From Rubripirellula lacrimiformis (GTDB lineage: Bacteria; Planctomycetota; Planctomycetia; Pirellulales; Pirellulaceae), in assembly GCF_007741535.1 (NCBI RefSeq), contig NZ_CP036525.1, positions 7,068,001 through 7,132,000 on the forward strand: a stretch of DNA of 64,000 nt. The letters are read 5' to 3'. Shown here in pieces: positions 1 through 64,000 of the stretch; within the stretch, counting starts at the first letter, position 1; the number at the start of each line of letters is the position of its first letter. The notes beneath the pieces are model-generated. The model was not told where the DNA came from and searched no databases. It was given only the letters and a program-made list of their open reading frames with translations. Made by a program: the position numbers and the translations under genes.

Positions 1-869
1 GAGATCGCTTTGTCTTATACTGCGCTGACGACCACCCAATCGACGAAGGCGGTCTGGCAAGACTTCGAGCGAGAGGCACCAAGCATCTCTATGTTGCCAG
101 CGGCTCAAGGGACTTGTTTCAGCAATATTTGCGAAGCTTGATCGAAGCCCCATCGCGACCAGGGGAGGTGAGCGTCGCCGCGCGTGCTGGTGCTTTAAGC
201 GAAGTGGTTCGCGACGTGCTTGACGCTTCTTTTAGCGCTGGCGACTTAGGAAACACTGTCGCCGAAGCGTCGCGATGGGGCGCGTTGACTGCTGGAATAA
301 TATGCAGCAATTCGTCAGCTGCTGCTGAGCTATTCCGCGTACTTCACCATGACTATGCGACCTTTACTCACTCAGCAAATGTCGCGTTCTATGCCGCTAT
401 GCTGGCGGCCAAACTCGGTTTTTCGCAACACGATATTGAGCAGATCACCACGGGCGGACTGTTGCATGACCTGGGAAAGCTCTCCATCGACGACAAAATT
501 CTTTCCAAGCCAGGTCGCTTAACGGAAGGAGAATTCCGGACTGTGAAAATGCACCCGACCTGGGGGTTGAGGCAGCTAGGCTGCCGGAAAGACCTGTCTT
601 TTGGGCAGCTGATGATGGTCTACCAGCATCACGAGCGTGTGGACGGAGAGGGCTACCCGGTGGGCATTCTTGATGATGAAATCCATGACTGGGCAAAAAT
701 CTGCGCGGTTGTCGATGTATTTGAGGCGATGACAAGCTTTCGGCCCTACCGTGGCCCGATGCCGAAACAGCTTGCTTTAGAAATCATGGAAAAAGACCGC
801 AGCAAGGCTTTCGATTCGGAGGTACTAGAATGTTGGGCGAAGCTTACTCGCGAGATTTGCAAGTTTTGA
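1..869 (+). CDS. HD-GYP domain c-di-GMP phosphodiesterase (5' partial)
   Basis: The frame is open from base 3 to the stop at 869, so the gene begins before the window; a TTG at 114 is only an internal codon. The C-terminal half shows the HD-GYP signature: HDLGK near 465-479, then HHERVDGEGYP about 50 residues on. Proteins of this class hydrolyse cyclic di-GMP in the cytoplasm. The residues before base 114 resemble the small N-terminal domain often found ahead of HD-GYP (a pattern around LYVASGSRDLFQQYL). The next gene, PilZ-like, overlaps its 3' end, so turnover and sensing of the same messenger are probably co-expressed just upstream of the chemotaxis genes. Family assignment is firm; direction of output is inferred. 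Confidence 0.9.
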   Translation, partial: DRFVLYCADDHPIDEGGLARLRARGTKHLYVASGSRDLFQQYLRSLIEAPSRPGEVSVAARAGALSEVVRDVLDASFSAGDLGNTVAEASRWGALTAGIICSNSSAAAELFRVLHHDYATFTHSANVAFYAAMLAAKLGFSQHDIEQITTGGLLHDLGKLSIDDKILSKPGRLTEGEFRTVKMHPTWGLRQLGCRKDLSFGQLMMVYQHHERVDGEGYPVGILDDEIHDWAKICAVVDVFEAMTSFRPYRGPMPKQLALEIMEKDRSKAFDSEVLECWAKLTREICKF

Positions 870-1279
870 TCACAAGCTTGCCACAAACGATCAGATTACC
901 ACCTTCGCATGAGCGTTTTTTTGAACTGAGCGGCCCGTCGACGCCCTACGAGAACAATACACGAAGAGCGGTTCGCACTAATATTCGAGCGCGCGGAGTA
1001 TTAGTGCCGGAACATTCACTTCACGCCGTGCCAAGGAATCCGGTTCCATCAACTATCTTTACTAAAGACTTTTCCAAAGTAGGCTTCGGCTTCATCGCCG
1101 ACCAGCAGTATTATCCTGGCGAAGTCGTCCGAGCGATTCTCGCGACGTTTTGGTTGAGGATTGAGATTACCCAGTGCAGGCGCATTGGCGACCTCTGTTA
1201 CGAATGTGGTGGAACGCTCGTCAGCCAGCACGCGCCCTCCCCTGATGCGTTCAGCTTTCTTTCATCTAGAAATCCTTAG
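830..1279 (+). CDS. PilZ-like c-di-GMP-binding domain protein
   Basis: This 149-residue protein starts inside the HD-GYP gene (about 40 bp overlap from ATG 830; a TTG near 865 would shorten the overlap). The middle reads RRAVRTNIRARG, then KDFSKVGFGF, then YPGEVV, which follows the PilZ layout of an N-terminal Arg patch, a D/N-x-S-x-x-G type element and a beta barrel. PilZ proteins bind cyclic di-GMP and pass the signal to motility, secretion or polysaccharide machinery. The D-F-S-K-V-G element is close to, but not identical with, the usual D-x-S-x-x-G, so ligand binding is probable rather than certain. The last 15 or so residues look unstructured. Its overlap with an HD-GYP gene supports the assignment. 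Confidence 0.65.
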   Translation: MLGEAYSRDLQVLITSLPQTIRLPPSHERFFELSGPSTPYENNTRRAVRTNIRARGVLVPEHSLHAVPRNPVPSTIFTKDFSKVGFGFIADQQYYPGEVVRAILATFWLRIEITQCRRIGDLCYECGGTLVSQHAPSPDAFSFLSSRNP

Positions 1280-1748
1280 CTCGACTAGCTTGCCCCATCC
1301 TTCAACACCAGGAGTCACAAAAGAAGGGCCTGGGTGCCCCCCCTTTGTTTTGGTATGCCCCCACGGCCACCGCACCAAACGACGGACGGAGTACTCGGCA
1401 GAGGGTTAGTTTGCATTGCAGTCCTAGCGATGGCGGCCCACAAGCTGCCAAAACGCAGTGCCTGCGTCCATGGGCACCGCCTATGCGTTACTTTCGAAAC
1501 AGTTTTTCGATCTGCCGGTTGAATGAGCTATTTGTGTCGTAGCGTTTAGGACGCCCAAGTAAACCTTAGCGAAGCATCTTTTTAGCGACTATGTGCTAAT
1601 TCAGTGCTATCGTTTGGCAGAGAATGATCGGAACTGCAACAATCGATGCGAAAAGATCTTAATCGCTAACTGTGGCGTTCGAGGACGTGGGTTCTCGCAA
1701 TCGCGCATGGGTTCAATTTAACTAACGTAAAGAGCTTAGGGGATTTCG
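1280..1748. other. Intergenic stretch, no gene recognised
   Basis: Between the PilZ-like gene and cheY. Short open frames here overlap in several phases and show no recognisable domain. The last bases before 1749 (AGGGGAT) could serve as a ribosome binding site for cheY. A promoter for the chemotaxis genes would be expected here but I could not identify one with confidence. Confidence 0.5.
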
Positions 1749-2120
1749 ATGGGACCGAAAGTACTACTGGTAGACGATTCAGGTGTGATGCGAAAGATTA
1801 TCATGCGAGCACTAAATGCGATTAACGTTTCCGACATTATTGAGGCAGCGGATGGCGAACTGGCACTTGCCGCCTTCAACGCAGGAGCCTTTGATCTTGT
1901 CTTAACGGATTGGAACATGCCCAACATGAGTGGACTAGATTTACTGAAGGCTATTCGCGCCACGGGTTCAAAGGTTCCCGTGATCCTGATTACGACTGAA
2001 TCGGAGAAGGAACGCGTGCTGGAAGCGATCCAAGCTGGCGCGAATAACTACCTTGTCAAGCCGTTCGATCAAGATCAGTTGCTCGATAAGCTGCAACGAT
2101 ATATTGCTGTTGGAGCTTAG
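1749..2120 (+). CDS. cheY: CheY-like single-domain response regulator
   Basis: A 123-residue stand-alone receiver domain. Visible catalytic set: acidic pair D9/D10, phospho-acceptor D54 in LTDWNMPNMSG, T82/T83 in ILITTES and K104 in LVKPF. Such proteins take phosphate from CheA and act on the motor or on other output proteins. ATG 1749 is preceded by AGGGGAT. It is the first chemotaxis gene of the block and is now separated from cheA by about 3.7 kb of insertion sequences, so it was probably once contiguous with cheA-cheW. A second CheY lies at 10586; which of the two drives the motor and which is a phosphate sink or other output cannot be told from sequence alone. Confidence 0.92.
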   Translation: MGPKVLLVDDSGVMRKIIMRALNAINVSDIIEAADGELALAAFNAGAFDLVLTDWNMPNMSGLDLLKAIRATGSKVPVILITTESEKERVLEAIQAGANNYLVKPFDQDQLLDKLQRYIAVGA

Positions 2121-3222
2121 TGCACAGCCATTGCTGCGTGCACCTGCCTACCGGGCGATGGTGGACAGTGACAACGACGGTGGCGCGGAGTTGATCGCAG
2201 GACGACGCATTGCCTCAACGAAACGGATACCGAACGATATTGGTTGCCTCAAGTGAAAGATACCCAAATCGTGAGTGCGGCCGTGGAAATGCAAGCAAAA
2301 GCGGAACTGGTTGACTCGATTCGGTCGCGATACTGTGCTGCACGAAAGAGAGATAAGTCTCGGATACTTGACGAGTTCGTTGCGATTACAGGACACCAAC
2401 GCAAGTACGCGCTTCGAATGCTCGCGGAGAGCGAAGTTTCTGGGCCAGCGAGTTCTGGAACACTTGGTCGCAAGATTTACGACGGTGCGGTTAAGGAAGT
2501 GCTTGCGACTCTCTGGGAGGCCTCTGATCGATTGTGTGGCAAACGTCTCAAGGTGATTTTGCCGGAGTTGCTGAAGTCGATGGAATCGCATGGCCACATG
2601 AATCTTGATGATTCCCTCAGGGCCCTGGTGTTGTCGGCAAGCGCCGCGACCATTGACCGACTCCTCCGTCCGATACGTGAGCAGGCAACTGGAAAGAAAC
2701 CTGTTCGACCCAAGAAAAAGACTCGCGCGGCGATCGCGGTCAAAACCTTCTCTGAATGGGACGACGTCGCGCCAGGGAGTCTCGAGGTTGATTTCGTTGC
2801 GCACTGCGGAGGCAATCTGTCCGGCTCGTTCATCCACAGCTTGGTCGCTACTGACGTGTCCTCTGGCTGGACGGAATGTATCCCGATTCTTATTCGCGAA
2901 CAGTCACTTGTGGTTGAAACGATGGAACTGCTGCGGAATCGCTTTCCGTTTCCGATTGTCGGGATCAACACTGACAACGACAGCTCGTTCATCAATGAAT
3001 CTCTCATCAAATACTGCAGTTCCCACAATATCTTATTCACTCGATCACGGCCCTATCGTAAGAACGACCAGGCATGGATCGAACAAAAGAATGGTTCAAT
3101 CGTTCGCAAATACCTCGGTTATCATCGATACTCAGGACCCGTCGCATGCCAAACGATTGCGCATCTATTCGACTGCGTTCGCTGGTACGTCAACGTGTTT
3201 CAGCCTTCCTTCAAGCTCCTAA

Positions 3223-3239
3223 GGAACGACGAATAAATA
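3223..3239 (+). repeat. Left terminal inverted repeat of ISAzo13-like element
   Basis: Seventeen bases, GGAACGACGAATAAATA, identical to the reverse complement of 4547-4563. The repeat includes the TAA that ends the truncated outer transposase frame. Confidence 0.93.
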
Positions 3240-3249
3240 AGACGCGCTG

Positions 3250-4467
3250 CTATGAAGGGTTGGCCGTGTAGTTTAGTCGAGGCAGTAGGTTCGAAAATGT
3301 GATTGGCATTCGTGTCATGAATTCCTCGGTTGCCTTGCGTTTGAGTTCGTAGGCTCGTTTGATGATATGGGCGGTCGTGCTCAGACCGGTCGCTGTTGAC
3401 GTTTGTCTCATTAGCTCTGCTGCAAACTCGGCTGATCGCATCATCAGCCCGCTGCAAGTTCGGCCCACCTGTGAGAAGAACCGCCGTTCGATCGGATTGT
3501 ACTTGCTGCAGTATGGCGGGTAGTGAGCAACCTGGATCGGCAGTCCGATCCGCGTAGCCAAGCGAGACAAGTCTTCTTTGAAGATCCAGTACCGAGCATT
3601 GTTGCTGCCACCGGCGTCACACAACCAAAGTATCTTTTTGGCCCCTGCATAATGGAATCGCCCGACACGACGCCAGAACCACCAAAAACTATCGCAGGCA
3701 AACTCGCTGGTATCGTGACTGAGCCCCAAGTTAAGGTGTCCGTGGTTGCGAACCGGGTCGTAGATTCCGTGGGGAATCAAAACGCCATCGGACCAACTCG
3801 GATAGTCGTGATCGAATGCTCGCATCGGACTGCTCAGGTAGGCACGGCCGTCGCGATACATCGTGCCAAGAAGCTCTTTCGCCTTGGTGTCAATGGAGAA
3901 AACAGGGTCGCCAGCCTCTCGGAAGAGCGAACGGAATCGATCGATTTCCTGAAACTGTGTATCGCGATCGGGGCTCTGTCCGCCGGCAATCGACTTTTCA
4001 ATTTTGCGTCGACGGATATCTTGGCCTTCGAGCCAATCGGCCACCGTGGGCGCGCTGATCGGTGTGCCATCGTGCGTCAACGTCGCAGCGATCGCTTGCG
4101 GCGACTGATGAGTCCAGATGATATCGGGTTCGTCGGGACTGCCAGCGATGTGAATATCCACGATTTCAAAGAGTTGATCTTCGATCTCTGGTTCCTCGTC
4201 AATTTTCTGCTTTCTTCCTCCACCTTCAGCCCGTTGTCGATCGCCCAGAGGATCCTCGGGCAGCGATTCAATCTCATCCAAACCATGCCGGATCGCATGC
4301 TCGGAACAACCAAATAGCTCTGAGATGTAGCGTTGACCACCATATCCAAGCTTCTCCGTCTCGATGGCGGCGTAGCGGCGACGATCCTTTTCAGACAAGC
4401 TATCGAAAACATTTTTCATGCGTTCTTCGATCTGCTTGGAGTACGGGGACTCAAATTGAAACGCCAT
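3250..4467 (-). CDS. ISAzo13 family transposase
   Basis: A 405-residue DDE transposase of the group often annotated as 'Rhodopirellula transposase'. Recognisable stretches are the N-terminal helical region with RRRYAAIE and the SELFGCSEHAIRHG helix-turn-helix, a middle region with VFSIDTKAKELLG (first Asp), WLCDAGGSNNARYW (second Asp) and YCSKYNPIERRFFSQVGR (Glu region). These agree with the family's catalytic core. I chose ATG 4467 because GGAGGG lies just upstream; the frame is open to 4512 but those residues lie nearly in the terminal region. Full length and no frameshift, so it is probably active. Confidence 0.92.
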   Translation of the reverse strand: MAFQFESPYSKQIEERMKNVFDSLSEKDRRRYAAIETEKLGYGGQRYISELFGCSEHAIRHGLDEIESLPEDPLGDRQRAEGGGRKQKIDEEPEIEDQLFEIVDIHIAGSPDEPDIIWTHQSPQAIAATLTHDGTPISAPTVADWLEGQDIRRRKIEKSIAGGQSPDRDTQFQEIDRFRSLFREAGDPVFSIDTKAKELLGTMYRDGRAYLSSPMRAFDHDYPSWSDGVLIPHGIYDPVRNHGHLNLGLSHDTSEFACDSFWWFWRRVGRFHYAGAKKILWLCDAGGSNNARYWIFKEDLSRLATRIGLPIQVAHYPPYCSKYNPIERRFFSQVGRTCSGLMMRSAEFAAELMRQTSTATGLSTTAHIIKRAYELKRKATEEFMTRMPITFSNLLPRLNYTANPS

Positions 4468-4546
4468 GGAATTACCCTCCGTGTGAATTCTGAGCGGTGC
4501 CTCCCACCGCAACGGTAGATCACATTATAGGCGATGTGGCGAGGAC

Positions 4547-4563
4547 TATTTATTCGTCGTTCC
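4547..4563 (-). repeat. Right terminal inverted repeat of ISAzo13-like element
   Basis: Perfect inverted partner of 3223-3239; followed at once by TAA (4564-4566), the second copy of the target duplication. Confidence 0.93.
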
Positions 4564-5133
4564 TAAGCAAGAGTCGGAACGGCGCCAAAGTAACCAAGAA
4601 ATTCCACTCACCGCAAACACCCTGTGATCGGCTATTCGGTGACCTGCGAGTTTCAACTGAATCGAAAGAATATCTGTTACGCAACCGAAACGAACAGGAC
4701 CCGCTCAAGCTACTTCACGAAATACGGCAAACGCAAGCTGCGTTGGTATCGTTGTCAACGGAGGGCTCACTCTCCCAAGAGCAGCAGATTGATCTCGAAG
4801 AATTCCTTGCACAACTGCCGGGGCTGTGGAAGAAAGGCGAAGCCCGCCCGACTCACCAACCGAAACCAACGCGAACGCGAGACTATCGAACGCGTCGTGA
4901 TCCTTTCGAAGGAGATTGGACGACGATTCTTGAATGGCTTGAAAAAACACCCGACGCAACCGCCTCGTCACTGCTCGAACGGCTCATCGAACGAACACCT
5001 GACAAGTACGACAGCCAACATCTACGAACACTTCAGCGGCGTGTGGGGCAGTGGCGATATATCATGGCCAAGCAGTTGGTGACGGGCTCAACTTCAACCT
5101 AGGTGTCTTGTCCGCCCAAGGGCAAAGTAGCCG

Positions 5134-5176
5134 CTGTCATAGGCCTGCTTCGCTACGCTCAGCAGGCCTATGACAG
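5134..5176 (+). terminator. Perfect 16-bp hairpin followed by T-rich tract
   Basis: CTGTCATAGGCCTGCT (5134-5149) and its exact reverse complement (5161-5176) flank an 11-base loop; CATTCTTTTT follows. It lies 32 bases after the outer transposase stop and inside the element's right end. It fits a rho-independent terminator, although the T tract begins a few bases late. It could instead be a structural element of the transposon end. Confidence 0.6.
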
Positions 5177-5240
5177 CATTCTTTTTAAAGCTGACATTTG
5201 GGTATCCTCCTCGGCTGAGGCAACACGAGGGGGAAATCTA

Positions 5241-5615
5241 ATGGTCGCTAGACAATCACGGTCGGTTAACCGATCCGCCAACCGGCAAAGTCCCCGAGCC
5301 GCGCATTCCCATGCTCTTCATGACCAATTGCGCTGCGATCGCCGGTGCCAGCGACCTCCTCGCCATCGTCCAGGTAGCCACCATCTGGAAAGATTGGCTT
5401 GAGACGCACTTCGGCTAGAGATTTGGTGTCCCTTCGCAGGGCCCAATCAGTTCGCCTCTCATGCATACCAAGCCAAAAGGACCTGCAGGCTGCGCGATTG
5501 GCTGACGAAGTTGCTGGACCAGGGCGCCGCGATCGACGACAAAACGCTGCGGCGACGATGCGATCAATGAGACGGCAAAGCGGCCATCCATGCGGCTATT
5601 CTCAGGCAACGGAGA
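5241..5615 (+). pseudogene. Decayed ISAs1-like transposase remnant
   Basis: No single frame is open throughout, but successive frames read as an ISAs1 (H-repeat type) transposase. About 5290-5415 gives a hydrophobic helix region ending WKDWLETHFG; near 5420 FGVPS matches the family's GIPS element; about 5531-5600 gives AIDDKTLRRR and then DGKAAIHAA, matching the family's AIDGKTLRRS...AIHMVSA core. At least two frameshifts and a stop separate the pieces and the C-terminal half is missing. Bases 5616-5854, up to cheA, contain nothing I recognise. The remnant sits directly beside the right end of the older IS, so this interval has been hit repeatedly. Confidence 0.65.
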
Positions 5616-5854
5616 GCAGCGTCGCGGATTCAGCCGTTTTTTCGATAGGACAGCACGCACACCCGCACCCAAGGGTGCAGGCAACATTCAGGCCCAGCTG
5701 TCAATAAGCGTCGCACTGAAACACTCATTCTGCAAAAGATTGCAAATGAACAAATATTTCCTCCCTGATGCTACTAATTGCGTTGTAGATACTTGAGGTC
5801 AACGGCAGTCTTTGCCCAGGTACGATATCTTAACACCACTTCGAAGCAGTAAAC

Positions 5855-8152
5855 GTGACAATCGACGACACAGAGATACTGAACGAATTCGTAATCGAAT
5901 CCCAAGAGCACTTGGGTGATATCGAAACCGACTTCCTGACGCTTGAACTGCAGATCGATGGTGTTGACGTCGCCTTGGTGAACAAAATCTTTCGAGCGAT
6001 CCACTCGATCAAGGGGGCAGCTGGATTCATGGGACTTCATGTCCTTGAAAAGCTGGCGCATCGCGAGGAGGAGGTTCTCAATCGAATGCGGAACCTCGAG
6101 ATCGCACCAACCAGTCCAGTTATCAACACGTTGCTGAGGTCCACCGACGCAATCAAGCACCTGCTCGACAACATTGAGACTTCCAATGATGAAGACGTTT
6201 CCGTTCACATCAAAGCTCTCAGCCAACTGCTAGACACCTCCGCTGAAGCAGCAGTCAGCGATGTGGTTGAAGTCAGCGCTGAACGGCTCGATGGAATTGA
6301 AGAGGCGATGCAATCGATCGAAGAGCCACAACCGACAGGGGCCGAGGCCCCCGCGGCGGAAGTGCGGGATGAAACCGAAACGCCGTTAGCAACAACGGTA
6401 GAGACGAAGCCAACACCGAACGCCAAGACGCCTTCCGCTGCCAAGCCTCAAGCAACGGAACCGGCTCACCAAGATAAAGTCACTACCGAGAGTTCGATTC
6501 GGGTTGACGTTTGCTTGCTTGACATGTTGATGAATCAAGTCGGCGAGCTTGTTCTTGCACGCAACCAAATGCTTCAATTTGCCAACCGCTTTGAAGACGG
6601 TCAGTACAACAAAACCTCACAGCGACTCAACTTGATTACGACCGAGTTGCAAGAAGGCGTGATGAAGACACGCATGCAACCTATCGGTAACGTGTGGAGC
6701 AAATTCCCGCGTCTGGTTCGCGACCTTGCACAGATCTGCGACAAAGAAGTTCGCATCGAAATGGAAGGGAAAAGCACGGAGCTCGACAAGACGATCATCG
6801 AAGCTATCAAAGATCCGCTCACTCACCTGGTCCGCAACACTGTGGATCACGGCATTGAGAATCCAGACGTGCGAGAATCCAATGGCAAGAATCGCGAAGG
6901 ATGCTTGACGCTACGAGCTTTCCATGAAGGTGGCCAGGTAAACATTGAGATTTCGGATGATGGTGCCGGGTTGAACCTGAATCGCATCAAGCAGAAAGCA
7001 GTCGAGAAAGGGGTCATTACCCAGAAGCAAGCCGAGGAAATGCAGGATCACGAACTCTGCAATCTGATTTTTGCGCCAGGTTTTTCGACAGCGGAAACGG
7101 TGTCGAATGTTTCCGGCCGTGGCGTCGGAATGGATGTTGTCAAAACGAACATTGAAAAAATTGGCGGCACGCTTGACCTTGATAGTCGCCCGGGAATTGG
7201 CACCACCGTTCGAATTAAAATACCATTGACGCTGGCGATCATTCCCGCACTGCTGGTTTCGTGTGCAGGGAATCGATTCGCGATTCCTCAGGTCAACCTG
7301 ATGGAACTGGTGCGTCTTGAAGGCGAACAGTCCCGGACAAAGATCGAATGGATTCAGAATGCCCCTGTATATCGTCTCCGTGGCCGCCTGTTGCCGCTTG
7401 TAGATCTTCGGCAGGTGCTCAAACGCGAGGTCGAAAAAAACGATGAATCCAATGCAATCAATATTGTCATTCTGCGAGCTGACGACCAACAGTTCGGATT
7501 GATTGTTGACCACATCAGCGATACGGAAGAAATTGTTGTCAAGCCTCTCAGCCAGCAGTTGAAGGATCTTCCGATCTATTCAGGTGCGACGATCATGGGC
7601 GACGGAAACGTCGCATTGATTTTGGATGTCCTGGGTATTGCGCAACGATCGAATGTTTTGCAAGCAAACCTGGATAAAGCAATGAAGGAGTCAAGCGTCA
7701 CATCGGAAGCTCCAGGTGCCGCGCTGCAGACATTGCTGATTCTGGGGCTTGGTTCGACGACAAGAGTGGCAATGCCAATGTCACAGGTCGCCCGCTTAGA
7801 ACAAATTGCAAAAAACTCCATCGAAGTAGCAAACAATCGGCCTGTGGTTCAATATCGAGGAAAGATCCTTCCATTGATTCACTTGCCTGAAACTCTCGGC
7901 ACGCAACCTCGATCCGGGGAGGCCTCCACAGGGGACGAAGAAGAGTTCATTCATGTCGTTGTTTACACGGAAGACACACGTAGCTTTGGCTTGGTCGTCG
8001 ATCGCATTCTCGACATCGTTGAAACGAAAGTCGAAATATCCGAAAGCTCGCGCAGTTGTGGATTGTTAGGATCAGCAATCATCCAAAGCAAAGTCATTGA
8101 TCTCCTCGATCTACCCGTGATCATCCAATCGTTCGACGCACCGAACGCGTAA
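5855..8152 (+). CDS. cheA: Chemotaxis histidine kinase CheA
   Basis: 765 residues in CheA order: an Hpt domain with phospho-accepting H50 (FRAIHSIKGAAGF); a Pro/Ala-rich linker (about 150-210); the P3 dimerisation domain (DMLMNQVGELVLARNQM); the ATPase domain with N box LTHLVRNTVDHGIE, ISDDGAG and GRGVGMDVVK; then two CheW-like regions, one directly after the ATPase (starting IPALLVSCAGNRFAIP) and a second at the C-terminus. The double CheW-like tail makes it longer than E. coli CheA (about 650) but is seen in other phyla. No CheY-binding P2 domain was recognised in the linker. Start is GTG 5855; the ribosome site is not obvious. It phosphorylates the CheY and CheB proteins encoded nearby in response to receptor state. 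Confidence 0.95.
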   Translation: MTIDDTEILNEFVIESQEHLGDIETDFLTLELQIDGVDVALVNKIFRAIHSIKGAAGFMGLHVLEKLAHREEEVLNRMRNLEIAPTSPVINTLLRSTDAIKHLLDNIETSNDEDVSVHIKALSQLLDTSAEAAVSDVVEVSAERLDGIEEAMQSIEEPQPTGAEAPAAEVRDETETPLATTVETKPTPNAKTPSAAKPQATEPAHQDKVTTESSIRVDVCLLDMLMNQVGELVLARNQMLQFANRFEDGQYNKTSQRLNLITTELQEGVMKTRMQPIGNVWSKFPRLVRDLAQICDKEVRIEMEGKSTELDKTIIEAIKDPLTHLVRNTVDHGIENPDVRESNGKNREGCLTLRAFHEGGQVNIEISDDGAGLNLNRIKQKAVEKGVITQKQAEEMQDHELCNLIFAPGFSTAETVSNVSGRGVGMDVVKTNIEKIGGTLDLDSRPGIGTTVRIKIPLTLAIIPALLVSCAGNRFAIPQVNLMELVRLEGEQSRTKIEWIQNAPVYRLRGRLLPLVDLRQVLKREVEKNDESNAINIVILRADDQQFGLIVDHISDTEEIVVKPLSQQLKDLPIYSGATIMGDGNVALILDVLGIAQRSNVLQANLDKAMKESSVTSEAPGAALQTLLILGLGSTTRVAMPMSQVARLEQIAKNSIEVANNRPVVQYRGKILPLIHLPETLGTQPRSGEASTGDEEEFIHVVVYTEDTRSFGLVVDRILDIVETKVEISESSRSCGLLGSAIIQSKVIDLLDLPVIIQSFDAPNA

Positions 8153-8179
8153 CCTCGCCATTGTGAAACAAGTATTGAA

Positions 8180-8614
8180 ATGCTAACTGATAAACAAATC
8201 TGCACGTTCTATCTTGATCGTCAAGTCTTTGGGATTGAGGTCAGCGCAGTCCAAGAGGTCATCCGCTACCAGGAAATGACTGAAGTCCCGCTTGCTCACG
8301 AGTCCGTCTGCGGACTCATTAACTTGCGTGGTCAGATCGTGACTGCGATTGATCTTCGCAAACGATTTGGGCTGGAGGATCGTAAACCGGACAAGCTGCC
8401 AATGAATATCATTGTTCGCGGCAGTGGGGGCGCCACAAGCTTTCTCGTCGATCGGATTGGCGAAGTGAGGGAGATTTCGAATAACAACGTTGAATCATCA
8501 CCTGCGACATTGAATGGTGTTGCTCGCGACCTGATTCGTGGTGCCTATAAGACTGATGACAACCTGATTCTGATCCTCAACACGGAGCGTGCCATGAACG
8601 TCACACTTAATTAG
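8180..8614 (+). CDS. cheW: Chemotaxis coupling protein CheW
   Basis: A 144-residue single CheW domain: [18 protein letters not shown] at the N-terminus, [18 protein letters not shown] in the middle and the [10 protein letters not shown] strand typical of the family. It bridges chemoreceptor tips to CheA. It begins 27 bases after cheA and is followed by the receptor gene, so the three probably form one signalling unit. Length and motifs are normal and there is nothing unusual. Confidence 0.95.
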
Positions 8615-8699
8615 GCGACACATCGGACTCATCTTTTTCAGAATTTCACCAGTCAGTCAAGTACTATCAAATACTTTCTATTTACTCGGAGAATCGCAC

Positions 8700-10463
8700 G
8701 TGGTCGCTACGCTCACTAAGCCTCGTAAGACACAACCAACTGCAAAAAACGCTACTGCAGCGGCGAACAAGCAAGATCTGATGAACTACAAGGGCCAAGT
8801 CGAAGCGATGAGTCGCTCGCAAGCCGTAATCGAGTTCGATCTTGAAGGCAATATCACTTTTGCAAATGACAATTTCCTAAATGCCCTCGGCTATTCGCTT
8901 GAAGAAGTGGTGGGCAAGCACCACAGCATGTTTGTGGAACCTGCGACGAAAAACAGCGAAGAATACAGGCAGTTCTGGCGCAATCTTGCCCAAGGGCAGT
9001 TTCAAGCTTCCGAATTCAAGCGGCTGACGAAAGACGGACGAGAAATCTGGATCCAAGCATCCTACAATCCAATCCTCGACGATGCCGGCCAACCATTCAA
9101 GGTTGTCAAATTCGCAACTGACATTACTGCGTCGAAGCTGAGGGCTGCTGACTTCCAAGGCCAGCTGGATGCCATTGGTAAAGCACAAGCGGTGATTGAG
9201 TTCAACTTGGACGGAACCATCTTGACCGCCAATGAAAATTTCCTAAAAACGCTGGGTTACTCACTCGAAGAGATCGTCGGCAAACATCACCGAATGTTTG
9301 TAACCACGGATCATGCAAATTCAGTCGACTATACTAATTTTTGGGAACGGCTCAAGAATGGCGAGTACCAAGCCGCAGAGTACTTGCGAATTGGCAAGGG
9401 TGGGAAGGAAGTTTGGATCCAAGCGTCTTACAATCCCATCCTGGACATGAATGGCGCGCCATTCAAAGTCGTTAAGTTTGCGACGGACACGACCGCGCAG
9501 GTCAACGCAAGAGAAGAGCTGAAGAACAAGGTCGCTGACATTCTAAAGGTCGTCAATGCGGCAACCGATGGTGACCTTACACAGACCATCGATGTGAATG
9601 GCGATGATGCCATTGGTCAAGTGGGGGCGAGATTGGCAACCTTCTTCAGTGACCTGCGTGGGAGCATTGAATCGATTGCAGAGAATTCTTCGTCACTCGC
9701 TGGTGCTTCGGAGGAATTGTCGGCCGTGAGTGCTCAGATGAGCGGAAATGCTGAAGAAACGTCGTCGCAAGCAAACATTGTGTCGAGTGCTTCGACCGAG
9801 GTGAGTCAGAACATTCAGACTGTCACAACGGGCGTTGAAGAACTGAACTCGGCAATTCGCGAAATTGCTCGCAATGCAACCGAGGCTTCGAAAGTTTCCA
9901 ACCAAGCCGTCAAGGTGGCGAGCGAGACGAATGACACAATCTCGAAGCTGGGTGCAAGCAGCCTGGAGATCGGAAAGGTCGTCAAAGTCATCACATCGAT
10001 TGCCGAGCAAACCAACTTGCTGGCACTCAATGCAACGATCGAAGCAGCCCGTGCTGGCGAAGCCGGCAAAGGATTTGCCGTGGTTGCCAACGAAGTCAAG
10101 GAATTGGCGAAAGAGACAGCTAAGGCAACAGAGGAAATCAGCGGTAAGATCGAAACGATCCAGTCGGACACCAACGGTGCAGTTTCTGCGATCCGCGAGA
10201 TCAGTGAAGTGATCAACCAGATCAACGATATTTCGAATACGATCGCAAGTGCTGTTGAGGAACAAACCGCTACGGCGAATGAAATCAGCCGCAACATTGG
10301 CGAGGCCTCACTGGGTGCCGATGAAATCGCGAAGAACATTACTTCGGTTGCAACGGCTGCCGATGGCACTTCGCAAGGGGCAGGCAACACTCAGCAAGCG
10401 GCGGGTGAGCTCTCCGAAATGGCAGCAAACCTGCAGAAATTGGTGCAGCGTTTCAAGTTCTAG
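8700..10463 (+). CDS. Soluble chemoreceptor (PAS-PAS-MCP)
   Basis: 587 residues with no membrane segment. Two consecutive PAS domains (about 32-145 and 155-270) are near-duplicates: both contain a GYSLEE...VGKHH motif and end with [14 protein letters not shown]-like and FKVVKFATD sequences. A short HAMP-like linker (about 275-325) and the receptor signalling domain follow, with the conserved hairpin tip [19 protein letters not shown] near residues 437-455. It should therefore sense a cytoplasmic or redox cue through PAS rather than a periplasmic ligand, and signal via CheW to CheA. The C-terminus lacks the CheR-tethering pentapeptide of E. coli Tar/Tsr. Start is GTG 8700. A terminator follows at 10478. 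Confidence 0.93.
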
Positions 10464-10477
10464 ACACGATGTAAACC

Positions 10478-10516
10478 AAGCTGGCGAGACCAATTGGACT
10501 CGCCAGCTTGCGTTTT
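10478..10516 (+). terminator. Rho-independent terminator after the chemoreceptor gene
   Basis: AAGCTGGCGAG (10478-10488) pairs with CTCGCCAGCTT (10499-10509) around a 10-base loop; GCGTTTTGG follows. It lies 15 bases after the receptor stop and before the second cheY. The T tract is short, so it may reduce rather than stop read-through into cheY-cheB-cheR. Confidence 0.7.
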
Positions 10517-10585
10517 GGCAGTGCAAAACTCTCAACCGCCAAACTTTCGGTGGTACGTTAGCTCTCTCTTAATTCGAAGACCCAA

Positions 10586-10960
10586 ATGAACGCCCTCATT
10601 GTTGATGACTCTCGAGCCATACGTCGCATGATTTGTAACATGATGTCGACTTTGGGATTTGAAACTACTGAAGCTTCAGACGGAATCGAAGCACTTCAGC
10701 GATTGGCTGAAATGGAAACGCCAGATATTGTACTGGTCGATTGGAACATGCCAGAAATGGATGGTCTTGAATTCATCAAGTCGGTTCGGCGCCAAGCAGA
10801 GCATCGCGATTTGCCGATGATGATGGTAACGACTGAATGCGAAATGGATCGTATGGCATTGGCCTTCGTGGCCGGCGTCAACGAATATGTAATGAAGCCG
10901 TTCACAATTGAGGTGATTCAGTCCAAGTTGGAGCTACTGGGGATCGGGGTCTTTCAATGA
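10586..10960 (+). CDS. cheY: CheY-like response regulator (second copy)
   Basis: A 124-residue stand-alone receiver with D7/D8, phospho-acceptor D52 (LVDWNMPEMDG), T82/T83 (MVTTE) and K104 (VMKPF). The stop overlaps the start of cheB by 4 bases (ATGA), so the two are translationally coupled. It clearly differs in sequence from the CheY at 1749 and is not a recent duplicate. Genomes with two CheY proteins next to one CheA often use one on the motor and the other as a phosphate sink; which is which is unknown here. Confidence 0.92.
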   Translation: MNALIVDDSRAIRRMICNMMSTLGFETTEASDGIEALQRLAEMETPDIVLVDWNMPEMDGLEFIKSVRRQAEHRDLPMMMVTTECEMDRMALAFVAGVNEYVMKPFTIEVIQSKLELLGIGVFQ

Positions 10961-12117
10961 GTGAAGCAAGGAAAATTCGCGTCTTGATTGTGGATGATTC
11001 TACAGTCATTCGACGCTTGCTGACCCAGGTCCTGGCTGATGACCCGAATATCGAAGTTGTTGGGACCGCACCGAACGGTAGGATCGCTCTGGCGAAGATA
11101 CCGAATTTGAAGCCAGACGTTGTGACATTGGATATTGAAATGCCCGAAATGGACGGGCTGCAAACCTTGACAGAACTGCGGAAGATCGACCGAAAATTGC
11201 CGGTGATCATGTTTAGCACGCTGACACATCGCGGTGCTGAAGGAACGCTTGATGCCCTCGAACGAGGTGCTAACGACTATGTCGGTAAGCCTGCAAACGT
11301 AGGGAGTGTTACCGAAGGGATCGCGAAGGTCAGGGGCGAAATGGTTCCGAAAATCAAGGGATTGTGCTCTTGGTTTCAAGATCATCTGCAATTGGCACGG
11401 GCTACTCAGAGATCCGCCCAGGCCTCCTCTGGTCCAGAGGCGACTGGATTGGGGAATGCGTTATTGGACAGTTGCAGTTCGCCAACCTTTCGGCGGACTC
11501 CAAAGCAACGTGTGGACGTGATTGCGATCGGTGTGTCCACCGGTGGCCCAAATGCTCTTGCACAGGTGCTTCCAAGCTTACCCGCGGACCTACCTGTTCC
11601 GGTCGTGATCGTGCAGCATATGCCGCCAGTCTTTACGAAGCATTTGGCGGATCGTTTGAATACAAAGTGCTCGGTGACGGTTGCAGAAGCAAAAGCTGGC
11701 GATTCGCTCCAGCCTGGAACTGTGTGGATCGCACCGGGTGACTTTCACATGACCGTTAAGGCTGTGGGGGCATCGCATCGAGTTGTGCTCGACCAGTCGG
11801 CGCCGGTGAACTCATGCCGTCCTGCCGTCGATGTACTTTTCCAAAGTGTCGCGTCCAATTTCGGTCCAGGAACGTTAGCTTGCATTCTGACGGGGATGGG
11901 ATCGGATGGACTCCAAGGATGCCGCGATGTTGCAAAGGCGGGCGGTCATATCATCGCGCAAGATCGCGAAACCTCTGTCGTATGGGGAATGCCGGCTGCG
12001 GTGACCAATGCCGGCTTGGCACATCAGGTTCTTTCGCTGCAGCGAGTCGGAGCTGAGCTTACCAAACACGCAATGCACGGTCGGAACAAACTTACTCTCG
12101 TGAAATCAGGGGCCTAA
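10957..12117 (+). CDS. cheB: Protein-glutamate methylesterase/deamidase CheB
   Basis: 386 residues: an N-terminal receiver with phospho-acceptor D59 (LDIEMPEMDG), an interdomain linker (about 130-185) and a C-terminal methylesterase domain. The catalytic triad is visible: S194 in GVSTGG, H221 in VQHMPP and D317 in TGMGSDG. It removes methyl groups from chemoreceptor glutamates when phosphorylated by CheA, giving adaptation together with CheR, whose gene starts 3 bases after this stop. Start ATG 10957 overlaps the upstream cheY. Confidence 0.96.
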   Translation: MSEARKIRVLIVDDSTVIRRLLTQVLADDPNIEVVGTAPNGRIALAKIPNLKPDVVTLDIEMPEMDGLQTLTELRKIDRKLPVIMFSTLTHRGAEGTLDALERGANDYVGKPANVGSVTEGIAKVRGEMVPKIKGLCSWFQDHLQLARATQRSAQASSGPEATGLGNALLDSCSSPTFRRTPKQRVDVIAIGVSTGGPNALAQVLPSLPADLPVPVVIVQHMPPVFTKHLADRLNTKCSVTVAEAKAGDSLQPGTVWIAPGDFHMTVKAVGASHRVVLDQSAPVNSCRPAVDVLFQSVASNFGPGTLACILTGMGSDGLQGCRDVAKAGGHIIAQDRETSVVWGMPAAVTNAGLAHQVLSLQRVGAELTKHAMHGRNKLTLVKSGA

Positions 12118-12120
12118 TTC

Positions 12121-12957
12121 ATGAGCACAGCAACATTTTCTTTCTCGGACGCTGACTTCGCAGCTATCGCCAAACTTGTTAGCGAGCGATCCGCCATCGT
12201 TGTTGAAGCGAACAAAGCTTATTTGGTCGAATCTCGGCTGGGGCCGGTCGCAAGGGAGAATGGATTATCCTCGATCAGCGAATTGGTCGAAAAACTCCAT
12301 CGTCCAGGAAGCCGACATCTTGAAGAACAAATCATCGATGCGATGACTACAAACGAGACTAGCTTCTATCGAGACGCCTATCCCTTTGACTTGCTCAAGA
12401 GCAAAATCATTCCAGAATTGATTGAAAAGCGAAGCAAGACGAAGCGATTGACGTTTTGGTCCAACGCGTGTTCGAGCGGTCAAGAGGCCTACTCGATTGC
12501 GATGCTGATTCGTGAAACATTTCCCAAGCTGATGGACTGGGATATACGCATTCGAGCCACCGACCTGTCAAGCCAAGTGCTTGAACGTGCACGAACAGGC
12601 ATCTTCAACCAGTCGGAAGTCAGTCGAGGTCTGCCGATGCAATTGCTGATGAAATATTTTCATCGCCAAGGCGTTCACTGGCAAATTAGCGATGACATCC
12701 GAAAAATGGTGAAGTTCGACACAGTGAATTTGATTGAGCGTTGGCCGGCGTCGCTGAGTTCCATCGATGTCGTATTCTTACGAAACGTGCTGATCTATTT
12801 CAGCCCGGACACCAAACGCGAGATATTGTCCAACGTTAGGCAACGGATTTGCGACGATGGCTGCCTGTTCTTAGGTGGTTCCGAGAACACGATGAACTTA
12901 ACCACCGAATTTCGACGTGTCCAAATCGACCGCGCGGTTTGTTACGAACCGGTTTAG
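12121..12957 (+). CDS. cheR: Chemoreceptor methyltransferase CheR
   Basis: 278 residues with the CheR layout: an N-terminal helical domain (FSDADFAAIAKLV), then the SAM-dependent methyltransferase domain with TTNETSFYRD, the SAM-binding FWSNACSSGQEAYSIAM and RNVLIYF near the C-terminus. It methylates receptor glutamates using S-adenosylmethionine. It sits between cheB and the CheX-like gene and is probably in the same transcript. No tetratricopeptide or other extra domain is present. Confidence 0.96.
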   Translation: MSTATFSFSDADFAAIAKLVSERSAIVVEANKAYLVESRLGPVARENGLSSISELVEKLHRPGSRHLEEQIIDAMTTNETSFYRDAYPFDLLKSKIIPELIEKRSKTKRLTFWSNACSSGQEAYSIAMLIRETFPKLMDWDIRIRATDLSSQVLERARTGIFNQSEVSRGLPMQLLMKYFHRQGVHWQISDDIRKMVKFDTVNLIERWPASLSSIDVVFLRNVLIYFSPDTKREILSNVRQRICDDGCLFLGGSENTMNLTTEFRRVQIDRAVCYEPV

Positions 12958-12991
12958 TCCGCTCCCTGATGGTCCTCGTTTAAGCAATCTC

Positions 12992-13513
12992 ATGAATTCA
13001 AAACACCAAATAATGAATACTCAACTCATCGATCCTCAGGACGTCTTTAGCTTGGTTCAAGCAATCTGCGTCAGCATGCTCGATATGGAATGCAAAGAAG
13101 CGTCCGATCGCTCACCGCAGCAGTCTCCCCAAGAGAATGCCTGCAACTTTATCGGTTGCGTGCAGATTTACGGTGATTGGAATGGCGCCGTCGAAATTCA
13201 CACGGACGCCGATTTTGGTCGCAAGGCGGCTGCGAGAATGATGATGATACCCGAGGAAGATATTGCGTTAGACGACATTCAAGATGCGATCGCAGAACTG
13301 TCGAATATGGTCGGTGGTAGCCTAAAGGGGATTCTGCCAGGGACGTCATCGCTCTCTCTGCCAAGCGTTGCGAGTGGAGTTGATCTTGGCTTCAAGCTGC
13401 AAAACAATGATTCGAGCCAATTGGTTGCTCTTGAATGCGACGGGCAAATGTTTTCGATTGCCATCAAGCATTGCACGCCTAGTGTCCTTGCTGGAATGCT
13501 CCCCAAAACCTGA
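12992..13513 (+). CDS. CheX-like CheY phosphatase / chemotaxis-associated domain protein
   Basis: 173 residues from ATG 12992 (ATG 13013 is an alternative; an upstream frame would overlap the end of cheR). The core shows the CheC/CheX/FliY-type signature: WNGAVEIHTD, then a helix with DIQDAIAELSNMVGGSLKG, in which the E-x-x-N pair is the catalytic set of CheX and CheC phosphatases. The C-terminal part (GQMFSIAIKHC) fits the family fold. It would dephosphorylate CheY-P and end the signal. The gene follows cheR by 34 bases and closes the chemotaxis block. No CheZ or CheD was found in the window, so this is probably the dedicated phosphatase. Confidence 0.8.
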   Translation: MNSKHQIMNTQLIDPQDVFSLVQAICVSMLDMECKEASDRSPQQSPQENACNFIGCVQIYGDWNGAVEIHTDADFGRKAAARMMMIPEEDIALDDIQDAIAELSNMVGGSLKGILPGTSSLSLPSVASGVDLGFKLQNNDSSQLVALECDGQMFSIAIKHCTPSVLAGMLPKT

Positions 13514-13826
13514 TCCAGGTGCTATGATAGTCTAGAGCCGAATGCCGCGTGGTTAAGACGCAAGTCGTTCATACTGCTGATCTTCGGGCGGCGTGTCGGG
13601 GGCGATGCAGATTGTCGTCCACGATCGGAGGGGCGAAATGCGTTCATAGTAGAATTTCCTGCATCGGGTGAATGATCAGCAAGAAATCCGCCAGACCGGC
13701 AGCCCTCCCCCCGTACAAAATCGGTCGTTTTTTATAAAACCACGAAATACCGTTGTCGCCGGTCAATGAAAACCATGGGCCGGGAACGAGTCCTTTCCGA
13801 GCCAAGCAAAGAAGACACCTGCGAAA
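13514..13826. other. Intergenic boundary between convergent genes
   Basis: About 310 bases between the plus-strand CheX-like gene and the minus-strand kinase remnant. No open frame or RNA gene was recognised. Two terminators would be expected, but I found no convincing hairpin with a T tract. This is where the AT-richer chemotaxis block gives way to more GC-rich DNA. Confidence 0.45.
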
Positions 13827-15523
13827 TCAGTCAGTGATCGCGGTCGCGGGAGCCGATTGAATGAACGATTCAAGTTGCGTGTCCAGTGCCTGCAAGTCCC
13901 AGATCGTGACGTTCGATCGCCCGCGTTCGGTAACCAGGTACCGACCATCGTGACTGTAGGCAAGCGGTCGGCTTTCGGGTTGTCGGTTCAGACCGGGCAA
14001 CAATCGCAGCGGCGTCTGCTCGGATCGATCCAGAACCAAAGCAGCTCGAGGGTTCAGCGTTTCCGTCGCAATCCGGCTTCCGTCGGGCGAGACCAGAATT
14101 TTGGCCAATGAGGGCAACTTCCATTTTGCCAAAGCACTCGATCGCATGCCGACCGATGGTCGGTAGGGGTCGCTCGCGTCGACAACTCTGAAGCCACCAC
14201 CACGGGTGACCAACCAGCGATGATCATCTGTCTCGATCAGGTCCAACGGAAGTGAATCGAATTCGCCCACTTGTGTTCGCGTTGCCAAGTCAAAGACTCG
14301 TGCCAGACCTGGCGTCGACAATCCAACCAACAGCCGTTGCCCATCCTCTGTAAAACGGACGGTGCTGTTGTTGAAATCGGTGGTGAACGTCGCCTGCAGC
14401 GAAAAATCGGTAGTCGAATAGACCTGCAACTCTGCGGGCGTGCTATTCAACACCGCCAAATGACCACCATTTTTCGCAACTGCAATGTCCAGTATCCTTG
14501 CACCATCCAGATGGACGACTGCTTCGTTCTGCTGGCTTGGCAATTGACCGGGATTCACTTGAAAGACGTTTTGCCAGTCGTGATAGAAGAGGGTGCCATC
14601 AGCATCGATCGCAATTTGTGGAAAGTGTTGATCGAAATCGCGGGCAGCTTTCCGTCGAAGCGTGTCGCGATCGAAGACACGAATGCCGCCGGAGTGAGCG
14701 ACCACCACATCGTCGACCAAAGGACGGATCTCTGCATCAGCCACGCGATGGACATCCATGCCAATTACCTGTTGAACACTCGGCGATGCCAGTCTTCGGA
14801 TTTCGAATCCATCGGGCGTTTCAAACAAGATTGCCCCCTCTTTTCCAGCGACTGGTGTAACGTCGGATTCGACACGCAGAACTTCCTGGTCCAGCATCGA
14901 ATGCACACCTTGGTGATACGGCGTTCTCCCGCCCCCACTAGCAGCGTTCCATCGTCACTGTACGTCAACTCGTACAGACCGACCGACTTGCTGGTTTTGT
15001 GGGCAACGGCGTCGTTCCACTGCAAATCAAAAATCAACAGCCCGTTCGTGCTGGCAACCGCACCGAAATCGAACACTCGAACGATGTTGGGATGATTCAT
15101 GAGGGCGGCAGCGGACGCTTCTCGCAGAAAGCGTTCGCGATGCTTGGTGCTGTTTAGCATTCGCGGCAAGACTTTGATTGCCACGACACTGCCCAGCAAG
15201 ACATGCTCGGCTTGGTAAACAACTCCCATGCCAACGCGGCCGATCACTTTGACGAGTGAGTAATCACCGAGTCTTGACCCCGCACCGATCGAATCGTCGT
15301 CGGAATCGAATTCGCCTAGCATGGGGCGTGCGGTGTCCAACAGATCCGCCATCGGCAACAGTTGGCGCAACTTTTCTTCGTGACCGGGGTACATGGGCAC
15401 AAACGCGTCCAGATCAGGCGCACGCCCACCTCGCTGCAAGGCCAGGTATTCGTCGACGATTGGACCCAGCAAATCGCTCGAGGAATCCTCCATCGGCGTC
15501 GGTCCGCCCGGTTCAGAGATCAT
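13827..15523 (-). pseudogene. Broken Ser/Thr kinase-WD/propeller gene
   Basis: The 5' part (15523 downwards) has the N-terminal region typical of planctomycete kinases, then a kinase N-lobe: glycine loop IGRVGMGVV (residues 94-102, with V where G is usual), VAIKVL with the ATP-anchoring Lys, and HPNIVRVFDFG. At about residue 154 (near base 15060) the kinase stops without HRD or DFG motifs and runs straight into beta-propeller repeats (NGLLIFDLQWNDAV). Near base 14900 a frameshift moves the propeller into another frame, which stays open to 13827 with repeats such as VSPDGSRIATE and YSHDGRYLVTERG. An internal deletion plus a frameshift best explain this; no active kinase can result. The 5' ATG overlaps the stop of the sigma-factor gene by 4 bases, a pairing common in planctomycetes. 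Confidence 0.82.
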
Positions 15524-16143
15524 CCGACCGTGGACGTCACAGCGAGTTGCTGGCGAAAATGCATCAGTGCACGAACGTAGCGATTGCTGGCTGCATTGCT
15601 GCTGATGCAGAGTGCAGCAGCAACCTCTGCATTGGACAAATTTTGAAAATGGCGAAGAACCAGCACTTCGCGATCGACTTCCGCCATGTTGGCGAGCACA
15701 CGCTGGACTTGATCACGTGATTCGATTCTTTGCAAATGCATACTGGGCGACGAAACGTCCGCAGCTAACCCATCCTTCGGATGCTCGCCATTGGATCCGG
15801 GACAATCCATGGGCCGTTCGCGTCGGACACTGCGTTTGGCGGCGTGAATGTGCCGACGCTGCAAATCAACCAGCTTCTGTTTCAGCAAGATTCGCAGCCA
15901 TCCGTCCAGCGGCAATTCGGACTGTTGCAACTCGGGAAGCCGTTGGTCAGCATCCAGAAAAAGCTCTTGGACGACATCCGACGCATCGACCCGCCGTAAC
16001 ATCCGGCCATAGAGCCGTTGATGCACCTGAGCTTTCAGATCGCCACGTCGCGAATCAAACCAACCGCTGAACGCCGTTCGGTCACCCGCCCGGCAACGTT
16101 TGATCAGACTGGCGTCGGTCGGCGAGGTCGAAATGGACGTCAC
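15520..16143 (-). CDS. ECF-type RNA polymerase sigma factor
   Basis: 207 residues from GTG 16143, preceded by GGGAG; ATG 16176 is an alternative and the frame is open even further upstream. Region 2 is visible as DASDVVQELFLDADQRL and region 4 as DREVLVLRHFQNLSNAEVAA followed by a helix-turn-helix (SSNAASNRYVRAL). It resembles the planctomycete ECF group whose genes precede Ser/Thr kinase genes. It should redirect RNA polymerase to a small regulon. Its partner kinase gene, overlapping by ATGA, is broken here, so its control must have changed or been taken over by another kinase. It is transcribed divergently from arsD. Confidence 0.88.
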   Translation of the reverse strand: MTSISTSPTDASLIKRCRAGDRTAFSGWFDSRRGDLKAQVHQRLYGRMLRRVDASDVVQELFLDADQRLPELQQSELPLDGWLRILLKQKLVDLQRRHIHAAKRSVRRERPMDCPGSNGEHPKDGLAADVSSPSMHLQRIESRDQVQRVLANMAEVDREVLVLRHFQNLSNAEVAAALCISSNAASNRYVRALMHFRQQLAVTSTVG

Positions 16144-16356
16144 ACTCTGCTCCCATAAAATCCTGTTCAATACCATCCAGCATTCAGTGTCGTGGATCAG
16201 GAAACCAAATGCCACTGAAAAAGCCAGACGGAACGAACTCGGTACGCAGACCGTTGCCGACCGGCCGAAAACCGAAAGTGGCCGCGATCGGCGGCGATTT
16301 GTCACGGGCAAGTGATTTTGGCTGATTGTCCGTTGTCGGAACCGACGACATCGCAT

Positions 16357-16379
16357 ATCGTTAATAGACGATAAACGAT
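16357..16379. promoter_or_regulatory. Possible operator upstream of arsD
   Basis: ATCGTT (16357-16362) and AACGAT (16374-16379) form an inverted repeat with an 11-base spacer, about 38 bases before the arsD start and in the only intergenic space shared by the divergent sigma-factor and ars genes. Position and symmetry suit a dimeric repressor site. No regulator is identified and the repeat is short. Confidence 0.25.
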
Positions 16380-16416
16380 TTGACGTCCGCCAGGTGGTAC
16401 TCGAAAGGAAATTGAA

Positions 16417-16791
16417 ATGAGCAAAGTTGAAATTTACGACAAGGCGATGTGCTGCTCCACCGGCGTCTGCGGTCCGCAGGTCGATCCCGCGCTGCCGAAG
16501 TTTGCCGCGGACTTGGATTGGCTGAAGTCCCAGGGCCACAGCGTCGTGCGGTTCAACCTGTCGCAGAACCCAGCGGAGTATGCCAACCGCGAACTGGTCA
16601 AACAAATGCTGGCGGACGAAGGCGTCGAATGTTTGCCGTTGGTGATTGTGGACGACCGCGTGGTTAGCCGCAGCGAATATCCATCTCGCCAGAATCTTGC
16701 GTTGTGGACGGGCACGGCAACCCAACCGAAAGCCGGGCTTCCGATGGCAGATGGCGGCGGATGCTGTGGCGGCAACACGGGCTGCTGCTAA
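16417..16791 (+). CDS. arsD: Arsenic metallochaperone ArsD
   Basis: 124 residues. Cysteines C12, C13 and C18 sit in the conserved N-terminal loop (KAMCCSTGVCGP), the site that binds As(III) or Sb(III) in the E. coli protein; vicinal pairs C116/C117 and C123/C124 lie at the C-terminus. The rest has the thioredoxin-like fold pattern (VIVDDRVVSRSEYP). ArsD hands metalloid to the ArsA ATPase, whose gene follows after 33 bases. AGGAAA precedes ATG 16417. There is no arsR, arsB, acr3 or arsC gene in the window, so the efflux pump must be encoded elsewhere. Confidence 0.95.
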   Translation: MSKVEIYDKAMCCSTGVCGPQVDPALPKFAADLDWLKSQGHSVVRFNLSQNPAEYANRELVKQMLADEGVECLPLVIVDDRVVSRSEYPSRQNLALWTGTATQPKAGLPMADGGGCCGGNTGCC

Positions 16792-16824
16792 TACAACAAC
16801 GATCCATGTCTTTGGAGACAAACG

Positions 16825-18597
16825 ATGCAGTTCCTCAGCACTCCCACACGCAACCTGTTCTTCACGGGCAAAGGCGGCGTCGGCAAAACTTCGATGGCCT
16901 GTGCGACCGCGGTCCAATTGGCGGATCGCGGATTGCGAGTTTTGTTGGTATCGACCGACCCAGCATCGAACCTGGATGAAGTGCTTGGCACGCCGTTGTC
17001 GAACGATCCGACTGCGATTGAGTCCGTGCCGAACTTAATGGCGATGAACATCGATCCCGAAGCGGCGGCCCGCGAATATCGCGAACGGATGGTCGGTCCG
17101 TATCGTGGCGTGTTGCCGGATGCGGCCGTTGCCAGCATGGAGGAACAGTTTTCGGGTTCTTGCACGCTGGAAATCGCAGCCTTCGATGAATTCGCAAAGT
17201 TGTTGGGCGACAAACAGGCGACCAGCCAGTTTGACCACGTGATCTTCGACACGGCTCCCACCGGTCATACGTTGCGATTGCTGACGTTGCCATCGGCATG
17301 GTCTGGATTCATGGACGACAACACTTCGGGAACGTCTTGCCTAGGACCGCTTGCGGGTCTGCAGGCACAACAGGCGATCTACAAGCAAACGGTCCTTGCA
17401 CTTGGCGACGCCGCGGTGACGACGTTGGTGCTGGTGACGCGACCAGAACCATCTGCGTTTCGCGAAGCCCAGCGGACCAGTCAAGAACTGCGCACCCTTG
17501 GCGTCGACAATCAACACTTGATTATCAACGGAGTCTTCAAGAGCCAGACGCCAAGCGATGCGATCTCGGTCGCCATGCAGAGCCGAGGCGACGAAGCCGT
17601 GGCAGGCATGCCCACGGAGATTAGTGAACTGCCACGAACCACGATCCCGTTGGCGAGCGCTGGATTGATGGGCGTTGATTCACTGCGCCAGGTCGGGCAA
17701 GCGTCGCAGGAGACCAACGAAGTTCCGGTCAATGTCGTGGATGTGGATTCCTACCCAGCCGGACTCGGTTCGTTGATCGACGAACTAGCGGCCGTCGGCC
17801 ACGGCGTCATCCTGGCGATGGGCAAGGGCGGCGTCGGCAAAACGACTGTCGCCGCGGCGGTTGCCGTCGCGTTGGCCGAGCGTGGTTTGGACGTGCATCT
17901 ATCGACGACGGATCCGGCGGCTCACATCGCTGCCACGATCGCAGCGGACGAAATCGCCGGCCTGACAGTAGGCCGCATCGACCCGGCCCAGGAAACGGCC
18001 GACTACACCAGCGAAGTGCTTCAGAACGCGGGACGTGATCTGGATGCCGAAGGCAGAGCGTTGTTAGAGGAAGATTTGCGTTCGCCGTGCACCGAAGAAA
18101 TCGCGGTGTTCCGTGCTTTCGCCAAAGCGGTGTCCGAGGGCAAGGATCGATTTGTCGTTTTGGATACCGCACCGACCGGGCACACGGTTCTGTTGCTCGA
18201 TTCGGCGCTGGCCTATCACCGTGAAGTGTCGCGGCAATCCCAACAGATCACCGAGTCGGTGCAGGAATTGTTGCCACGACTGCGTGACCCGAATTTCACA
18301 CGGGTGTTGGTCGTGACGCTTCCCGAGGCAACGCCGGTCCACGAAGCGGCCAAGTTACAAGAGGATCTGCGACGAGCAGAGATTGAACCATTCGCATGGG
18401 TCATCAACCAGAGCCTGGTGCCACTGGACGTCACCGATCCGACACTGCGGCGTCGTCAACAACACGAACTGCCGTTTATCGACGAAGTGAAATCCACACT
18501 TGCCAAACGCGTCGCACTGGTCCCTTGGCAAAGTGAACCGCCGACCGGACGAACGCAACTTCAAAAGTTGACGCAACAGACCGCCACCGAAAGATGA
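16825..18597 (+). CDS. arsA: Arsenite/antimonite efflux ATPase ArsA
   Basis: 590 residues in two homologous halves joined by a linker. P-loops GKGGVGKT lie at about 15-22 and 334-341, and DTAPTGHTLRLL / DTAPTGHTVLLL signature sequences follow in both halves. Cysteines C113, C172 and C423 match the three that bind metalloid in E. coli ArsA. It is the peripheral ATPase that powers an ArsB- or Acr3-type pump at the inner membrane. It is probably co-transcribed with arsD. Both nucleotide sites look intact. Confidence 0.96.
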   Translation: MQFLSTPTRNLFFTGKGGVGKTSMACATAVQLADRGLRVLLVSTDPASNLDEVLGTPLSNDPTAIESVPNLMAMNIDPEAAAREYRERMVGPYRGVLPDAAVASMEEQFSGSCTLEIAAFDEFAKLLGDKQATSQFDHVIFDTAPTGHTLRLLTLPSAWSGFMDDNTSGTSCLGPLAGLQAQQAIYKQTVLALGDAAVTTLVLVTRPEPSAFREAQRTSQELRTLGVDNQHLIINGVFKSQTPSDAISVAMQSRGDEAVAGMPTEISELPRTTIPLASAGLMGVDSLRQVGQASQETNEVPVNVVDVDSYPAGLGSLIDELAAVGHGVILAMGKGGVGKTTVAAAVAVALAERGLDVHLSTTDPAAHIAATIAADEIAGLTVGRIDPAQETADYTSEVLQNAGRDLDAEGRALLEEDLRSPCTEEIAVFRAFAKAVSEGKDRFVVLDTAPTGHTVLLLDSALAYHREVSRQSQQITESVQELLPRLRDPNFTRVLVVTLPEATPVHEAAKLQEDLRRAEIEPFAWVINQSLVPLDVTDPTLRRRQQHELPFIDEVKSTLAKRVALVPWQSEPPTGRTQLQKLTQQTATER

Positions 18598-18752
18598 ACC
18601 TGCGGGGTTGTCCGGCCTCTGTCAGTTGTGCCCGATCGAAACCATTGCATAGGTCAAAATTTGCCGCTCGAAGCGATCCTGAATGTTAATTGAGGGCAAT
18701 AGTTAGGCCTATGACCTTGGGCAAGACATTCACGACTGCACGGAAGAGTAAA

Positions 18753-21700
18753 ATGGGGCAATATTTACCTGGCACACGTTTCGTAAGAAATCGATTTCAG
18801 CGAGGTATGCTGCTGGCTAACAATCGCAAACGCCTCCTGTTGGCTGCCATGATTGTTGGAACCGCAGTCCCCAGCGTTGCCAATGCCCAGTCACCCACAG
18901 GTGGCAACATTGTCGCTGGTGCGGGCGTGATCGATAACAGCATTGCGAATCTGACCAATATCACCACGACGACGGATCGCGCCGTCATCAACTGGTCGGA
19001 CTTTTCCGTTGGGCAAGGTCACACGGTTAACTTCGATCAGATCCATTCCAATTCAGCGGTCTTGAACAAGGTCGTCTCCGGCGCCCCTCAGTCGCTGATC
19101 AACGGTGCGATCACTTCCAACGGGAACGTCTTCGTGTCGAACGCCAGTGGCGTGGTGATCGGATCCACCGGCACGATCAACACGAACGGTTTCACCGCGA
19201 CGACGTTGGACATTTCCAACGAACGTTTCATGAGCGGAAATCTGTCGTTTTCGGGCAGTTCGTCGGCCGCCATCACGAACAACGGATTGATCTCTACCGG
19301 CGCTGGTGGAGCCCACCTGATCGCATCGCAGGTTTTCAACAACGGAACCATCGAATCGACCGGCACCATCAACTTGGCGACTGGCGGTCGTCTGAAGATG
19401 GCTGGCGGCACCTACATCCAAGCCGACCTCGATACGATCAAGGGCGGGATCGCCGCGGGTGCATCCCTGATCGGCAACAGTGGCACGATCCGAGCGATCG
19501 GCGGCCTGAATGTGGGCGGCGAAGTCTATCTAGTCAATCCGAACGGTCGAATCGTCAACGACGCAACCATCACCGCGGCACTGACGAATCCCAGCGGTTC
19601 GCAAACCGGTGGCAAGGTTGAAATGCTGGCTTCCACCGAAGCGATCCTGAACCAGGGCACCATTGACGTCAGCGGCACGACCGGCGGACGAGTCGTCGTG
19701 ACAGGCGAAACCGTTACCTTGGAAGCATCGACGATTGACGCATCCGGCGAACTGGCCGGCGGTGACGTCCGAATCGGCGGCGGCTGGAAAGGGCAAGACG
19801 CGGAAATTGCCAATGCAAATCAGACGTCCGTTTCCGCCGACACGGTGATCAGCGCCGACGCCACGGTTCGCGGTGACGCCGGCACGGTCGTGGTATGGGC
19901 CGATGGCAACACCGAGTTTTCTGGCCAAATCAACGCCAGGGCGCTGGGGCAAGGCAATGGCGGAAACGCCGAAGTATCCGGGAAAGACCACCTGACCTTC
20001 ACCGGCAACGCGGACCTGCGATCGGCCAGTGGCCAGTACGGGAACTTGCTGCTGGATCCATCGACCTTCACGATCGATGCGGGGAACGAAGACGCGATTC
20101 GAGCCCAGTGGGGATCCAGCGCGTTGACCATCGAAGCGGACAACCTAATCGAAGTCCTATCGGATCTGTTCCCCACCGTATCGTCCGGCGGTGATGAGAA
20201 GACGTACGCAGACGGATCCAAAACCGCGCTGACGCTACGCGAGGCCAGCAGCGGCGACGGTGCGGTGAACATCAACATCGCGGCCGAGATCCGTGATTCC
20301 CGACAAGGATCCGCTGCGGTCGAATTCAATGCCGGAACCGGCACGTTCACGGTGACCGAAGACGGACGCATCAGCAGTTCGCTGGGCGGGGCTTCAGACG
20401 TCACGGTGACCGCCGGCGAAGTCGATGTTGCCGGTGCTAGTTCGATCGACAAGTTGATCGCGACCGGTGACGCAACGGTCGGTTTGGGGACCGGAGCGAC
20501 CGGCCAACTGAACCTCAGCGATGACGACCTTGCCCATCTATCGGTTGGCGAAATTCAGGCCAGCGACGTCGATATCGAAATGGGCGAATCGGCCAGTGCG
20601 ATCTCGTCGCTTCACATCGACGCCGACACAGTCAACATCGACCGCTTTGCCGGACGATCGCTGTCGATCAGTTCAGACGACCTGACCATCACCGGTCCGG
20701 TTGCGGGCAGTGGGACCTTTCAATTCAACGGCAAGTCCAGCAAGACCATCGGGCTAGGCAGTGCAGCCGGCGATCTGCAATTTTCCAAATCCATCTTGGA
20801 AGGAATCACCGGTTTTTGGACCTTTGATATCGGCACCGCTACCGGCCCCGGAAGCGACATCGCGATCGACGACGCAGCATTGAACTTCAATTCAGTCACG
20901 CTGCGAGGTTCATCGATTGATATCGACACACTGGAAATCGGAATCAACCTAAAACTGGTCACCGACTTCCTGAACGTGCAGAATCAAATCGTCAAAGCAT
21001 CCGACAGCGGGACGCTGACTTTCGACACGATGACCAGTTCGCAGAGCATTGGCCTGGGCGATGCAACGGTGGGTGGTTTCAATGTCACCGCCGATGAGTT
21101 CGATTTCTTGGGGACCTACAATTACCTGTGGGTGACCGGCGGCAGCGGCGACGTCCGCGCCGACATGGACTTCACCGGCAAGTACGCGACCGGAATCACG
21201 ATTGATGCGGTTAGCGGGAATGCCTTCATCGACGAAGTGACCACCGACTCTGGTTTCTTCAAGCTGACCAGCGGTGACATCTACGTCGCCAGTGCACTGA
21301 CCGGTGACGCCGGGAACACGGATCTGCAGTTGTTCTCGGGGTCCAGCAGCATGGCAGTGGCTGCCGCGTCTGCGGGCGTCTGGAACCTGGACAGTAACGA
21401 ATTCGACCGCATCACGAATTTCGAATCGGTGACATTCCAGAACACCAGCTCGTCGGGCCTGCTGGAAGTGGCCGGCGCCGATTTCGCCAATCCGGTCGAC
21501 TTTGGCACGATCACGACGGGGGCGGTCAACTTGCTGAGCGACTGGCTGGTCATCAGTGACATCAAAGTTCCCGAAGCCCTTAGCATCTCCGTTTTCGGAC
21601 CACTGGATATCAACGGTGCGGTCACAACCGAGAACAGCGATAGTTTCCTGACGATCAATGCGGGAAGAGTTTCCAGCACGAGCGGATCGCGAGCAACATC

Positions 21701-23786
21701 GGTTGGACTCGGCAGTGATTCCACCGGCGCCATTCACTTAAGTGATGCGGAAATCAACAACATCGTCGGGTTCGACACGATCGATGTCGATCACGTTTCG
21801 GCATCGACACCCGGCACCACGACGATCAATGCCACGTTCGACAAGAATCTGAAGGTCAGTGGCAGTCGCTCGATCGATGTCACTTCGCTGACCACCACGG
21901 GCGGCAGCAACATTGACCTGGCCACCGCCTATCAGTCCGGTGGGACTGGCAATATCGGGACCGACAAGATTGACGTCACCAACATCAATGCCTCGGGCGA
22001 CATCAAGCTGGACGCCGCTCAGGTCGAGATCAACGGTGTAGCGCAAACCACTCAGGGCGATGTTTTGGTCGACGCGACGCGGACCGCGATCGGCAACGGC
22101 ACGCAAACCAGCGCCGTCAGTCTGGGCAGTGCAAACGGTTCGACGACCGTCAATACAGAAACCTTAACGATCGATGCCAGTGCCAGTGCATCGGCGCAGC
22201 TTGGATTCGCATTCACGGACACCACATCGGATGTCAACGGAGACATCGCGGTGAACGCGTCCGGCGACATCGTGTTGACTGGAAACGGTACGCACTTCGC
22301 AACCATCGGGCATGGCGATGCCCCCGGAAACGATGACACCGGAAAGTCGGTTGCTGGTGATGTGACGGTCTCGGGAAGCAAGAATGTCTCGATCACCAAG
22401 GGCCACATTGGTCACATGATCGATGCCGGCGGAACTTACGCATCCGGTAGCACCATGGTCTACGCTGGACTGTCGGATTTCAGTGAAGACAACCCCGATC
22501 GTGACGTCGATGACTTCCATCAACCCTACATAATGATTTCAGACGCCGAATCGGAATTCGTCAGTGCAGCATTTGCAGACGACGGGAAACTGGGTTTCTA
22601 TGTACCGGACGTCTCGCAGTTTCACATTGATCCCGACGCATCGCTTAACGGCGGTCACGCGACCGGTTCGGTGCCGACCAACTATGGTGGTCCAAGCGAT
22701 CCCAACAACGACTACGCTGGCGAATACGTCGGCGACGCGGGACAGAACTGGTCCATTTTCTCCGCGCCGATTGGTCTAGAAATTCAAATTGGTGATTCCG
22801 CATCGGTCTACGGAGCGGACATCATCGATTTTGCGGACGTGACCTTACTAGGTGACAATTCGAATCTGTTTGGTGCGACCACCGAAGCCGAATTGAACCT
22901 TGCTGCGGACTATGACGGACTGAGCGGCGAATCCGATGCCGGCACGACTGTCCTGCAAATCAAAACCGATGACCTGAAGAAAGGTTACTACGTCAAACGC
23001 ATCTATCGTGAAGGCGAAACGTTCGGGTCGGGGCCCGGCACCACCATCAACACCGCCGGCACTCACACGATCACCCCCGCGGAATTGACGATTCAGATTG
23101 ATAGTCAAACGAAGCAGTATGGCGATCTATTCACTTGGGACGGTACCGAATTCGACGCCACCGGACTCGTTAACGGGCAAACAATTGACACTCTGACATT
23201 GGGTTCCGATGGTGCTGCCGCGACGGCAAACGTGACCGGTGGTCCGTACAGTATCACGTCCACGGCGATCACCGGATCGGACTTCAAGTCATCGAACTAC
23301 GACATCCATTATAGCGCCGGTGCGCTTTCGGTGACGCGTGCTCCGTTGACCGTCAACCTAAACCCAATCACGAAAGCCGTGGGCTTGGAAGCGAATTTGA
23401 CGGGCAGAGAGTTTTCGATCATCGGATTGAAAAACAACGATCTGGTGGAAAGTATCACCCAGACAAGCGATGGGATCCCTGCTGAAGCCATCGTGGGCGT
23501 CTACGAGCTTCTTGGCAGCCATCCAATCGGATCGGTCTTCGATGCCACCAACTATGAGATCACGATTGCAGATTCGACTTTGACGGTACTATCCCCCACC
23601 AATAACACTGCACACGACGTCTGGTCACGAGCTGGCTTGGCGGCCGGTTCGGTCAACCAGCTGCTTGGCGGAGGCGTGGGATCGATCAACAGCAGTCAAC
23701 AGGGCAGCACGTCGGTCGAACTATCGGATTCCGGTTTGGGCAGCGATGCCGATGCCCCCACATCACCCGAAGACTCGACCCGGTAA
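18753..23786 (+). CDS. Large two-partner secretion exoprotein (filamentous haemagglutinin type, TpsA)
   Basis: About 1677 residues from ATG 18753, preceded by GGAAG; ATG 18711 and TTG 18690 are in-frame alternatives. A long basic leader and hydrophobic stretch (RLLLAAMIVGTAVPSVANA) form the signal peptide. The next 250 or so residues match the TPS/haemagglutination activity domain: INWSDFSVGQGHTVNFDQ, NGNVFVSNASGVVIG, VYLVNPNGRIVND. The long middle is Gly/Asp/Thr-rich with repeats of V-D-V-S-x-G type consistent with a right-handed beta helix. Towards the C-terminus come MBG-like modules (LTIQIDSQTKQYGD..., TVNLNPITKAVG...). Such proteins are exported across the outer membrane by a TpsB partner, encoded 530 bases downstream, and act as adhesins or surface fibres. 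No C-terminal toxin domain was seen. Confidence 0.88.
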   Translation: MGQYLPGTRFVRNRFQRGMLLANNRKRLLLAAMIVGTAVPSVANAQSPTGGNIVAGAGVIDNSIANLTNITTTTDRAVINWSDFSVGQGHTVNFDQIHSNSAVLNKVVSGAPQSLINGAITSNGNVFVSNASGVVIGSTGTINTNGFTATTLDISNERFMSGNLSFSGSSSAAITNNGLISTGAGGAHLIASQVFNNGTIESTGTINLATGGRLKMAGGTYIQADLDTIKGGIAAGASLIGNSGTIRAIGGLNVGGEVYLVNPNGRIVNDATITAALTNPSGSQTGGKVEMLASTEAILNQGTIDVSGTTGGRVVVTGETVTLEASTIDASGELAGGDVRIGGGWKGQDAEIANANQTSVSADTVISADATVRGDAGTVVVWADGNTEFSGQINARALGQGNGGNAEVSGKDHLTFTGNADLRSASGQYGNLLLDPSTFTIDAGNEDAIRAQWGSSALTIEADNLIEVLSDLFPTVSSGGDEKTYADGSKTALTLREASSGDGAVNINIAAEIRDSRQGSAAVEFNAGTGTFTVTEDGRISSSLGGASDVTVTAGEVDVAGASSIDKLIATGDATVGLGTGATGQLNLSDDDLAHLSVGEIQASDVDIEMGESASAISSLHIDADTVNIDRFAGRSLSISSDDLTITGPVAGSGTFQFNGKSSKTIGLGSAAGDLQFSKSILEGITGFWTFDIGTATGPGSDIAIDDAALNFNSVTLRGSSIDIDTLEIGINLKLVTDFLNVQNQIVKASDSGTLTFDTMTSSQSIGLGDATVGGFNVTADEFDFLGTYNYLWVTGGSGDVRADMDFTGKYATGITIDAVSGNAFIDEVTTDSGFFKLTSGDIYVASALTGDAGNTDLQLFSGSSSMAVAAASAGVWNLDSNEFDRITNFESVTFQNTSSSGLLEVAGADFANPVDFGTITTGAVNLLSDWLVISDIKVPEALSISVFGPLDINGAVTTENSDSFLTINAGRVSSTSGSRATSVGLGSDSTGAIHLSDAEINNIVGFDTIDVDHVSASTPGTTTINATFDKNLKVSGSRSIDVTSLTTTGGSNIDLATAYQSGGTGNIGTDKIDVTNINASGDIKLDAAQVEINGVAQTTQGDVLVDATRTAIGNGTQTSAVSLGSANGSTTVNTETLTIDASASASAQLGFAFTDTTSDVNGDIAVNASGDIVLTGNGTHFATIGHGDAPGNDDTGKSVAGDVTVSGSKNVSITKGHIGHMIDAGGTYASGSTMVYAGLSDFSEDNPDRDVDDFHQPYIMISDAESEFVSAAFADDGKLGFYVPDVSQFHIDPDASLNGGHATGSVPTNYGGPSDPNNDYAGEYVGDAGQNWSIFSAPIGLEIQIGDSASVYGADIIDFADVTLLGDNSNLFGATTEAELNLAADYDGLSGESDAGTTVLQIKTDDLKKGYYVKRIYREGETFGSGPGTTINTAGTHTITPAELTIQIDSQTKQYGDLFTWDGTEFDATGLVNGQTIDTLTLGSDGAAATANVTGGPYSITSTAITGSDFKSSNYDIHYSAGALSVTRAPLTVNLNPITKAVGLEANLTGREFSIIGLKNNDLVESITQTSDGIPAEAIVGVYELLGSHPIGSVFDATNYEITIADSTLTVLSPTNNTAHDVWSRAGLAAGSVNQLLGGGVGSINSSQQGSTSVELSDSGLGSDADAPTSPEDSTR

Positions 23787-24316
23787 ACCAAAGCGGAATC
23801 CAACTTTGCCGCGTGAATCCTGGCCCCAGGATTCAGCGCCGGCATAGCGAGGGTCCAACCGATCCCATTGATGCCAACCCACGGCACGATCAAGCAGTGA
23901 AGACAGTTGGTCGCGGCGCGGCCAACGGTGCATCCGCGGTCGCTGGCTACCGCGTTTTCGAAAACTTTAGCGAAAACAACGCTTTGTTCGAGTTCAGCGA
24001 CTGTGCCGGACGTTCATGTTGATCCCATTGTATGTCTGAGTGTGGTTATCGGGATTCGAAGTTCATCCATAGCGGATGCAGAGAACGGTGGTCGATCTAA
24101 ACCTATTCAGGCTATGGATGGTCTGACAAGTCTTGGAACGACCAGCATTTTCGCAAATGCTGGCCGATGCCAAGGAAGACAAACGCTGAATAATTTCAAC
24201 AGCGTTTTACGTCCTACTTTGAGACGCCCCGGTACCGCGGACGATGGCCAATGCTGTCGCACTTCGTGGTGGTCGTGGCGTCGGCGAGTAGGAAGGGGCA
24301 GATTTGGGGCAACAGG
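23787..24316. other. Spacer between tpsA-like and tpsB-like genes
   Basis: 530 bases with no recognisable gene. Short frames on both strands lack domains or ribosome sites. The gap is long for a two-partner pair and may contain a separate promoter for the transporter gene, but none could be pointed out. Confidence 0.45.
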
Positions 24317-26089
24317 ATGATGGATCGTCGTTTTCTAGTGGCAGTCGCCTTGGCTGCGATGGCACAGTTGGTATTTACCGAGCTTGCCCATTCGCAAAAC
24401 TTTGAGCGATACCAACCGAAACTCTTTGGCCCGTTGAACGATCGTAAAATCGATCTCGACGCGACCTCAACGCCTGACGACGATACGCCCAGCAGCGATG
24501 TGGTGTTGGTCGATGCGCTCGAAGCGGTCATCATTCTGGATCACCCAGATGCGGTCGATCCACATGAATCCCACTCGGAACTGCAGGGAATTCACTCGCG
24601 GATCGGTTCCGCTTCCTCGTTGGCGAACTCGACCGCCGTCCACCGATCGATTCACTTGCACCTTGGCAAAGCGATCACGCTTCGCAATCTAAACCAGCTT
24701 ACCCGTGACATCATTGGCATCTATGAAAAATCGGGTCAGCCGATTGTGGATGTGCAAATCCCGGAGCAAAAAATCACCGGCGGGACGGTTCAAATCGTCA
24801 TCGTCGAATCTCGGATCCATACGCTTCGTGTGACCGGGACAACGTGGGTCGACCCCTGTTTGCTGCGACAACAGATCACGCATACCCGTGTTGGTGGACG
24901 AATCTATGAACAGTGCCTCGCCGAAGACCTGTATTGGCTGAACCGAAACCCATTCCGATCCGTGGGCTTGGACATCCAACCGGGCGGCCTTGACGGCACG
25001 ACCGACCTGACATTCGAAGTGGACGATGTCTTCCCGCTTCGCGGCTATCTGGGATACGAGGACACCGGCGTTGAAACGCTTGGGCTGGAACGGCTGTATG
25101 CCGGCTTGGTGATGGGGAACCCGTTCGGGCAAGACGGCGTCCTGGGGTATCAATTCACGACCGACGCGGCCATTTCACAACTGAAAGCGCACGCACTTAG
25201 CTATAGCGTTGACGTTGACCGCAAACATTCAGCGTTCCTGTTCGGAAGTTGGGCCACGGCGTCGCCAACGCTGCCGGCGCCCCTGACTCAGGACGGCGAA
25301 GCCTGGCAACTCGGCACCCGATTGTTTCACTACCGAACACGTACTGCCAATGAAGAAAACGCGTTCTTCGTCGGAGCCGACTTCAAATCGTCCAACACAT
25401 CTGTCGAATTTGGTGTCGTCAACGCGGCCCAATCCGACGCCGACCTGTTGCAACTGAACTTCGGTTACAACGCATTCAAACGGGTTGCCAACGGGGACTA
25501 CGTTCGCTGGAACACCGATATCAACGTCAGCCCCGGGAATGGGTTCACGTCTCGAAACAACGCGACAGCCTTCAGTACACTTCGTCAGGACACCGCCCCC
25601 GGATACGTGTACGGCCGATCGGCGATCGACCTGCGACGCCAAGTAGGATGCCGCTACGAACTGCTGTCCCGGGCAGTGGGTCAAGTCACATCGGATCGTC
25701 TTTTGTACAGCGAAACGCTCGGATTTGGTGGCTACGATTCCGTCCGCGGTTACGACCAACGTGTTGCCAATGGCGATAACGGATGGTTGAGCAGTTTTGA
25801 ATTTGGCCCGCAACCAACGGTCTACGACAGCGGGAAATCCATGCGGACGCTGAAGTACTATGCGTTTTCGGATATGGGGCAAGCCTTCATTGTCGATCCG
25901 CAAGTTGGTGAACAGAGAGAGCAGTACCTTGCCAGTGTCGGGGTTGGCCTTCGCTTTGCGATCGCCGATCGACTTGCTGTCCGATTGGATTACGGCCAGG
26001 GGCTCAGTGACGTGGTGGACGCCCCCGCAGGCGGTCGAGTTCACGTAGGAATTGTTTCCTTCGTCGGTCCGACACCCAAACGGCGATAA
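24317..26089 (+). CDS. TpsB outer-membrane transporter (ShlB/FhaC family)
   Basis: 590 residues from ATG 24317; the frame is open upstream to 24251 but the signal peptide (FLVAVALAAMAQLVFTELAHS) starts cleanly here. A POTRA region follows (about 110-250: YEKSGQPIVDVQIPEQ, GGTVQIVIVESRI, LYWLNRNPFRSV), then a long beta-barrel part with GYLGYEDTGVETLG, YSETLGFGGYDSVRGYDQR (the VRGY motif of the family) and a C-terminal strand (GRVHVGIVSFVG). It should insert in the outer membrane and secrete the exoprotein encoded upstream. Length agrees with the family. Confidence 0.9.
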   Translation: MMDRRFLVAVALAAMAQLVFTELAHSQNFERYQPKLFGPLNDRKIDLDATSTPDDDTPSSDVVLVDALEAVIILDHPDAVDPHESHSELQGIHSRIGSASSLANSTAVHRSIHLHLGKAITLRNLNQLTRDIIGIYEKSGQPIVDVQIPEQKITGGTVQIVIVESRIHTLRVTGTTWVDPCLLRQQITHTRVGGRIYEQCLAEDLYWLNRNPFRSVGLDIQPGGLDGTTDLTFEVDDVFPLRGYLGYEDTGVETLGLERLYAGLVMGNPFGQDGVLGYQFTTDAAISQLKAHALSYSVDVDRKHSAFLFGSWATASPTLPAPLTQDGEAWQLGTRLFHYRTRTANEENAFFVGADFKSSNTSVEFGVVNAAQSDADLLQLNFGYNAFKRVANGDYVRWNTDINVSPGNGFTSRNNATAFSTLRQDTAPGYVYGRSAIDLRRQVGCRYELLSRAVGQVTSDRLLYSETLGFGGYDSVRGYDQRVANGDNGWLSSFEFGPQPTVYDSGKSMRTLKYYAFSDMGQAFIVDPQVGEQREQYLASVGVGLRFAIADRLAVRLDYGQGLSDVVDAPAGGRVHVGIVSFVGPTPKRR

Positions 26090-27143
26090 AACATCCGCCG
26101 CTACACAAGTGGTGACTTGCACACGATGTGGCTTGCACACCATGCGACTTGCAGCTCGTAAGTCGCAGCTCGGAAGTCACAGCTCGGAAGTCACAGCTCG
26201 GAAGTCACAGTTCGGAGATCGCAGGGGCGGAACGGAATCGTCCGTGATCCAGGCCGATGGACAACCAATGGATCCGTGCTGAAAGCGGATCCGGATGCCT
26301 TAGGTCGAACGGGTTCCCGTATCCACGCCCCGCGGACGGACTGAGACGATGGGGCATCGTTTGCACGTTTGGTGACGCCCCAAAAAGCAAGCGATGCCAG
26401 CGCCCGCCATCACCCCCCCCGGAAGCCCTATCCAGGCCGCTGGGCTTCTGTGTTGAATGGGCATGGCGAGGCCTTTCTTTGCCCGCCTGAAGCGTGACGC
26501 GTGACAATGGCGGCGACCGTGCGGTGGCCCCTGCAACAGCAGAGTCCCCCGTCCGCCGCGGCCACGGGATCACACCGCCGATCTGCCTGCGGGGATCACA
26601 CCGCAGTTCTTGCGGCCGACCCAGCGAGCGTTTCTATAGTCGGGCTATCCCGGCCCCGTTCGCGACGGTGCATCACGTTTTGTCGGTTGGGATTGCGATA
26701 GGGCAAGTTCCGACTTTGGCGATCGCAACGGTTGGCGGGTCGAAGATAGGCGAGGATTGGCCCCACCGGCTAGCCGATCGTCATTCAAACGTCGGTGGGG
26801 GGATGCATTTCAACCTGCGGTTTGCCGTGCCGCACGAATCCACACAGTGGCTGACGGCGCCGGATAAGGACCATCGGGATGGGATGCCACAACGCGGCGA
26901 ATGGCGACCGAAAGACCGCTGCGAACACCCGAAGAGAAACAACGCCCCCTTAAGCCGACGCACCACTGTGGCTTCCCGGGGGCAAACAAAATTCGGTTCA
27001 CCATCCCTAGCAGTTCTTGGGGGGACCCCGAAGGAGGGAAATGGGAAGACAGTCCCATCAGGGACACCAAACGCATCCTACGTTTTAACGGGGCCGGGCA
27101 AACTATGCCCGCCAACATGATTCAAATGATTTGGGGGCAAGTC
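26090..27143. other. 1-kb non-coding stretch with repeats
   Basis: It begins with a short-repeat region (see 26151-26220), preceded by looser repeats of (A/G)CTTGCACAC. Frames at 26257-26490 and 26494-27120 have no domain, unusual composition and no ribosome site, so I do not call them genes. The region separates the secretion system from the signalling cluster and presumably holds the cluster's promoter. Confidence 0.5.
26151..26220. repeat. Five tandem 14-bp repeats
   Basis: Units of (G/A)CAGCTCGGAAGTC: 26151-26164, 26165-26178, 26179-26192, 26193-26206 and a diverged fifth at 26207-26220. The third and fourth are identical. There are no spacers, so this is a simple tandem array, not a CRISPR. 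It lies 60 bases after the tpsB-like gene. Confidence 0.9.
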
Positions 27144-28265
27144 ATGAAGGAAGGGAGTTCGTATGCACCGAATACCGGCTGCACATCCAGTGATCCATCC
27201 AAAGAAGCGCGAAAACCAGCCGAGGGGCACTCGACTTCGTTGACTCGCATTTATGCCAGAGTCGACCGGATCTTCTGCGCCATTACCGCAGTTCAGACGA
27301 CGATCATCTTCGCCGTGGCGATGATTGTTCCGCCTAGCAGGTGGCTGGAATCCGATGGGCTAGTGGGGCTAAGCATTTGGCTGTCACTGACGCTCGGCAC
27401 TCTGGTTTGTGTCATTCCATCGGCACTGACATTCCGATTCGCTGGTCAACCCATCGTGCGACATTCGTTCGCTGTTGCACAGGTCGCATGGTCGGCGATC
27501 CTGATCCATCTGTGTGGTGGCATAGCCGCCGTTCAGCTTTGCATCTTGGTATCGCTGGCGTTGCTGTCTCTGTACCGCGATGTGCGAGTCCTATTGACCG
27601 CCAGTTTCATCTCAGGCGCCGACTATCTGATCCGCAGCAATCTATGGCCTCAATCACTTTACGGTGATCGCGTCATGCTGCCCTATGAATGGCTAGAGCA
27701 TCTGAACTGGTTGATCCTGACGACCGGCTTCTTCGCGTTGACGAGCCACCGCAGCCATCAAGATGTGCAAAAGCTGTGCAAGGCCGAACAGAGTTTGGAC
27801 ACGGCCCGAACCGAATTAGCCAGTCGGGACAAAGTCGAGGACGAGCGTCAGAAAGCAGCCGCAGAAAAGGAGACTGCGATATGCGAAAACGCTTTGAACT
27901 CTGCCTTCGCCGGTTCCTTGACAACCGACCCCGATGCGCTGCAAGCGATCACCGCCATGTTGAAACGAATCAGTTTCTCTATCAACCTGCTTCACGAAAA
28001 GGCAGCGAAGAGCCGCGTGACCACGCTCGTGAAAGCCTCGCGAACCCTGAACGACCGAAAAGAGGACCTGGCGGACTACCTGACGAAAGATAGTCGCGGA
28101 ACGCACTTCCCAAGCATGCTAGCGGAGCTGACGCAAAAGTTGTCTAGCGAACGCGACGATCACCAACGAGAACTGCAGACGATCCAAAAAACCGTCCAGA
28201 CCCTCAGCCAGTTAATCGGCAACGCAGTGACACCCAACGAAAAGTTCGAGTCATGCGAAAAGTGA
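27144..28265 (+). CDS. Multipass membrane protein with kinase-type helical domain but no ATPase domain
   Basis: About 373 residues from ATG 27144, after a GGGGGC stretch; ATGs at 27105, 27117 and 27126 are in frame. The N-terminal 180 residues hold several hydrophobic helices (IFCAITAVQTTIIFAVAMIV; LSIWLSLTLGTLVCVIPSA; VAWSAILIHLCGGIAAVQLC; LILTTGFFAL). A coiled coil rich in Ala/Glu/Lys follows (about 200-255), then a helical segment (LADYLTKDSRGTHFPSMLAEL) strongly reminiscent of the region after the phospho-acceptor His in the two kinases downstream (LGHYLVHDKQGKHF; LADFVTLDPRGKQF). The HNVGN histidine and the ATP-binding domain are absent. It may be a membrane scaffold or regulator pairing with those kinases. 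The stop overlaps the next start by 13 bases. Confidence 0.7.
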   Translation: MKEGSSYAPNTGCTSSDPSKEARKPAEGHSTSLTRIYARVDRIFCAITAVQTTIIFAVAMIVPPSRWLESDGLVGLSIWLSLTLGTLVCVIPSALTFRFAGQPIVRHSFAVAQVAWSAILIHLCGGIAAVQLCILVSLALLSLYRDVRVLLTASFISGADYLIRSNLWPQSLYGDRVMLPYEWLEHLNWLILTTGFFALTSHRSHQDVQKLCKAEQSLDTARTELASRDKVEDERQKAAAEKETAICENALNSAFAGSLTTDPDALQAITAMLKRISFSINLLHEKAAKSRVTTLVKASRTLNDRKEDLADYLTKDSRGTHFPSMLAELTQKLSSERDDHQRELQTIQKTVQTLSQLIGNAVTPNEKFESCEK

Positions 28266-30709
28266 GGTCTCATCAGATCGAACAATCCGCGGATCCAAAC
28301 GGATGCGTGCTGGCAACGCTGTCGATGCAAGATCGATACGCCAAATGGTGCCATCAGGTGACGACGGCGTGGGGTGTGTTGGTGGTGTCGCTATTGCTGA
28401 CCGGATTAGCATGGCATTTGACAAATCGCCACGTGGATCGACGCAAACGCGACCACTTCAATTTTCGCATCGCAGAAGTGCAAAGCAAGATCGAAGAACG
28501 CATGCTGCAGTACGAGCAGGTGCTTCGCGATGGCGCTGCCCTGTACACCGCCAGCGAAAAAGTCACCCGACAAGAGTGGCGTGACTACGTCCGGCTGTGC
28601 CAGATCCCAGAGTATTTCCCTGGCATCCAAGCCATGGCGGTGTCCATCGTTGTGCACCCGGACGACAAGCAATCGCACATCGATTCGGTCCGCGCCGAAG
28701 GATTCCCCCACTATCAATTGCATCCCGAAGGTGATCGGGACCTGTACTCTGCGATCCTATTCATCGAACCCTTTGATTGGCGAAACCAGCGTGCCTTTGG
28801 ATACGACATGTATTCCGAAGCCGTTCGCCGCGAAGCGATGGACCGCGCCGCTAGATCCGGCGAACCGGCCGTATCCGGGAAGATCACACTGGTTCAGGAA
28901 ACCGATCATGACGTGCAAGCCGGCGTTCTTTGCTACCTGCCGGTCTACGCCAATCGGCCGCTATCGGATGCCGAGGAACGACGAGAGGCACTTCGAGGCT
29001 GGGTTTACGCCGCGTTTCGGCTAGACGACCTGATGGCTGGCATCGTGGGCGACAACATCACGGACATCTCGTTCCAAATTTTTGACACCGCAGACATCTC
29101 GCAGACCCAAATCCTATTTGACAGTGAAGGTGCGGATCCAAAGTCCGCGAAAGATCTTTCCGGTGGATTCATCCAACGCAAGATCGTCCCGGTATCAGGA
29201 CGCGATTGGACGATCCAGTTCGCAGCCACGTCCGGTTCCTTTGCCTCTGTTGATCCATTTCTCAGTCCTTCGGTTGCGATCGCTGGACTGCTGATCGACA
29301 TCCTGCTGTTTCTGGTGATCTCGTCGATCGGCCGCCAACGTTCGACGGCCCTCCGATTGGCCGAACAAATGACCAGGGAATTCAAAGAGAGCGAATCGTG
29401 CACACGTTCGATCCTAGAAAACGCATCTGACGCAATCTTGTTGGTCGCGATGGACGGGAAGATCGCGATTGCGAATGAAGCCGCCAATCGCATTTTCCAA
29501 CCCGAGCAATCTTCGGTCGGGGCCAACCCGCTGACGGAATCTTCATTCGACGACTATTTGGACAAGCAGACGTTTGCCGAGATCATTCATACCGCGACAT
29601 CCAGCGATGGTTTCGCCAACGGCTGCGAGGACGGAATCCTGGCTCGCTGCCGACGTCACGACGGCACAACATTCCGATGTCGCATGTCGATTGGCGCCGT
29701 CGATGGTGACGATGGCTACATCGTGATCGCAAGAGACGAAACCGCTCGGCTGGCATTCGAAAAAGAACTCGCCGAAACCAATCGCCAACTGGTCAGCGCG
29801 TCCCACAAGGCCGGCATGGCCGAAGTGGCTACAGGTGCCCTTCACAACGTGGGGAACTCCCTGAACGGTGTCAGTACTTCATCAAGCTTGATCGAAGCGA
29901 TGCTAGACGACAGCCCCATTTCTAGCCTGTCCAAAGCGGTCACCATGATCAATCAAAATCGCGACAACCTGGGACATTATCTAGTCCACGACAAACAAGG
30001 GAAGCATTTCGCCGCGTATCTGACTCAGGTGACCGCAGCCTTGGTCGACCAGAAGGAAAAGTTGGCCGAAGAAAACAGCCAACTCGGCGACCATGTTCGT
30101 CACATCAATCAGATCATTCGATCCCAGCAGGACCAAGCATCGTCGGCGGTTGTCGTGACGGAAGAATCGGTATCCGAACTGATGACCCAAGCGGCGTTGG
30201 TGAACTTTGGACGCCATCCCGATTACGACATTGTGATCGAACACAACTTCCAAACGCCCACGACGATCATGACCGATCGCAACAAAGTGTTGCAGGTGTT
30301 GGTCAACTTGGTTGCGAATGCGCAGGACGCCGTTCGTGATGTCATGGATACGGCCCGAACGGTATCCCTGTACGTGGAAGACCTCGACAACGAAGTGCGG
30401 TTCGTCGTCAGCGACAACGGGCCTGGAATCTCGGCAGTCGATCTGCCGAGAATTCGCGAATTCGGATTCACGACCAAAACCGATGGGCACGGATTTGGCC
30501 TGCATTCCTGCGCCATCGTGGCTGAGGAACTTCACGGCGACCTGCAGATCCAGAACAACGCCTCCGGAGTCGGAGCCCGGTTCACATTGATTCTTCCGTT
30601 GTCGAATCCGGATAGCGTGCCAAACCAAGGATCCAGATTGGTTCCCGTGATGGCCGTTGCCGACGTCCACTCGCCGGCAGTGGAACCAACCGTGGGAGCC
30701 GACAGATGA
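28253..30709 (+). CDS. CHASE-PAS sensor histidine kinase (HNVGN type)
   Basis: 818 residues. Membrane helix at about 38-56; a periplasmic CHASE domain at about 70-265 (YFPGIQAMAVSIVV, YHLHPEG-like YQLHPEG, FGYDMYSE); second helix at about 340-360; PAS at about 383-500; phospho-acceptor H531 in ALHNVGNSLN; ATPase domain at about 630-790 with VNLVANAQDAV (N box), VVSDNGPGI and GHGFGLHS. CHASE domains bind small extracellular ligands, best known from cytokinin receptors. The HNVGN motif replaces the usual HE-x-x-N/T and marks a sensor-kinase subgroup. There is no attached receiver, so phosphate must go to a separate regulator, probably the hybrid or REC-HDOD proteins encoded downstream. The end overlaps the binding-protein gene by 4 bases. 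Confidence 0.92.
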   Translation: MRKVRSHQIEQSADPNGCVLATLSMQDRYAKWCHQVTTAWGVLVVSLLLTGLAWHLTNRHVDRRKRDHFNFRIAEVQSKIEERMLQYEQVLRDGAALYTASEKVTRQEWRDYVRLCQIPEYFPGIQAMAVSIVVHPDDKQSHIDSVRAEGFPHYQLHPEGDRDLYSAILFIEPFDWRNQRAFGYDMYSEAVRREAMDRAARSGEPAVSGKITLVQETDHDVQAGVLCYLPVYANRPLSDAEERREALRGWVYAAFRLDDLMAGIVGDNITDISFQIFDTADISQTQILFDSEGADPKSAKDLSGGFIQRKIVPVSGRDWTIQFAATSGSFASVDPFLSPSVAIAGLLIDILLFLVISSIGRQRSTALRLAEQMTREFKESESCTRSILENASDAILLVAMDGKIAIANEAANRIFQPEQSSVGANPLTESSFDDYLDKQTFAEIIHTATSSDGFANGCEDGILARCRRHDGTTFRCRMSIGAVDGDDGYIVIARDETARLAFEKELAETNRQLVSASHKAGMAEVATGALHNVGNSLNGVSTSSSLIEAMLDDSPISSLSKAVTMINQNRDNLGHYLVHDKQGKHFAAYLTQVTAALVDQKEKLAEENSQLGDHVRHINQIIRSQQDQASSAVVVTEESVSELMTQAALVNFGRHPDYDIVIEHNFQTPTTIMTDRNKVLQVLVNLVANAQDAVRDVMDTARTVSLYVEDLDNEVRFVVSDNGPGISAVDLPRIREFGFTTKTDGHGFGLHSCAIVAEELHGDLQIQNNASGVGARFTLILPLSNPDSVPNQGSRLVPVMAVADVHSPAVEPTVGADR

Positions 30710-31935
30710 TTTTTCCAGACACGGGTCACCGATATTCAATCTGTGCCACGATCGTCGTTTGCTGCGTTGTGTTGTTTGCACCATCACCGCTAAGGGCTGC
30801 GACACACGATCCAAACACGAACATCGTATTGGGCATGTCCACAGCGTTATCCGGGCCTGCGAGCGACTTGGGCATCAACATGAAGCTTGGCGTGGACTTG
30901 GCATTGAAAGACGTCAACCACCGCGGCGGCATAGGCGGCAAGCCGATCCGTTTGGTTGCGTTGGACGATGGCTACGAACCCGCCAGAACGATCATCAACA
31001 TGCGGCAACTGATCGAAAAAGAAAATGTTCTCGGTGTGATCGGCAATGTGGGCACACCGACCGCGATCGCTGCGGTTCCGATTGCAAACGAAACTCGCAC
31101 ACCGTTTTTGGCAGCCTACTCTGGCGCCGGCGTTCTGCGACGCGATCCGCCCGACCGATATGTCGTCAACTATCGCGCCAGTTACGCAGAAGAAACCACC
31201 GCAATGGTCAATGCTTTGATCACGCAGGTTGGATTGAAGCCGACCGAGGTCGCGTTCTTTACTCAGCGCGACGGATATGGCGACGCCGGATTCATCGGTG
31301 GCATCCAGGCACTGAAGAAACATGGTCTTCAAAGTGAGAACCAAATCGTACACGGACGCTATGAACGCAACACACTAGCGGTTGAACTGGCGTTGGCCGA
31401 GATCATGCTGCACAAGGTACCGCCGAAAGCCATCATCATGGTCGGGGCATACGCCCCCTGCGCCCAGTTCATTCGATTGGCCAAATCGATGGACTATCAC
31501 GGTCTGTTTCTGAACGTTTCATTTGTGGGGTCGCTGTCACTGGCACGCGAATTGGCGGAACAGTCCACCGGCGTGATCGTCACGCAGGTCGTTCCGCATC
31601 CGAATTCCGAATTGCCGATCGCCATCCGCTATCGGCAGGCGATGCAGCAGTTCGGTCCCCAACCTGCGGACTACAGTTTCGGGTCGCTGGAAGGTTTCAT
31701 CGCCGCCCGCATCTTGATATCCGCGTTGCAATCGAAGCACTTTGACGGAGGCCGCGAAAGCGTCATTCGTTCGCTCGAATCGATGGGCGACTTCCCCATG
31801 GGGTTGCCCGAACCGCTTCGATTGACCACCACCGATCATCAAGCCAGCCATATGGTTTGGCCAACCGTATTGATCAACGGATCCGTGGTGCCGATCGAAT
31901 GGTCGGATCTGTCCGGGGAGCGAACCCGTGAATAG
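30706..31935 (+). CDS. Periplasmic binding protein, branched-chain amino acid type (Peripla_BP_6)
   Basis: 409 residues with a signal peptide (ICATIVVCCVVLFAPSPLRA, cut near residue 32). The mature part opens with IVLGMSTALSGPASDLG and LGVDLALKDVNHRGGIGG, the standard start of LivJ/UrtA/AmiC-type binding proteins, and continues with LGVIGNVGTPTAIAAVPIAN. The fold is complete and normal in length. No permease or ATP-binding genes adjoin it; instead it overlaps a sensor kinase gene on each side (4 bases upstream, 8 downstream). That context points to a sensory ligand-binding partner for one or both kinases rather than an import system. The ligand is unknown; amides, urea or branched amino acids are typical for the family. 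Confidence 0.88.
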   Translation: MIFPDTGHRYSICATIVVCCVVLFAPSPLRAATHDPNTNIVLGMSTALSGPASDLGINMKLGVDLALKDVNHRGGIGGKPIRLVALDDGYEPARTIINMRQLIEKENVLGVIGNVGTPTAIAAVPIANETRTPFLAAYSGAGVLRRDPPDRYVVNYRASYAEETTAMVNALITQVGLKPTEVAFFTQRDGYGDAGFIGGIQALKKHGLQSENQIVHGRYERNTLAVELALAEIMLHKVPPKAIIMVGAYAPCAQFIRLAKSMDYHGLFLNVSFVGSLSLARELAEQSTGVIVTQVVPHPNSELPIAIRYRQAMQQFGPQPADYSFGSLEGFIAARILISALQSKHFDGGRESVIRSLESMGDFPMGLPEPLRLTTTDHQASHMVWPTVLINGSVVPIEWSDLSGERTRE

Positions 31936-34423
31936 ATCCACCGCCAAGAAAGCCACCCAGTCGCCCCTGCAACGCACGGGCCTGGTTTGGTTATTGACCG
32001 CCGTCGGATTAAGCACCGTAGCAATCGTGCTGGCGGCCTCGTTCTGGTCGCTCGTTCGAATTCGCGCCGATCGTGTTGCCAGCGACAAATTGCTGGCCGA
32101 AGTATCCAGCATCGCCAATCGTGGCGATCGAGTTGTGGAACATTTCGGACGTAATTCGCTGCGACTATTGAATGACAACACCGCCAATCAGGGATTGGAC
32201 CTTCAACAGCATCTGTCCTACCAAACGGATTCATGGTTGGACGCATCGATTGAAATTGACCAGCGCATCGCCGGCACGGTCGACGAACTGGTTTCATTCA
32301 CCAACGAGATTCAGCTGCTGAATTTCAGCTGTCACCGGCTGGCAATCAAACGAGCTCGCATTCGCGGAATGCGATCCGCTGGAATTCGCGAATCCGAAGC
32401 AGCAATCCTGCATCTGCAAAGGATCCTAAGTTCCGCCGAGGGGACACGGATGCTGGAACTTGCCAAGGACTTTCAAATTTACAAACGACTAGACGGAAAG
32501 GCTGCACAGGAAGCGGCCCAACAGTTTCTAGAGATCTGGTCTACGCAATTCATTCAGTCGGAAGTTGGGCGAGACCTGGACGAATTGCTGCTGTTGCACC
32601 AACAACTGATTGCCGAAACCAACCGCGACGCACTGATTGATTTACGAGACAATCAGATCAAGCCTCGTTTCGATCGATTGCGGCGCATCTTCGAATCGCA
32701 ATTACCGGAAACGGCGACGGCCGAAGTCGTTGCAATCGACTCGGATCGTTACGACGAGGCAACCACAGCCCCCGCCGCCGACCCGCGTCTGGATGCACTG
32801 CAACAACTGGAAACAGCGTTTCTAGGCGTTGGTTTCACGTATGACCGAGGACGACAATCCATCTTGATGGGACGCGGTGGGTTGTATCAGAGCTGCGCAC
32901 AATGGTTAGAAGTCGAAGCGGAACGCGAACTGTTGAAGTCGAGCCGTGTCGAACACCTAAGCAGGTATGCCAAGGTCAAAGATCAACTGCTTCAGCGTTC
33001 CGCCAAAACAACCAGCGATTCGGCCCACCAAGCCACCGCACTGGTTGCGAAAGCGTCGATGACCATTCTTGTGATCGGCTTGCTTTCGGCCGTGGTGTTC
33101 TTGATCCTGGCCAAAATGATTGCCAAGACGATCTCGTCCCAACTGAACACGCTGTCGCAGCAGTCCATTGAACTCAAGGCCGCCAAGGCGGAAGCGGACA
33201 AACTTTCGCTGGTCGCAAAACACACATCCAACTCCGTCGTGATCACCGATTCGGCGTCTAGAATCGAATGGGTCAATGATGGATTCACTCGGATCACGGG
33301 GTACGCCCCCAAGGAAGTCATCGGTTTAGTGCCGGGACACTTCTTGCCGGGCGAAGACACCGATCCAAGGACCGTCGAACTGATCCGCGCTGCGATGTTA
33401 GAACGCAAAGGTTTCGACGTCGAACTGATCAACTATCACAAAGATGGAACGCCCTATTGGATTGCAACGGAAGTGCGTCCAATTCGCGACAGTGATGGAT
33501 CGGTGATGAACTTCATTGCGATCGGATCCGACATTACCAGTCGAAAGACGGCAGACAGGGAACGCGAACTTCTGGCCAGCGAATTGCAGGCCAGCGCCCG
33601 CCAGGCCGGGATGGCCGAACTTGCCGGCGAAGTGCTCCATAACGTAGGAAACGCGTTGAACAGCATCAACGTATCGGCACAAACGCTGCGTGACCGATTT
33701 GATTCGCCCACCTGCGAACATCTAACGAAAGCATCCCAACTGATCTGTGATCACGAGGATCAACTCGCCGACTTCGTCACCCTTGACCCTCGCGGCAAAC
33801 AGTTCCCGAACTTCTTTCGGCAACTGGCTTCGGTGGCAACATCCGATCGTCAATCGCAATTGGACGAAGTCCGCGAATTGATCGAAAAGATTGATCACGT
33901 AAAAGAGATCGTTGCATGCCAGCAAGCATTTTCCAACCAACGTTCACCTCGTGAACCCGCATCCCCCGTCACGGTCGCCGAACAGGCGATCAAAATGAAT
34001 ATCGCATCGTTGGGGTATCACGGCATTCGCTTGGAAAGAGACTTCGAATCCGGTTCGGATGTCTTGCTGGAAAAACACTCCATCATCCAAGTTCTGATGA
34101 ACCTGATCAAAAATGCCAAGGAATCGGTAGTGGCCGCCGACATGGCCGATCCCTGCATCAAGGTTTCCATCCGACGCCGACCTCACGAAATCACTTTCAT
34201 CGTGTCCGACAACGGCATGGGCATTGCCAAAGAAAACTTTGTGGAAGTCTTTCGTCACGGGTACACAACCAAAGAATCCGGACAGGGCTATGGACTGCAT
34301 TCATCCGGCAACATGGCCCAAGACTTGGGCGGATCGCTATCGGCCGCTAGCGAAGGCGAGCGGCGCGGAGCCACTTTCACACTGACCGTTCCAACCATCG
34401 AGATCACATCATGTATCGCGTAG
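31928..34423 (+). CDS. PAS sensor histidine kinase (HNVGN type)
   Basis: 831 residues from GTG 31928, with GGGGAG just upstream. Membrane helix at about 18-42; a large, mostly helical periplasmic region (about 45-375) containing HQQLIAETNRDALIDLRDNQ; second helix at about 377-397; PAS at about 425-540 (FTRITGYAPKEVIGLVPGHF); phospho-acceptor H571 in VLHNVGNALN; ATPase domain with VLMNLIKNAKESV, IVSDNGMGI and GQGYGLHSSG. It is related to the kinase at 28253 in the catalytic half but has a different sensor half. The helical periplasmic domain suits contact with a binding protein, and the binding protein is encoded directly upstream with overlapping ends. Confidence 0.9.
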   Translation: MNRSTAKKATQSPLQRTGLVWLLTAVGLSTVAIVLAASFWSLVRIRADRVASDKLLAEVSSIANRGDRVVEHFGRNSLRLLNDNTANQGLDLQQHLSYQTDSWLDASIEIDQRIAGTVDELVSFTNEIQLLNFSCHRLAIKRARIRGMRSAGIRESEAAILHLQRILSSAEGTRMLELAKDFQIYKRLDGKAAQEAAQQFLEIWSTQFIQSEVGRDLDELLLLHQQLIAETNRDALIDLRDNQIKPRFDRLRRIFESQLPETATAEVVAIDSDRYDEATTAPAADPRLDALQQLETAFLGVGFTYDRGRQSILMGRGGLYQSCAQWLEVEAERELLKSSRVEHLSRYAKVKDQLLQRSAKTTSDSAHQATALVAKASMTILVIGLLSAVVFLILAKMIAKTISSQLNTLSQQSIELKAAKAEADKLSLVAKHTSNSVVITDSASRIEWVNDGFTRITGYAPKEVIGLVPGHFLPGEDTDPRTVELIRAAMLERKGFDVELINYHKDGTPYWIATEVRPIRDSDGSVMNFIAIGSDITSRKTADRERELLASELQASARQAGMAELAGEVLHNVGNALNSINVSAQTLRDRFDSPTCEHLTKASQLICDHEDQLADFVTLDPRGKQFPNFFRQLASVATSDRQSQLDEVRELIEKIDHVKEIVACQQAFSNQRSPREPASPVTVAEQAIKMNIASLGYHGIRLERDFESGSDVLLEKHSIIQVLMNLIKNAKESVVAADMADPCIKVSIRRRPHEITFIVSDNGMGIAKENFVEVFRHGYTTKESGQGYGLHSSGNMAQDLGGSLSAASEGERRGATFTLTVPTIEITSCIA

Positions 34424-34653
34424 TCCTGCTGGCCGGTTCCGCGTTGCGATGGGGCGTCTGTGTGACGGTTGCGACGACTTGGTGGGCATCCGTTTCCAAC
34501 TTGGAAAACAACCAACCCAATCGATCGCAGTTACAGCAATCCCATGAACGACGACCAGATCCAACGTCCGTCGATTTGGCATTCGCTAGCCAGCGGAGCC
34601 ATCCCGCCGGCGCCGCATTCCAACCACTTCCACTGATTCGACAGTCACTGTAA
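34411..34653 (+). CDS. Small protein with N-terminal hydrophobic segment, unknown function
   Basis: 80 residues. ATG 34411 overlaps the kinase stop by 13 bases and its TAA overlaps the next ATG (TAATG at 34651-34655), so it fills the gap between two genes exactly. Residues 4-28 are hydrophobic (VVLLAGSALRWGVCVTVATTWW) and could be a membrane anchor or signal peptide; the rest is polar, rich in Gln, Pro and Arg. No family recognised. The fit between neighbours argues for a real gene; the lack of conserved features argues for caution. Confidence 0.45.
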   Translation: MYRVVLLAGSALRWGVCVTVATTWWASVSNLENNQPNRSQLQQSHERRPDPTSVDLAFASQRSHPAGAAFQPLPLIRQSL

Positions 34654-36410
34654 TGATTAGCAACGAAACCAAACCGCGGATTCTGATCATCGATGACAAC
34701 CCATCGATTCACTTGGACTTCCGAAAGATCCTGGTCGCTGATACCGAATCCCAGAACCTTCTAGACGCGGCACTTGCGTTTTTCGGTGATGACGATGCAC
34801 CGCAGGACGACGGGGGATACAAGCTGGACGTCGAATTGGACTCAGCACACCAGGGCGAAGAGGGCTATCAGAAGACGCTGGCGGCCGTCGAAGAGGGGCG
34901 TCCCTACACGCTTGCGTTCTGTGACATGCGGATGCCACCCGGCTGGGACGGACTGACCACGATTGAACACCTGTGGAAAGCAGACCCTCATTTGCAAGTC
35001 GTGATCTGCAGCGCTTACTCAGATTCCACCTGGTCGGAAATCACCAAACGTCTCGGTCGCTCGGATCGTCTTCTAATCCTAAAAAAGCCTTTCGACAACG
35101 CCGAGGTCATGCAGTTGGCGGTTGCGTTGATCGAAAAACGGCGATTGATCAGCCTAGCGTCGTTGAAGCGAGAGGAACTGGAACAACGGGTCGAAGAGCG
35201 AACCGTGCAGTTGAAAGAACGCGACCAAGCTTTACGCCAAAAGCGAAAACTTGAAGCGCTCGGATCGCTGGCTGGCGGAATTGCCCATGAATTCAATAAC
35301 CTTTTGCAAGCCATCATGGGCTATACGAATTTCGCCATGGAAGACCTTTGCCAAGATGAACAGCCTTACGACGACTTGTCGCATGCCATGGAAGCAACCT
35401 CGCGAGCCACAGCGATCACGGCCGAACTACTGAAGTTCAGCCGCCAATCGCCTCCTGAAAAATCGATTCGACAAGCCAACGAAATCATCGACACGATGAC
35501 CGTTCTGCTGAAGCCCCTGCTTTCGTCGCGGATCGAAATGAGTGTCGAAATGTGCGACGACCCCGGGTTCGTGTCGGTCGACTTGGATCAACTTTCCCAG
35601 GCCCTAATGAATCTATGCATCAACGCTCGGGATGCGATGGAAGACGGTGGCAAGCTATCGATCCAACTTTATCGTCAATCGAGTACCGACAAAACGGATT
35701 GTGCAAGGAGGCCCGGGTCATTGGAATGCGGGCCGAGCGATTTCGTGGTGATTGCTGTCACGGACAACGGCAGCGGAATGTCGGAAGATATCGTCGAAAG
35801 GATTTTCGAACCGTTCTATACGACCAAGGAAGTCGGAAAGGGCACCGGGTTGGGATTGTCGATGGTGTTTGGAACGTTGGAAGATCACGGCGGCTGCGTC
35901 ACAGTGGAAAGCAGCGAAGGAAGCGGATCGACTTTCCGACTGTTCCTGCCGTTGGTCAGTGAACCAGTCGAAGATTCGCTTTGCCCGATCGCTAGCGACG
36001 AATCCGCTTGGACGGGCGGAACGGAAACGATTCTGTTGGCCGAAGACGATGCAATCGTCCGCCAAATCACCGCCCGAGTCCTGATCAGCGAAGGCTACAC
36101 CGTGATCGAAGCGGTCGATGGTCAAGACGCGATTTCGAAGATCAACGAGAATCCGGATTCCATCCAGCTGGCGCTGTTAGACATCATCATGCCGCATCAA
36201 AGTGGCCATGACGTGGCTCGGCATCTGGCCGAAGTCAGTCCTGAAACCCCAGTGATTTTCTGTACCGGCTACGACGCTGCGTTGAATGACGACGCAGGGT
36301 CGGAACTTCAAACCTCCCAGCGGCTGATCCGCAAACCAATCTATCCATCAACTCTATTGCAGGAAGTACGCCGGATGCTTGATTCCCATCTGGCTTGTCT
36401 GACTCTTTGA
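34653..36410 (+). CDS. Hybrid histidine kinase with receivers at both ends (REC-HisKA-HATPase-REC)
   Basis: 585 residues with no membrane helix. The N-terminal receiver (ILIIDDNPSIHLDF; phospho-acceptor D91 in FCDMRMPPGWDG) is longer than usual, with an acidic insertion after ILVADTE. A coiled coil follows (RVEERTVQLKERDQALRQK), then the H box GGIAHEFNNLLQ with H212, N box LMNLCINARDAM, VTDNGSGM and GKGTGLGLSM. The C-terminal receiver carries D510 in LLDIIMPHQSG. The soluble form, with an input receiver, suggests it accepts phosphate from the two membrane kinases encoded upstream and relays it. It starts inside the stop of the small gene and is followed after 60 bases by the REC-HDOD gene. 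Confidence 0.93.
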   Translation: MISNETKPRILIIDDNPSIHLDFRKILVADTESQNLLDAALAFFGDDDAPQDDGGYKLDVELDSAHQGEEGYQKTLAAVEEGRPYTLAFCDMRMPPGWDGLTTIEHLWKADPHLQVVICSAYSDSTWSEITKRLGRSDRLLILKKPFDNAEVMQLAVALIEKRRLISLASLKREELEQRVEERTVQLKERDQALRQKRKLEALGSLAGGIAHEFNNLLQAIMGYTNFAMEDLCQDEQPYDDLSHAMEATSRATAITAELLKFSRQSPPEKSIRQANEIIDTMTVLLKPLLSSRIEMSVEMCDDPGFVSVDLDQLSQALMNLCINARDAMEDGGKLSIQLYRQSSTDKTDCARRPGSLECGPSDFVVIAVTDNGSGMSEDIVERIFEPFYTTKEVGKGTGLGLSMVFGTLEDHGGCVTVESSEGSGSTFRLFLPLVSEPVEDSLCPIASDESAWTGGTETILLAEDDAIVRQITARVLISEGYTVIEAVDGQDAISKINENPDSIQLALLDIIMPHQSGHDVARHLAEVSPETPVIFCTGYDAALNDDAGSELQTSQRLIRKPIYPSTLLQEVRRMLDSHLACLTL

Positions 36411-36470
36411 GCTTTTCGAATGCTCTACAACGGCACGCAATCTTTCGTCGCGTTTGACACAACTAAAACT

Positions 36471-38177
36471 ATGAACACAACCAACACTCTTGCACTTGTC
36501 GTGGACGACGAACCGCTGGTTCGAAACCTAACCGTACGCGCTTTGACGCGTGAAGGATTCGAATGCGACCAGGCTCAGGATGGCCACGAAGGCGCTCGCA
36601 TGGTCGCCAAAAACGACTACACCGTTGTGGTGACGGATCTGAAGATGCCCAACCAAAATGGGCATGCGTTTGCCGTTGAATTGATGTCCAGCCCCCATCC
36701 ACCGGCGGTTGTGATTCTGACCGGAGTCACCGAACCAAGACTTGCAAAGGATTTGTTGAGTCGAGGCATCGAAGACATTGTTTACAAACCGATCGACTAT
36801 GCAGTTTTTGGGATGAAGGTCCGTGCGATTGCCGATCGGGCGTTGGCAAAGTCAGCATCCTCGAATTCCGCGACCGGTGCGGAAGCCGATGAAATGGCGG
36901 AAAATTCCATCTCACAAGCGAACCCGGGGCCGCTCGTTGCCGAGTCAGGCAGAGGACCAACCAGCCACGATGCGACAATCACGTTGGGATCGGTGGCCGA
37001 GCGGATCAAGTCGGGTGATGGAATCATCGCTATCGGTGAAGCAACGCTGCAGGTCTATCGCATGACGGATTCTGATGAACTGGATGCGAATGCGCTTTCG
37101 AATTCGATCGCCACCAGTGCGGTATTGAGCGACGAAATCATCAAGCTTGCCCAAAGTCCGTTCTACAACCCTGCGGGAGCGAAGGTCCCCGACCTGTCGC
37201 GGGCGGTGGTTCAAATCGGCAGAAAACGCGTTGGCCATCTCGCGTTGGCGGCAACGGCCCAAGCAGCCCTATCGATCGGCGACCCATCACCGCTGAACGT
37301 TCGTCTGATTTGGGCAAAGGGTGTCGCCGCGGGCTTGGCCGTCGAAATGATGGTGGAACAGGGCGGACACGAGGCGATTGCGGATGGTTTGGCGCTGTGT
37401 GCCACGATGCAAAATGCCGCTCCGGTCGCATTGGCCAGGCTGTTCCCCGGTCGTTACCAATCGATGGTCAACAAATGGTCCGACACCGGTGTTTCATTCG
37501 AAGCCGCAGAGAGAACCTGCTTGGGTGACGATCTGCAAGCCATCCACCGACTGGCCCTAGGCGCATCCGGCATGAGCCAACGCGAAATCGACGTGATTGT
37601 GCATCTGCGTGATGACGAAGACAGCCTGTCGAAGCTTCCCGAAGAACTGCAAAACCGAGTCAAACTGGTCAAGCTGGCCGGTCAGATCGCCGAGGCGGTC
37701 ATCGGTGTCTGGGACAACTGGGACGAAATCGCCATGCCGGAACCCGGGGTCGCAGACGTCCTGCAGCTATGGTCGGTTGATACCATCATTGAAAGGACAA
37801 CCGCCAACCTGAAAGGGATCAACCTAACATTCGTCGAAAACTCTAAGTCGTCTGCTGATGATCCAGATCCGCGCGAACTGACCTATTGCGATTCAGCGTC
37901 GGATTCGTTCGATTTCCTAGAGTCGGTTGTCTCGTCGATCATCCCCAACGTCGAACGCGGTTTCAATCCGACCGCGGCCAAGGGGAATGTCTTGGTGAAC
38001 TGCATTGGTGCTTGCAACGAGGACATTTTTGCGATGGTGGAAACCGCCGAGGAGGCCGATCTGTGCGTCGCGATCAGTCGCCAAGACGAAGATTTTTATC
38101 AGAGCCTTCCACGGGTCGTTTCGTTCCCCAGTAGCTACGGCGTCGTCCAGTCGAAACTACGTTCTGCGGTCCAGTAG
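36471..38177 (+). CDS. Response regulator with HDOD output domain
   Basis: 568 residues from ATG 36471 (the frame is open to 36420, but the receiver begins right after this Met). Receiver: D12/D13, phospho-acceptor D56 (VVTDLKMPNQNG), T in VVILTG, K in VYKPIDY. An acidic linker is followed by an HDOD-type domain at about 170-390 (ANALSNSIATSAVLSDEIIKLAQSPFY; ARAVVQIGRKRVGHLALAA-like). The remaining 150 or so residues match nothing I know. HDOD domains are HD-related but mostly non-catalytic and occur in regulators of c-di-GMP, motility and cell cycle. It is the likely final output of the phosphorelay encoded upstream. Confidence 0.85.
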   Translation: MNTTNTLALVVDDEPLVRNLTVRALTREGFECDQAQDGHEGARMVAKNDYTVVVTDLKMPNQNGHAFAVELMSSPHPPAVVILTGVTEPRLAKDLLSRGIEDIVYKPIDYAVFGMKVRAIADRALAKSASSNSATGAEADEMAENSISQANPGPLVAESGRGPTSHDATITLGSVAERIKSGDGIIAIGEATLQVYRMTDSDELDANALSNSIATSAVLSDEIIKLAQSPFYNPAGAKVPDLSRAVVQIGRKRVGHLALAATAQAALSIGDPSPLNVRLIWAKGVAAGLAVEMMVEQGGHEAIADGLALCATMQNAAPVALARLFPGRYQSMVNKWSDTGVSFEAAERTCLGDDLQAIHRLALGASGMSQREIDVIVHLRDDEDSLSKLPEELQNRVKLVKLAGQIAEAVIGVWDNWDEIAMPEPGVADVLQLWSVDTIIERTTANLKGINLTFVENSKSSADDPDPRELTYCDSASDSFDFLESVVSSIIPNVERGFNPTAAKGNVLVNCIGACNEDIFAMVETAEEADLCVAISRQDEDFYQSLPRVVSFPSSYGVVQSKLRSAVQ

Positions 38178-38582
38178 CCAGCGTGGATTTCCAGGGGTGG
38201 AAAAATTCAACATGCCCCCGGTGCTGTGCCCAATCCGACGAATACCCCGCCCCCCAATCTTGGTTAGGTGTGGCAACACAATCCCTGCCGACGACGGGGT
38301 CGCCGCGGTTGGCGAAGGTGTGTCAACGACGCCGCCGCGATCGCAATGGCGCCGCGAACCGCCCGCTGGCTGCTTCGTTGGCTAGAATGAATAGCGTGAA
38401 GGGGTTACTCCCATGAATTCATAGCAAGCATCACCCGAGAAACTAGAATGCAAGTTCACCAGCCTGCAGACCGGTGGGGACGTATCCTTGCTTTCGCGGC
38501 GAAGAACCTCCACTAGCCAGCAACCATTTCTGTTTGCTGGACACCAACAAACCGCCCTGTTTCGCCACAAGATCGCTGAACA
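38178..38582. other. Intergenic stretch, nothing recognised
   Basis: 405 bases between the REC-HDOD gene and the FG-GAP lipoprotein gene. Only short overlapping frames; no RNA gene, clear terminator or repeat found. Confidence 0.5.
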
Positions 38583-41543
38583 TTGCTTTTGCCTACACCT
38601 CGCTGCCGAATCGGCAAGTTGGCTTGCCTGTTCTTCGTCGTTTTCCCGCTTGCGCTGACCGGTTGTCGCGACCATTCCCACGCATCGTCCAACGAAGCGT
38701 TCGGCCCGGGAACCGTCGATATTGACCAGAATCTAGAGGCCGCGATCACCGCTTGGCGTTCCGGCGATCACCAGCAAGCTGGAAAGCGATTGAAACAGAT
38801 TCTGATCGTTTCGCCCACGCATGCTGATGCGCTGTTCATGCTTGGACGAACGCAAGCAGCCCAGGGCAAAATTGAAACGGCGATCGACACGGTATCGGAG
38901 ATTCCGCCGGGCAGATCCGAGGTCGCCATTGCGGCACTGGGGCAATCAGCGAACTGGTTCATCCAGCTAGGCCGCTACCAGGAAGCCGAGAGCCATTTAC
39001 GAGCGTTGATCGAGGTCGATAACGATTCTTTTGTCGCTCATCGTCGACTGGCTGAACTGCTGAACAATCAAGGGCTGCGAAGCCAAGCGATTCCCCACAT
39101 GCGGTCACTGGCGCGAATAGGTCAGCCCACCGAATACGAACTGTACGGGATGACGACGTTCCGCAATCCGTTCACGCATTTCATTGCCAGCGAAGGGAAC
39201 GATGAAATCCGAACCGTCGGCTTGGGAATCGCCAGACGACTGCTTTCCAACGGAAAAACGGACCAGGCTGCCGCCATGGTCAAAACGCTGATGCAGCAGT
39301 CCCCCGAATCGACCGCCGTTTATGCGTTTTATGGACGGATCCTTGTCGACCGCCAGGACGACGCGGCATTGGCCGCCTGGCTGGCCTCGCCCCCACCAGG
39401 AATCGACCAACAGCCGGAATACTGGGCCGCGGTGGGCCAATGGTACCAACGTCACAACAAACACTCGATCGCAGTACGCTGTTTTTCAGAAGCGGTTTTG
39501 CGTGACGACACCGATCGCCATTCGTATCTTGCAATGGCTCGATCGTTGCAGGCCATCGACCACACCGAAGAAGCCGCGAAAGTGATGCAGCGATATTCGT
39601 TGCTAGACGAAGTCGACCTCTGCGTATCAGCGATCAAACGCACGCCCGATCAAATACGCCGATTGCCGATCGCGTTATCGGCTCTACGCCGCCATGATGA
39701 AGCGAAAGCGTGGTGTGGTCTACCAGAGTTTTCGGCAGCCAGACTGCCAACGCCGAAACCGGCCTCGGATGGGGCGGATCATTTCTGGGTCACCTGTGGG
39801 ATCGATCCATCGCGATGGCCGTTACCCGACATCAACGAACCGGCAATTTCGGCTCCGCATTCGGTTGCCGAAACACCGTCGTCGTCCGCCCCGATCGTTC
39901 TTGCCAATGTTGCCGAACGTTCCCAACTGGACATGCAGTATTTGCCGGGGCCAGCCGGAACGGATCTCGATCGCCTGTTGCTGCACCAAACCGTTGGCGG
40001 TGGGGTGGCTGTCCTGGATTATGACCTGGATGGTTGTCCCGACCTGTATTTCAGTCAAAGCGGTGGGGCTGCCTTCGATCCGAACGGTTCCGCCCCCAAT
40101 GCACTCTTTCGCAATCACGATGGCAAGACGTTTGCCCGGGTCGAATCATTGGCGCAGGTCGATGACCGTGGATATGGGCAGGGCGTCAGTGCGGGCGATT
40201 TGAATCAAGACGGATTCCCTGATCTGCTGGTCGCCAACATCGGCGTCAATCAATGGTTCATCAACAATGGCGACGGCACGTTCACACGCCGATCACTCAG
40301 CGAATCCAACGGCAGCAATCGCTGGACGACTTCCATCGCCTGCGGAGACGTTACCGGCGACACATTGCCGGACATCGTGGAAGCCAACTACATCGATGAC
40401 GCGGCTGCGCTCGTCGGCCAATGCTGGGCGGTCGGAGGCCAGGGATTGTGCAACCCCAATCGTTACAACGCGGCCACCGACCGAACTATGGTCGCAACGA
40501 TCGATGGCAACTTCAAGCCGTTAGCGACAGAGAGCCTCGATTTAGCCGGCTATGGATTCGCGATCGTGATTGGCAACATAGACCAACAATTTGGCAACGA
40601 CATTTTCATCGCCAATGACACCGACCCCAACCATTTATGGCAGAGTCACCCACTTGATCCATCGCCGACCCAGTACGGGTTGCAGCAGGTCGGAACACTG
40701 ATTGGTTGCGGCAATGGCACGACCGGCAATCCGAACAGTTGCATGGGCGTCGCGGTGGGCGACTTCGACCGGAACGGCCAGTTGGACTTGCATGTCACCA
40801 ACTACACCGACGAATCGTCGGATCTGTTTCTTCAACAATCATCACGAATCTTCACCAACAGTGCGGTTCAGTATGGATTGGAAGAGGCAACCACACCAAT
40901 GGTCGGATGGGGCACGCAGGCATCCGATTTCAACGCCGATGGATGGCTAGACTTGGCGATACTCAACGGGCACCTCTACAGCGCTCTGAACGACGGCACG
41001 CCGTATCGGATGCCGCCCCAAATTTTCCGCGGCGGGAAAGACAGATTCCACGAAGCAACCACAGATTCGCGAGACGATTCGTTTTGGAAAACGGCCACCG
41101 TGGGACGTACGTTGGCGACGACCGACTGGAATCGAGATGGCAAGACCGACCTCGTTGCGTACAACATCGACACGCCCGCCGCACTGTTGGAGAACCGATC
41201 CCAAGGTGGCCATTGGCTGCAGTTGGAATTGGTCGGTACGTCCAGTGAACGCAGTGCAGTCGGTGCCATCATCACCGCTACCTGTGCCGGCGAAAGCTGG
41301 ACTCGTTGGGTGACATCGGGGGACGGATTCCAATGCAAAAACGAATCCATCCTGCATGTCGGACTAGGACAAACCGAGGGCGATTGCCGGATCGACATCA
41401 CCTGGCCATCCGGGAACCAGCAAACATTCGACCGCATCCCGATCAACCAACGCTATCTGGCCATCGAGAACGATCCACAGCTGCACAGTCGTGATCAGGA
41501 CCCAGGCGATCAAGACCCAGGCGATCAGGACCCAGGGAGCTAG
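38583..41543 (+). CDS. TPR / FG-GAP / ASPIC-UnbV lipoprotein
   Basis: 986 residues from TTG 38583. The N-terminus is a lipoprotein signal with lipobox LALTGC (Cys near residue 28). TPR-like helical repeats fill about 40-350 (HADALFMLGRTQAAQGKIETA; AESHLRALIEVDNDSFVAHRRLAELL). FG-GAP/VCBS repeats follow at about 440-850: YDLDGCPDLYFSQSGG, DLNQDGFPDLLVANIG, DFNADGWLDLAILNG, DWNRDGKTDLVAYN, each with the Asp-rich calcium-binding loop. The end has the ASPIC/UnbV module (SAVGAIITATCAG...WPSGNQQTF). Such CRTAC1-like proteins are abundant in planctomycetes and sit at the cell envelope; their biochemical role is unclear. The C-terminus is three DQDPG repeats and a Ser. Confidence 0.88.
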   Translation: MLLPTPRCRIGKLACLFFVVFPLALTGCRDHSHASSNEAFGPGTVDIDQNLEAAITAWRSGDHQQAGKRLKQILIVSPTHADALFMLGRTQAAQGKIETAIDTVSEIPPGRSEVAIAALGQSANWFIQLGRYQEAESHLRALIEVDNDSFVAHRRLAELLNNQGLRSQAIPHMRSLARIGQPTEYELYGMTTFRNPFTHFIASEGNDEIRTVGLGIARRLLSNGKTDQAAAMVKTLMQQSPESTAVYAFYGRILVDRQDDAALAAWLASPPPGIDQQPEYWAAVGQWYQRHNKHSIAVRCFSEAVLRDDTDRHSYLAMARSLQAIDHTEEAAKVMQRYSLLDEVDLCVSAIKRTPDQIRRLPIALSALRRHDEAKAWCGLPEFSAARLPTPKPASDGADHFWVTCGIDPSRWPLPDINEPAISAPHSVAETPSSSAPIVLANVAERSQLDMQYLPGPAGTDLDRLLLHQTVGGGVAVLDYDLDGCPDLYFSQSGGAAFDPNGSAPNALFRNHDGKTFARVESLAQVDDRGYGQGVSAGDLNQDGFPDLLVANIGVNQWFINNGDGTFTRRSLSESNGSNRWTTSIACGDVTGDTLPDIVEANYIDDAAALVGQCWAVGGQGLCNPNRYNAATDRTMVATIDGNFKPLATESLDLAGYGFAIVIGNIDQQFGNDIFIANDTDPNHLWQSHPLDPSPTQYGLQQVGTLIGCGNGTTGNPNSCMGVAVGDFDRNGQLDLHVTNYTDESSDLFLQQSSRIFTNSAVQYGLEEATTPMVGWGTQASDFNADGWLDLAILNGHLYSALNDGTPYRMPPQIFRGGKDRFHEATTDSRDDSFWKTATVGRTLATTDWNRDGKTDLVAYNIDTPAALLENRSQGGHWLQLELVGTSSERSAVGAIITATCAGESWTRWVTSGDGFQCKNESILHVGLGQTEGDCRIDITWPSGNQQTFDRIPINQRYLAIENDPQLHSRDQDPGDQDPGDQDPGS
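41493..41537 (+). repeat. Three 15-bp repeats encoding DQDPG
   Basis: GATCAGGACCCAGGC at 41493-41507, repeated at 41508-41522 and 41523-41537 with single changes. In frame at the very end of the lipoprotein gene, so unit gain or loss would change only tail length. Confidence 0.9.
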
Positions 41544-43870
<2,327 letters not shown>

Positions 43871-43878
<8 letters not shown>

Positions 43879-44227
43879 TGAACGCGAACCGAATCCAACG
43901 CACCGGGCCAGTCAAGCCAGTCAGTCTGCCAAGTTCGCATCCCAAGTGGACCAAAAAGCGAAACGCAAGATCAAGGCGAAACGAAATCGCGACACCGGCG
44001 TTTGGTTTGGACTAGGCATGATGGGGCTGATCGGTTGGTCGGTGGTGCTGCCGACGCTTGCCGGGACGGCCGTTGGCATGTGGCTAGACCACCGATTCCC
44101 ACGCAGCCAGTCGTGGACACTGATGTTGTTGGTGGCGGGCCTGCTGATCGGTTGTTTCAATGCCTGGATGTGGGTTTCCAAAGAAGACAAAGCGATGCAC
44201 GAAGAGAAAGAGGACGACAATGAATGA
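43871..44227 (+). CDS. atpQ: N-ATPase-associated membrane protein AtpQ (AtpI/AtpZ-like)
   Basis: 118 residues: a polar, basic N-terminus (about 45 residues) followed by two membrane helices (LGMMGLIGWSVVLPTLAGTAVGMWL and TLMLLVAGLLIGCFNAWMWV) and a charged tail. This is the AtpI/AtpZ-like layout and its place after atpC matches atpQ of N-ATPase operons. The family is thought to help assemble the rotor ring or handle Mg2+. ATG 43871 overlaps the atpC stop; the frame is open further upstream, but that part runs through atpC. Confidence 0.85.
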
Positions 44228-44543
44228 GATTACAAACACCGCAGTGCCGCTCGTGGCGGGATTGATCCTCGGTGCGATTTTCTTTGGCGGGTTATGGTGG
44301 ACCATTCGTGGTGGCCTGACCTCGGATCACCCTGCGTCTTGGTTCCTAGTCAGCCATTTTGCACGAATGGCTGTGACATTGGCGGGTTTCTACTTTGTCG
44401 CCGACGGACAGTGGCAACGAGTACTCGTTTGTCTTGCCGGATTCTTGATCGCCCGAGTGATCGTGACTCGGTTGACGCGAATCGAAGAATCGTCGGGGCC
44501 ACGTCTTGGAAAGGAGAGCGACCATGCGTCTGAGTCCGGATGA
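44220..44543 (+). CDS. atpR: N-ATPase membrane subunit AtpR
   Basis: 107 residues from ATG 44220 (overlapping the atpQ stop by 8 bases), with three hydrophobic segments (PLVAGLILGAIFFGGLWW; WFLVSHFARMAVTLAGFYFV; VLVCLAGFLIARVIV). Length, topology and position between atpQ and atpB match AtpR, a protein found only in N-ATPase operons and proposed to interact with subunit c. The Arg in SHFARMAVT is typical of AtpR. Its exact role is not established. Confidence 0.85.
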   Translation: MNEITNTAVPLVAGLILGAIFFGGLWWTIRGGLTSDHPASWFLVSHFARMAVTLAGFYFVADGQWQRVLVCLAGFLIARVIVTRLTRIEESSGPRLGKESDHASESG

Positions 44544-45228
44544 AATCATTTTTTGGCAGTCGGGCATCATCAAGCTGAACGGCACGATTGTCTTTACTTG
44601 GGGCATCATGTTGGTGCTTACCGTCGGATCGCTGTTGATCACTCGGACGTTGTCGACCGAAATCAAACGTACTCGCTGGCAAAACCTGCTAGAGATCATT
44701 GTGACTGGAATCGTGGGGCAAATCGAAAGCATTGGCCTTCGCAAACCCCGGAAATACCTGGGGTTCATCGGGACACTCTTCCTGTTTGTGGCCACCGCAA
44801 GTCTGTTCACCATCGTGCCGGGTTATGAACCGCCGACGGGGTCACTTTCGACCACCTGTGCGCTGGCACTATGCGTGTTTGTCGCTGTCCCGATGTTTGG
44901 AATCGAAGACCAGGGGGTCGTCGGTTACATGAAATCCTATCTTCAACCGACGTTCATCATGCTGCCCTTCAATCTGATCAGCGAAGTTTCTCGGACGCTG
45001 GCACTGGCCATTCGATTGTTCGGCAACATGATGAGCGGAGCGATGATTGTCGGCATCTTGCTTTCCATCACCCCGCTGCTTTTCCCGATCGTGATGACTC
45101 TGCTAGGACTGCTGACCGGGATGGTCCAGGCATACATTTTTAGCATTTTGGCAGCGGTCTACATTGCTGCGGCGACACGCGTTCGCCAGCCAAAGGTCGA
45201 AACGCCATCCGCTACCACAACCGCTTAA
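44524..45228 (+). CDS. atpB: N-ATPase Fo subunit a
   Basis: 234 residues from ATG 44524, preceded by GGAAAGGAGAG. Membrane helices are evident and the essential Arg lies in SRTLALAIRLFGNMMSG, followed by LLPIVM-like helix LLFPIVMTLLGLLTGMVQAYIFSILAAVYI. Subunit a forms the two half channels that bring ions to the c ring. The start lies within the end of atpR. Confidence 0.95.
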   Translation: MRLSPDEIIFWQSGIIKLNGTIVFTWGIMLVLTVGSLLITRTLSTEIKRTRWQNLLEIIVTGIVGQIESIGLRKPRKYLGFIGTLFLFVATASLFTIVPGYEPPTGSLSTTCALALCVFVAVPMFGIEDQGVVGYMKSYLQPTFIMLPFNLISEVSRTLALAIRLFGNMMSGAMIVGILLSITPLLFPIVMTLLGLLTGMVQAYIFSILAAVYIAAATRVRQPKVETPSATTTA

Positions 45229-45250
45229 CAAAACTTCCAAAGGAAACAAC

Positions 45251-45532
45251 ATGGACAGCATGACTTGGATCGCGGTGACATCGATTGTCATCGCAGGAAT
45301 CACGACGGGATTTGGCACCATGGGGCCCGCTTTGGCCGAAGGCCGGGCGGTTGCCACTGCACTGACATCGATCGCTCAGCAACCCGACGCTTCGCCCACG
45401 ATCACGCGAACGCTGTTTGTTGGTTTGGCAATGATCGAATCCACGGCAATCTATTGCTTCGTCGTGTCGATGATTTTGATCTTTGCCAACCCGTTTTGGA
45501 ACCACGCCATTGCTCAAGCGACAGGAAATTAG
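45251..45532 (+). CDS. atpE: N-ATPase Fo subunit c
   Basis: 93 residues from ATG 45251 (AAAGGAAAC upstream). Hairpin of two helices. Helix 1 has GPALAEGRAVATAL with E30; helix 2 has GLAMIESTAIYCFVV with E63, S64 and T65. E63-S64-T65 matches the ion-site motif of Na+-type c subunits, while E30 sits where the Na+ enzymes of Ilyobacter have Gln, giving two carboxylates per hairpin, a feature described for N-ATPase rotors. Whether Na+ or H+ is carried cannot be settled by sequence alone. The loop contains QQP in place of the usual RQP. Confidence 0.95.
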   Translation: MDSMTWIAVTSIVIAGITTGFGTMGPALAEGRAVATALTSIAQQPDASPTITRTLFVGLAMIESTAIYCFVVSMILIFANPFWNHAIAQATGN

Positions 45533-45535
45533 GCG

Positions 45536-46333
45536 ATGCTCATCGATTGGTTCACCGTCGGTGCGCAGACGATCAACTTTTTGGTCTTGGTCTGGCTACT
45601 GAAACGTTTTCTCTACAAACCCATCCTGGATGCGATCGAAGAACGTGAAAATCGAATCGCAAGCGAACTCGCCTACGCCGACAAGCAAAAGCAAGAAGCC
45701 AAGCAGGAACGGGACGAGTTCACAAAGAAAAACGAAGAGTTTGACCAACAGCGAAGCGCATTGCTGAGCGAGGCGACTGAAGACGTCAAGGCGAAGCGAT
45801 TGCGGTTGCTTGACGAGGCCCGAATCGAGGCGGATGGCCTGCGCGCGAAAAGACAGGAATCGCTGAAACGCGAACTAGCCAGTTTACGATCCGAAATCAC
45901 ACGGCGGACTCAGGCGGAAGTGTTTGCGATCGCACGACATGCCTTGACGGACTTAGCCGATGCCGATCTGGAAAGTCGAATGTGTGAAGTGTTCCTCGCT
46001 CGCCTTCGATCGGTTGACGATGACGTGAAGCAAACGGTTCGTCAGTGCAAACTGTCAGATTCGGATCCTGCCGTTGTTCGCACCGCTCTGCAGCTATCCG
46101 CACCGCAACACGATGCCATTGAAGACACGATCCATGAAGTGTTTTCAAGCGAGATGCCGGTGCGATTTGAAACCGATGCCGAAATCGCCAGCGGGATTGA
46201 GTTGACGCTTGGCGGCCAAAGGATCGCCTGGAGCATTGGTGACTATCTGACATCGCTTCAGAACAGCGTTGATCAACTGCTCGACGACGATTCACCACAG
46301 GCGGATAATGTGCAAGCGAGTGTCGTCCAATGA
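45536..46333 (+). CDS. atpF: N-ATPase Fo subunit b with delta-like C-terminus
   Basis: 265 residues, about 100 longer than a usual b subunit. N-terminal membrane helix ([22 protein letters not shown]), then a long charged coiled coil (about 35-140). After about residue 180 the sequence ([20 protein letters not shown]...[22 protein letters not shown]) follows the pattern of the C-terminal domain of subunit delta/OSCP (LS-x-x-Q, IxGGIxLxxGxxxxDxSxxxxL). No separate atpH exists in the operon, so b probably does delta's job of holding the top of F1. The stop overlaps the atpA start by 4 bases. Confidence 0.9.
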
Positions 46334-47898
46334 ACGATCCGCACGGCTTCATGCAAGTCACCTTCGAGCGATCATTCCAGCGGATTTCTCGTGGTCGTCA
46401 GTCATTTTCGCCAAAGCTGCGGCCGCACGAGGTCGGGACGCTGTTGAGTGTCTCGACGGGTATCGCTCAGGTCACCGGATTGCCGGGGATTGGGTACGAC
46501 GAGATTCTGACGTTTCGCAACGGCACGCTTGGCATTGCCTTCAATGTCGATGCCGATGAAATCGGTGTCGTGCTGCTCGGGGACTACTCGACACTTCAAG
46601 CCGGTGCGGAAGTGCACCGAACGGGCCGCGTCATGGACGTGGCGGTCGGCGACGAACTACTCGGCCGCGTGGTCGACCCGCTTGGAAGTCCGTTGGATGG
46701 ACGGGCACCGATCATTTCGAACGATCGCAAGGCTGTGGAGCGGCCGGCGGCTTCGATCATGGACCGTGCCCCCGTCACGGTGCCGCTGCAGACCGGGCTG
46801 AAAGTGGTTGACGCATTGATTCCGATCGGCCGTGGCCAACGTGAATTGATTTTGGGAGATCGGCAGACGGGCAAGACCGCGATCGCGATCGACACGATCC
46901 TGAACCAACGCGACCAGGATGTCGTTTGTGTCTACTGCGCGATTGGTCAGCGTGCATCGACCGTTGCAAAAGTGGTTGCGACTTTGAAGGAACAAGATGC
47001 GATGGACTACTGCGTCGTCGTCGTCGCCGAAGGAAACGATCCACCGGGCTTGTCCTACATCGCACCCTACGCGGCAACCACTATCGCAGAGCACTTCATG
47101 GAACAGGGCCGCGATGTGCTGATTGTCTATGACGACCTGACGCACCACGCTCGCGCCTATCGAGAATTATCGTTGCTGCTGCGGCGTCCGCCCGGTCGCG
47201 AAGCTTTTCCCGGTGATATTTTCTATCTGCACGCACGCCTACTGGAACGGTCCACTCACCTGCGCCCGGAACTTGGCGGCGGATCGCTGACGGCACTTCC
47301 GATCATCGAAACAGAGGCCCAAGACATTTCCGCGTACATCCCAACCAATCTGATTTCGATCACCGATGGGCAGATCTATCTATCACCGTCGCTGTTTGAG
47401 TTAGGAATTTTGCCAGCCGTCGACGTCGGCAAGTCGGTGTCACGGGTCGGCGGCAAAGCACAACTCGCTGCCTACCGTGCAGTCGCAGGTGACCTGAAAT
47501 TGGCGTACGCGCAATTCGAGGAACTCGAGACCTTTTCCAAATTTGGCGCTCGAGTCGATGAATCAAGTCGCAAACTGATTGAGCATGGCCGCCGCATCCG
47601 GGCTTGTCTTCAACAAGCCGAACATTCGCCCGTGTCCGTGCCGGCGCAGGTGATGGTGCTGTTGGCGTTGACCGACGGTCTGTTTGATCAGGTTCCCATG
47701 GATCAGATGCCCAGTGCGGAAGCTGCCATTCGAGTCGCCGCGGCAAGCCTTCCCAGCGTGATCCAGGAACGTTTTCAAACTGCGGATTCGCTGAGTGATG
47801 CCGATCGCGGCGCGATCCTGAAAGCCGCCCGCGATACGCTGCAGTTGTTTCAGCCACATGACAAGACGCTTCCGCCGAGTCAGGGAGCGACCACGTGA
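46330..47898 (+). CDS. atpA: N-ATPase F1 subunit alpha
   Basis: 522 residues, complete. Nucleotide-binding P-loop [57 protein letters not shown], all as in alpha subunits. It forms the F1 hexamer with beta and carries the non-catalytic sites. The start overlaps atpF and the end overlaps atpG (GTGA). Slightly divergent N-terminus ([20 protein letters not shown]) where standard alpha carries its delta-contact helix. Confidence 0.95.
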
Positions 47899-48779
47899 GC
47901 CGAACGACAGCTAGCCTGAAACGGCAGATTGGCGGAGCCACGGATCTGCAATCGGTGGTGCGTACGATGAAAGCGATGGCCGCATCCAACATCGTTCAGT
48001 TTGAAAGTTCGGTTCGCGCGTTGGCCGACTACAATCGCACCGTCGAACTGGCACTGGGGGTGTGCTTGCGAGAAGTGGAATTCGCCGATCCCCACCCCCC
48101 GCCGGCTGGGCAAAACGCCGCGAACACCACAGCCGCGATCGTATTTGGATCCGACCAAGGACTGGTCGGACAATTCAACTCCATCATTGCAGAGCAAGCT
48201 CTCCAAACGCTGGCACCGTTGCCTGGCAAGCACTTGATATGGACGGTCGGCGAACGCGTCCACACATCCCTAGCCGATTCAGAATCGCAGTTGGTCGGTC
48301 AATTCAATGTGCCAAGCACCGTCAAGGCAATCGCGCCGCTGATCGGCCAACTTCTAGTCGAATACGAGGCGCAAACGGAGCAAAACACGGGGAACCAACT
48401 GTTCCTGTTCTACAATCGCCCTACCGTCGGATCTCTATACGAACCCGTCAGCCAACGTCTTTTGCCACTGGACGCCCCATGGCGTCGACAGCTATGCGAG
48501 ACTCCGTGGCCAACAAAGAATTTGCCACAGGTTTTGGGCAACCATCTACCAACGATGCGCAAACTGACCGGTGAATACCTGTTTGTATCCATATTCCGTG
48601 CCTGTGCCGAATCGTTGGCAAGCGAGAATGCAAGTCGATTGGCGGCGATGCAACGAGCCGACAAGAACATCGAAGAACTCCTTGTGAAACTCAACTCGTC
48701 CTTTCACCGCCAGCGACAAAGCAGCATCGACGAGGAACTGTTCGACGTCGTCGCAGGTTTCGAAGCATTTCGAAGTTGA
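47895..48779 (+). CDS. atpG: N-ATPase F1 subunit gamma
   Basis: 294 residues from GTG 47895. N-terminal helix [28 protein letters not shown] and a C-terminal helix ([22 protein letters not shown]) together form the rotating shaft, with the conserved [11 protein letters not shown] in the central Rossmann part. This is the last gene of the operon; a minus-strand gene converges on it 96 bases later. The central part is more divergent than in housekeeping gamma, as expected of N-type operons. Confidence 0.93.
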
Positions 48780-48875
48780 ACGTCCATGGACGTCTTGTTT
48801 GATCGAAAACGAGAAGCAAACAATCACCGGGCGCGTTTTGCCCCCCTGCATCACCAATGGGCCGGCGCAGCCGCA

Positions 48876-49865
48876 CTACCAGACGGTGTAGGGTCGTGTA
48901 TCGCTGAGAAATTTTTCGGCATCAAGGAAGCATTCTGCCCCATTTTTGAAGACTCGCACCTGGGTCCTGTGCAGCTTCAGTAGCGGTCGCAGCTTCTTCA
49001 GACAGGTGACAAAGTGCTGCATCTCGGGTCGGTAATGCCCGCTCTTGGCGGTGACAACCTGAAGCCTTCCAGCTTTCACTTTCCACTCGCCTGCTCCCTT
49101 GACCGGGTTTCCCTCCAAAAAACTGGAATGGTGAAACCGACCGATACGATGGCTGCCGGTATAGAAAACATCATGGCGGCTGAGCACAAAAATCGCCCAT
49201 CCTGGTCCCGACTCGGCGGTCGACATGGCTGCCGTATCGACCGGCTGGGAAGCTTGGAACAACAGGGCACCATCTTTGATGACGCGGTAGCGTTTCCGGG
49301 CCTGTTCATCCAGATAGGCCACGCCACGAATCATCGTTTTCACTTTGGAGGTCGAAATATTCGCATCTTCCCAATTTGCGTATTTCGCGACGTTTGCTAT
49401 CTCCGCTTGGTCTCTCAGGGATTTTTGTCCCATCTGAAAGCCTTTTCGAAGCAACGCGACCACACCAAATTCCCCCAGCCCATTGAGCCACTCGAAGAAC
49501 GGTTGCGGCGGCTGAATTTCGCGATACTTTGCCAAACAAGCCAACAGCAAATCGCCCATTCGGTGACGACTGTCGATTTTCTCGAGATTGTAATGCTCAC
49601 TAGCCAGACTTCGTAGCGGATCGCCTTTCGGCTGTCCAACCGTCGCTTGCTGCCGGACCTGCATTTGCTGCTCTAGCTGCCGATGAAAGGTCTCCCAAAC
49701 TTTCTTCTTGTGTTGCGTAACCCCTGTCCCCACAAGGGATTCCATGTGGTTGTCGAAGGCGCAATCGACCTCGACGTACTGTCCGTAATTCGGAACAGGG
49801 GCGTCACAGTATTCGCCGTAAAGAAAGTCGTTGGCGGATACGGTGGTTGCTGGGGTGGGTAGCAT
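48876..49865 (-). CDS. Protein with IQM-like HHSSFL/SGHYRP domain, function unknown
   Basis: 329 residues without a signal peptide or membrane helix. Residues 1-215 are largely helical and polar, with no known domain. Residues 223-300 read WAIFVLSRHDVFYTGSHRIGR, then HHSSFLEG and GAGEWKVKAGRLQVV, ending SGHYRP and a helix. That sequence of elements (HSSFL-x-G, AGE/AGxxxVxxGxL, SGHYxP) is the pattern I know from plant IQM calmodulin-binding proteins and from scattered bacterial proteins; its activity is not established to my knowledge. The gene lies 121 bases downstream of the PKS gene on the same strand and might be co-transcribed with it. The family name is from memory and was not searched. 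Confidence 0.65.
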   Translation of the reverse strand: MLPTPATTVSANDFLYGEYCDAPVPNYGQYVEVDCAFDNHMESLVGTGVTQHKKKVWETFHRQLEQQMQVRQQATVGQPKGDPLRSLASEHYNLEKIDSRHRMGDLLLACLAKYREIQPPQPFFEWLNGLGEFGVVALLRKGFQMGQKSLRDQAEIANVAKYANWEDANISTSKVKTMIRGVAYLDEQARKRYRVIKDGALLFQASQPVDTAAMSTAESGPGWAIFVLSRHDVFYTGSHRIGRFHHSSFLEGNPVKGAGEWKVKAGRLQVVTAKSGHYRPEMQHFVTCLKKLRPLLKLHRTQVRVFKNGAECFLDAEKFLSDTRPYTVW

Positions 49866-49986
49866 GGCGCAGGCTACTCGGTGGACAGTGGAGTTCGCTA
49901 AGAGACATAGTCGTCTTCACCCGAATCATCGGGCCACCTTCATTGGTCGTCGTTTTCAGCGCTGGAACATGAGTCGGACTTTCTCG

Positions 49987-52900
49987 TTACCGCGCGTCAT
50001 CGGTCTCGGACCGCTGATTCTCAAGGATTCCGGCCGCTGCGGTTGCAAGGCTTCGCAAGGTGGGATCGTTCATGAATTTGCTGATCGGCAGCGTCAGTTC
50101 CAATCTTGCTTCGATGGTATTTTTCAGTTCGATCGCCATCAGTGAATCCAGACCGAGCCCACCAAGTGGTTGATCGGGATCCAAGGAAGCGGCCTTCATC
50201 GACATAATTTTGGCCAACTGGTCGGCAAAGTACGCGACCAGCAGATCCGTACGGTCGTCGTCGGAAGACGCGAAATACTTTGTCAAGAACACCGCATCGC
50301 GCGCCGTCGCGGTCGCCGAAACGACTTGACCGGATCCAGGCATCCATCCACGCAGAACCGACGGCAAGGACTTGGCATTCGCACCCGCCAACATCCGTCC
50401 AAAATCCGCATCGACAACCACAGCGACCGGCGGTGCATTCGGCTGGGAGGCATCGATCAGCAAGTCGATCGCTCGGTCAAACGCCAGCGGATTCAATCCG
50501 CGAGCGGCCAGATTCCGAAGCCGATCAGGATCGTTGGCCATACCACCATTTGCACCGGAATCCACCGTTGATTCCGCCCATGGCCCCCAGTGGACCAGCG
50601 AAGCAGGCAGTCCGCGTGATCGTCGGTCGCTGGCAAAACCTTCTAAGAAAGCGTTGGCGGCCGCATAGTTGCTTTGGCCAGGTGATCCAAAAACGCTAGC
50701 GACCGACCCGAGCATCTGGAAACTGACGATCGGATGATCCGCCAATGCACGATCCAACACTTGGGCCCCGATCGCTTTCGGCGTCATCACGAGCCGTATC
50801 GATTCGGGCGAAGTTTCGTGCAGCAGTCGATCGTCCAGTAACCCCGCAGCGTGATAGACATGGGATACCTGACAATGTTCGCCCGGCAGGGTCGCAATCG
50901 CCGATCGCAGCGATGATTCGTCGCTGCAGTCGGCTTGCAAATAGTGACATTCGGCACCTTGCTGCCGCGTCCATCCTTGAAGTGCGCTGATCGCCTCGGA
51001 TACGGGCCGTCGGGCGACCAGGGCAACCGACCGGGCCCCGCGCTGGATCAACCGGCGGGCCAATCCGATCGCGATCGCACCGCTGCCGCCGGTGATCAAG
51101 TGCAAACCGTGGGACGATGCGGTGTCGGGCTGGGTAGGCGGAACGGAGACGACAATTTTCCCCATGTTGCGACGCGCGGCCATGAACCGCATGGCCGCTG
51201 GCAATTCGTCCATCTGGAACCAAGTAATGGGCACCGGCCGATAGATACCGGCTTCGAATTGGCGTACCACCTGGTCGAACAGTTCACGGACTTCGTCGGC
51301 GCGGCTGCGAAACATCCGATCCAGATCAATCGCCGAATAGGTCAAGTTGTCTTGGAACGGCGCTAGCCCGACGGGACGATTTTGGTAGATGTCGGTCTTG
51401 CCGATTTCAAGGAATCGGCCATAGGGAGCCAATGCACGCAATGACTCGTCGATCCATTCGCCAGGTAGTGAATTCAGAACGATGTCGACACCGCGGCCGC
51501 CGGTCCGTGACCGCAATCGATCCATCGATCGGATATCACGGCTGTCAAAAACGTTGTCGGGATCCAGGCCAAGCTGAACCAACAGTGTTCGTTTGACGGT
51601 GCTTCCGGCGGTCGCAAACACGGTGGCCCCCATGCTTTGTGCGACCTGAATCGCCGCCAAGCCAACCCCACCGGCCCCGGCATGAATCAAAATCGATTCC
51701 CCACGTCGAATTCGACCGATGTTGCAAATCGCATGATGGGCTGTCATGAAAGCGATCGGCAGCACGGCGGCTTCTTCGTCGGTAAAGTTCGCCGGGATCT
51801 TGGCAAGCAAGTAGTCATGCGTTGCATCGTCGGTGGCAAATCCGTGCGGCACGACTCCCATCACACGATCGCCGAGGCTGAACCGATCAACGCCGGCCCC
51901 TAACTTGGTGACGGTTCCCGCGATCTCGATCCCCAGCGGTGTGACGTCATCACGGATGCCGGGGTAGAGCCCCATCGCCTTCAAGACGTCACTGAAGTTC
52001 AAACCAACCGCTCTGATCGACACACCGACTTCGCCGTCGCCAGCCGGCGGAGGCACAATTCGCTCGGCGATCAGTCCGTCCAATCGATTGGTACCGTCCA
52101 ACCGAATTCGGTAAGCCCCGGATGTGGGCACCGCAATTTCGATGGCAGCTGCTGCATCAGCAATCGTCGAATGACTAGGCAGCGTGCGTGTGGATTGCAG
52201 GCGAGGATGCCACCAACGTCCATCGCGCCAAGCCGATTCGGTTTCAGTCGGCAATTGCGACAGTGCGTTGGAAACCGATACGCCCGCATCGTCGTCAAAC
52301 TTGTCGACATCCAAGTGCTGTAGATCCAGCTGCGGATGTTCGTTGGCCGCCACTCGGCAAACCGCGGCGACCGAAGTAGCGACCGGATCCACAGGATCAC
52401 CATCCACGACGGCGGCCGCGCGACAGGTCACCACCGTCAAACGCGGTGGTGGATCGGCAACCAACGCCTGCTGAACCCAGTGGATCACATCAGTTACCCG
52501 GTCGATGGATCGATCATCGGCAATGAACGCCTCGCCGGACAAAGTGTCGGCAACCGAACCATTCGCGTCGGTGGCAAGATCGGGCGCCACGACATACACC
52601 CAATGCGGCCGCCGATGTTGACGATTCGCACCCACGTCGGGACCGGATGTCCACACCGGATCCCCGAACCATTCGGTTGGTCCGTTTGCATCCCCATCGG
52701 AATCAGAGCCATCCACCGATCCGCCGGTGTGCGGCGGTGGAACGTCCGTGGATTCCGTCCAGATGACTTGATAGCGCCAAGCTTGGGTGTCGACCATTCC
52801 CGAATCTTGCCTTCGCGACAAGCTGGTTAGACGCACCGCACGCAGCATGGCAACCGGTTTGCCGGTGGCATCCAAGCAATCGACGTCCGCAATCAATTCG

Positions 52901-55900
52901 CCAGCGGTATCGCTGTCGCGGCGAACCACGATTGCCGATGCGATGGGTTGATCACTTTGCACGATCAACCGGCCGACACCGACGGGCAGATAAGTTTCCA
53001 CCGGGTCGCTACCCGATGCCGCATCGTGTGGACGATTCGGGATTTCGGGATCGGCAGCAGACGGTTTCGACGTCAGCGAATGGGCCGTCGGTGCCACGGT
53101 GGCAATCAACTGCAGGGCGCCGTCCAGCAGCGTGGGATGCAGCCGCAGGCGACCAACATCGCTGGCCAGATCGTCATGGATTTGAAGGCTGCCGCTGGCA
53201 CAGGTTCGATCCGAGACGATCTGATCGAGCACGCGAAAATAGTTCCCGTACTGCAGTCCTGCGTCATCGAAACGATCGTAAAGCCAATCCGGATCGATCC
53301 CACCGGCCGACAACGGGGGTGGCGAAAGCGGCGTGATGCGTTGGCTGCCATCCGGTTCATCAGAGGCTGACTCGGCATCCGTAACGATCACCACTGCGGA
53401 TGCACATCGCTGCCAGTTCGCATCGGGTTCATCCGTACGCGAATCGATGTGGATCGAATGGCGTCGAACGCCGGCGTCCACCGTGATTTGAAGCGTGACC
53501 GATTGATCGTCATCCAAAAACAATGCGCGGTCAATTTCGATTTCGCGCAGTTCAAAACCATCGGGCATCGAAACGCTGGCCGCCGCACGCAGCGTTTCGA
53601 TCCATGCGGCCGCTGGCATCGTCACCGATCCACTGACCACGTGATCGGAAACATAGTTTGGGTCGGATTTGCGAACGACGTTCGTGTAGATCGTTCTTCC
53701 ATCGGCCAGCGACTGGGACGAACCCAACAACGGATGAACTCGATCCCCAGCGCCGCCATCGTTGCCGATCCCAGGTGGATCGTACCAATGCCGTTGACGT
53801 TGAAATGGATAGGTCGGCAGATGGGCGAGGTCCACTGGAAAGATCGTCGCCAACTTTGCCCACTGAACCGGCGCCCCGACACACCAAGCCATCGCCAGCG
53901 CCGATACCCAGGATTGATAGTCATCGGTTTTGGGATTTAGCGATGGCACGCAAACGTAGGAATGGGCTTCATCCGCATCAGCCGTTGCCGCCGAGGCATG
54001 ACGAATCATTCCCGCTAACTGCGATTTCGGGCCAATCTCGATCGCCATATCAAGCCGACCGCGACTCAGCTGATCGATCGTGTCGGTAAATCGAACCGGG
54101 GCCACCAAGTGTCGGATCCAGTAATCCACATCGATCGGCTGATCGTATCGCGCACCGGTCATCGAAGAAAGGAACGACACATTGCGAGGGATCACAGCAG
54201 GTTTCAAAAACGACGCCAACTTGGCTCGCAGCGGTTCAACCGCGGGTTTCATCAACGGGCTGTGAAAGGCGTGCGACACCTGCAATGGTCGCACCACCAC
54301 GTCGCTTTGCCGAGCGATCGCAAGCACCCGATCGACCTCGTCGGCGAGTCCGGCGATGACCGTGTTGCCAGGTCCGTTCATGGCTGCGATCACCGCAGTC
54401 GATTTGGATTGCCGGATCCAATCTTGAACTTCGTTCGCTGAGGCCAAGATCGCAGCCATGGTACCGCCGGCCGGCAAACGTCCCATTTCGGCCCCACGGT
54501 GGGCGGCGATCCGCAACGCGTCATCACGAGAGATCGCCTGGGCAGCGTACAAGGCCGCGATCTCGCCGATGCTATGACCGGCGACCACATCGGGGACTAC
54601 TCCGAAATGCCCAAACGTATCGACCAACGCACACTGAACGGCGCAGATAGCGACCTGGGCAAAGGACGTGTGGTCAATCGTAAGTTCCCCCGACTGCCCC
54701 GCCAAAATCTGCGCCAGCGGCACGGTCAGTTCCGCATCGATCGAATCGGAACAGGCCTGCAGGGCCGACGCAAAAACAGGCATCGTTTCGGACAGTCGCC
54801 GTCCCATGTCGACGTACTGGGCCCCTTGGCCCGTGAACAGCATCGCCACTTTGCGTCGTCGACCAACAGGTTTCCGGCCTCGCAAGACGGTCCCAACCGC
54901 GGATGCCGTGTGGTCCGGATCGCGGCTTGCGAACTCGCGCAGTTGCCGCACCATCTGGTCCGCATCGGCAGCGACAATCGCGACTCGCTCCACCAAGCCC
55001 GAACGGGCGACTGCTGCGGTGCCGCAAATGTCACGAAAACCGGCGGCCGAATCCATATCGCCCGACGTGGCAATTGCATCGGCATAACATTCGGCCAGAA
55101 CCGGCAGCGCATCCGAATCGGCGGCGGAAAGCGGCAGGACGATTTCAGGTGCAATCGGGCGCGTTGCCGATGCAGAGTGCTGACGAGATGAATCATGATG
55201 GAGCGATCCCGGCGTGCTTTCAGACTTGGCAGCAGCCTGGACGATCAGGTGCGCATTGGTGCCGCCGAATCCGAACGAACTGACGCCTGCGACCGTTGGC
55301 ATTCCCGACGGCAGGTCCCAGGGTGTCGTCGTGTCGGCGATCTGGATTTCCGTTCGATTGAACCGGACATTCGTGTTCAGGTTGTGAAAGTTGACCTGGC
55401 CGGGGATGCGTCGCTGTTGGAACATCAGCAACACCTTGATCAAACCTGCGATCCCGGATGCGGTTTCGGTGTGGCCGATGTTGGCTTTGACGCTGCCGAC
55501 GCGGACGGCCGGCAGATTCGGATCGCGGCTGGCAAACACTTCCGACAGCGCCATCAGTTCAATCGGGTCTCCCAGTGGCGTTCCCGTCCCGTGGGCTTCG
55601 ACATAGCTGATGTCATTGATGTTCAGATTCGCCTGCTGCAGTGCATCCCGAATGACACGGGTTTGCGCCGGGCCGCTGGGGGCAGTGATCCCGCTGGTAC
55701 GGCCATCTTGATTGACGGCACTGCCGCGGATGACGCCAAGAATGGGATCCCCATCTCGTTGGGCATCCGACAGCCGTTTCAGCAGCACAACGCCGCAGCC
55801 TTCACCGCGAACATACCCGTTGGCCGAATCGTCAAAGGGCCGGCAATGCCCATCGGGGCTAAGCATCCTAGCTTTGGAGAACGCGATGGTCGTTTCGGGC

Positions 55901-56724
55901 GACAGGATCAGATTCACTCCGCCCGCCACGGCGGCGTCACATTGCCCGGTGGCCAACGTCACAACGGCATTGTGGATCGCAACCAGAGCCGACGAACAGG
56001 CGGTGTCGACGATGTAGGACGGACCTTGGAAATCGAACAGGTACGAGATCCGGCCGGCTGCGATGCTAAGTGCGTTCCCGGTGCCGATGTGCGCGTCGAC
56101 GTGATCAAAATAGTTGGGATAGCGAGCGGGGATCTTGGAATAGTCCGTGCCACCGATGCCGATGAAGACGCCGGTTTTCGACCCAGCCATCGATTCGATG
56201 GGGATGCCGGCATTTTCGAATGTTTCCCAAGTGACTTCCAACAGCAACCGTTGCTGTGGATCCATCCGAGACGCTTCGCGGGGCGTGATCCCAAAGAACG
56301 CGGCATCGAACTGGTCAACGTCATCGATGGCGCCCATTGCGTTGACCGACATCTTCCCAGGTGATCGTCCGGTCGGATCAAAGAAGCGTTCGCTATCCCA
56401 GCGGTCCCCGGGCACCGGCCCGATCGCTTCGCGGCCGGATTCGATCAGATCCCAATATTGGTCGATCGATGCGGCGCCGGGAAATCGGCACCCCATTCCA
56501 ACGATCGCGACGTCTTGGGATCGCCCCGATTGCGGTGGCTGTGCGGCGACACGAGCGGCGACATCCGGCGCGACCGAGTCGCCGGCGACGGCGCCCGCTT
56601 GGCGGCGTCGCTGGGCCAGACGTTTTCGCAGCAGTTCTTTCTGGGCGGGCGACAGATTGGCGATACGGTCACCGACAGGTGCGGCAGGATCCGATTTAGG
56701 TGGGTCGTTTGTCGGCGAATGCAT
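49987..56724 (-). CDS. Type I polyketide synthase, one reducing module (KS-AT-DH-ER-KR-ACP)
   Basis: 2245 residues. KS at about 70-495 with C243 (DTACSSA), H378 (EAHGTGTP) and H418 (KANIGHTE). AT at about 625-925 with S718 in GHSIGE and HAFH at 818-821, the signature of malonyl-CoA use. DH at about 995-1300 with H1028 (H-x3-G-x4-P) and D1201 (HPTLLDGALQ). ER at about 1545-1860 (LIHAGAGGVGLAAIQVAQ). KR at about 1870-2100 with TGGSGAIA and Y2020 (QSNYAAANAFLEG). ACP at about 2155-2235 with S2194 (GLDSL). No thioesterase, reductase or methyltransferase, so release must be in trans. It should extend an acyl chain with full reduction. The start lies inside the end of the FAAL gene, which presumably loads it. 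Confidence 0.94.
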   Translation of the reverse strand: MHSPTNDPPKSDPAAPVGDRIANLSPAQKELLRKRLAQRRRQAGAVAGDSVAPDVAARVAAQPPQSGRSQDVAIVGMGCRFPGAASIDQYWDLIESGREAIGPVPGDRWDSERFFDPTGRSPGKMSVNAMGAIDDVDQFDAAFFGITPREASRMDPQQRLLLEVTWETFENAGIPIESMAGSKTGVFIGIGGTDYSKIPARYPNYFDHVDAHIGTGNALSIAAGRISYLFDFQGPSYIVDTACSSALVAIHNAVVTLATGQCDAAVAGGVNLILSPETTIAFSKARMLSPDGHCRPFDDSANGYVRGEGCGVVLLKRLSDAQRDGDPILGVIRGSAVNQDGRTSGITAPSGPAQTRVIRDALQQANLNINDISYVEAHGTGTPLGDPIELMALSEVFASRDPNLPAVRVGSVKANIGHTETASGIAGLIKVLLMFQQRRIPGQVNFHNLNTNVRFNRTEIQIADTTTPWDLPSGMPTVAGVSSFGFGGTNAHLIVQAAAKSESTPGSLHHDSSRQHSASATRPIAPEIVLPLSAADSDALPVLAECYADAIATSGDMDSAAGFRDICGTAAVARSGLVERVAIVAADADQMVRQLREFASRDPDHTASAVGTVLRGRKPVGRRRKVAMLFTGQGAQYVDMGRRLSETMPVFASALQACSDSIDAELTVPLAQILAGQSGELTIDHTSFAQVAICAVQCALVDTFGHFGVVPDVVAGHSIGEIAALYAAQAISRDDALRIAAHRGAEMGRLPAGGTMAAILASANEVQDWIRQSKSTAVIAAMNGPGNTVIAGLADEVDRVLAIARQSDVVVRPLQVSHAFHSPLMKPAVEPLRAKLASFLKPAVIPRNVSFLSSMTGARYDQPIDVDYWIRHLVAPVRFTDTIDQLSRGRLDMAIEIGPKSQLAGMIRHASAATADADEAHSYVCVPSLNPKTDDYQSWVSALAMAWCVGAPVQWAKLATIFPVDLAHLPTYPFQRQRHWYDPPGIGNDGGAGDRVHPLLGSSQSLADGRTIYTNVVRKSDPNYVSDHVVSGSVTMPAAAWIETLRAAASVSMPDGFELREIEIDRALFLDDDQSVTLQITVDAGVRRHSIHIDSRTDEPDANWQRCASAVVIVTDAESASDEPDGSQRITPLSPPPLSAGGIDPDWLYDRFDDAGLQYGNYFRVLDQIVSDRTCASGSLQIHDDLASDVGRLRLHPTLLDGALQLIATVAPTAHSLTSKPSAADPEIPNRPHDAASGSDPVETYLPVGVGRLIVQSDQPIASAIVVRRDSDTAGELIADVDCLDATGKPVAMLRAVRLTSLSRRQDSGMVDTQAWRYQVIWTESTDVPPPHTGGSVDGSDSDGDANGPTEWFGDPVWTSGPDVGANRQHRRPHWVYVVAPDLATDANGSVADTLSGEAFIADDRSIDRVTDVIHWVQQALVADPPPRLTVVTCRAAAVVDGDPVDPVATSVAAVCRVAANEHPQLDLQHLDVDKFDDDAGVSVSNALSQLPTETESAWRDGRWWHPRLQSTRTLPSHSTIADAAAAIEIAVPTSGAYRIRLDGTNRLDGLIAERIVPPPAGDGEVGVSIRAVGLNFSDVLKAMGLYPGIRDDVTPLGIEIAGTVTKLGAGVDRFSLGDRVMGVVPHGFATDDATHDYLLAKIPANFTDEEAAVLPIAFMTAHHAICNIGRIRRGESILIHAGAGGVGLAAIQVAQSMGATVFATAGSTVKRTLLVQLGLDPDNVFDSRDIRSMDRLRSRTGGRGVDIVLNSLPGEWIDESLRALAPYGRFLEIGKTDIYQNRPVGLAPFQDNLTYSAIDLDRMFRSRADEVRELFDQVVRQFEAGIYRPVPITWFQMDELPAAMRFMAARRNMGKIVVSVPPTQPDTASSHGLHLITGGSGAIAIGLARRLIQRGARSVALVARRPVSEAISALQGWTRQQGAECHYLQADCSDESSLRSAIATLPGEHCQVSHVYHAAGLLDDRLLHETSPESIRLVMTPKAIGAQVLDRALADHPIVSFQMLGSVASVFGSPGQSNYAAANAFLEGFASDRRSRGLPASLVHWGPWAESTVDSGANGGMANDPDRLRNLAARGLNPLAFDRAIDLLIDASQPNAPPVAVVVDADFGRMLAGANAKSLPSVLRGWMPGSGQVVSATATARDAVFLTKYFASSDDDRTDLLVAYFADQLAKIMSMKAASLDPDQPLGGLGLDSLMAIELKNTIEARLELTLPISKFMNDPTLRSLATAAAGILENQRSETDDAR

Positions 56725-58909
56725 GGTTGATTTCGTCGTCAGAAAGGCCCTCGATTTCGTCGAGTAGACCGTCTAACTCTGCGTCCGAGATTTCGTTTTG
56801 ATTGGTTTGCTGGTCTGCCACGCCGACAATTTGCTGGGCGATGAATTCGCTAAGCCGGGCAACCGTAGGGTAGTTCCAAGCGACGATCGGTGTCAGTTCG
56901 ACACCCGACCAGTCCTCGATTTCGCCGCTCATTTCGACCGCGGTCATCGAATCGAGACCATAGTCGGCAAATGGTTTTTCCAGTTCGACATCCGACGGGT
57001 CCACGCCCGCCCGCGCGACCAGCCACTTGGTCATCCAAGTTTCGGTTTCGGCGACTACTGCCGCAAAGTCGTCGGGATGTGGCTGGGATGGCAACACGGG
57101 GATCGTGATCGGCACCTGCTGGGCACCGGATGATCGGTCGTAACGGTATTTGGTTTTGATTTCGTCGGCATCAAACAGTTCGCGACATCGGCTCCGCTGC
57201 ACCTTGCCACTGCTGGTCAGCGGCACGATGGCCGGGCGGACCAACCACACGTGACGCGGATCCACTTCGTGGACTTCGATCACCGCACGGCGGATCGAAC
57301 GCACCAAATCGGGCAACCCGGCAGGGTCGGACCGTCGGGGCAATTCAGCCACGATCGCCAATGCCTCGCCGCGTCCGCCTTCGACCGAAAACGCGGCGCA
57401 CTGTCCACCATCGGGACCGATCGTTGCCGCGGTGGTGGCTTCGATGTCCTGGGGGAACAGGTTGCGACCACGCAAAATGATGACGTCCTTTAGCCGGCCG
57501 GTGACGTACAAGTCGCCCTGATGCAAGAATCCGATATCGCCCGTTCGGCAATAACCCGACTGACCGCCGTCCAAAGTGGCATCGAACATGGCGGCGTTTT
57601 CGTCGTCACGATTCCAGTAGCCGCCGGTGATGCTGGTGCCTTGCAACCAAATTTCGCCAACCGTGTCTTCGCCCACTTCGCGGCAGGTTGCTGGGTCGAC
57701 CAGTTTCAATTCGTTCTGGTAAGACGCCGTGCCACAGGACACCAGTTTCTGGAACGCGGCCCCGCGACCATCCGGCGTCACCAGCGGTCGGCCCGTCCCC
57801 AAGGATTCTCGCTGGACCGTCAACACTTTGGGAGTCTTCGGGCCATCGCCGCCGGCGGCCAACAAAGTCGCTTCGGCCAAACCATAGCAGGGGTAAAACG
57901 AATCCGACGAAAACCCACTGCTAGAAAAACGGCTGGCAAAATCCTGCAACGTTCGCGGCAGGATGGGTTCCGCACCTGAAAACGCAATCCGCCAACGGCT
58001 TAGATCCAAGCCGTCGGTTTGATCCGGCGAAATTCGGTCGACACACAATTGATAGGCAAAATTCGGCGCGCCGCTGATCATTGCCCGGTGATCCCCAATC
58101 GCCTGCAGCCATCGGAGCGGACGTTGCAAGAAAGACCGCGGACTCATCAAAACCGTGCGTCCGCCCACGTACAACGGTTCTAGGATTCCGCCGATCAGTC
58201 CCATGTCGTGAAAGAACGGCAGCCAGAACACGCCACATTCGATCTCGGCATCGGGAGTCTCTGGCGCTTGCCATTCGATGTGAAATCCGCGACGAATCGC
58301 TTCCAGATTGGCCAACACGTTGCGGTGCCGAACCATCACCCCTTTGGGTTCGCTGGTGCTACCGCTGGTGTATTGCAATAGCGCCAAAGATTCACCGTCG
58401 GACGCCAGCGAATCCGGGGAAATCCATGCTTGGCTCGCTTGGGCGGCATCATCAATCTGGGTCACCACGCGTGCGGCGGCGACCGCCGATGGCCCCAATT
58501 TGTCAGAATCCAGCCCATCAATGCTGGAACGATCGCCCAGAATTGCGTCCGGGCGGCAATCGTTGGCGGCCGAATCGAGCCGCGGAATCTCGCGACCAGG
58601 TTTCGGATAGCAGGTGGGGACAGGAGTCCAACCTGCGATCTGGCATCCCAAGAAACCCGACAGAAATTCGATGCCCGGTGGATACAGCAACAATGCCCGG
58701 GGGGCACCATCGCCCCTCGGCCCAACATCCAAAGCATCCAACATCGCAGCAACGGCACAGGACCGTCGCCACAGTTCCGCATACGACCACGTGGTCTCGG
58801 ATTGGTCATCATCCAAATAGGTGATGGCTGGGCGTTGGCCGTGAAGCTCCGCACGCTTACCAATCCACTGGGCCAATGTGGTCGCAGCTTGGAGTTCGGG
58901 AGGAGCCAT
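56696..58909 (-). CDS. Fatty-acyl-AMP ligase with C-terminal acyl carrier domain (FAAL-ACP)
   Basis: 737 residues from ATG 58909 (GTG 58954 would add 15). AMP-forming motif YTSGSTSEPKGV at about 180-191; WLPFFHDMGLIGG and SFYPCYGLAEATLL as in fatty-acyl-AMP ligases; the C-terminal part has GRLKDVIILRGRNLFPQDIEAT. A carrier domain follows at about 625-700 with S654 in YGLDSMT. After it comes an acidic helical tail (ISDAELDGLLDEIEGLSDDEI) resembling a docking segment. FAALs activate free fatty acids and pass them to an ACP without CoA. The 29-base overlap with the PKS gene and the docking-like tail indicate the acyl-ACP is delivered to that PKS as starter. Confidence 0.92.
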   Translation of the reverse strand: MAPPELQAATTLAQWIGKRAELHGQRPAITYLDDDQSETTWSYAELWRRSCAVAAMLDALDVGPRGDGAPRALLLYPPGIEFLSGFLGCQIAGWTPVPTCYPKPGREIPRLDSAANDCRPDAILGDRSSIDGLDSDKLGPSAVAAARVVTQIDDAAQASQAWISPDSLASDGESLALLQYTSGSTSEPKGVMVRHRNVLANLEAIRRGFHIEWQAPETPDAEIECGVFWLPFFHDMGLIGGILEPLYVGGRTVLMSPRSFLQRPLRWLQAIGDHRAMISGAPNFAYQLCVDRISPDQTDGLDLSRWRIAFSGAEPILPRTLQDFASRFSSSGFSSDSFYPCYGLAEATLLAAGGDGPKTPKVLTVQRESLGTGRPLVTPDGRGAAFQKLVSCGTASYQNELKLVDPATCREVGEDTVGEIWLQGTSITGGYWNRDDENAAMFDATLDGGQSGYCRTGDIGFLHQGDLYVTGRLKDVIILRGRNLFPQDIEATTAATIGPDGGQCAAFSVEGGRGEALAIVAELPRRSDPAGLPDLVRSIRRAVIEVHEVDPRHVWLVRPAIVPLTSSGKVQRSRCRELFDADEIKTKYRYDRSSGAQQVPITIPVLPSQPHPDDFAAVVAETETWMTKWLVARAGVDPSDVELEKPFADYGLDSMTAVEMSGEIEDWSGVELTPIVAWNYPTVARLSEFIAQQIVGVADQQTNQNEISDAELDGLLDEIEGLSDDEINHAFADKRPT

Positions 58910-59070
58910 TGAGTCGATGAACCGTGATTTCGAGCGATAGGACAAGACTTCCACCGTGGTTGGCGGATCGAAGCATCCATCATTCTAGATCAAATCTTCT
59001 CAAATCAAATGCTCGACTGCCAGATTCCCCCGACCAATCCGGGGGGGAACCAGTCAACGCAGCGTCCAGC

Positions 59071-59352
59071 TTAGAACATGCGGCGAATCAGTGGCTGGCG
59101 ACGTGGTTGGCGGACATCCATCCGCGTCGTCGGCATCGGCATCGGATTGCCTCGATAATAGTTCCGGCGAACCGTGTTTCCGTACACGTGCAGAGGCCGA
59201 TAAGGACGCATCTCGATTGGCATCGATTCAATCTGCTGACGATATTCGCCCGTAGCAATGATGACGGGTGACCAGCCGGGTTCGGCCGCGGCATCGTCAG
59301 AGATCCAAACTGTTGCGGCAAGTAAAACCAGCAATCCAACCATCTTTCGCAT
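59071..59352 (-). CDS. Small secreted protein, unknown function
   Basis: 93 residues with a clear signal peptide (MVGLLVLLAATVWISDDAAA, cut near 23). The mature part is rich in Arg, Pro, Met and Tyr (PYRPLHVYGNTVRRNYYRG; PMPMPTTRMDVRQPRR) and strongly basic. Similar short Tyr/Arg/Pro-rich secreted proteins are frequent in planctomycetes; no function is known. It stands alone, 160 bases upstream of the FAAL gene on the same strand. Confidence 0.7.
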   Translation of the reverse strand: MRKMVGLLVLLAATVWISDDAAAEPGWSPVIIATGEYRQQIESMPIEMRPYRPLHVYGNTVRRNYYRGNPMPMPTTRMDVRQPRRQPLIRRMF

Positions 59353-59650
59353 GACAAATGTTCTCGGTGAAGCGTGTCAAAGGTGAAACTCGCACGGCCG
59401 CATTTCTGCGTGGGAATCGTGCGATGCTCGTCAGCCTATCCAGTCTGACTGATTGCTTGAAAAATACCACGCCCCAGAGCGCGCAGAGCCCCTGGTCGTT
59501 AGATTCGGACAAATTCCGCCAAATCTCCCTTCCGAGAATTACGGTCATGCCACCGCCGTGCCGGGATCCGAAAATCGACGCTTGGTCTACAATCGTTCAG
59601 GACCAGCGATTTTGAGTCTGGGTTCGTTTGAAATGAATAAGGAGAGATGC

Positions 59651-60454
59651 ATGTCCGGTTCGCCTGAGCAGGATGATTCGGTGCCGCAGTCAGCCCAGAC
59701 ATCGTTGGGATTTTCCCAGAAGGGATCAGGACGCATCGGCGGCAAATCCAAGGCTGGCGGGATAGCCGTGATCGCCCTGGTCGCCATCTATTCGTTCTCT
59801 GCCCCGATGCTGAACGAGCGATTTGGGTGGTCGCTGCCGGCGGTGCAAACCGACCGTGACGGCAACGTTCGCATGGCGGATTCGGCATCCGATGCGAAGG
59901 GTGGTGGCACCAAGACTGGGGATACCAGCGCGGTCGGCACCAACCCGTCCAACGCAAAAACCACCGGCGATACGGTCGATCGATCTTCGTCGCCCATGTC
60001 GACCGCGACGGCCAACGATTCGCCGACTGCGGGGGGGGCCGGTTCGGCAACAGGTTCAGACGACCTGCTGCACGGATTGCTGAAAGAGGTTTCGCCCAAT
60101 CGATACCTATCGCCGGCCGGATTGCTGTACACGCCCGGCAGCGCCGAAGGACACCGACTGGAACACCTGCGGCGGCATACCAAGGACGACCCTGGACGTC
60201 CCGGCAGCCATGGTGTCTTTGATGGCGACATGGAAGGCGCGTTGGTGACGATCGATCGCGCTTACGAACGGGCCAAGAAGAATCAGCGAACCACCAAGAA
60301 GGTCGACGATGGGCGAACGATCTACACCGTCGACATGGGAGGCCGAATCGGATTTGTCGGCGGACGCGACGGAAAACGCAAACGCAACCCGATGGCCCGA
60401 CGGGTCCGAATCGTGCTCGATGGCGACCGAGTCATCACGGCCTACCCGATGTAG
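59651..60454 (+). CDS. Membrane-anchored protein with conserved C-terminal basic domain (possible nuclease fold)
   Basis: 267 residues from ATG 59651, six bases after AAGGAG; the frame is open upstream to 59453, but nothing there looks coded. One membrane helix (IAVIALVAIYSFSAPML) near residue 40, then a low-complexity Gly/Ser/Thr/Asp linker, then a compact domain: YLSPAGLLYTPGSAEGHRLEHLRRH, HGVFDG, RTIYTVDMGGRIGFVGG, RVRIVLDGDRVITAYPM. I infer (weakly) a BECR/EndoU-like RNase fold, because small toxins of that fold combine an early H-x-x-x-H region with a late VITAYP-type strand. No immunity gene is evident next to it. A planctomycete-specific family is equally possible. Confidence 0.6.
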   Translation: MSGSPEQDDSVPQSAQTSLGFSQKGSGRIGGKSKAGGIAVIALVAIYSFSAPMLNERFGWSLPAVQTDRDGNVRMADSASDAKGGGTKTGDTSAVGTNPSNAKTTGDTVDRSSSPMSTATANDSPTAGGAGSATGSDDLLHGLLKEVSPNRYLSPAGLLYTPGSAEGHRLEHLRRHTKDDPGRPGSHGVFDGDMEGALVTIDRAYERAKKNQRTTKKVDDGRTIYTVDMGGRIGFVGGRDGKRKRNPMARRVRIVLDGDRVITAYPM

Positions 60455-60532
60455 CAGTCCCCCCCAAACTTCGAACATCGATACCGAACAATTTTCACAC
60501 ATCCCTCTTCCTGCCATCGGAGCCTGCTCGCC

Positions 60533-60883
60533 GTGAGCCCCAAACATTCCATTGATTTCTGTCCCGTTTGCGGTGGCGGACTGTGTGGCATCCGCGTCTG
60601 CGGTGTCGCGGACGAAAATTCCGAAGACCGTTTTGCCAAGACCGGATCGACCGAACCACACGGGCTGATCATCTGTGACGAATGCGAAGCGATTTGGTTA
60701 GAACCCGATATCGCGACGCCGCATCAGTACCCGGCGATCGAAGACGCGCAGTGCCCGATCTGCCACGATCCGTTGTGGGGCAAACAAAGCCGATGGGCCA
60801 ACATGGACGACATCGAAATGTTGAATTGGCAGTACGCGGTCAATCCGGACTTGGACGGGGCAACCGACGAAGGTACCGCCTAG
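60533..60883 (+). CDS. Small zinc-ribbon-like protein
   Basis: 116 residues from GTG 60533. Three cysteine pairs suggest metal binding: FCPVCGGG, CDECEAIWLEP and CPICHDPLW. The middle element (ICDECEAIWLEPD) is like the zinc-ribbon knuckles of planctomycete small proteins. Acidic C-terminus. No enzyme motif; probably a structural or regulatory zinc protein. It starts 78 bases after the preceding gene and could share its transcript. Confidence 0.65.
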   Translation: MSPKHSIDFCPVCGGGLCGIRVCGVADENSEDRFAKTGSTEPHGLIICDECEAIWLEPDIATPHQYPAIEDAQCPICHDPLWGKQSRWANMDDIEMLNWQYAVNPDLDGATDEGTA

Positions 60884-60885
60884 TG

Positions 60886-60960
60886 GGTCCGGCGCAAGCG
60901 TCTGATGGTAGGTCCGGCGCAAGCGTCTGATGGCAGGTCCGGCGCAAGCGTCCGCTGGGC
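60886..60960. repeat. Three tandem 25-bp repeats
   Basis: Units begin GGTCCGGCGCAAGCGTCTGA: 60886-60910, 60911-60935 (one base different) and 60936-60960 (diverged at its 3' end). They start two bases after a stop codon and occupy the whole gap to the convergent gene. The arrangement is a direct tandem array without spacers. Confidence 0.9.
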
Positions 60961-60989
60961 GGTTCGCGTGGGGCGCGACACCACACGGT

Positions 60990-61352
60990 TTAGCGGAACA
61001 CGTCGACGGCACAGACCAGCCGCGGTTTGCCTTGGTAGATGACCGTCTGGCCGGGCTGAAGTTGACGGACACAGTCCCATCCACCTTGGGTTGGCCACAG
61101 ATTCTGTTTCCCGTCGGGTCGAACGATCGCAAAGCTGCCCGCGTCCATGCAAACGATCAGGGCTTCGCAGTTTTCCAAGGTCAGCCCATCATCAATCTGG
61201 TCGTCGTCAAAGAATTTATCCCGGTACGCAACTTCCCCACTTGGCTTGGCGGACGCAGCCGCCGGGCCGTGCAGATCCTGCTGCTTCAGGTCCTGCTGTT
61301 CCCGTCGGTCCGTGGACCGGGGCAGCTTCTTGGTGGGGGTTAAATTCGTCAT
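60990..61352 (-). CDS. Hypothetical protein with small beta-rich C-terminal domain
   Basis: 120 residues from ATG 61352, preceded by AAGGA; an upstream ATG at 61391 is possible. The N-terminal 45 residues are charged and Gln-rich (disordered); from about 46 there is a compact stretch (DGLTLENCEALIVCMDAGSFAIVRPDGK, WDCVRQLQPGQTVIYQGKPRLV) that reads like a small beta barrel. No family recognised. Convergent with the zinc-ribbon gene across the 25-bp repeats. Confidence 0.55.
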   Translation of the reverse strand: MTNLTPTKKLPRSTDRREQQDLKQQDLHGPAAASAKPSGEVAYRDKFFDDDQIDDGLTLENCEALIVCMDAGSFAIVRPDGKQNLWPTQGGWDCVRQLQPGQTVIYQGKPRLVCAVDVFR

Positions 61353-61506
61353 GCGGGCATCCTTGGGACTGCATCTGACACGGTAGGTCAATCATAGGTT
61401 AGAAACCAGCAGGTTGCCGCCCCCTTAAACATCGACTTCGAACTTTGCCGGTCGCCCCAAACACATCGCTCGCCAAACATCTCCCCGCCCGCTGATCGAA
61501 AAAGAC

Positions 61507-62118
61507 GTGCTGAAAAAAATTGAAATCCCATCCAGCGTTGATCGCAGGCCGATTCCTGACAAAATCAAACAGCGCATTGATTCTGCGCTAGCCCGAATCG
61601 AAAGGTTCCAGGACCGTTGGGATCGGCCCCAGATCGAGCAGTTTGTCGCGGCCGATTATGCCCACGTTTATCAGTCACTCGACTGGACACTTCAGACCCA
61701 AATGACGATCGGCCAGCGATTCGTCGAATGGGGATGCGGGTTCGCAATCGTCAGTGCCGCAGCCGCGACGCTTGGCTTGGACGTGATCGGCATCGAAGCC
61801 GAAGATGTCCTGCTAACCCAAGGCCGAGAAACGATTGCCGACTGGGATGTCGAACTGGAACTGTTTCACGGCAACTTTTTGCCGCCGGGCGCACAGCGAT
61901 TGGCCGACGATCCAATGCTGCCCAGCTTGGGACACCCGGTCCCCGATGCTTATGCGAAGATCGGATTGGACTTGGACGATTTTGCGATCGTGTATTCCTA
62001 TCCTTGGCCAGGCGAAGACGACTTTCACGAGGTCGTCTTCGAACGCTACGCCGCTCGCGGTGCACTGCTGTTGATGTTCTGTGGCCCGAACGACATTCGG
62101 CTGTACCGCAAAACCTGA
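61507..62118 (+). CDS. SAM-dependent methyltransferase-like protein
   Basis: 203 residues from GTG 61507. Motif I of class I methyltransferases is visible as FVEWGCGFAIVSAAAATLG followed by the acidic end of strand 2 (VIGIEAED). Later strands (FAIVYSYPWPGEDDF and ARGALLLMFCG) fit a Rossmann-type fold. Substrate unknown. The protein is short, without a cap domain, and no partner gene is next to it; similar orphan genes are often seen in planctomycetes. Confidence 0.65.
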   Translation: MLKKIEIPSSVDRRPIPDKIKQRIDSALARIERFQDRWDRPQIEQFVAADYAHVYQSLDWTLQTQMTIGQRFVEWGCGFAIVSAAAATLGLDVIGIEAEDVLLTQGRETIADWDVELELFHGNFLPPGAQRLADDPMLPSLGHPVPDAYAKIGLDLDDFAIVYSYPWPGEDDFHEVVFERYAARGALLLMFCGPNDIRLYRKT

Positions 62119-62384
62119 CGTCGATGAAAGCGATCCGCCAGAGCCAGCGAGCAGATCGGCGAGGCCGTCTGTGGGCGGCTCAGCCGAGGAGATCAAGATT
62201 GCGTCAGTCATCGCTATCCGTGAGGCCCGCTCGGCGGCTAAGCCGGCCGTTCTCGTCAGCGGCCGGGAATCCCCCAATGCCCGTGGCCTCACGGCCAGCG
62301 GATCACTAGGGTCGCTGAAAGTTCGACTAAATCGACAAGCCGTTGGCGAATTTCGCAACCTTCAATTCACCGCTTGCGTGCGAA
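62119..62384. other. Intergenic stretch with repeat-like GC-rich sequence
   Basis: About 270 bases between convergent genes. It contains GCGGCTAAGCCGGCCG and GTCAGCGGCCGGGAATCCCC, reminiscent of the repeat at 41734-41785. No gene recognised. Confidence 0.4.
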
Positions 62385-62849
62385 TTAAACTTCGACTTCG
62401 AAGATCGCTTCGATTTCGACGGCGATTCCACCGGGCAGGGCGTTGGTGCCCAGGGCGCTGCGGGCTGCGACACCGTTTTCTTCGCCAAAGACGTCGCGGA
62501 ATAGTTCGCTGCATCCGTTGATCACGGCGGGTTGCTGATCAAATCGGTCGGTACAACGGACCAATCCCAGCAGCTTTACCAGACGCTTGACCTTGTCCAG
62601 GCTGCCGAGATTGGTTTGCAGAGTCGCCAGCATTCCCAAGCCGGTGATGCGAGCGGCCTCGTACCCGGCTTCCACATCCATGTCCAAACCCAGTCGACCG
62701 GTGATCAGCTTTTTGTCGGCTTTCAGCGGGCCGTGGCCGGACAGGTACGCCATGTTGCCGGCGATCACGATCGGCTTGTACACGCCAACCGGTTTCGGGG
62801 ACGGCGGCAATTCCAACTTCAGTTCGATCAATTTAGCTTCGGCGCTCAT
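62385..62849 (-). CDS. RidA/YjgF family protein
   Basis: 154 residues from ATG 62849, preceded by GGAGAAG. Family features: IVIAGNMAYLSGHGPL near the start, the AARSALGTNALPGGIAVEIEAIF C-terminal core with the Arg and the Glu typical of the fold. It belongs to the longer (about 155-residue) branch of the superfamily rather than the 128-residue archetype RidA. Archetypal members hydrolyse reactive enamine/imine intermediates, but activity of this branch is less certain. Trimeric, cytosolic. No related pathway genes adjoin it. Confidence 0.88.
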   Translation of the reverse strand: MSAEAKLIELKLELPPSPKPVGVYKPIVIAGNMAYLSGHGPLKADKKLITGRLGLDMDVEAGYEAARITGLGMLATLQTNLGSLDKVKRLVKLLGLVRCTDRFDQQPAVINGCSELFRDVFGEENGVAARSALGTNALPGGIAVEIEAIFEVEV

Positions 62850-62988
62850 CAAAAACTTCTCCGTGGGGAAAACCTAGAATCCGCAAAACGTAAGCCACCG
62901 GCGAGGGTTTGAAAACGATAGGATCAAACAAATCGGGGCCAACCCGGTTGCGATCGGTTTCCTAAAACTCGTTGGAAGGAAGACAAAA

Positions 62989-64000
62989 ATGTGCTCGCCC
63001 GTTCAGTTCTCGCTGTTTGGATTTCAGGTCGCCCCGCTGGGGTCGTCGCAAATCGCGTCGGTGGCCGCCGTTGCCCTGGCTCTGTTTGTGTCGGCGCCCA
63101 ACCCGGTGTCCGCTGCCGACCACTATGGTTTGACGCCCGGTCCGGTGGAACTCCAGTCGCTTGGCCCGATCACTTTCGCCGGCAAAGGTGTGTTGCTGGT
63201 CGGCGATCCGAAAGCCGCCACGGTCTACGCGATCGCGATCGCCCCGGACGCTTCGGCAACGACCAACGCCGCTGCGAATCCCAAGGACGCCGCAAAGCTA
63301 GAAATCGCTGATATCCGCCGGGCCATTGGCGATGCGGTGCGATCCAACGGCAGTGACATTACGATCGGCGACTTGGCCGTCGATCCCGATTCAGGAACCA
63401 TCATCGTTTCGGCCGAAGGAAAAGGTCGTCGACACCTGTCGCGAATCCGCCATGATGGCACGGTCCAGATGATCAATCTCAGCAAGGTCGAACATGCCCG
63501 CAAACAATTGCCCAATCCGCCAGCCGACAAACTGACCGGCGAAGGTCGACGCCAAAAGAATCTGCGTCTGGAATCGATCACCGACATCGCCTTCTTTGAC
63601 GGCAAGGTCATGGTGTCAGGTATCTCGGCCGATGAATCCCCATCGAACGTGATGGAGTTTTCGTTTCCGTTTTCGGACAACAGCGTCGTCACCAATGTCC
63701 AGATTTATCACGCGGCTCATGGACGCGTCGAAGAACCTGCGATCCGCACTTTCATCCCAATGACGATCGATGGTTTGCCAACCTTGTTGGCGGGGTTCAC
63801 GTGCACACCACTGGTCCGGTTCCCAATCGATAGCCTAGGCGGCAAAGACACGGTCCGGGGCACAACCGTTGCCGAACTGGGCAACTGGAACAGCCCGATC
63901 GATTTGATCGCCTACGAAAAAGACGGCCAGACCAATTTGTTGATGAGCAACACGGCCCGTGGAGTCATGAAGATCAGCACCGACCAAATCCAAAACGCGC
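62989..64000 (+). CDS. Secreted protein of unknown function (3' partial)
   Basis: ATG 62989, 8 bases after GGAAGGA, opens a frame that stays open for 337 codons to the window end. A signal peptide is visible (SSQIASVAAVALALFVSA, cleaved near NPVSAAD). The mature part looks like a beta-propeller or similar repeat protein: FAGKGVLLVGDPKAATVYAI, LAVDPDSGTIIVSAEGKGRR, LESITDIAFFDGKVMVSGIS, LLMSNTARGVMKIS. This pattern is common in planctomycete exported proteins but no function can be assigned. It has good coding character, with no competing frame on either strand. Confidence 0.8.
   Translation, partial: MCSPVQFSLFGFQVAPLGSSQIASVAAVALALFVSAPNPVSAADHYGLTPGPVELQSLGPITFAGKGVLLVGDPKAATVYAIAIAPDASATTNAAANPKDAAKLEIADIRRAIGDAVRSNGSDITIGDLAVDPDSGTIIVSAEGKGRRHLSRIRHDGTVQMINLSKVEHARKQLPNPPADKLTGEGRRQKNLRLESITDIAFFDGKVMVSGISADESPSNVMEFSFPFSDNSVVTNVQIYHAAHGRVEEPAIRTFIPMTIDGLPTLLAGFTCTPLVRFPIDSLGGKDTVRGTTVAELGNWNSPIDLIAYEKDGQTNLLMSNTARGVMKISTDQIQNA

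Follow-up and report, generated by a model that had tools for sequence, protein, structure and literature searches.

The gene cluster

Seven consecutive open reading frames, here named g1 to g7, lie at positions 27144 to 38177 on the forward strand of a 64,000-nucleotide stretch of Rubripirellula lacrimiformis DNA (hereafter, the window). The successive overlaps from g1 through g6 are 13, 4, 8, 13 and 1 nt, and g6 and g7 are separated by 9 nt. The first frame, g1 (27144..28265), is open from 26901 and may start at 27117 instead; it has no significant family in a domain search, and is predicted to consist of a multipass membrane domain and a lone DHp-like helical region. It is followed by g2 (28253..30709), which encodes a histidine kinase with CHASE (2e-65), PAS and HATPase_c (7e-19) domains according to Pfam, and by g3 (30706..31935), a Peripla_BP_6 binding protein (Pfam, 2e-47) with what we judged by eye to be a Sec-type signal peptide. 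The product of g4 (31928..34423) combines a helical periplasmic domain (about residues 14-420), which has no significant Pfam match and resembles TorS as explained below, with PAS (PAS_9, 3e-19) and kinase (HATPase_c, 5e-15) domains. By alignment, g2 and g4 belong to the same kinase class, which we call HNVGN after its histidine box; the histidine and ATPase motifs of both are intact, and His531 of g2 and His571 of g4 are the presumed phosphoacceptors. Finally, g6 (34653..36410) encodes a soluble hybrid kinase with two Response_reg, one HisKA and one HATPase_c domain in Pfam, arranged as REC1-HisKA-HATPase-REC2, whose key residues, from motif positions, would be Asp91, His212 and Asp510, and g7 (36420..38177) encodes a REC-HDOD protein (Response_reg and HDOD in Pfam) with a conserved C-terminal region.

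The original prediction for this DNA, which was made from the sequence, had described seven co-directional and mostly overlapping frames with these domains and without an ABC permease or ATPase. The coordinates and the domain search agree with it on each point, and we found no ABC permease or ATPase among the seven genes. It had also counted the 80-residue product of g5 (34411..34653) as a component, which we no longer do. This frame has no significant family, and tblastn finds no homolog of it in the orthologous loci of three other genomes (best E 0.64). Its codon score, 0.11 bits/codon, is the lowest of the cluster (0.21-0.39 elsewhere), although neither of the other two reading frames scores better there. 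It is unlikely to be a gene, and discounting it leaves a gap of 229 nt between g4 and g6.

Conservation of a six-gene unit

Three more genomes of the family carry g1-g2-g3-g4-g6-g7 in this order: those of Rhodopirellula rubra (L131) and R. sallentina (L132), and a third one (G589, locus L215). Protein identities between the window and these copies are about 42-69%. To L215, L131 and L132, respectively, they are 42, 42 and 46% for g1; 61, 57 and 57% for g2; 67, 58 and 60% for g3; 56, 46 and 46% for g4; 68, 63 and 69% for g6 (best segments in the case of g4 and g6); and 59, 54 and 54% for g7. L131 and L132, with the same order and orientation, are among the best 80 of at least 573 loci with g3 relatives (see below), and a search with g1 in 241 genomes of the family, in which 4 matched at 1e-40 including its own, returned the genomes of these two and that of L215. 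No genome of the same genus matched in that search at 1e-40; the best g1 match among 21 other genomes of the genus is partial (6e-37).

We also searched the three other copies for the frames that flank the cluster in the window (at least 120 aa, within 15001-27100 and 38181-52000), and found none of them in about 3-5 kb on each side. Since these flanking frames do not recur there, the conserved stretch runs from g1 to g7. The original prediction of one signalling unit, which had proposed a synteny check, thus holds for six of the genes: they form a real, conserved unit. A chance neighbourhood is ruled out by the conserved gene order.

The copies differ in some details. The g4 protein is longer in L131 (1089 aa) and L132 (1075 aa). 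In L132, g6 consists of two frames, 284 and 302 aa long and with an overlap of 4 nt; this is either a real split or a sequencing error. In L215, g6 stops before REC2, with g7 beginning 72 nt further on. In a tree of 92 binding proteins, g3 of the window pairs with that of L215 (100/96), and the four cluster members fall into one set (97/99) together with L005, a very long and unsure branch, because of which the four are strictly monophyletic in just 1% of bootstrap trees. The six-gene cluster is rare, and we infer repeated loss or transfer within the family.

The 400 nt upstream of g1 can barely be aligned among the four clusters, except for a block at the start of g1, ATTTGGGGGCAAGTCATGA (27129..27147, forward strand), which is common to all four with small changes. 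The genome contains one exact copy of it and one copy with two mismatches. The original prediction had suggested looking for conserved cis sites upstream of 27144, and in these four sequences the block could be such a site, or it could be the first codons of g1 if translation starts at 27117, where there are in-frame ATGs in the window and in L215. A dyad, GGGCA/TGCCC, lies at 27096-27110, and a search of Rfam for an RNA element before g1 gave one sub-threshold match only.

Receivers and their probable kinases

When the window is compared with the other copies, REC1 of g6 is 75-78% identical, the kinase part 59-63% and REC2, which L215 lacks, 48-51%; the receiver of g7 has a mean identity of 0.76 among the copies. 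As REC1 and the g7 receiver are better conserved than REC2, transfer from the g6 kinase to g7 seems likelier than a route through REC2. Full-length relatives of g7 adjoin a g6-like kinase at two loci (L121 and L122), lie beside another hybrid at a third (L120) and are about 1 kb from one at a fourth (L119). At L128, where the match to g7 covers the receiver only, no homolog of a kinase is adjacent.

Relatives of REC1 are present in 29 of 246 genomes of the phylum at 1e-20, own included. We read 29 such loci (L222-L250), and at 12 of them a gene for an HNVGN kinase is adjacent, in 11 cases within 32 nt; at the other 17 there is no HNVGN kinase within 1.5 kb. By comparison, an HNVGN kinase adjoins none of 23 loci of g7's receiver, a set drawn from 60 relatives instead of the phylum, and in a second comparison set, also from 60 relatives, it adjoins 4 of 26 loci found with g1, all four being DHp matches themselves. 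Given the contrast between 12 of 29 and 0 of 23, REC1 of g6 is the likely cognate receiver of the HNVGN kinase class.

The best explanation of the cluster, in our view, is a multi-input phosphorelay, to which we assign a probability of roughly 0.6; within it, we infer who phosphorylates whom from gene pairing and conservation. The same pairings would also fit a mosaic of separate systems that merely lie side by side and exchange no phosphate: the binding protein with g4, an HNVGN kinase with REC1, and g6 with g7. Each of these pairs occurs alone elsewhere (a binding protein and receptor in 66 of the best 80 of at least 573 loci, an HNVGN kinase and REC1 in 12 of 29 loci, and a g6-like kinase with a g7 relative in L121 and L122), and the full set is rare, g1 being present in 4 of 241 genomes of the family. 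We nonetheless consider this reading unlikely, since four genomes with different flanks keep the six genes tightly spaced and in order, at protein identities of about 42-69%, and since REC1, which is part of g6, ties the second of the pairs to the third.

A degenerate kinase

The original prediction described g1 as a multipass membrane protein with a kinase-like helical region. The latter is indeed homologous to DHp domains: within its own genome, the C-terminal part of g1 matches the DHp domains of g2 (E 3.2e-7) and g4 (4.1e-7), and in genome G027 it matches a kinase at 1.4e-14. The N-terminal part shares 27-36% identity with a membrane domain found in other proteins of planctomycetes, among them several kinases. 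What the prediction missed is that the HNVGN box, with its histidine, and the ATPase domain are absent in the alignment from g1 and its three orthologs. In addition, the motif GGRIETHFH is conserved in the relatives of the membrane domain, and its histidines are lost in g1 of the window, one being kept in the g1 orthologs. Judged in this way, g1 is a degenerate kinase that has kept the membrane and DHp-like parts and lost the histidine box and the ATPase domain. A structure model of g1 was too poor to use (pLDDT 48), so the presumed hairpin rests on sequence.

Matches to this DHp-like part occur in 31 of 346 genomes of the order at 1e-8. We kept 30 loci, two of which (L251 and L252) are g1 itself. 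In 24 of the other 28 the matched frame holds HNVGN, together with both ATPase motifs in 22 and with one of them in 2; the four outside that count are L262, L268, L278 and L279. Since the box is kept in these 24, we saw the histidine-less lone form in our sample in this cluster only. Elsewhere in its genome, R. rubra has a full-length relative of g1 (L218, 539 aa) in which the HNVGN box and the ATPase domain are present. Two frames separate it from a REC1-like protein.

A full-length relative retained in R. rubra is what one might expect if g1 were a decaying, functionless remnant of a complete kinase, as are the losses of the histidine box, of the ATPase domain and of several conserved histidines of the membrane domain, some of which the orthologs keep. 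We find this rather improbable, because the same truncated form is present in four genomes, where g1 overlaps g2 by 7 or 13 nt, and because parts of it are constrained. Mean pairwise identity among the orthologs is 0.52 in the membrane part and 0.51 and 0.61 in the two halves of the DHp-like part, but 0.20 in the linker, so that the membrane and DHp-like parts are constrained and the linker is not. We tentatively propose that g1 may instead represent a new kind of two-component accessory, that is, a natural membrane-anchored DHp hairpin without histidine or ATPase domain. It could serve as a dedicated subunit that pairs with both sister kinases, or that masks the receiver they have in common, and would thereby balance the input from the binding protein against that from the CHASE domain.

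The binding protein and its receptor

Relatives of g3 were collected from 84,980 species with a profile of 14 members, candidates being selected via two short peptide patterns. Of at least 573 confirmed candidates we retained the best 80, a set from which records very near the window may be missing. In 66 of these best 80 (of at least 573) loci, the next gene on the same strand encodes a receptor that shares the periplasmic domain of g4, and a receptor is found elsewhere in the locus in 7 more, for a total of 73. Some of these seven receptors are contig-end or overlapping frames. No receptor was found in the remaining seven of the 80 loci (L168, L174, L187, L189, L193, L197 and L198); in L168 and L197, the contig holds no gene downstream of the binding protein. 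The original prediction that the lone binding protein acts as a co-receptor is therefore likely correct, the relatives being mostly beside receptors, and g3 belongs to a signalling clade of binding proteins. The C-termini of 61 of the 66 receptors, the other 5 being left out because the remainder was too short, contain HATPase_c (41), GGDEF (10), EAL (8) or MCPsignal (7) domains.

The domain common to these receptors is helical and comprises about 380 residues. We defined it by an iterative profile search starting from residues 1-430 of g4, in whose final round 74 of 91 downstream neighbours, taken from 112 loci, were matched. At E 0.01, 17 Pfam families each match a single one of 56 members, and none matches two or more. 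An AlphaFold model of this domain in g4 of the window has a mean pLDDT of 90.1, and its five best structural matches in the PDB according to Foldseek are all TorS sensor domains (3o1j, 3o1i twice, 3o1h and 3i9w). The best of these has an E-value of 4.4e-4, a TM-score of 0.68 when normalised to the target and 0.49 when normalised to the query length, an rmsd of 5.2 and 14% identity; two matches have E-values up to 0.001, and unrelated helical proteins appear from 2.6e-2. With the sensor-domain profile (A2), TorS is absent from the 60 listed of 64 PDB sequence matches up to E 1, and no TorT is named among 30 matches of profile A1 at 1e-10. The modelled g4 sensor is thus TorS-like by fold, and membership of the same family by sequence is unsupported. 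Because the receptor is next door in most relatives and the g4 model matches TorS, g3 and g4 most likely work together in the manner of TorT and TorS.

The original prediction had the binding protein serving both kinases. We now pair it with g4, since elsewhere its relatives are paired with the downstream, g4-type receptor (the 66 loci above). By motif, a kinase lies directly upstream of the binding protein in 3 of the best 80 of at least 573 loci; two of these, L131 and L132, are this same cluster, and the third, L194, has several binding proteins. Apart from the conserved position in the cluster, we found nothing that links g3 to g2.

In more distant relatives, the partners vary. At 1e-30, 34 of 392 genomes of the phylum, own included, have a relative of g3. 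We read 29 of the 34 other places and three loci from close relatives, and in 8 of these 32 loci a TorS-like domain is immediately adjacent; binding proteins that are more distantly related thus use other receptors. By Pfam, 20 proteins chosen at such loci comprise 7 histidine kinases, 7 chemoreceptors, 2 fusions of a binding protein with a Ser/Thr kinase and 4 proteins with other or no families.

A solved relative of g3 (4kv7) is named a probable Leu/Ile/Val-binding protein. By motif, ABC-ATPase-like frames are present in 2 of the best 80 of at least 573 loci among the chosen genes and in 4 among all frames of at least 150 aa, and the one nearest a binding protein (L185) is on the opposite strand, 473 nt upstream. 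Searching for the ATPase motif, we found no livHMGF-type neighbourhood in the same best 80 of at least 573 loci. The original prediction had held that livHMGF-type neighbours together with unconserved synteny would mark a chance neighbourhood; the ATPase-motif test was negative and the order is conserved. On this neighbourhood, with many receptors and, by the ATPase motif, few ABC ATPases, we reject an ordinary transporter binding protein. That g3 feeds an unlinked ABC transporter, its kinase neighbours being incidental, is highly improbable: Peripla_BP_6 proteins are described as mostly predicted binders of branched-chain amino acids (PMC9602780) and g3 scores best in NCBIfam with a LivJ-like ABC binding protein, though at 43 bits where the cut-off is 477, but a partner receptor lies directly downstream of 66 of the 80 relatives, ABC-ATPase-like frames are as rare as stated, and g3 has no other match in its own genome at E 1e-5.

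A model of the relay

In the phosphorelay that we favour, secreted g3 would capture a small molecule and dock on the TorS-like periplasmic domain of g4, thereby changing the activity of the HNVGN-class kinase of g4. CHASE domains are themselves sensory, and g2 may sense a second ligand by itself. Both kinases would then pass phosphate to REC1 of g6, as the class-specific gene adjacency suggests. REC1 would control how active the CckA-like kinase within g6 is, and this kinase would in turn phosphorylate the receiver of g7. HDOD domains generally lack the HD metal site, and that of g7 may carry the response by protein contact. As g1 should be unable to autophosphorylate at the usual site, it would most likely tune the relay, either by using its DHp-like part to pair with g2 or g4, or by binding REC1.

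Relation to known systems

Two precedents named in the original prediction, TorT-TorS and LuxP-LuxQ, fare differently. TorT-TorS, known from E. coli and from TMAO sensing in Vibrio, is the right comparison, given the TorS-like sensor of g4: a periplasmic binding protein works with a kinase whose own periplasmic domain is helical and stacked, and the genes of the pair adjoin, as g3 and g4 do here with an overlap of 8 nt. TorS is a hybrid kinase. The present system differs in having a Peripla_BP_6 binding protein, an atypical HNVGN DHp, a PAS domain, a second kinase, a degenerate kinase and an HDOD output, and a sensor without detectable sequence similarity. The periplasmic part of TorS is described as two stacked four-helix bundles (PMC8534201). 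In LuxP-LuxQ, too, the kinase receives its signal from the binding protein without binding the ligand itself, but the periplasmic part of LuxQ is described as a double PDC fold (PMC8534201), whereas that of g4 is predicted to be helical.

Parallels to g1 can also be found in the literature. A form of the kinase ChrS of Corynebacterium glutamicum with a broken ATPase domain is reported to act via another kinase, in heterodimers (PMC9491836), and in FasBC of group A Streptococcus a fragment of FasC comprising the transmembrane and DHp parts suffices (PMC12675982). According to these accounts, however, the ChrS form came from a laboratory evolution experiment (PMC9491836) and FasC needs its histidine (PMC12675982), whereas g1 is conserved in nature and has neither that residue nor an ATPase domain. 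The proteins that binding proteins reportedly activate include kinases, chemoreceptors, GGDEF/EAL proteins and Ser/Thr kinases (PMC9602780); what differs here is that one clade of binding proteins and one receptor domain without a Pfam family carry several of these outputs.

Receptors of several output classes that are coupled to binding proteins (PMC9602780) and kinase-dead partners (PMC9491836, PMC12675982) have thus already been described. New are the conserved cluster, a family of TorS-like domains without a Pfam model that spans several outputs and, above all, g1. In literature on planctomycete binding proteins and kinases and on Rhodopirellula two-component and HDOD proteins, mostly outside subscription journals, no title concerned this cluster, and the motif string HNVGN led to unrelated work only.

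The cluster is a compact system in which two inputs, one of which arrives via a free binding protein, seem to meet at a single receiver, and into which a conserved, apparently catalytically dead partner is built. In addition, a widespread receptor domain that Pfam does not cover couples one clade of binding proteins to kinases, c-di-GMP enzymes and chemoreceptors, and its recognition would aid the annotation of many orphan receptors.

Receptor domain and its binding-protein partners

The helical periplasmic receptor domain, about 380 residues long and without a Pfam model, has its window copy at 31967-33187. Among the best 80 binding-protein loci (L131-L210), as placed by their tree labels, this domain adjoins one clade of Peripla_BP_6 proteins in at least seven phyla, and the outputs joined to it in these loci are a kinase, GGDEF/EAL or an MCP.

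Wider relatives of the binding protein occur in other arrangements. Planctomycete relatives are paired with chemoreceptors at L045, L049, L051, L052, L053, L054 and L059. Among relatives at the class and phylum levels, the binding protein lies within a longer ORF in L046 and L048, and scanning of these two ORFs revealed that it is fused in both to a Ser/Thr protein kinase. Long ORFs are also found in L047, L057, L058 and L065.

Cluster boundaries and other components

The cluster is flanked by genes encoding an outer membrane transporter of the ShlB/FhaC type with POTRA (24251-26089) and a protein with TPR, FG-GAP and ASPIC/UnbV (38583-41543). A block common to the clusters is located at the start of g1, the degenerate kinase gene (27129-27147), and a short dyad precedes it (27096-27110).

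The g1-type membrane domain, degenerate in g1 itself, recurs in L119, L124, L125, L130 and other loci. Its conserved histidines lie in the motifs GGRIETHFHxFxSLAF, DHxxRG and EHxxWV, and a scan of one full protein (from L119) gave no Pfam match to this domain.

In Rhodopirellula sallentina, g6, the REC1-HisKA-HATPase-REC2 gene, lies in two ORFs overlapping by 4 nt (L132, 12562-14321). The window's own genome carries a second pair of REC1 and an HNVGN kinase, the class of g2 and g4 named after its histidine box, at C1:4454753-4455313 (L250).
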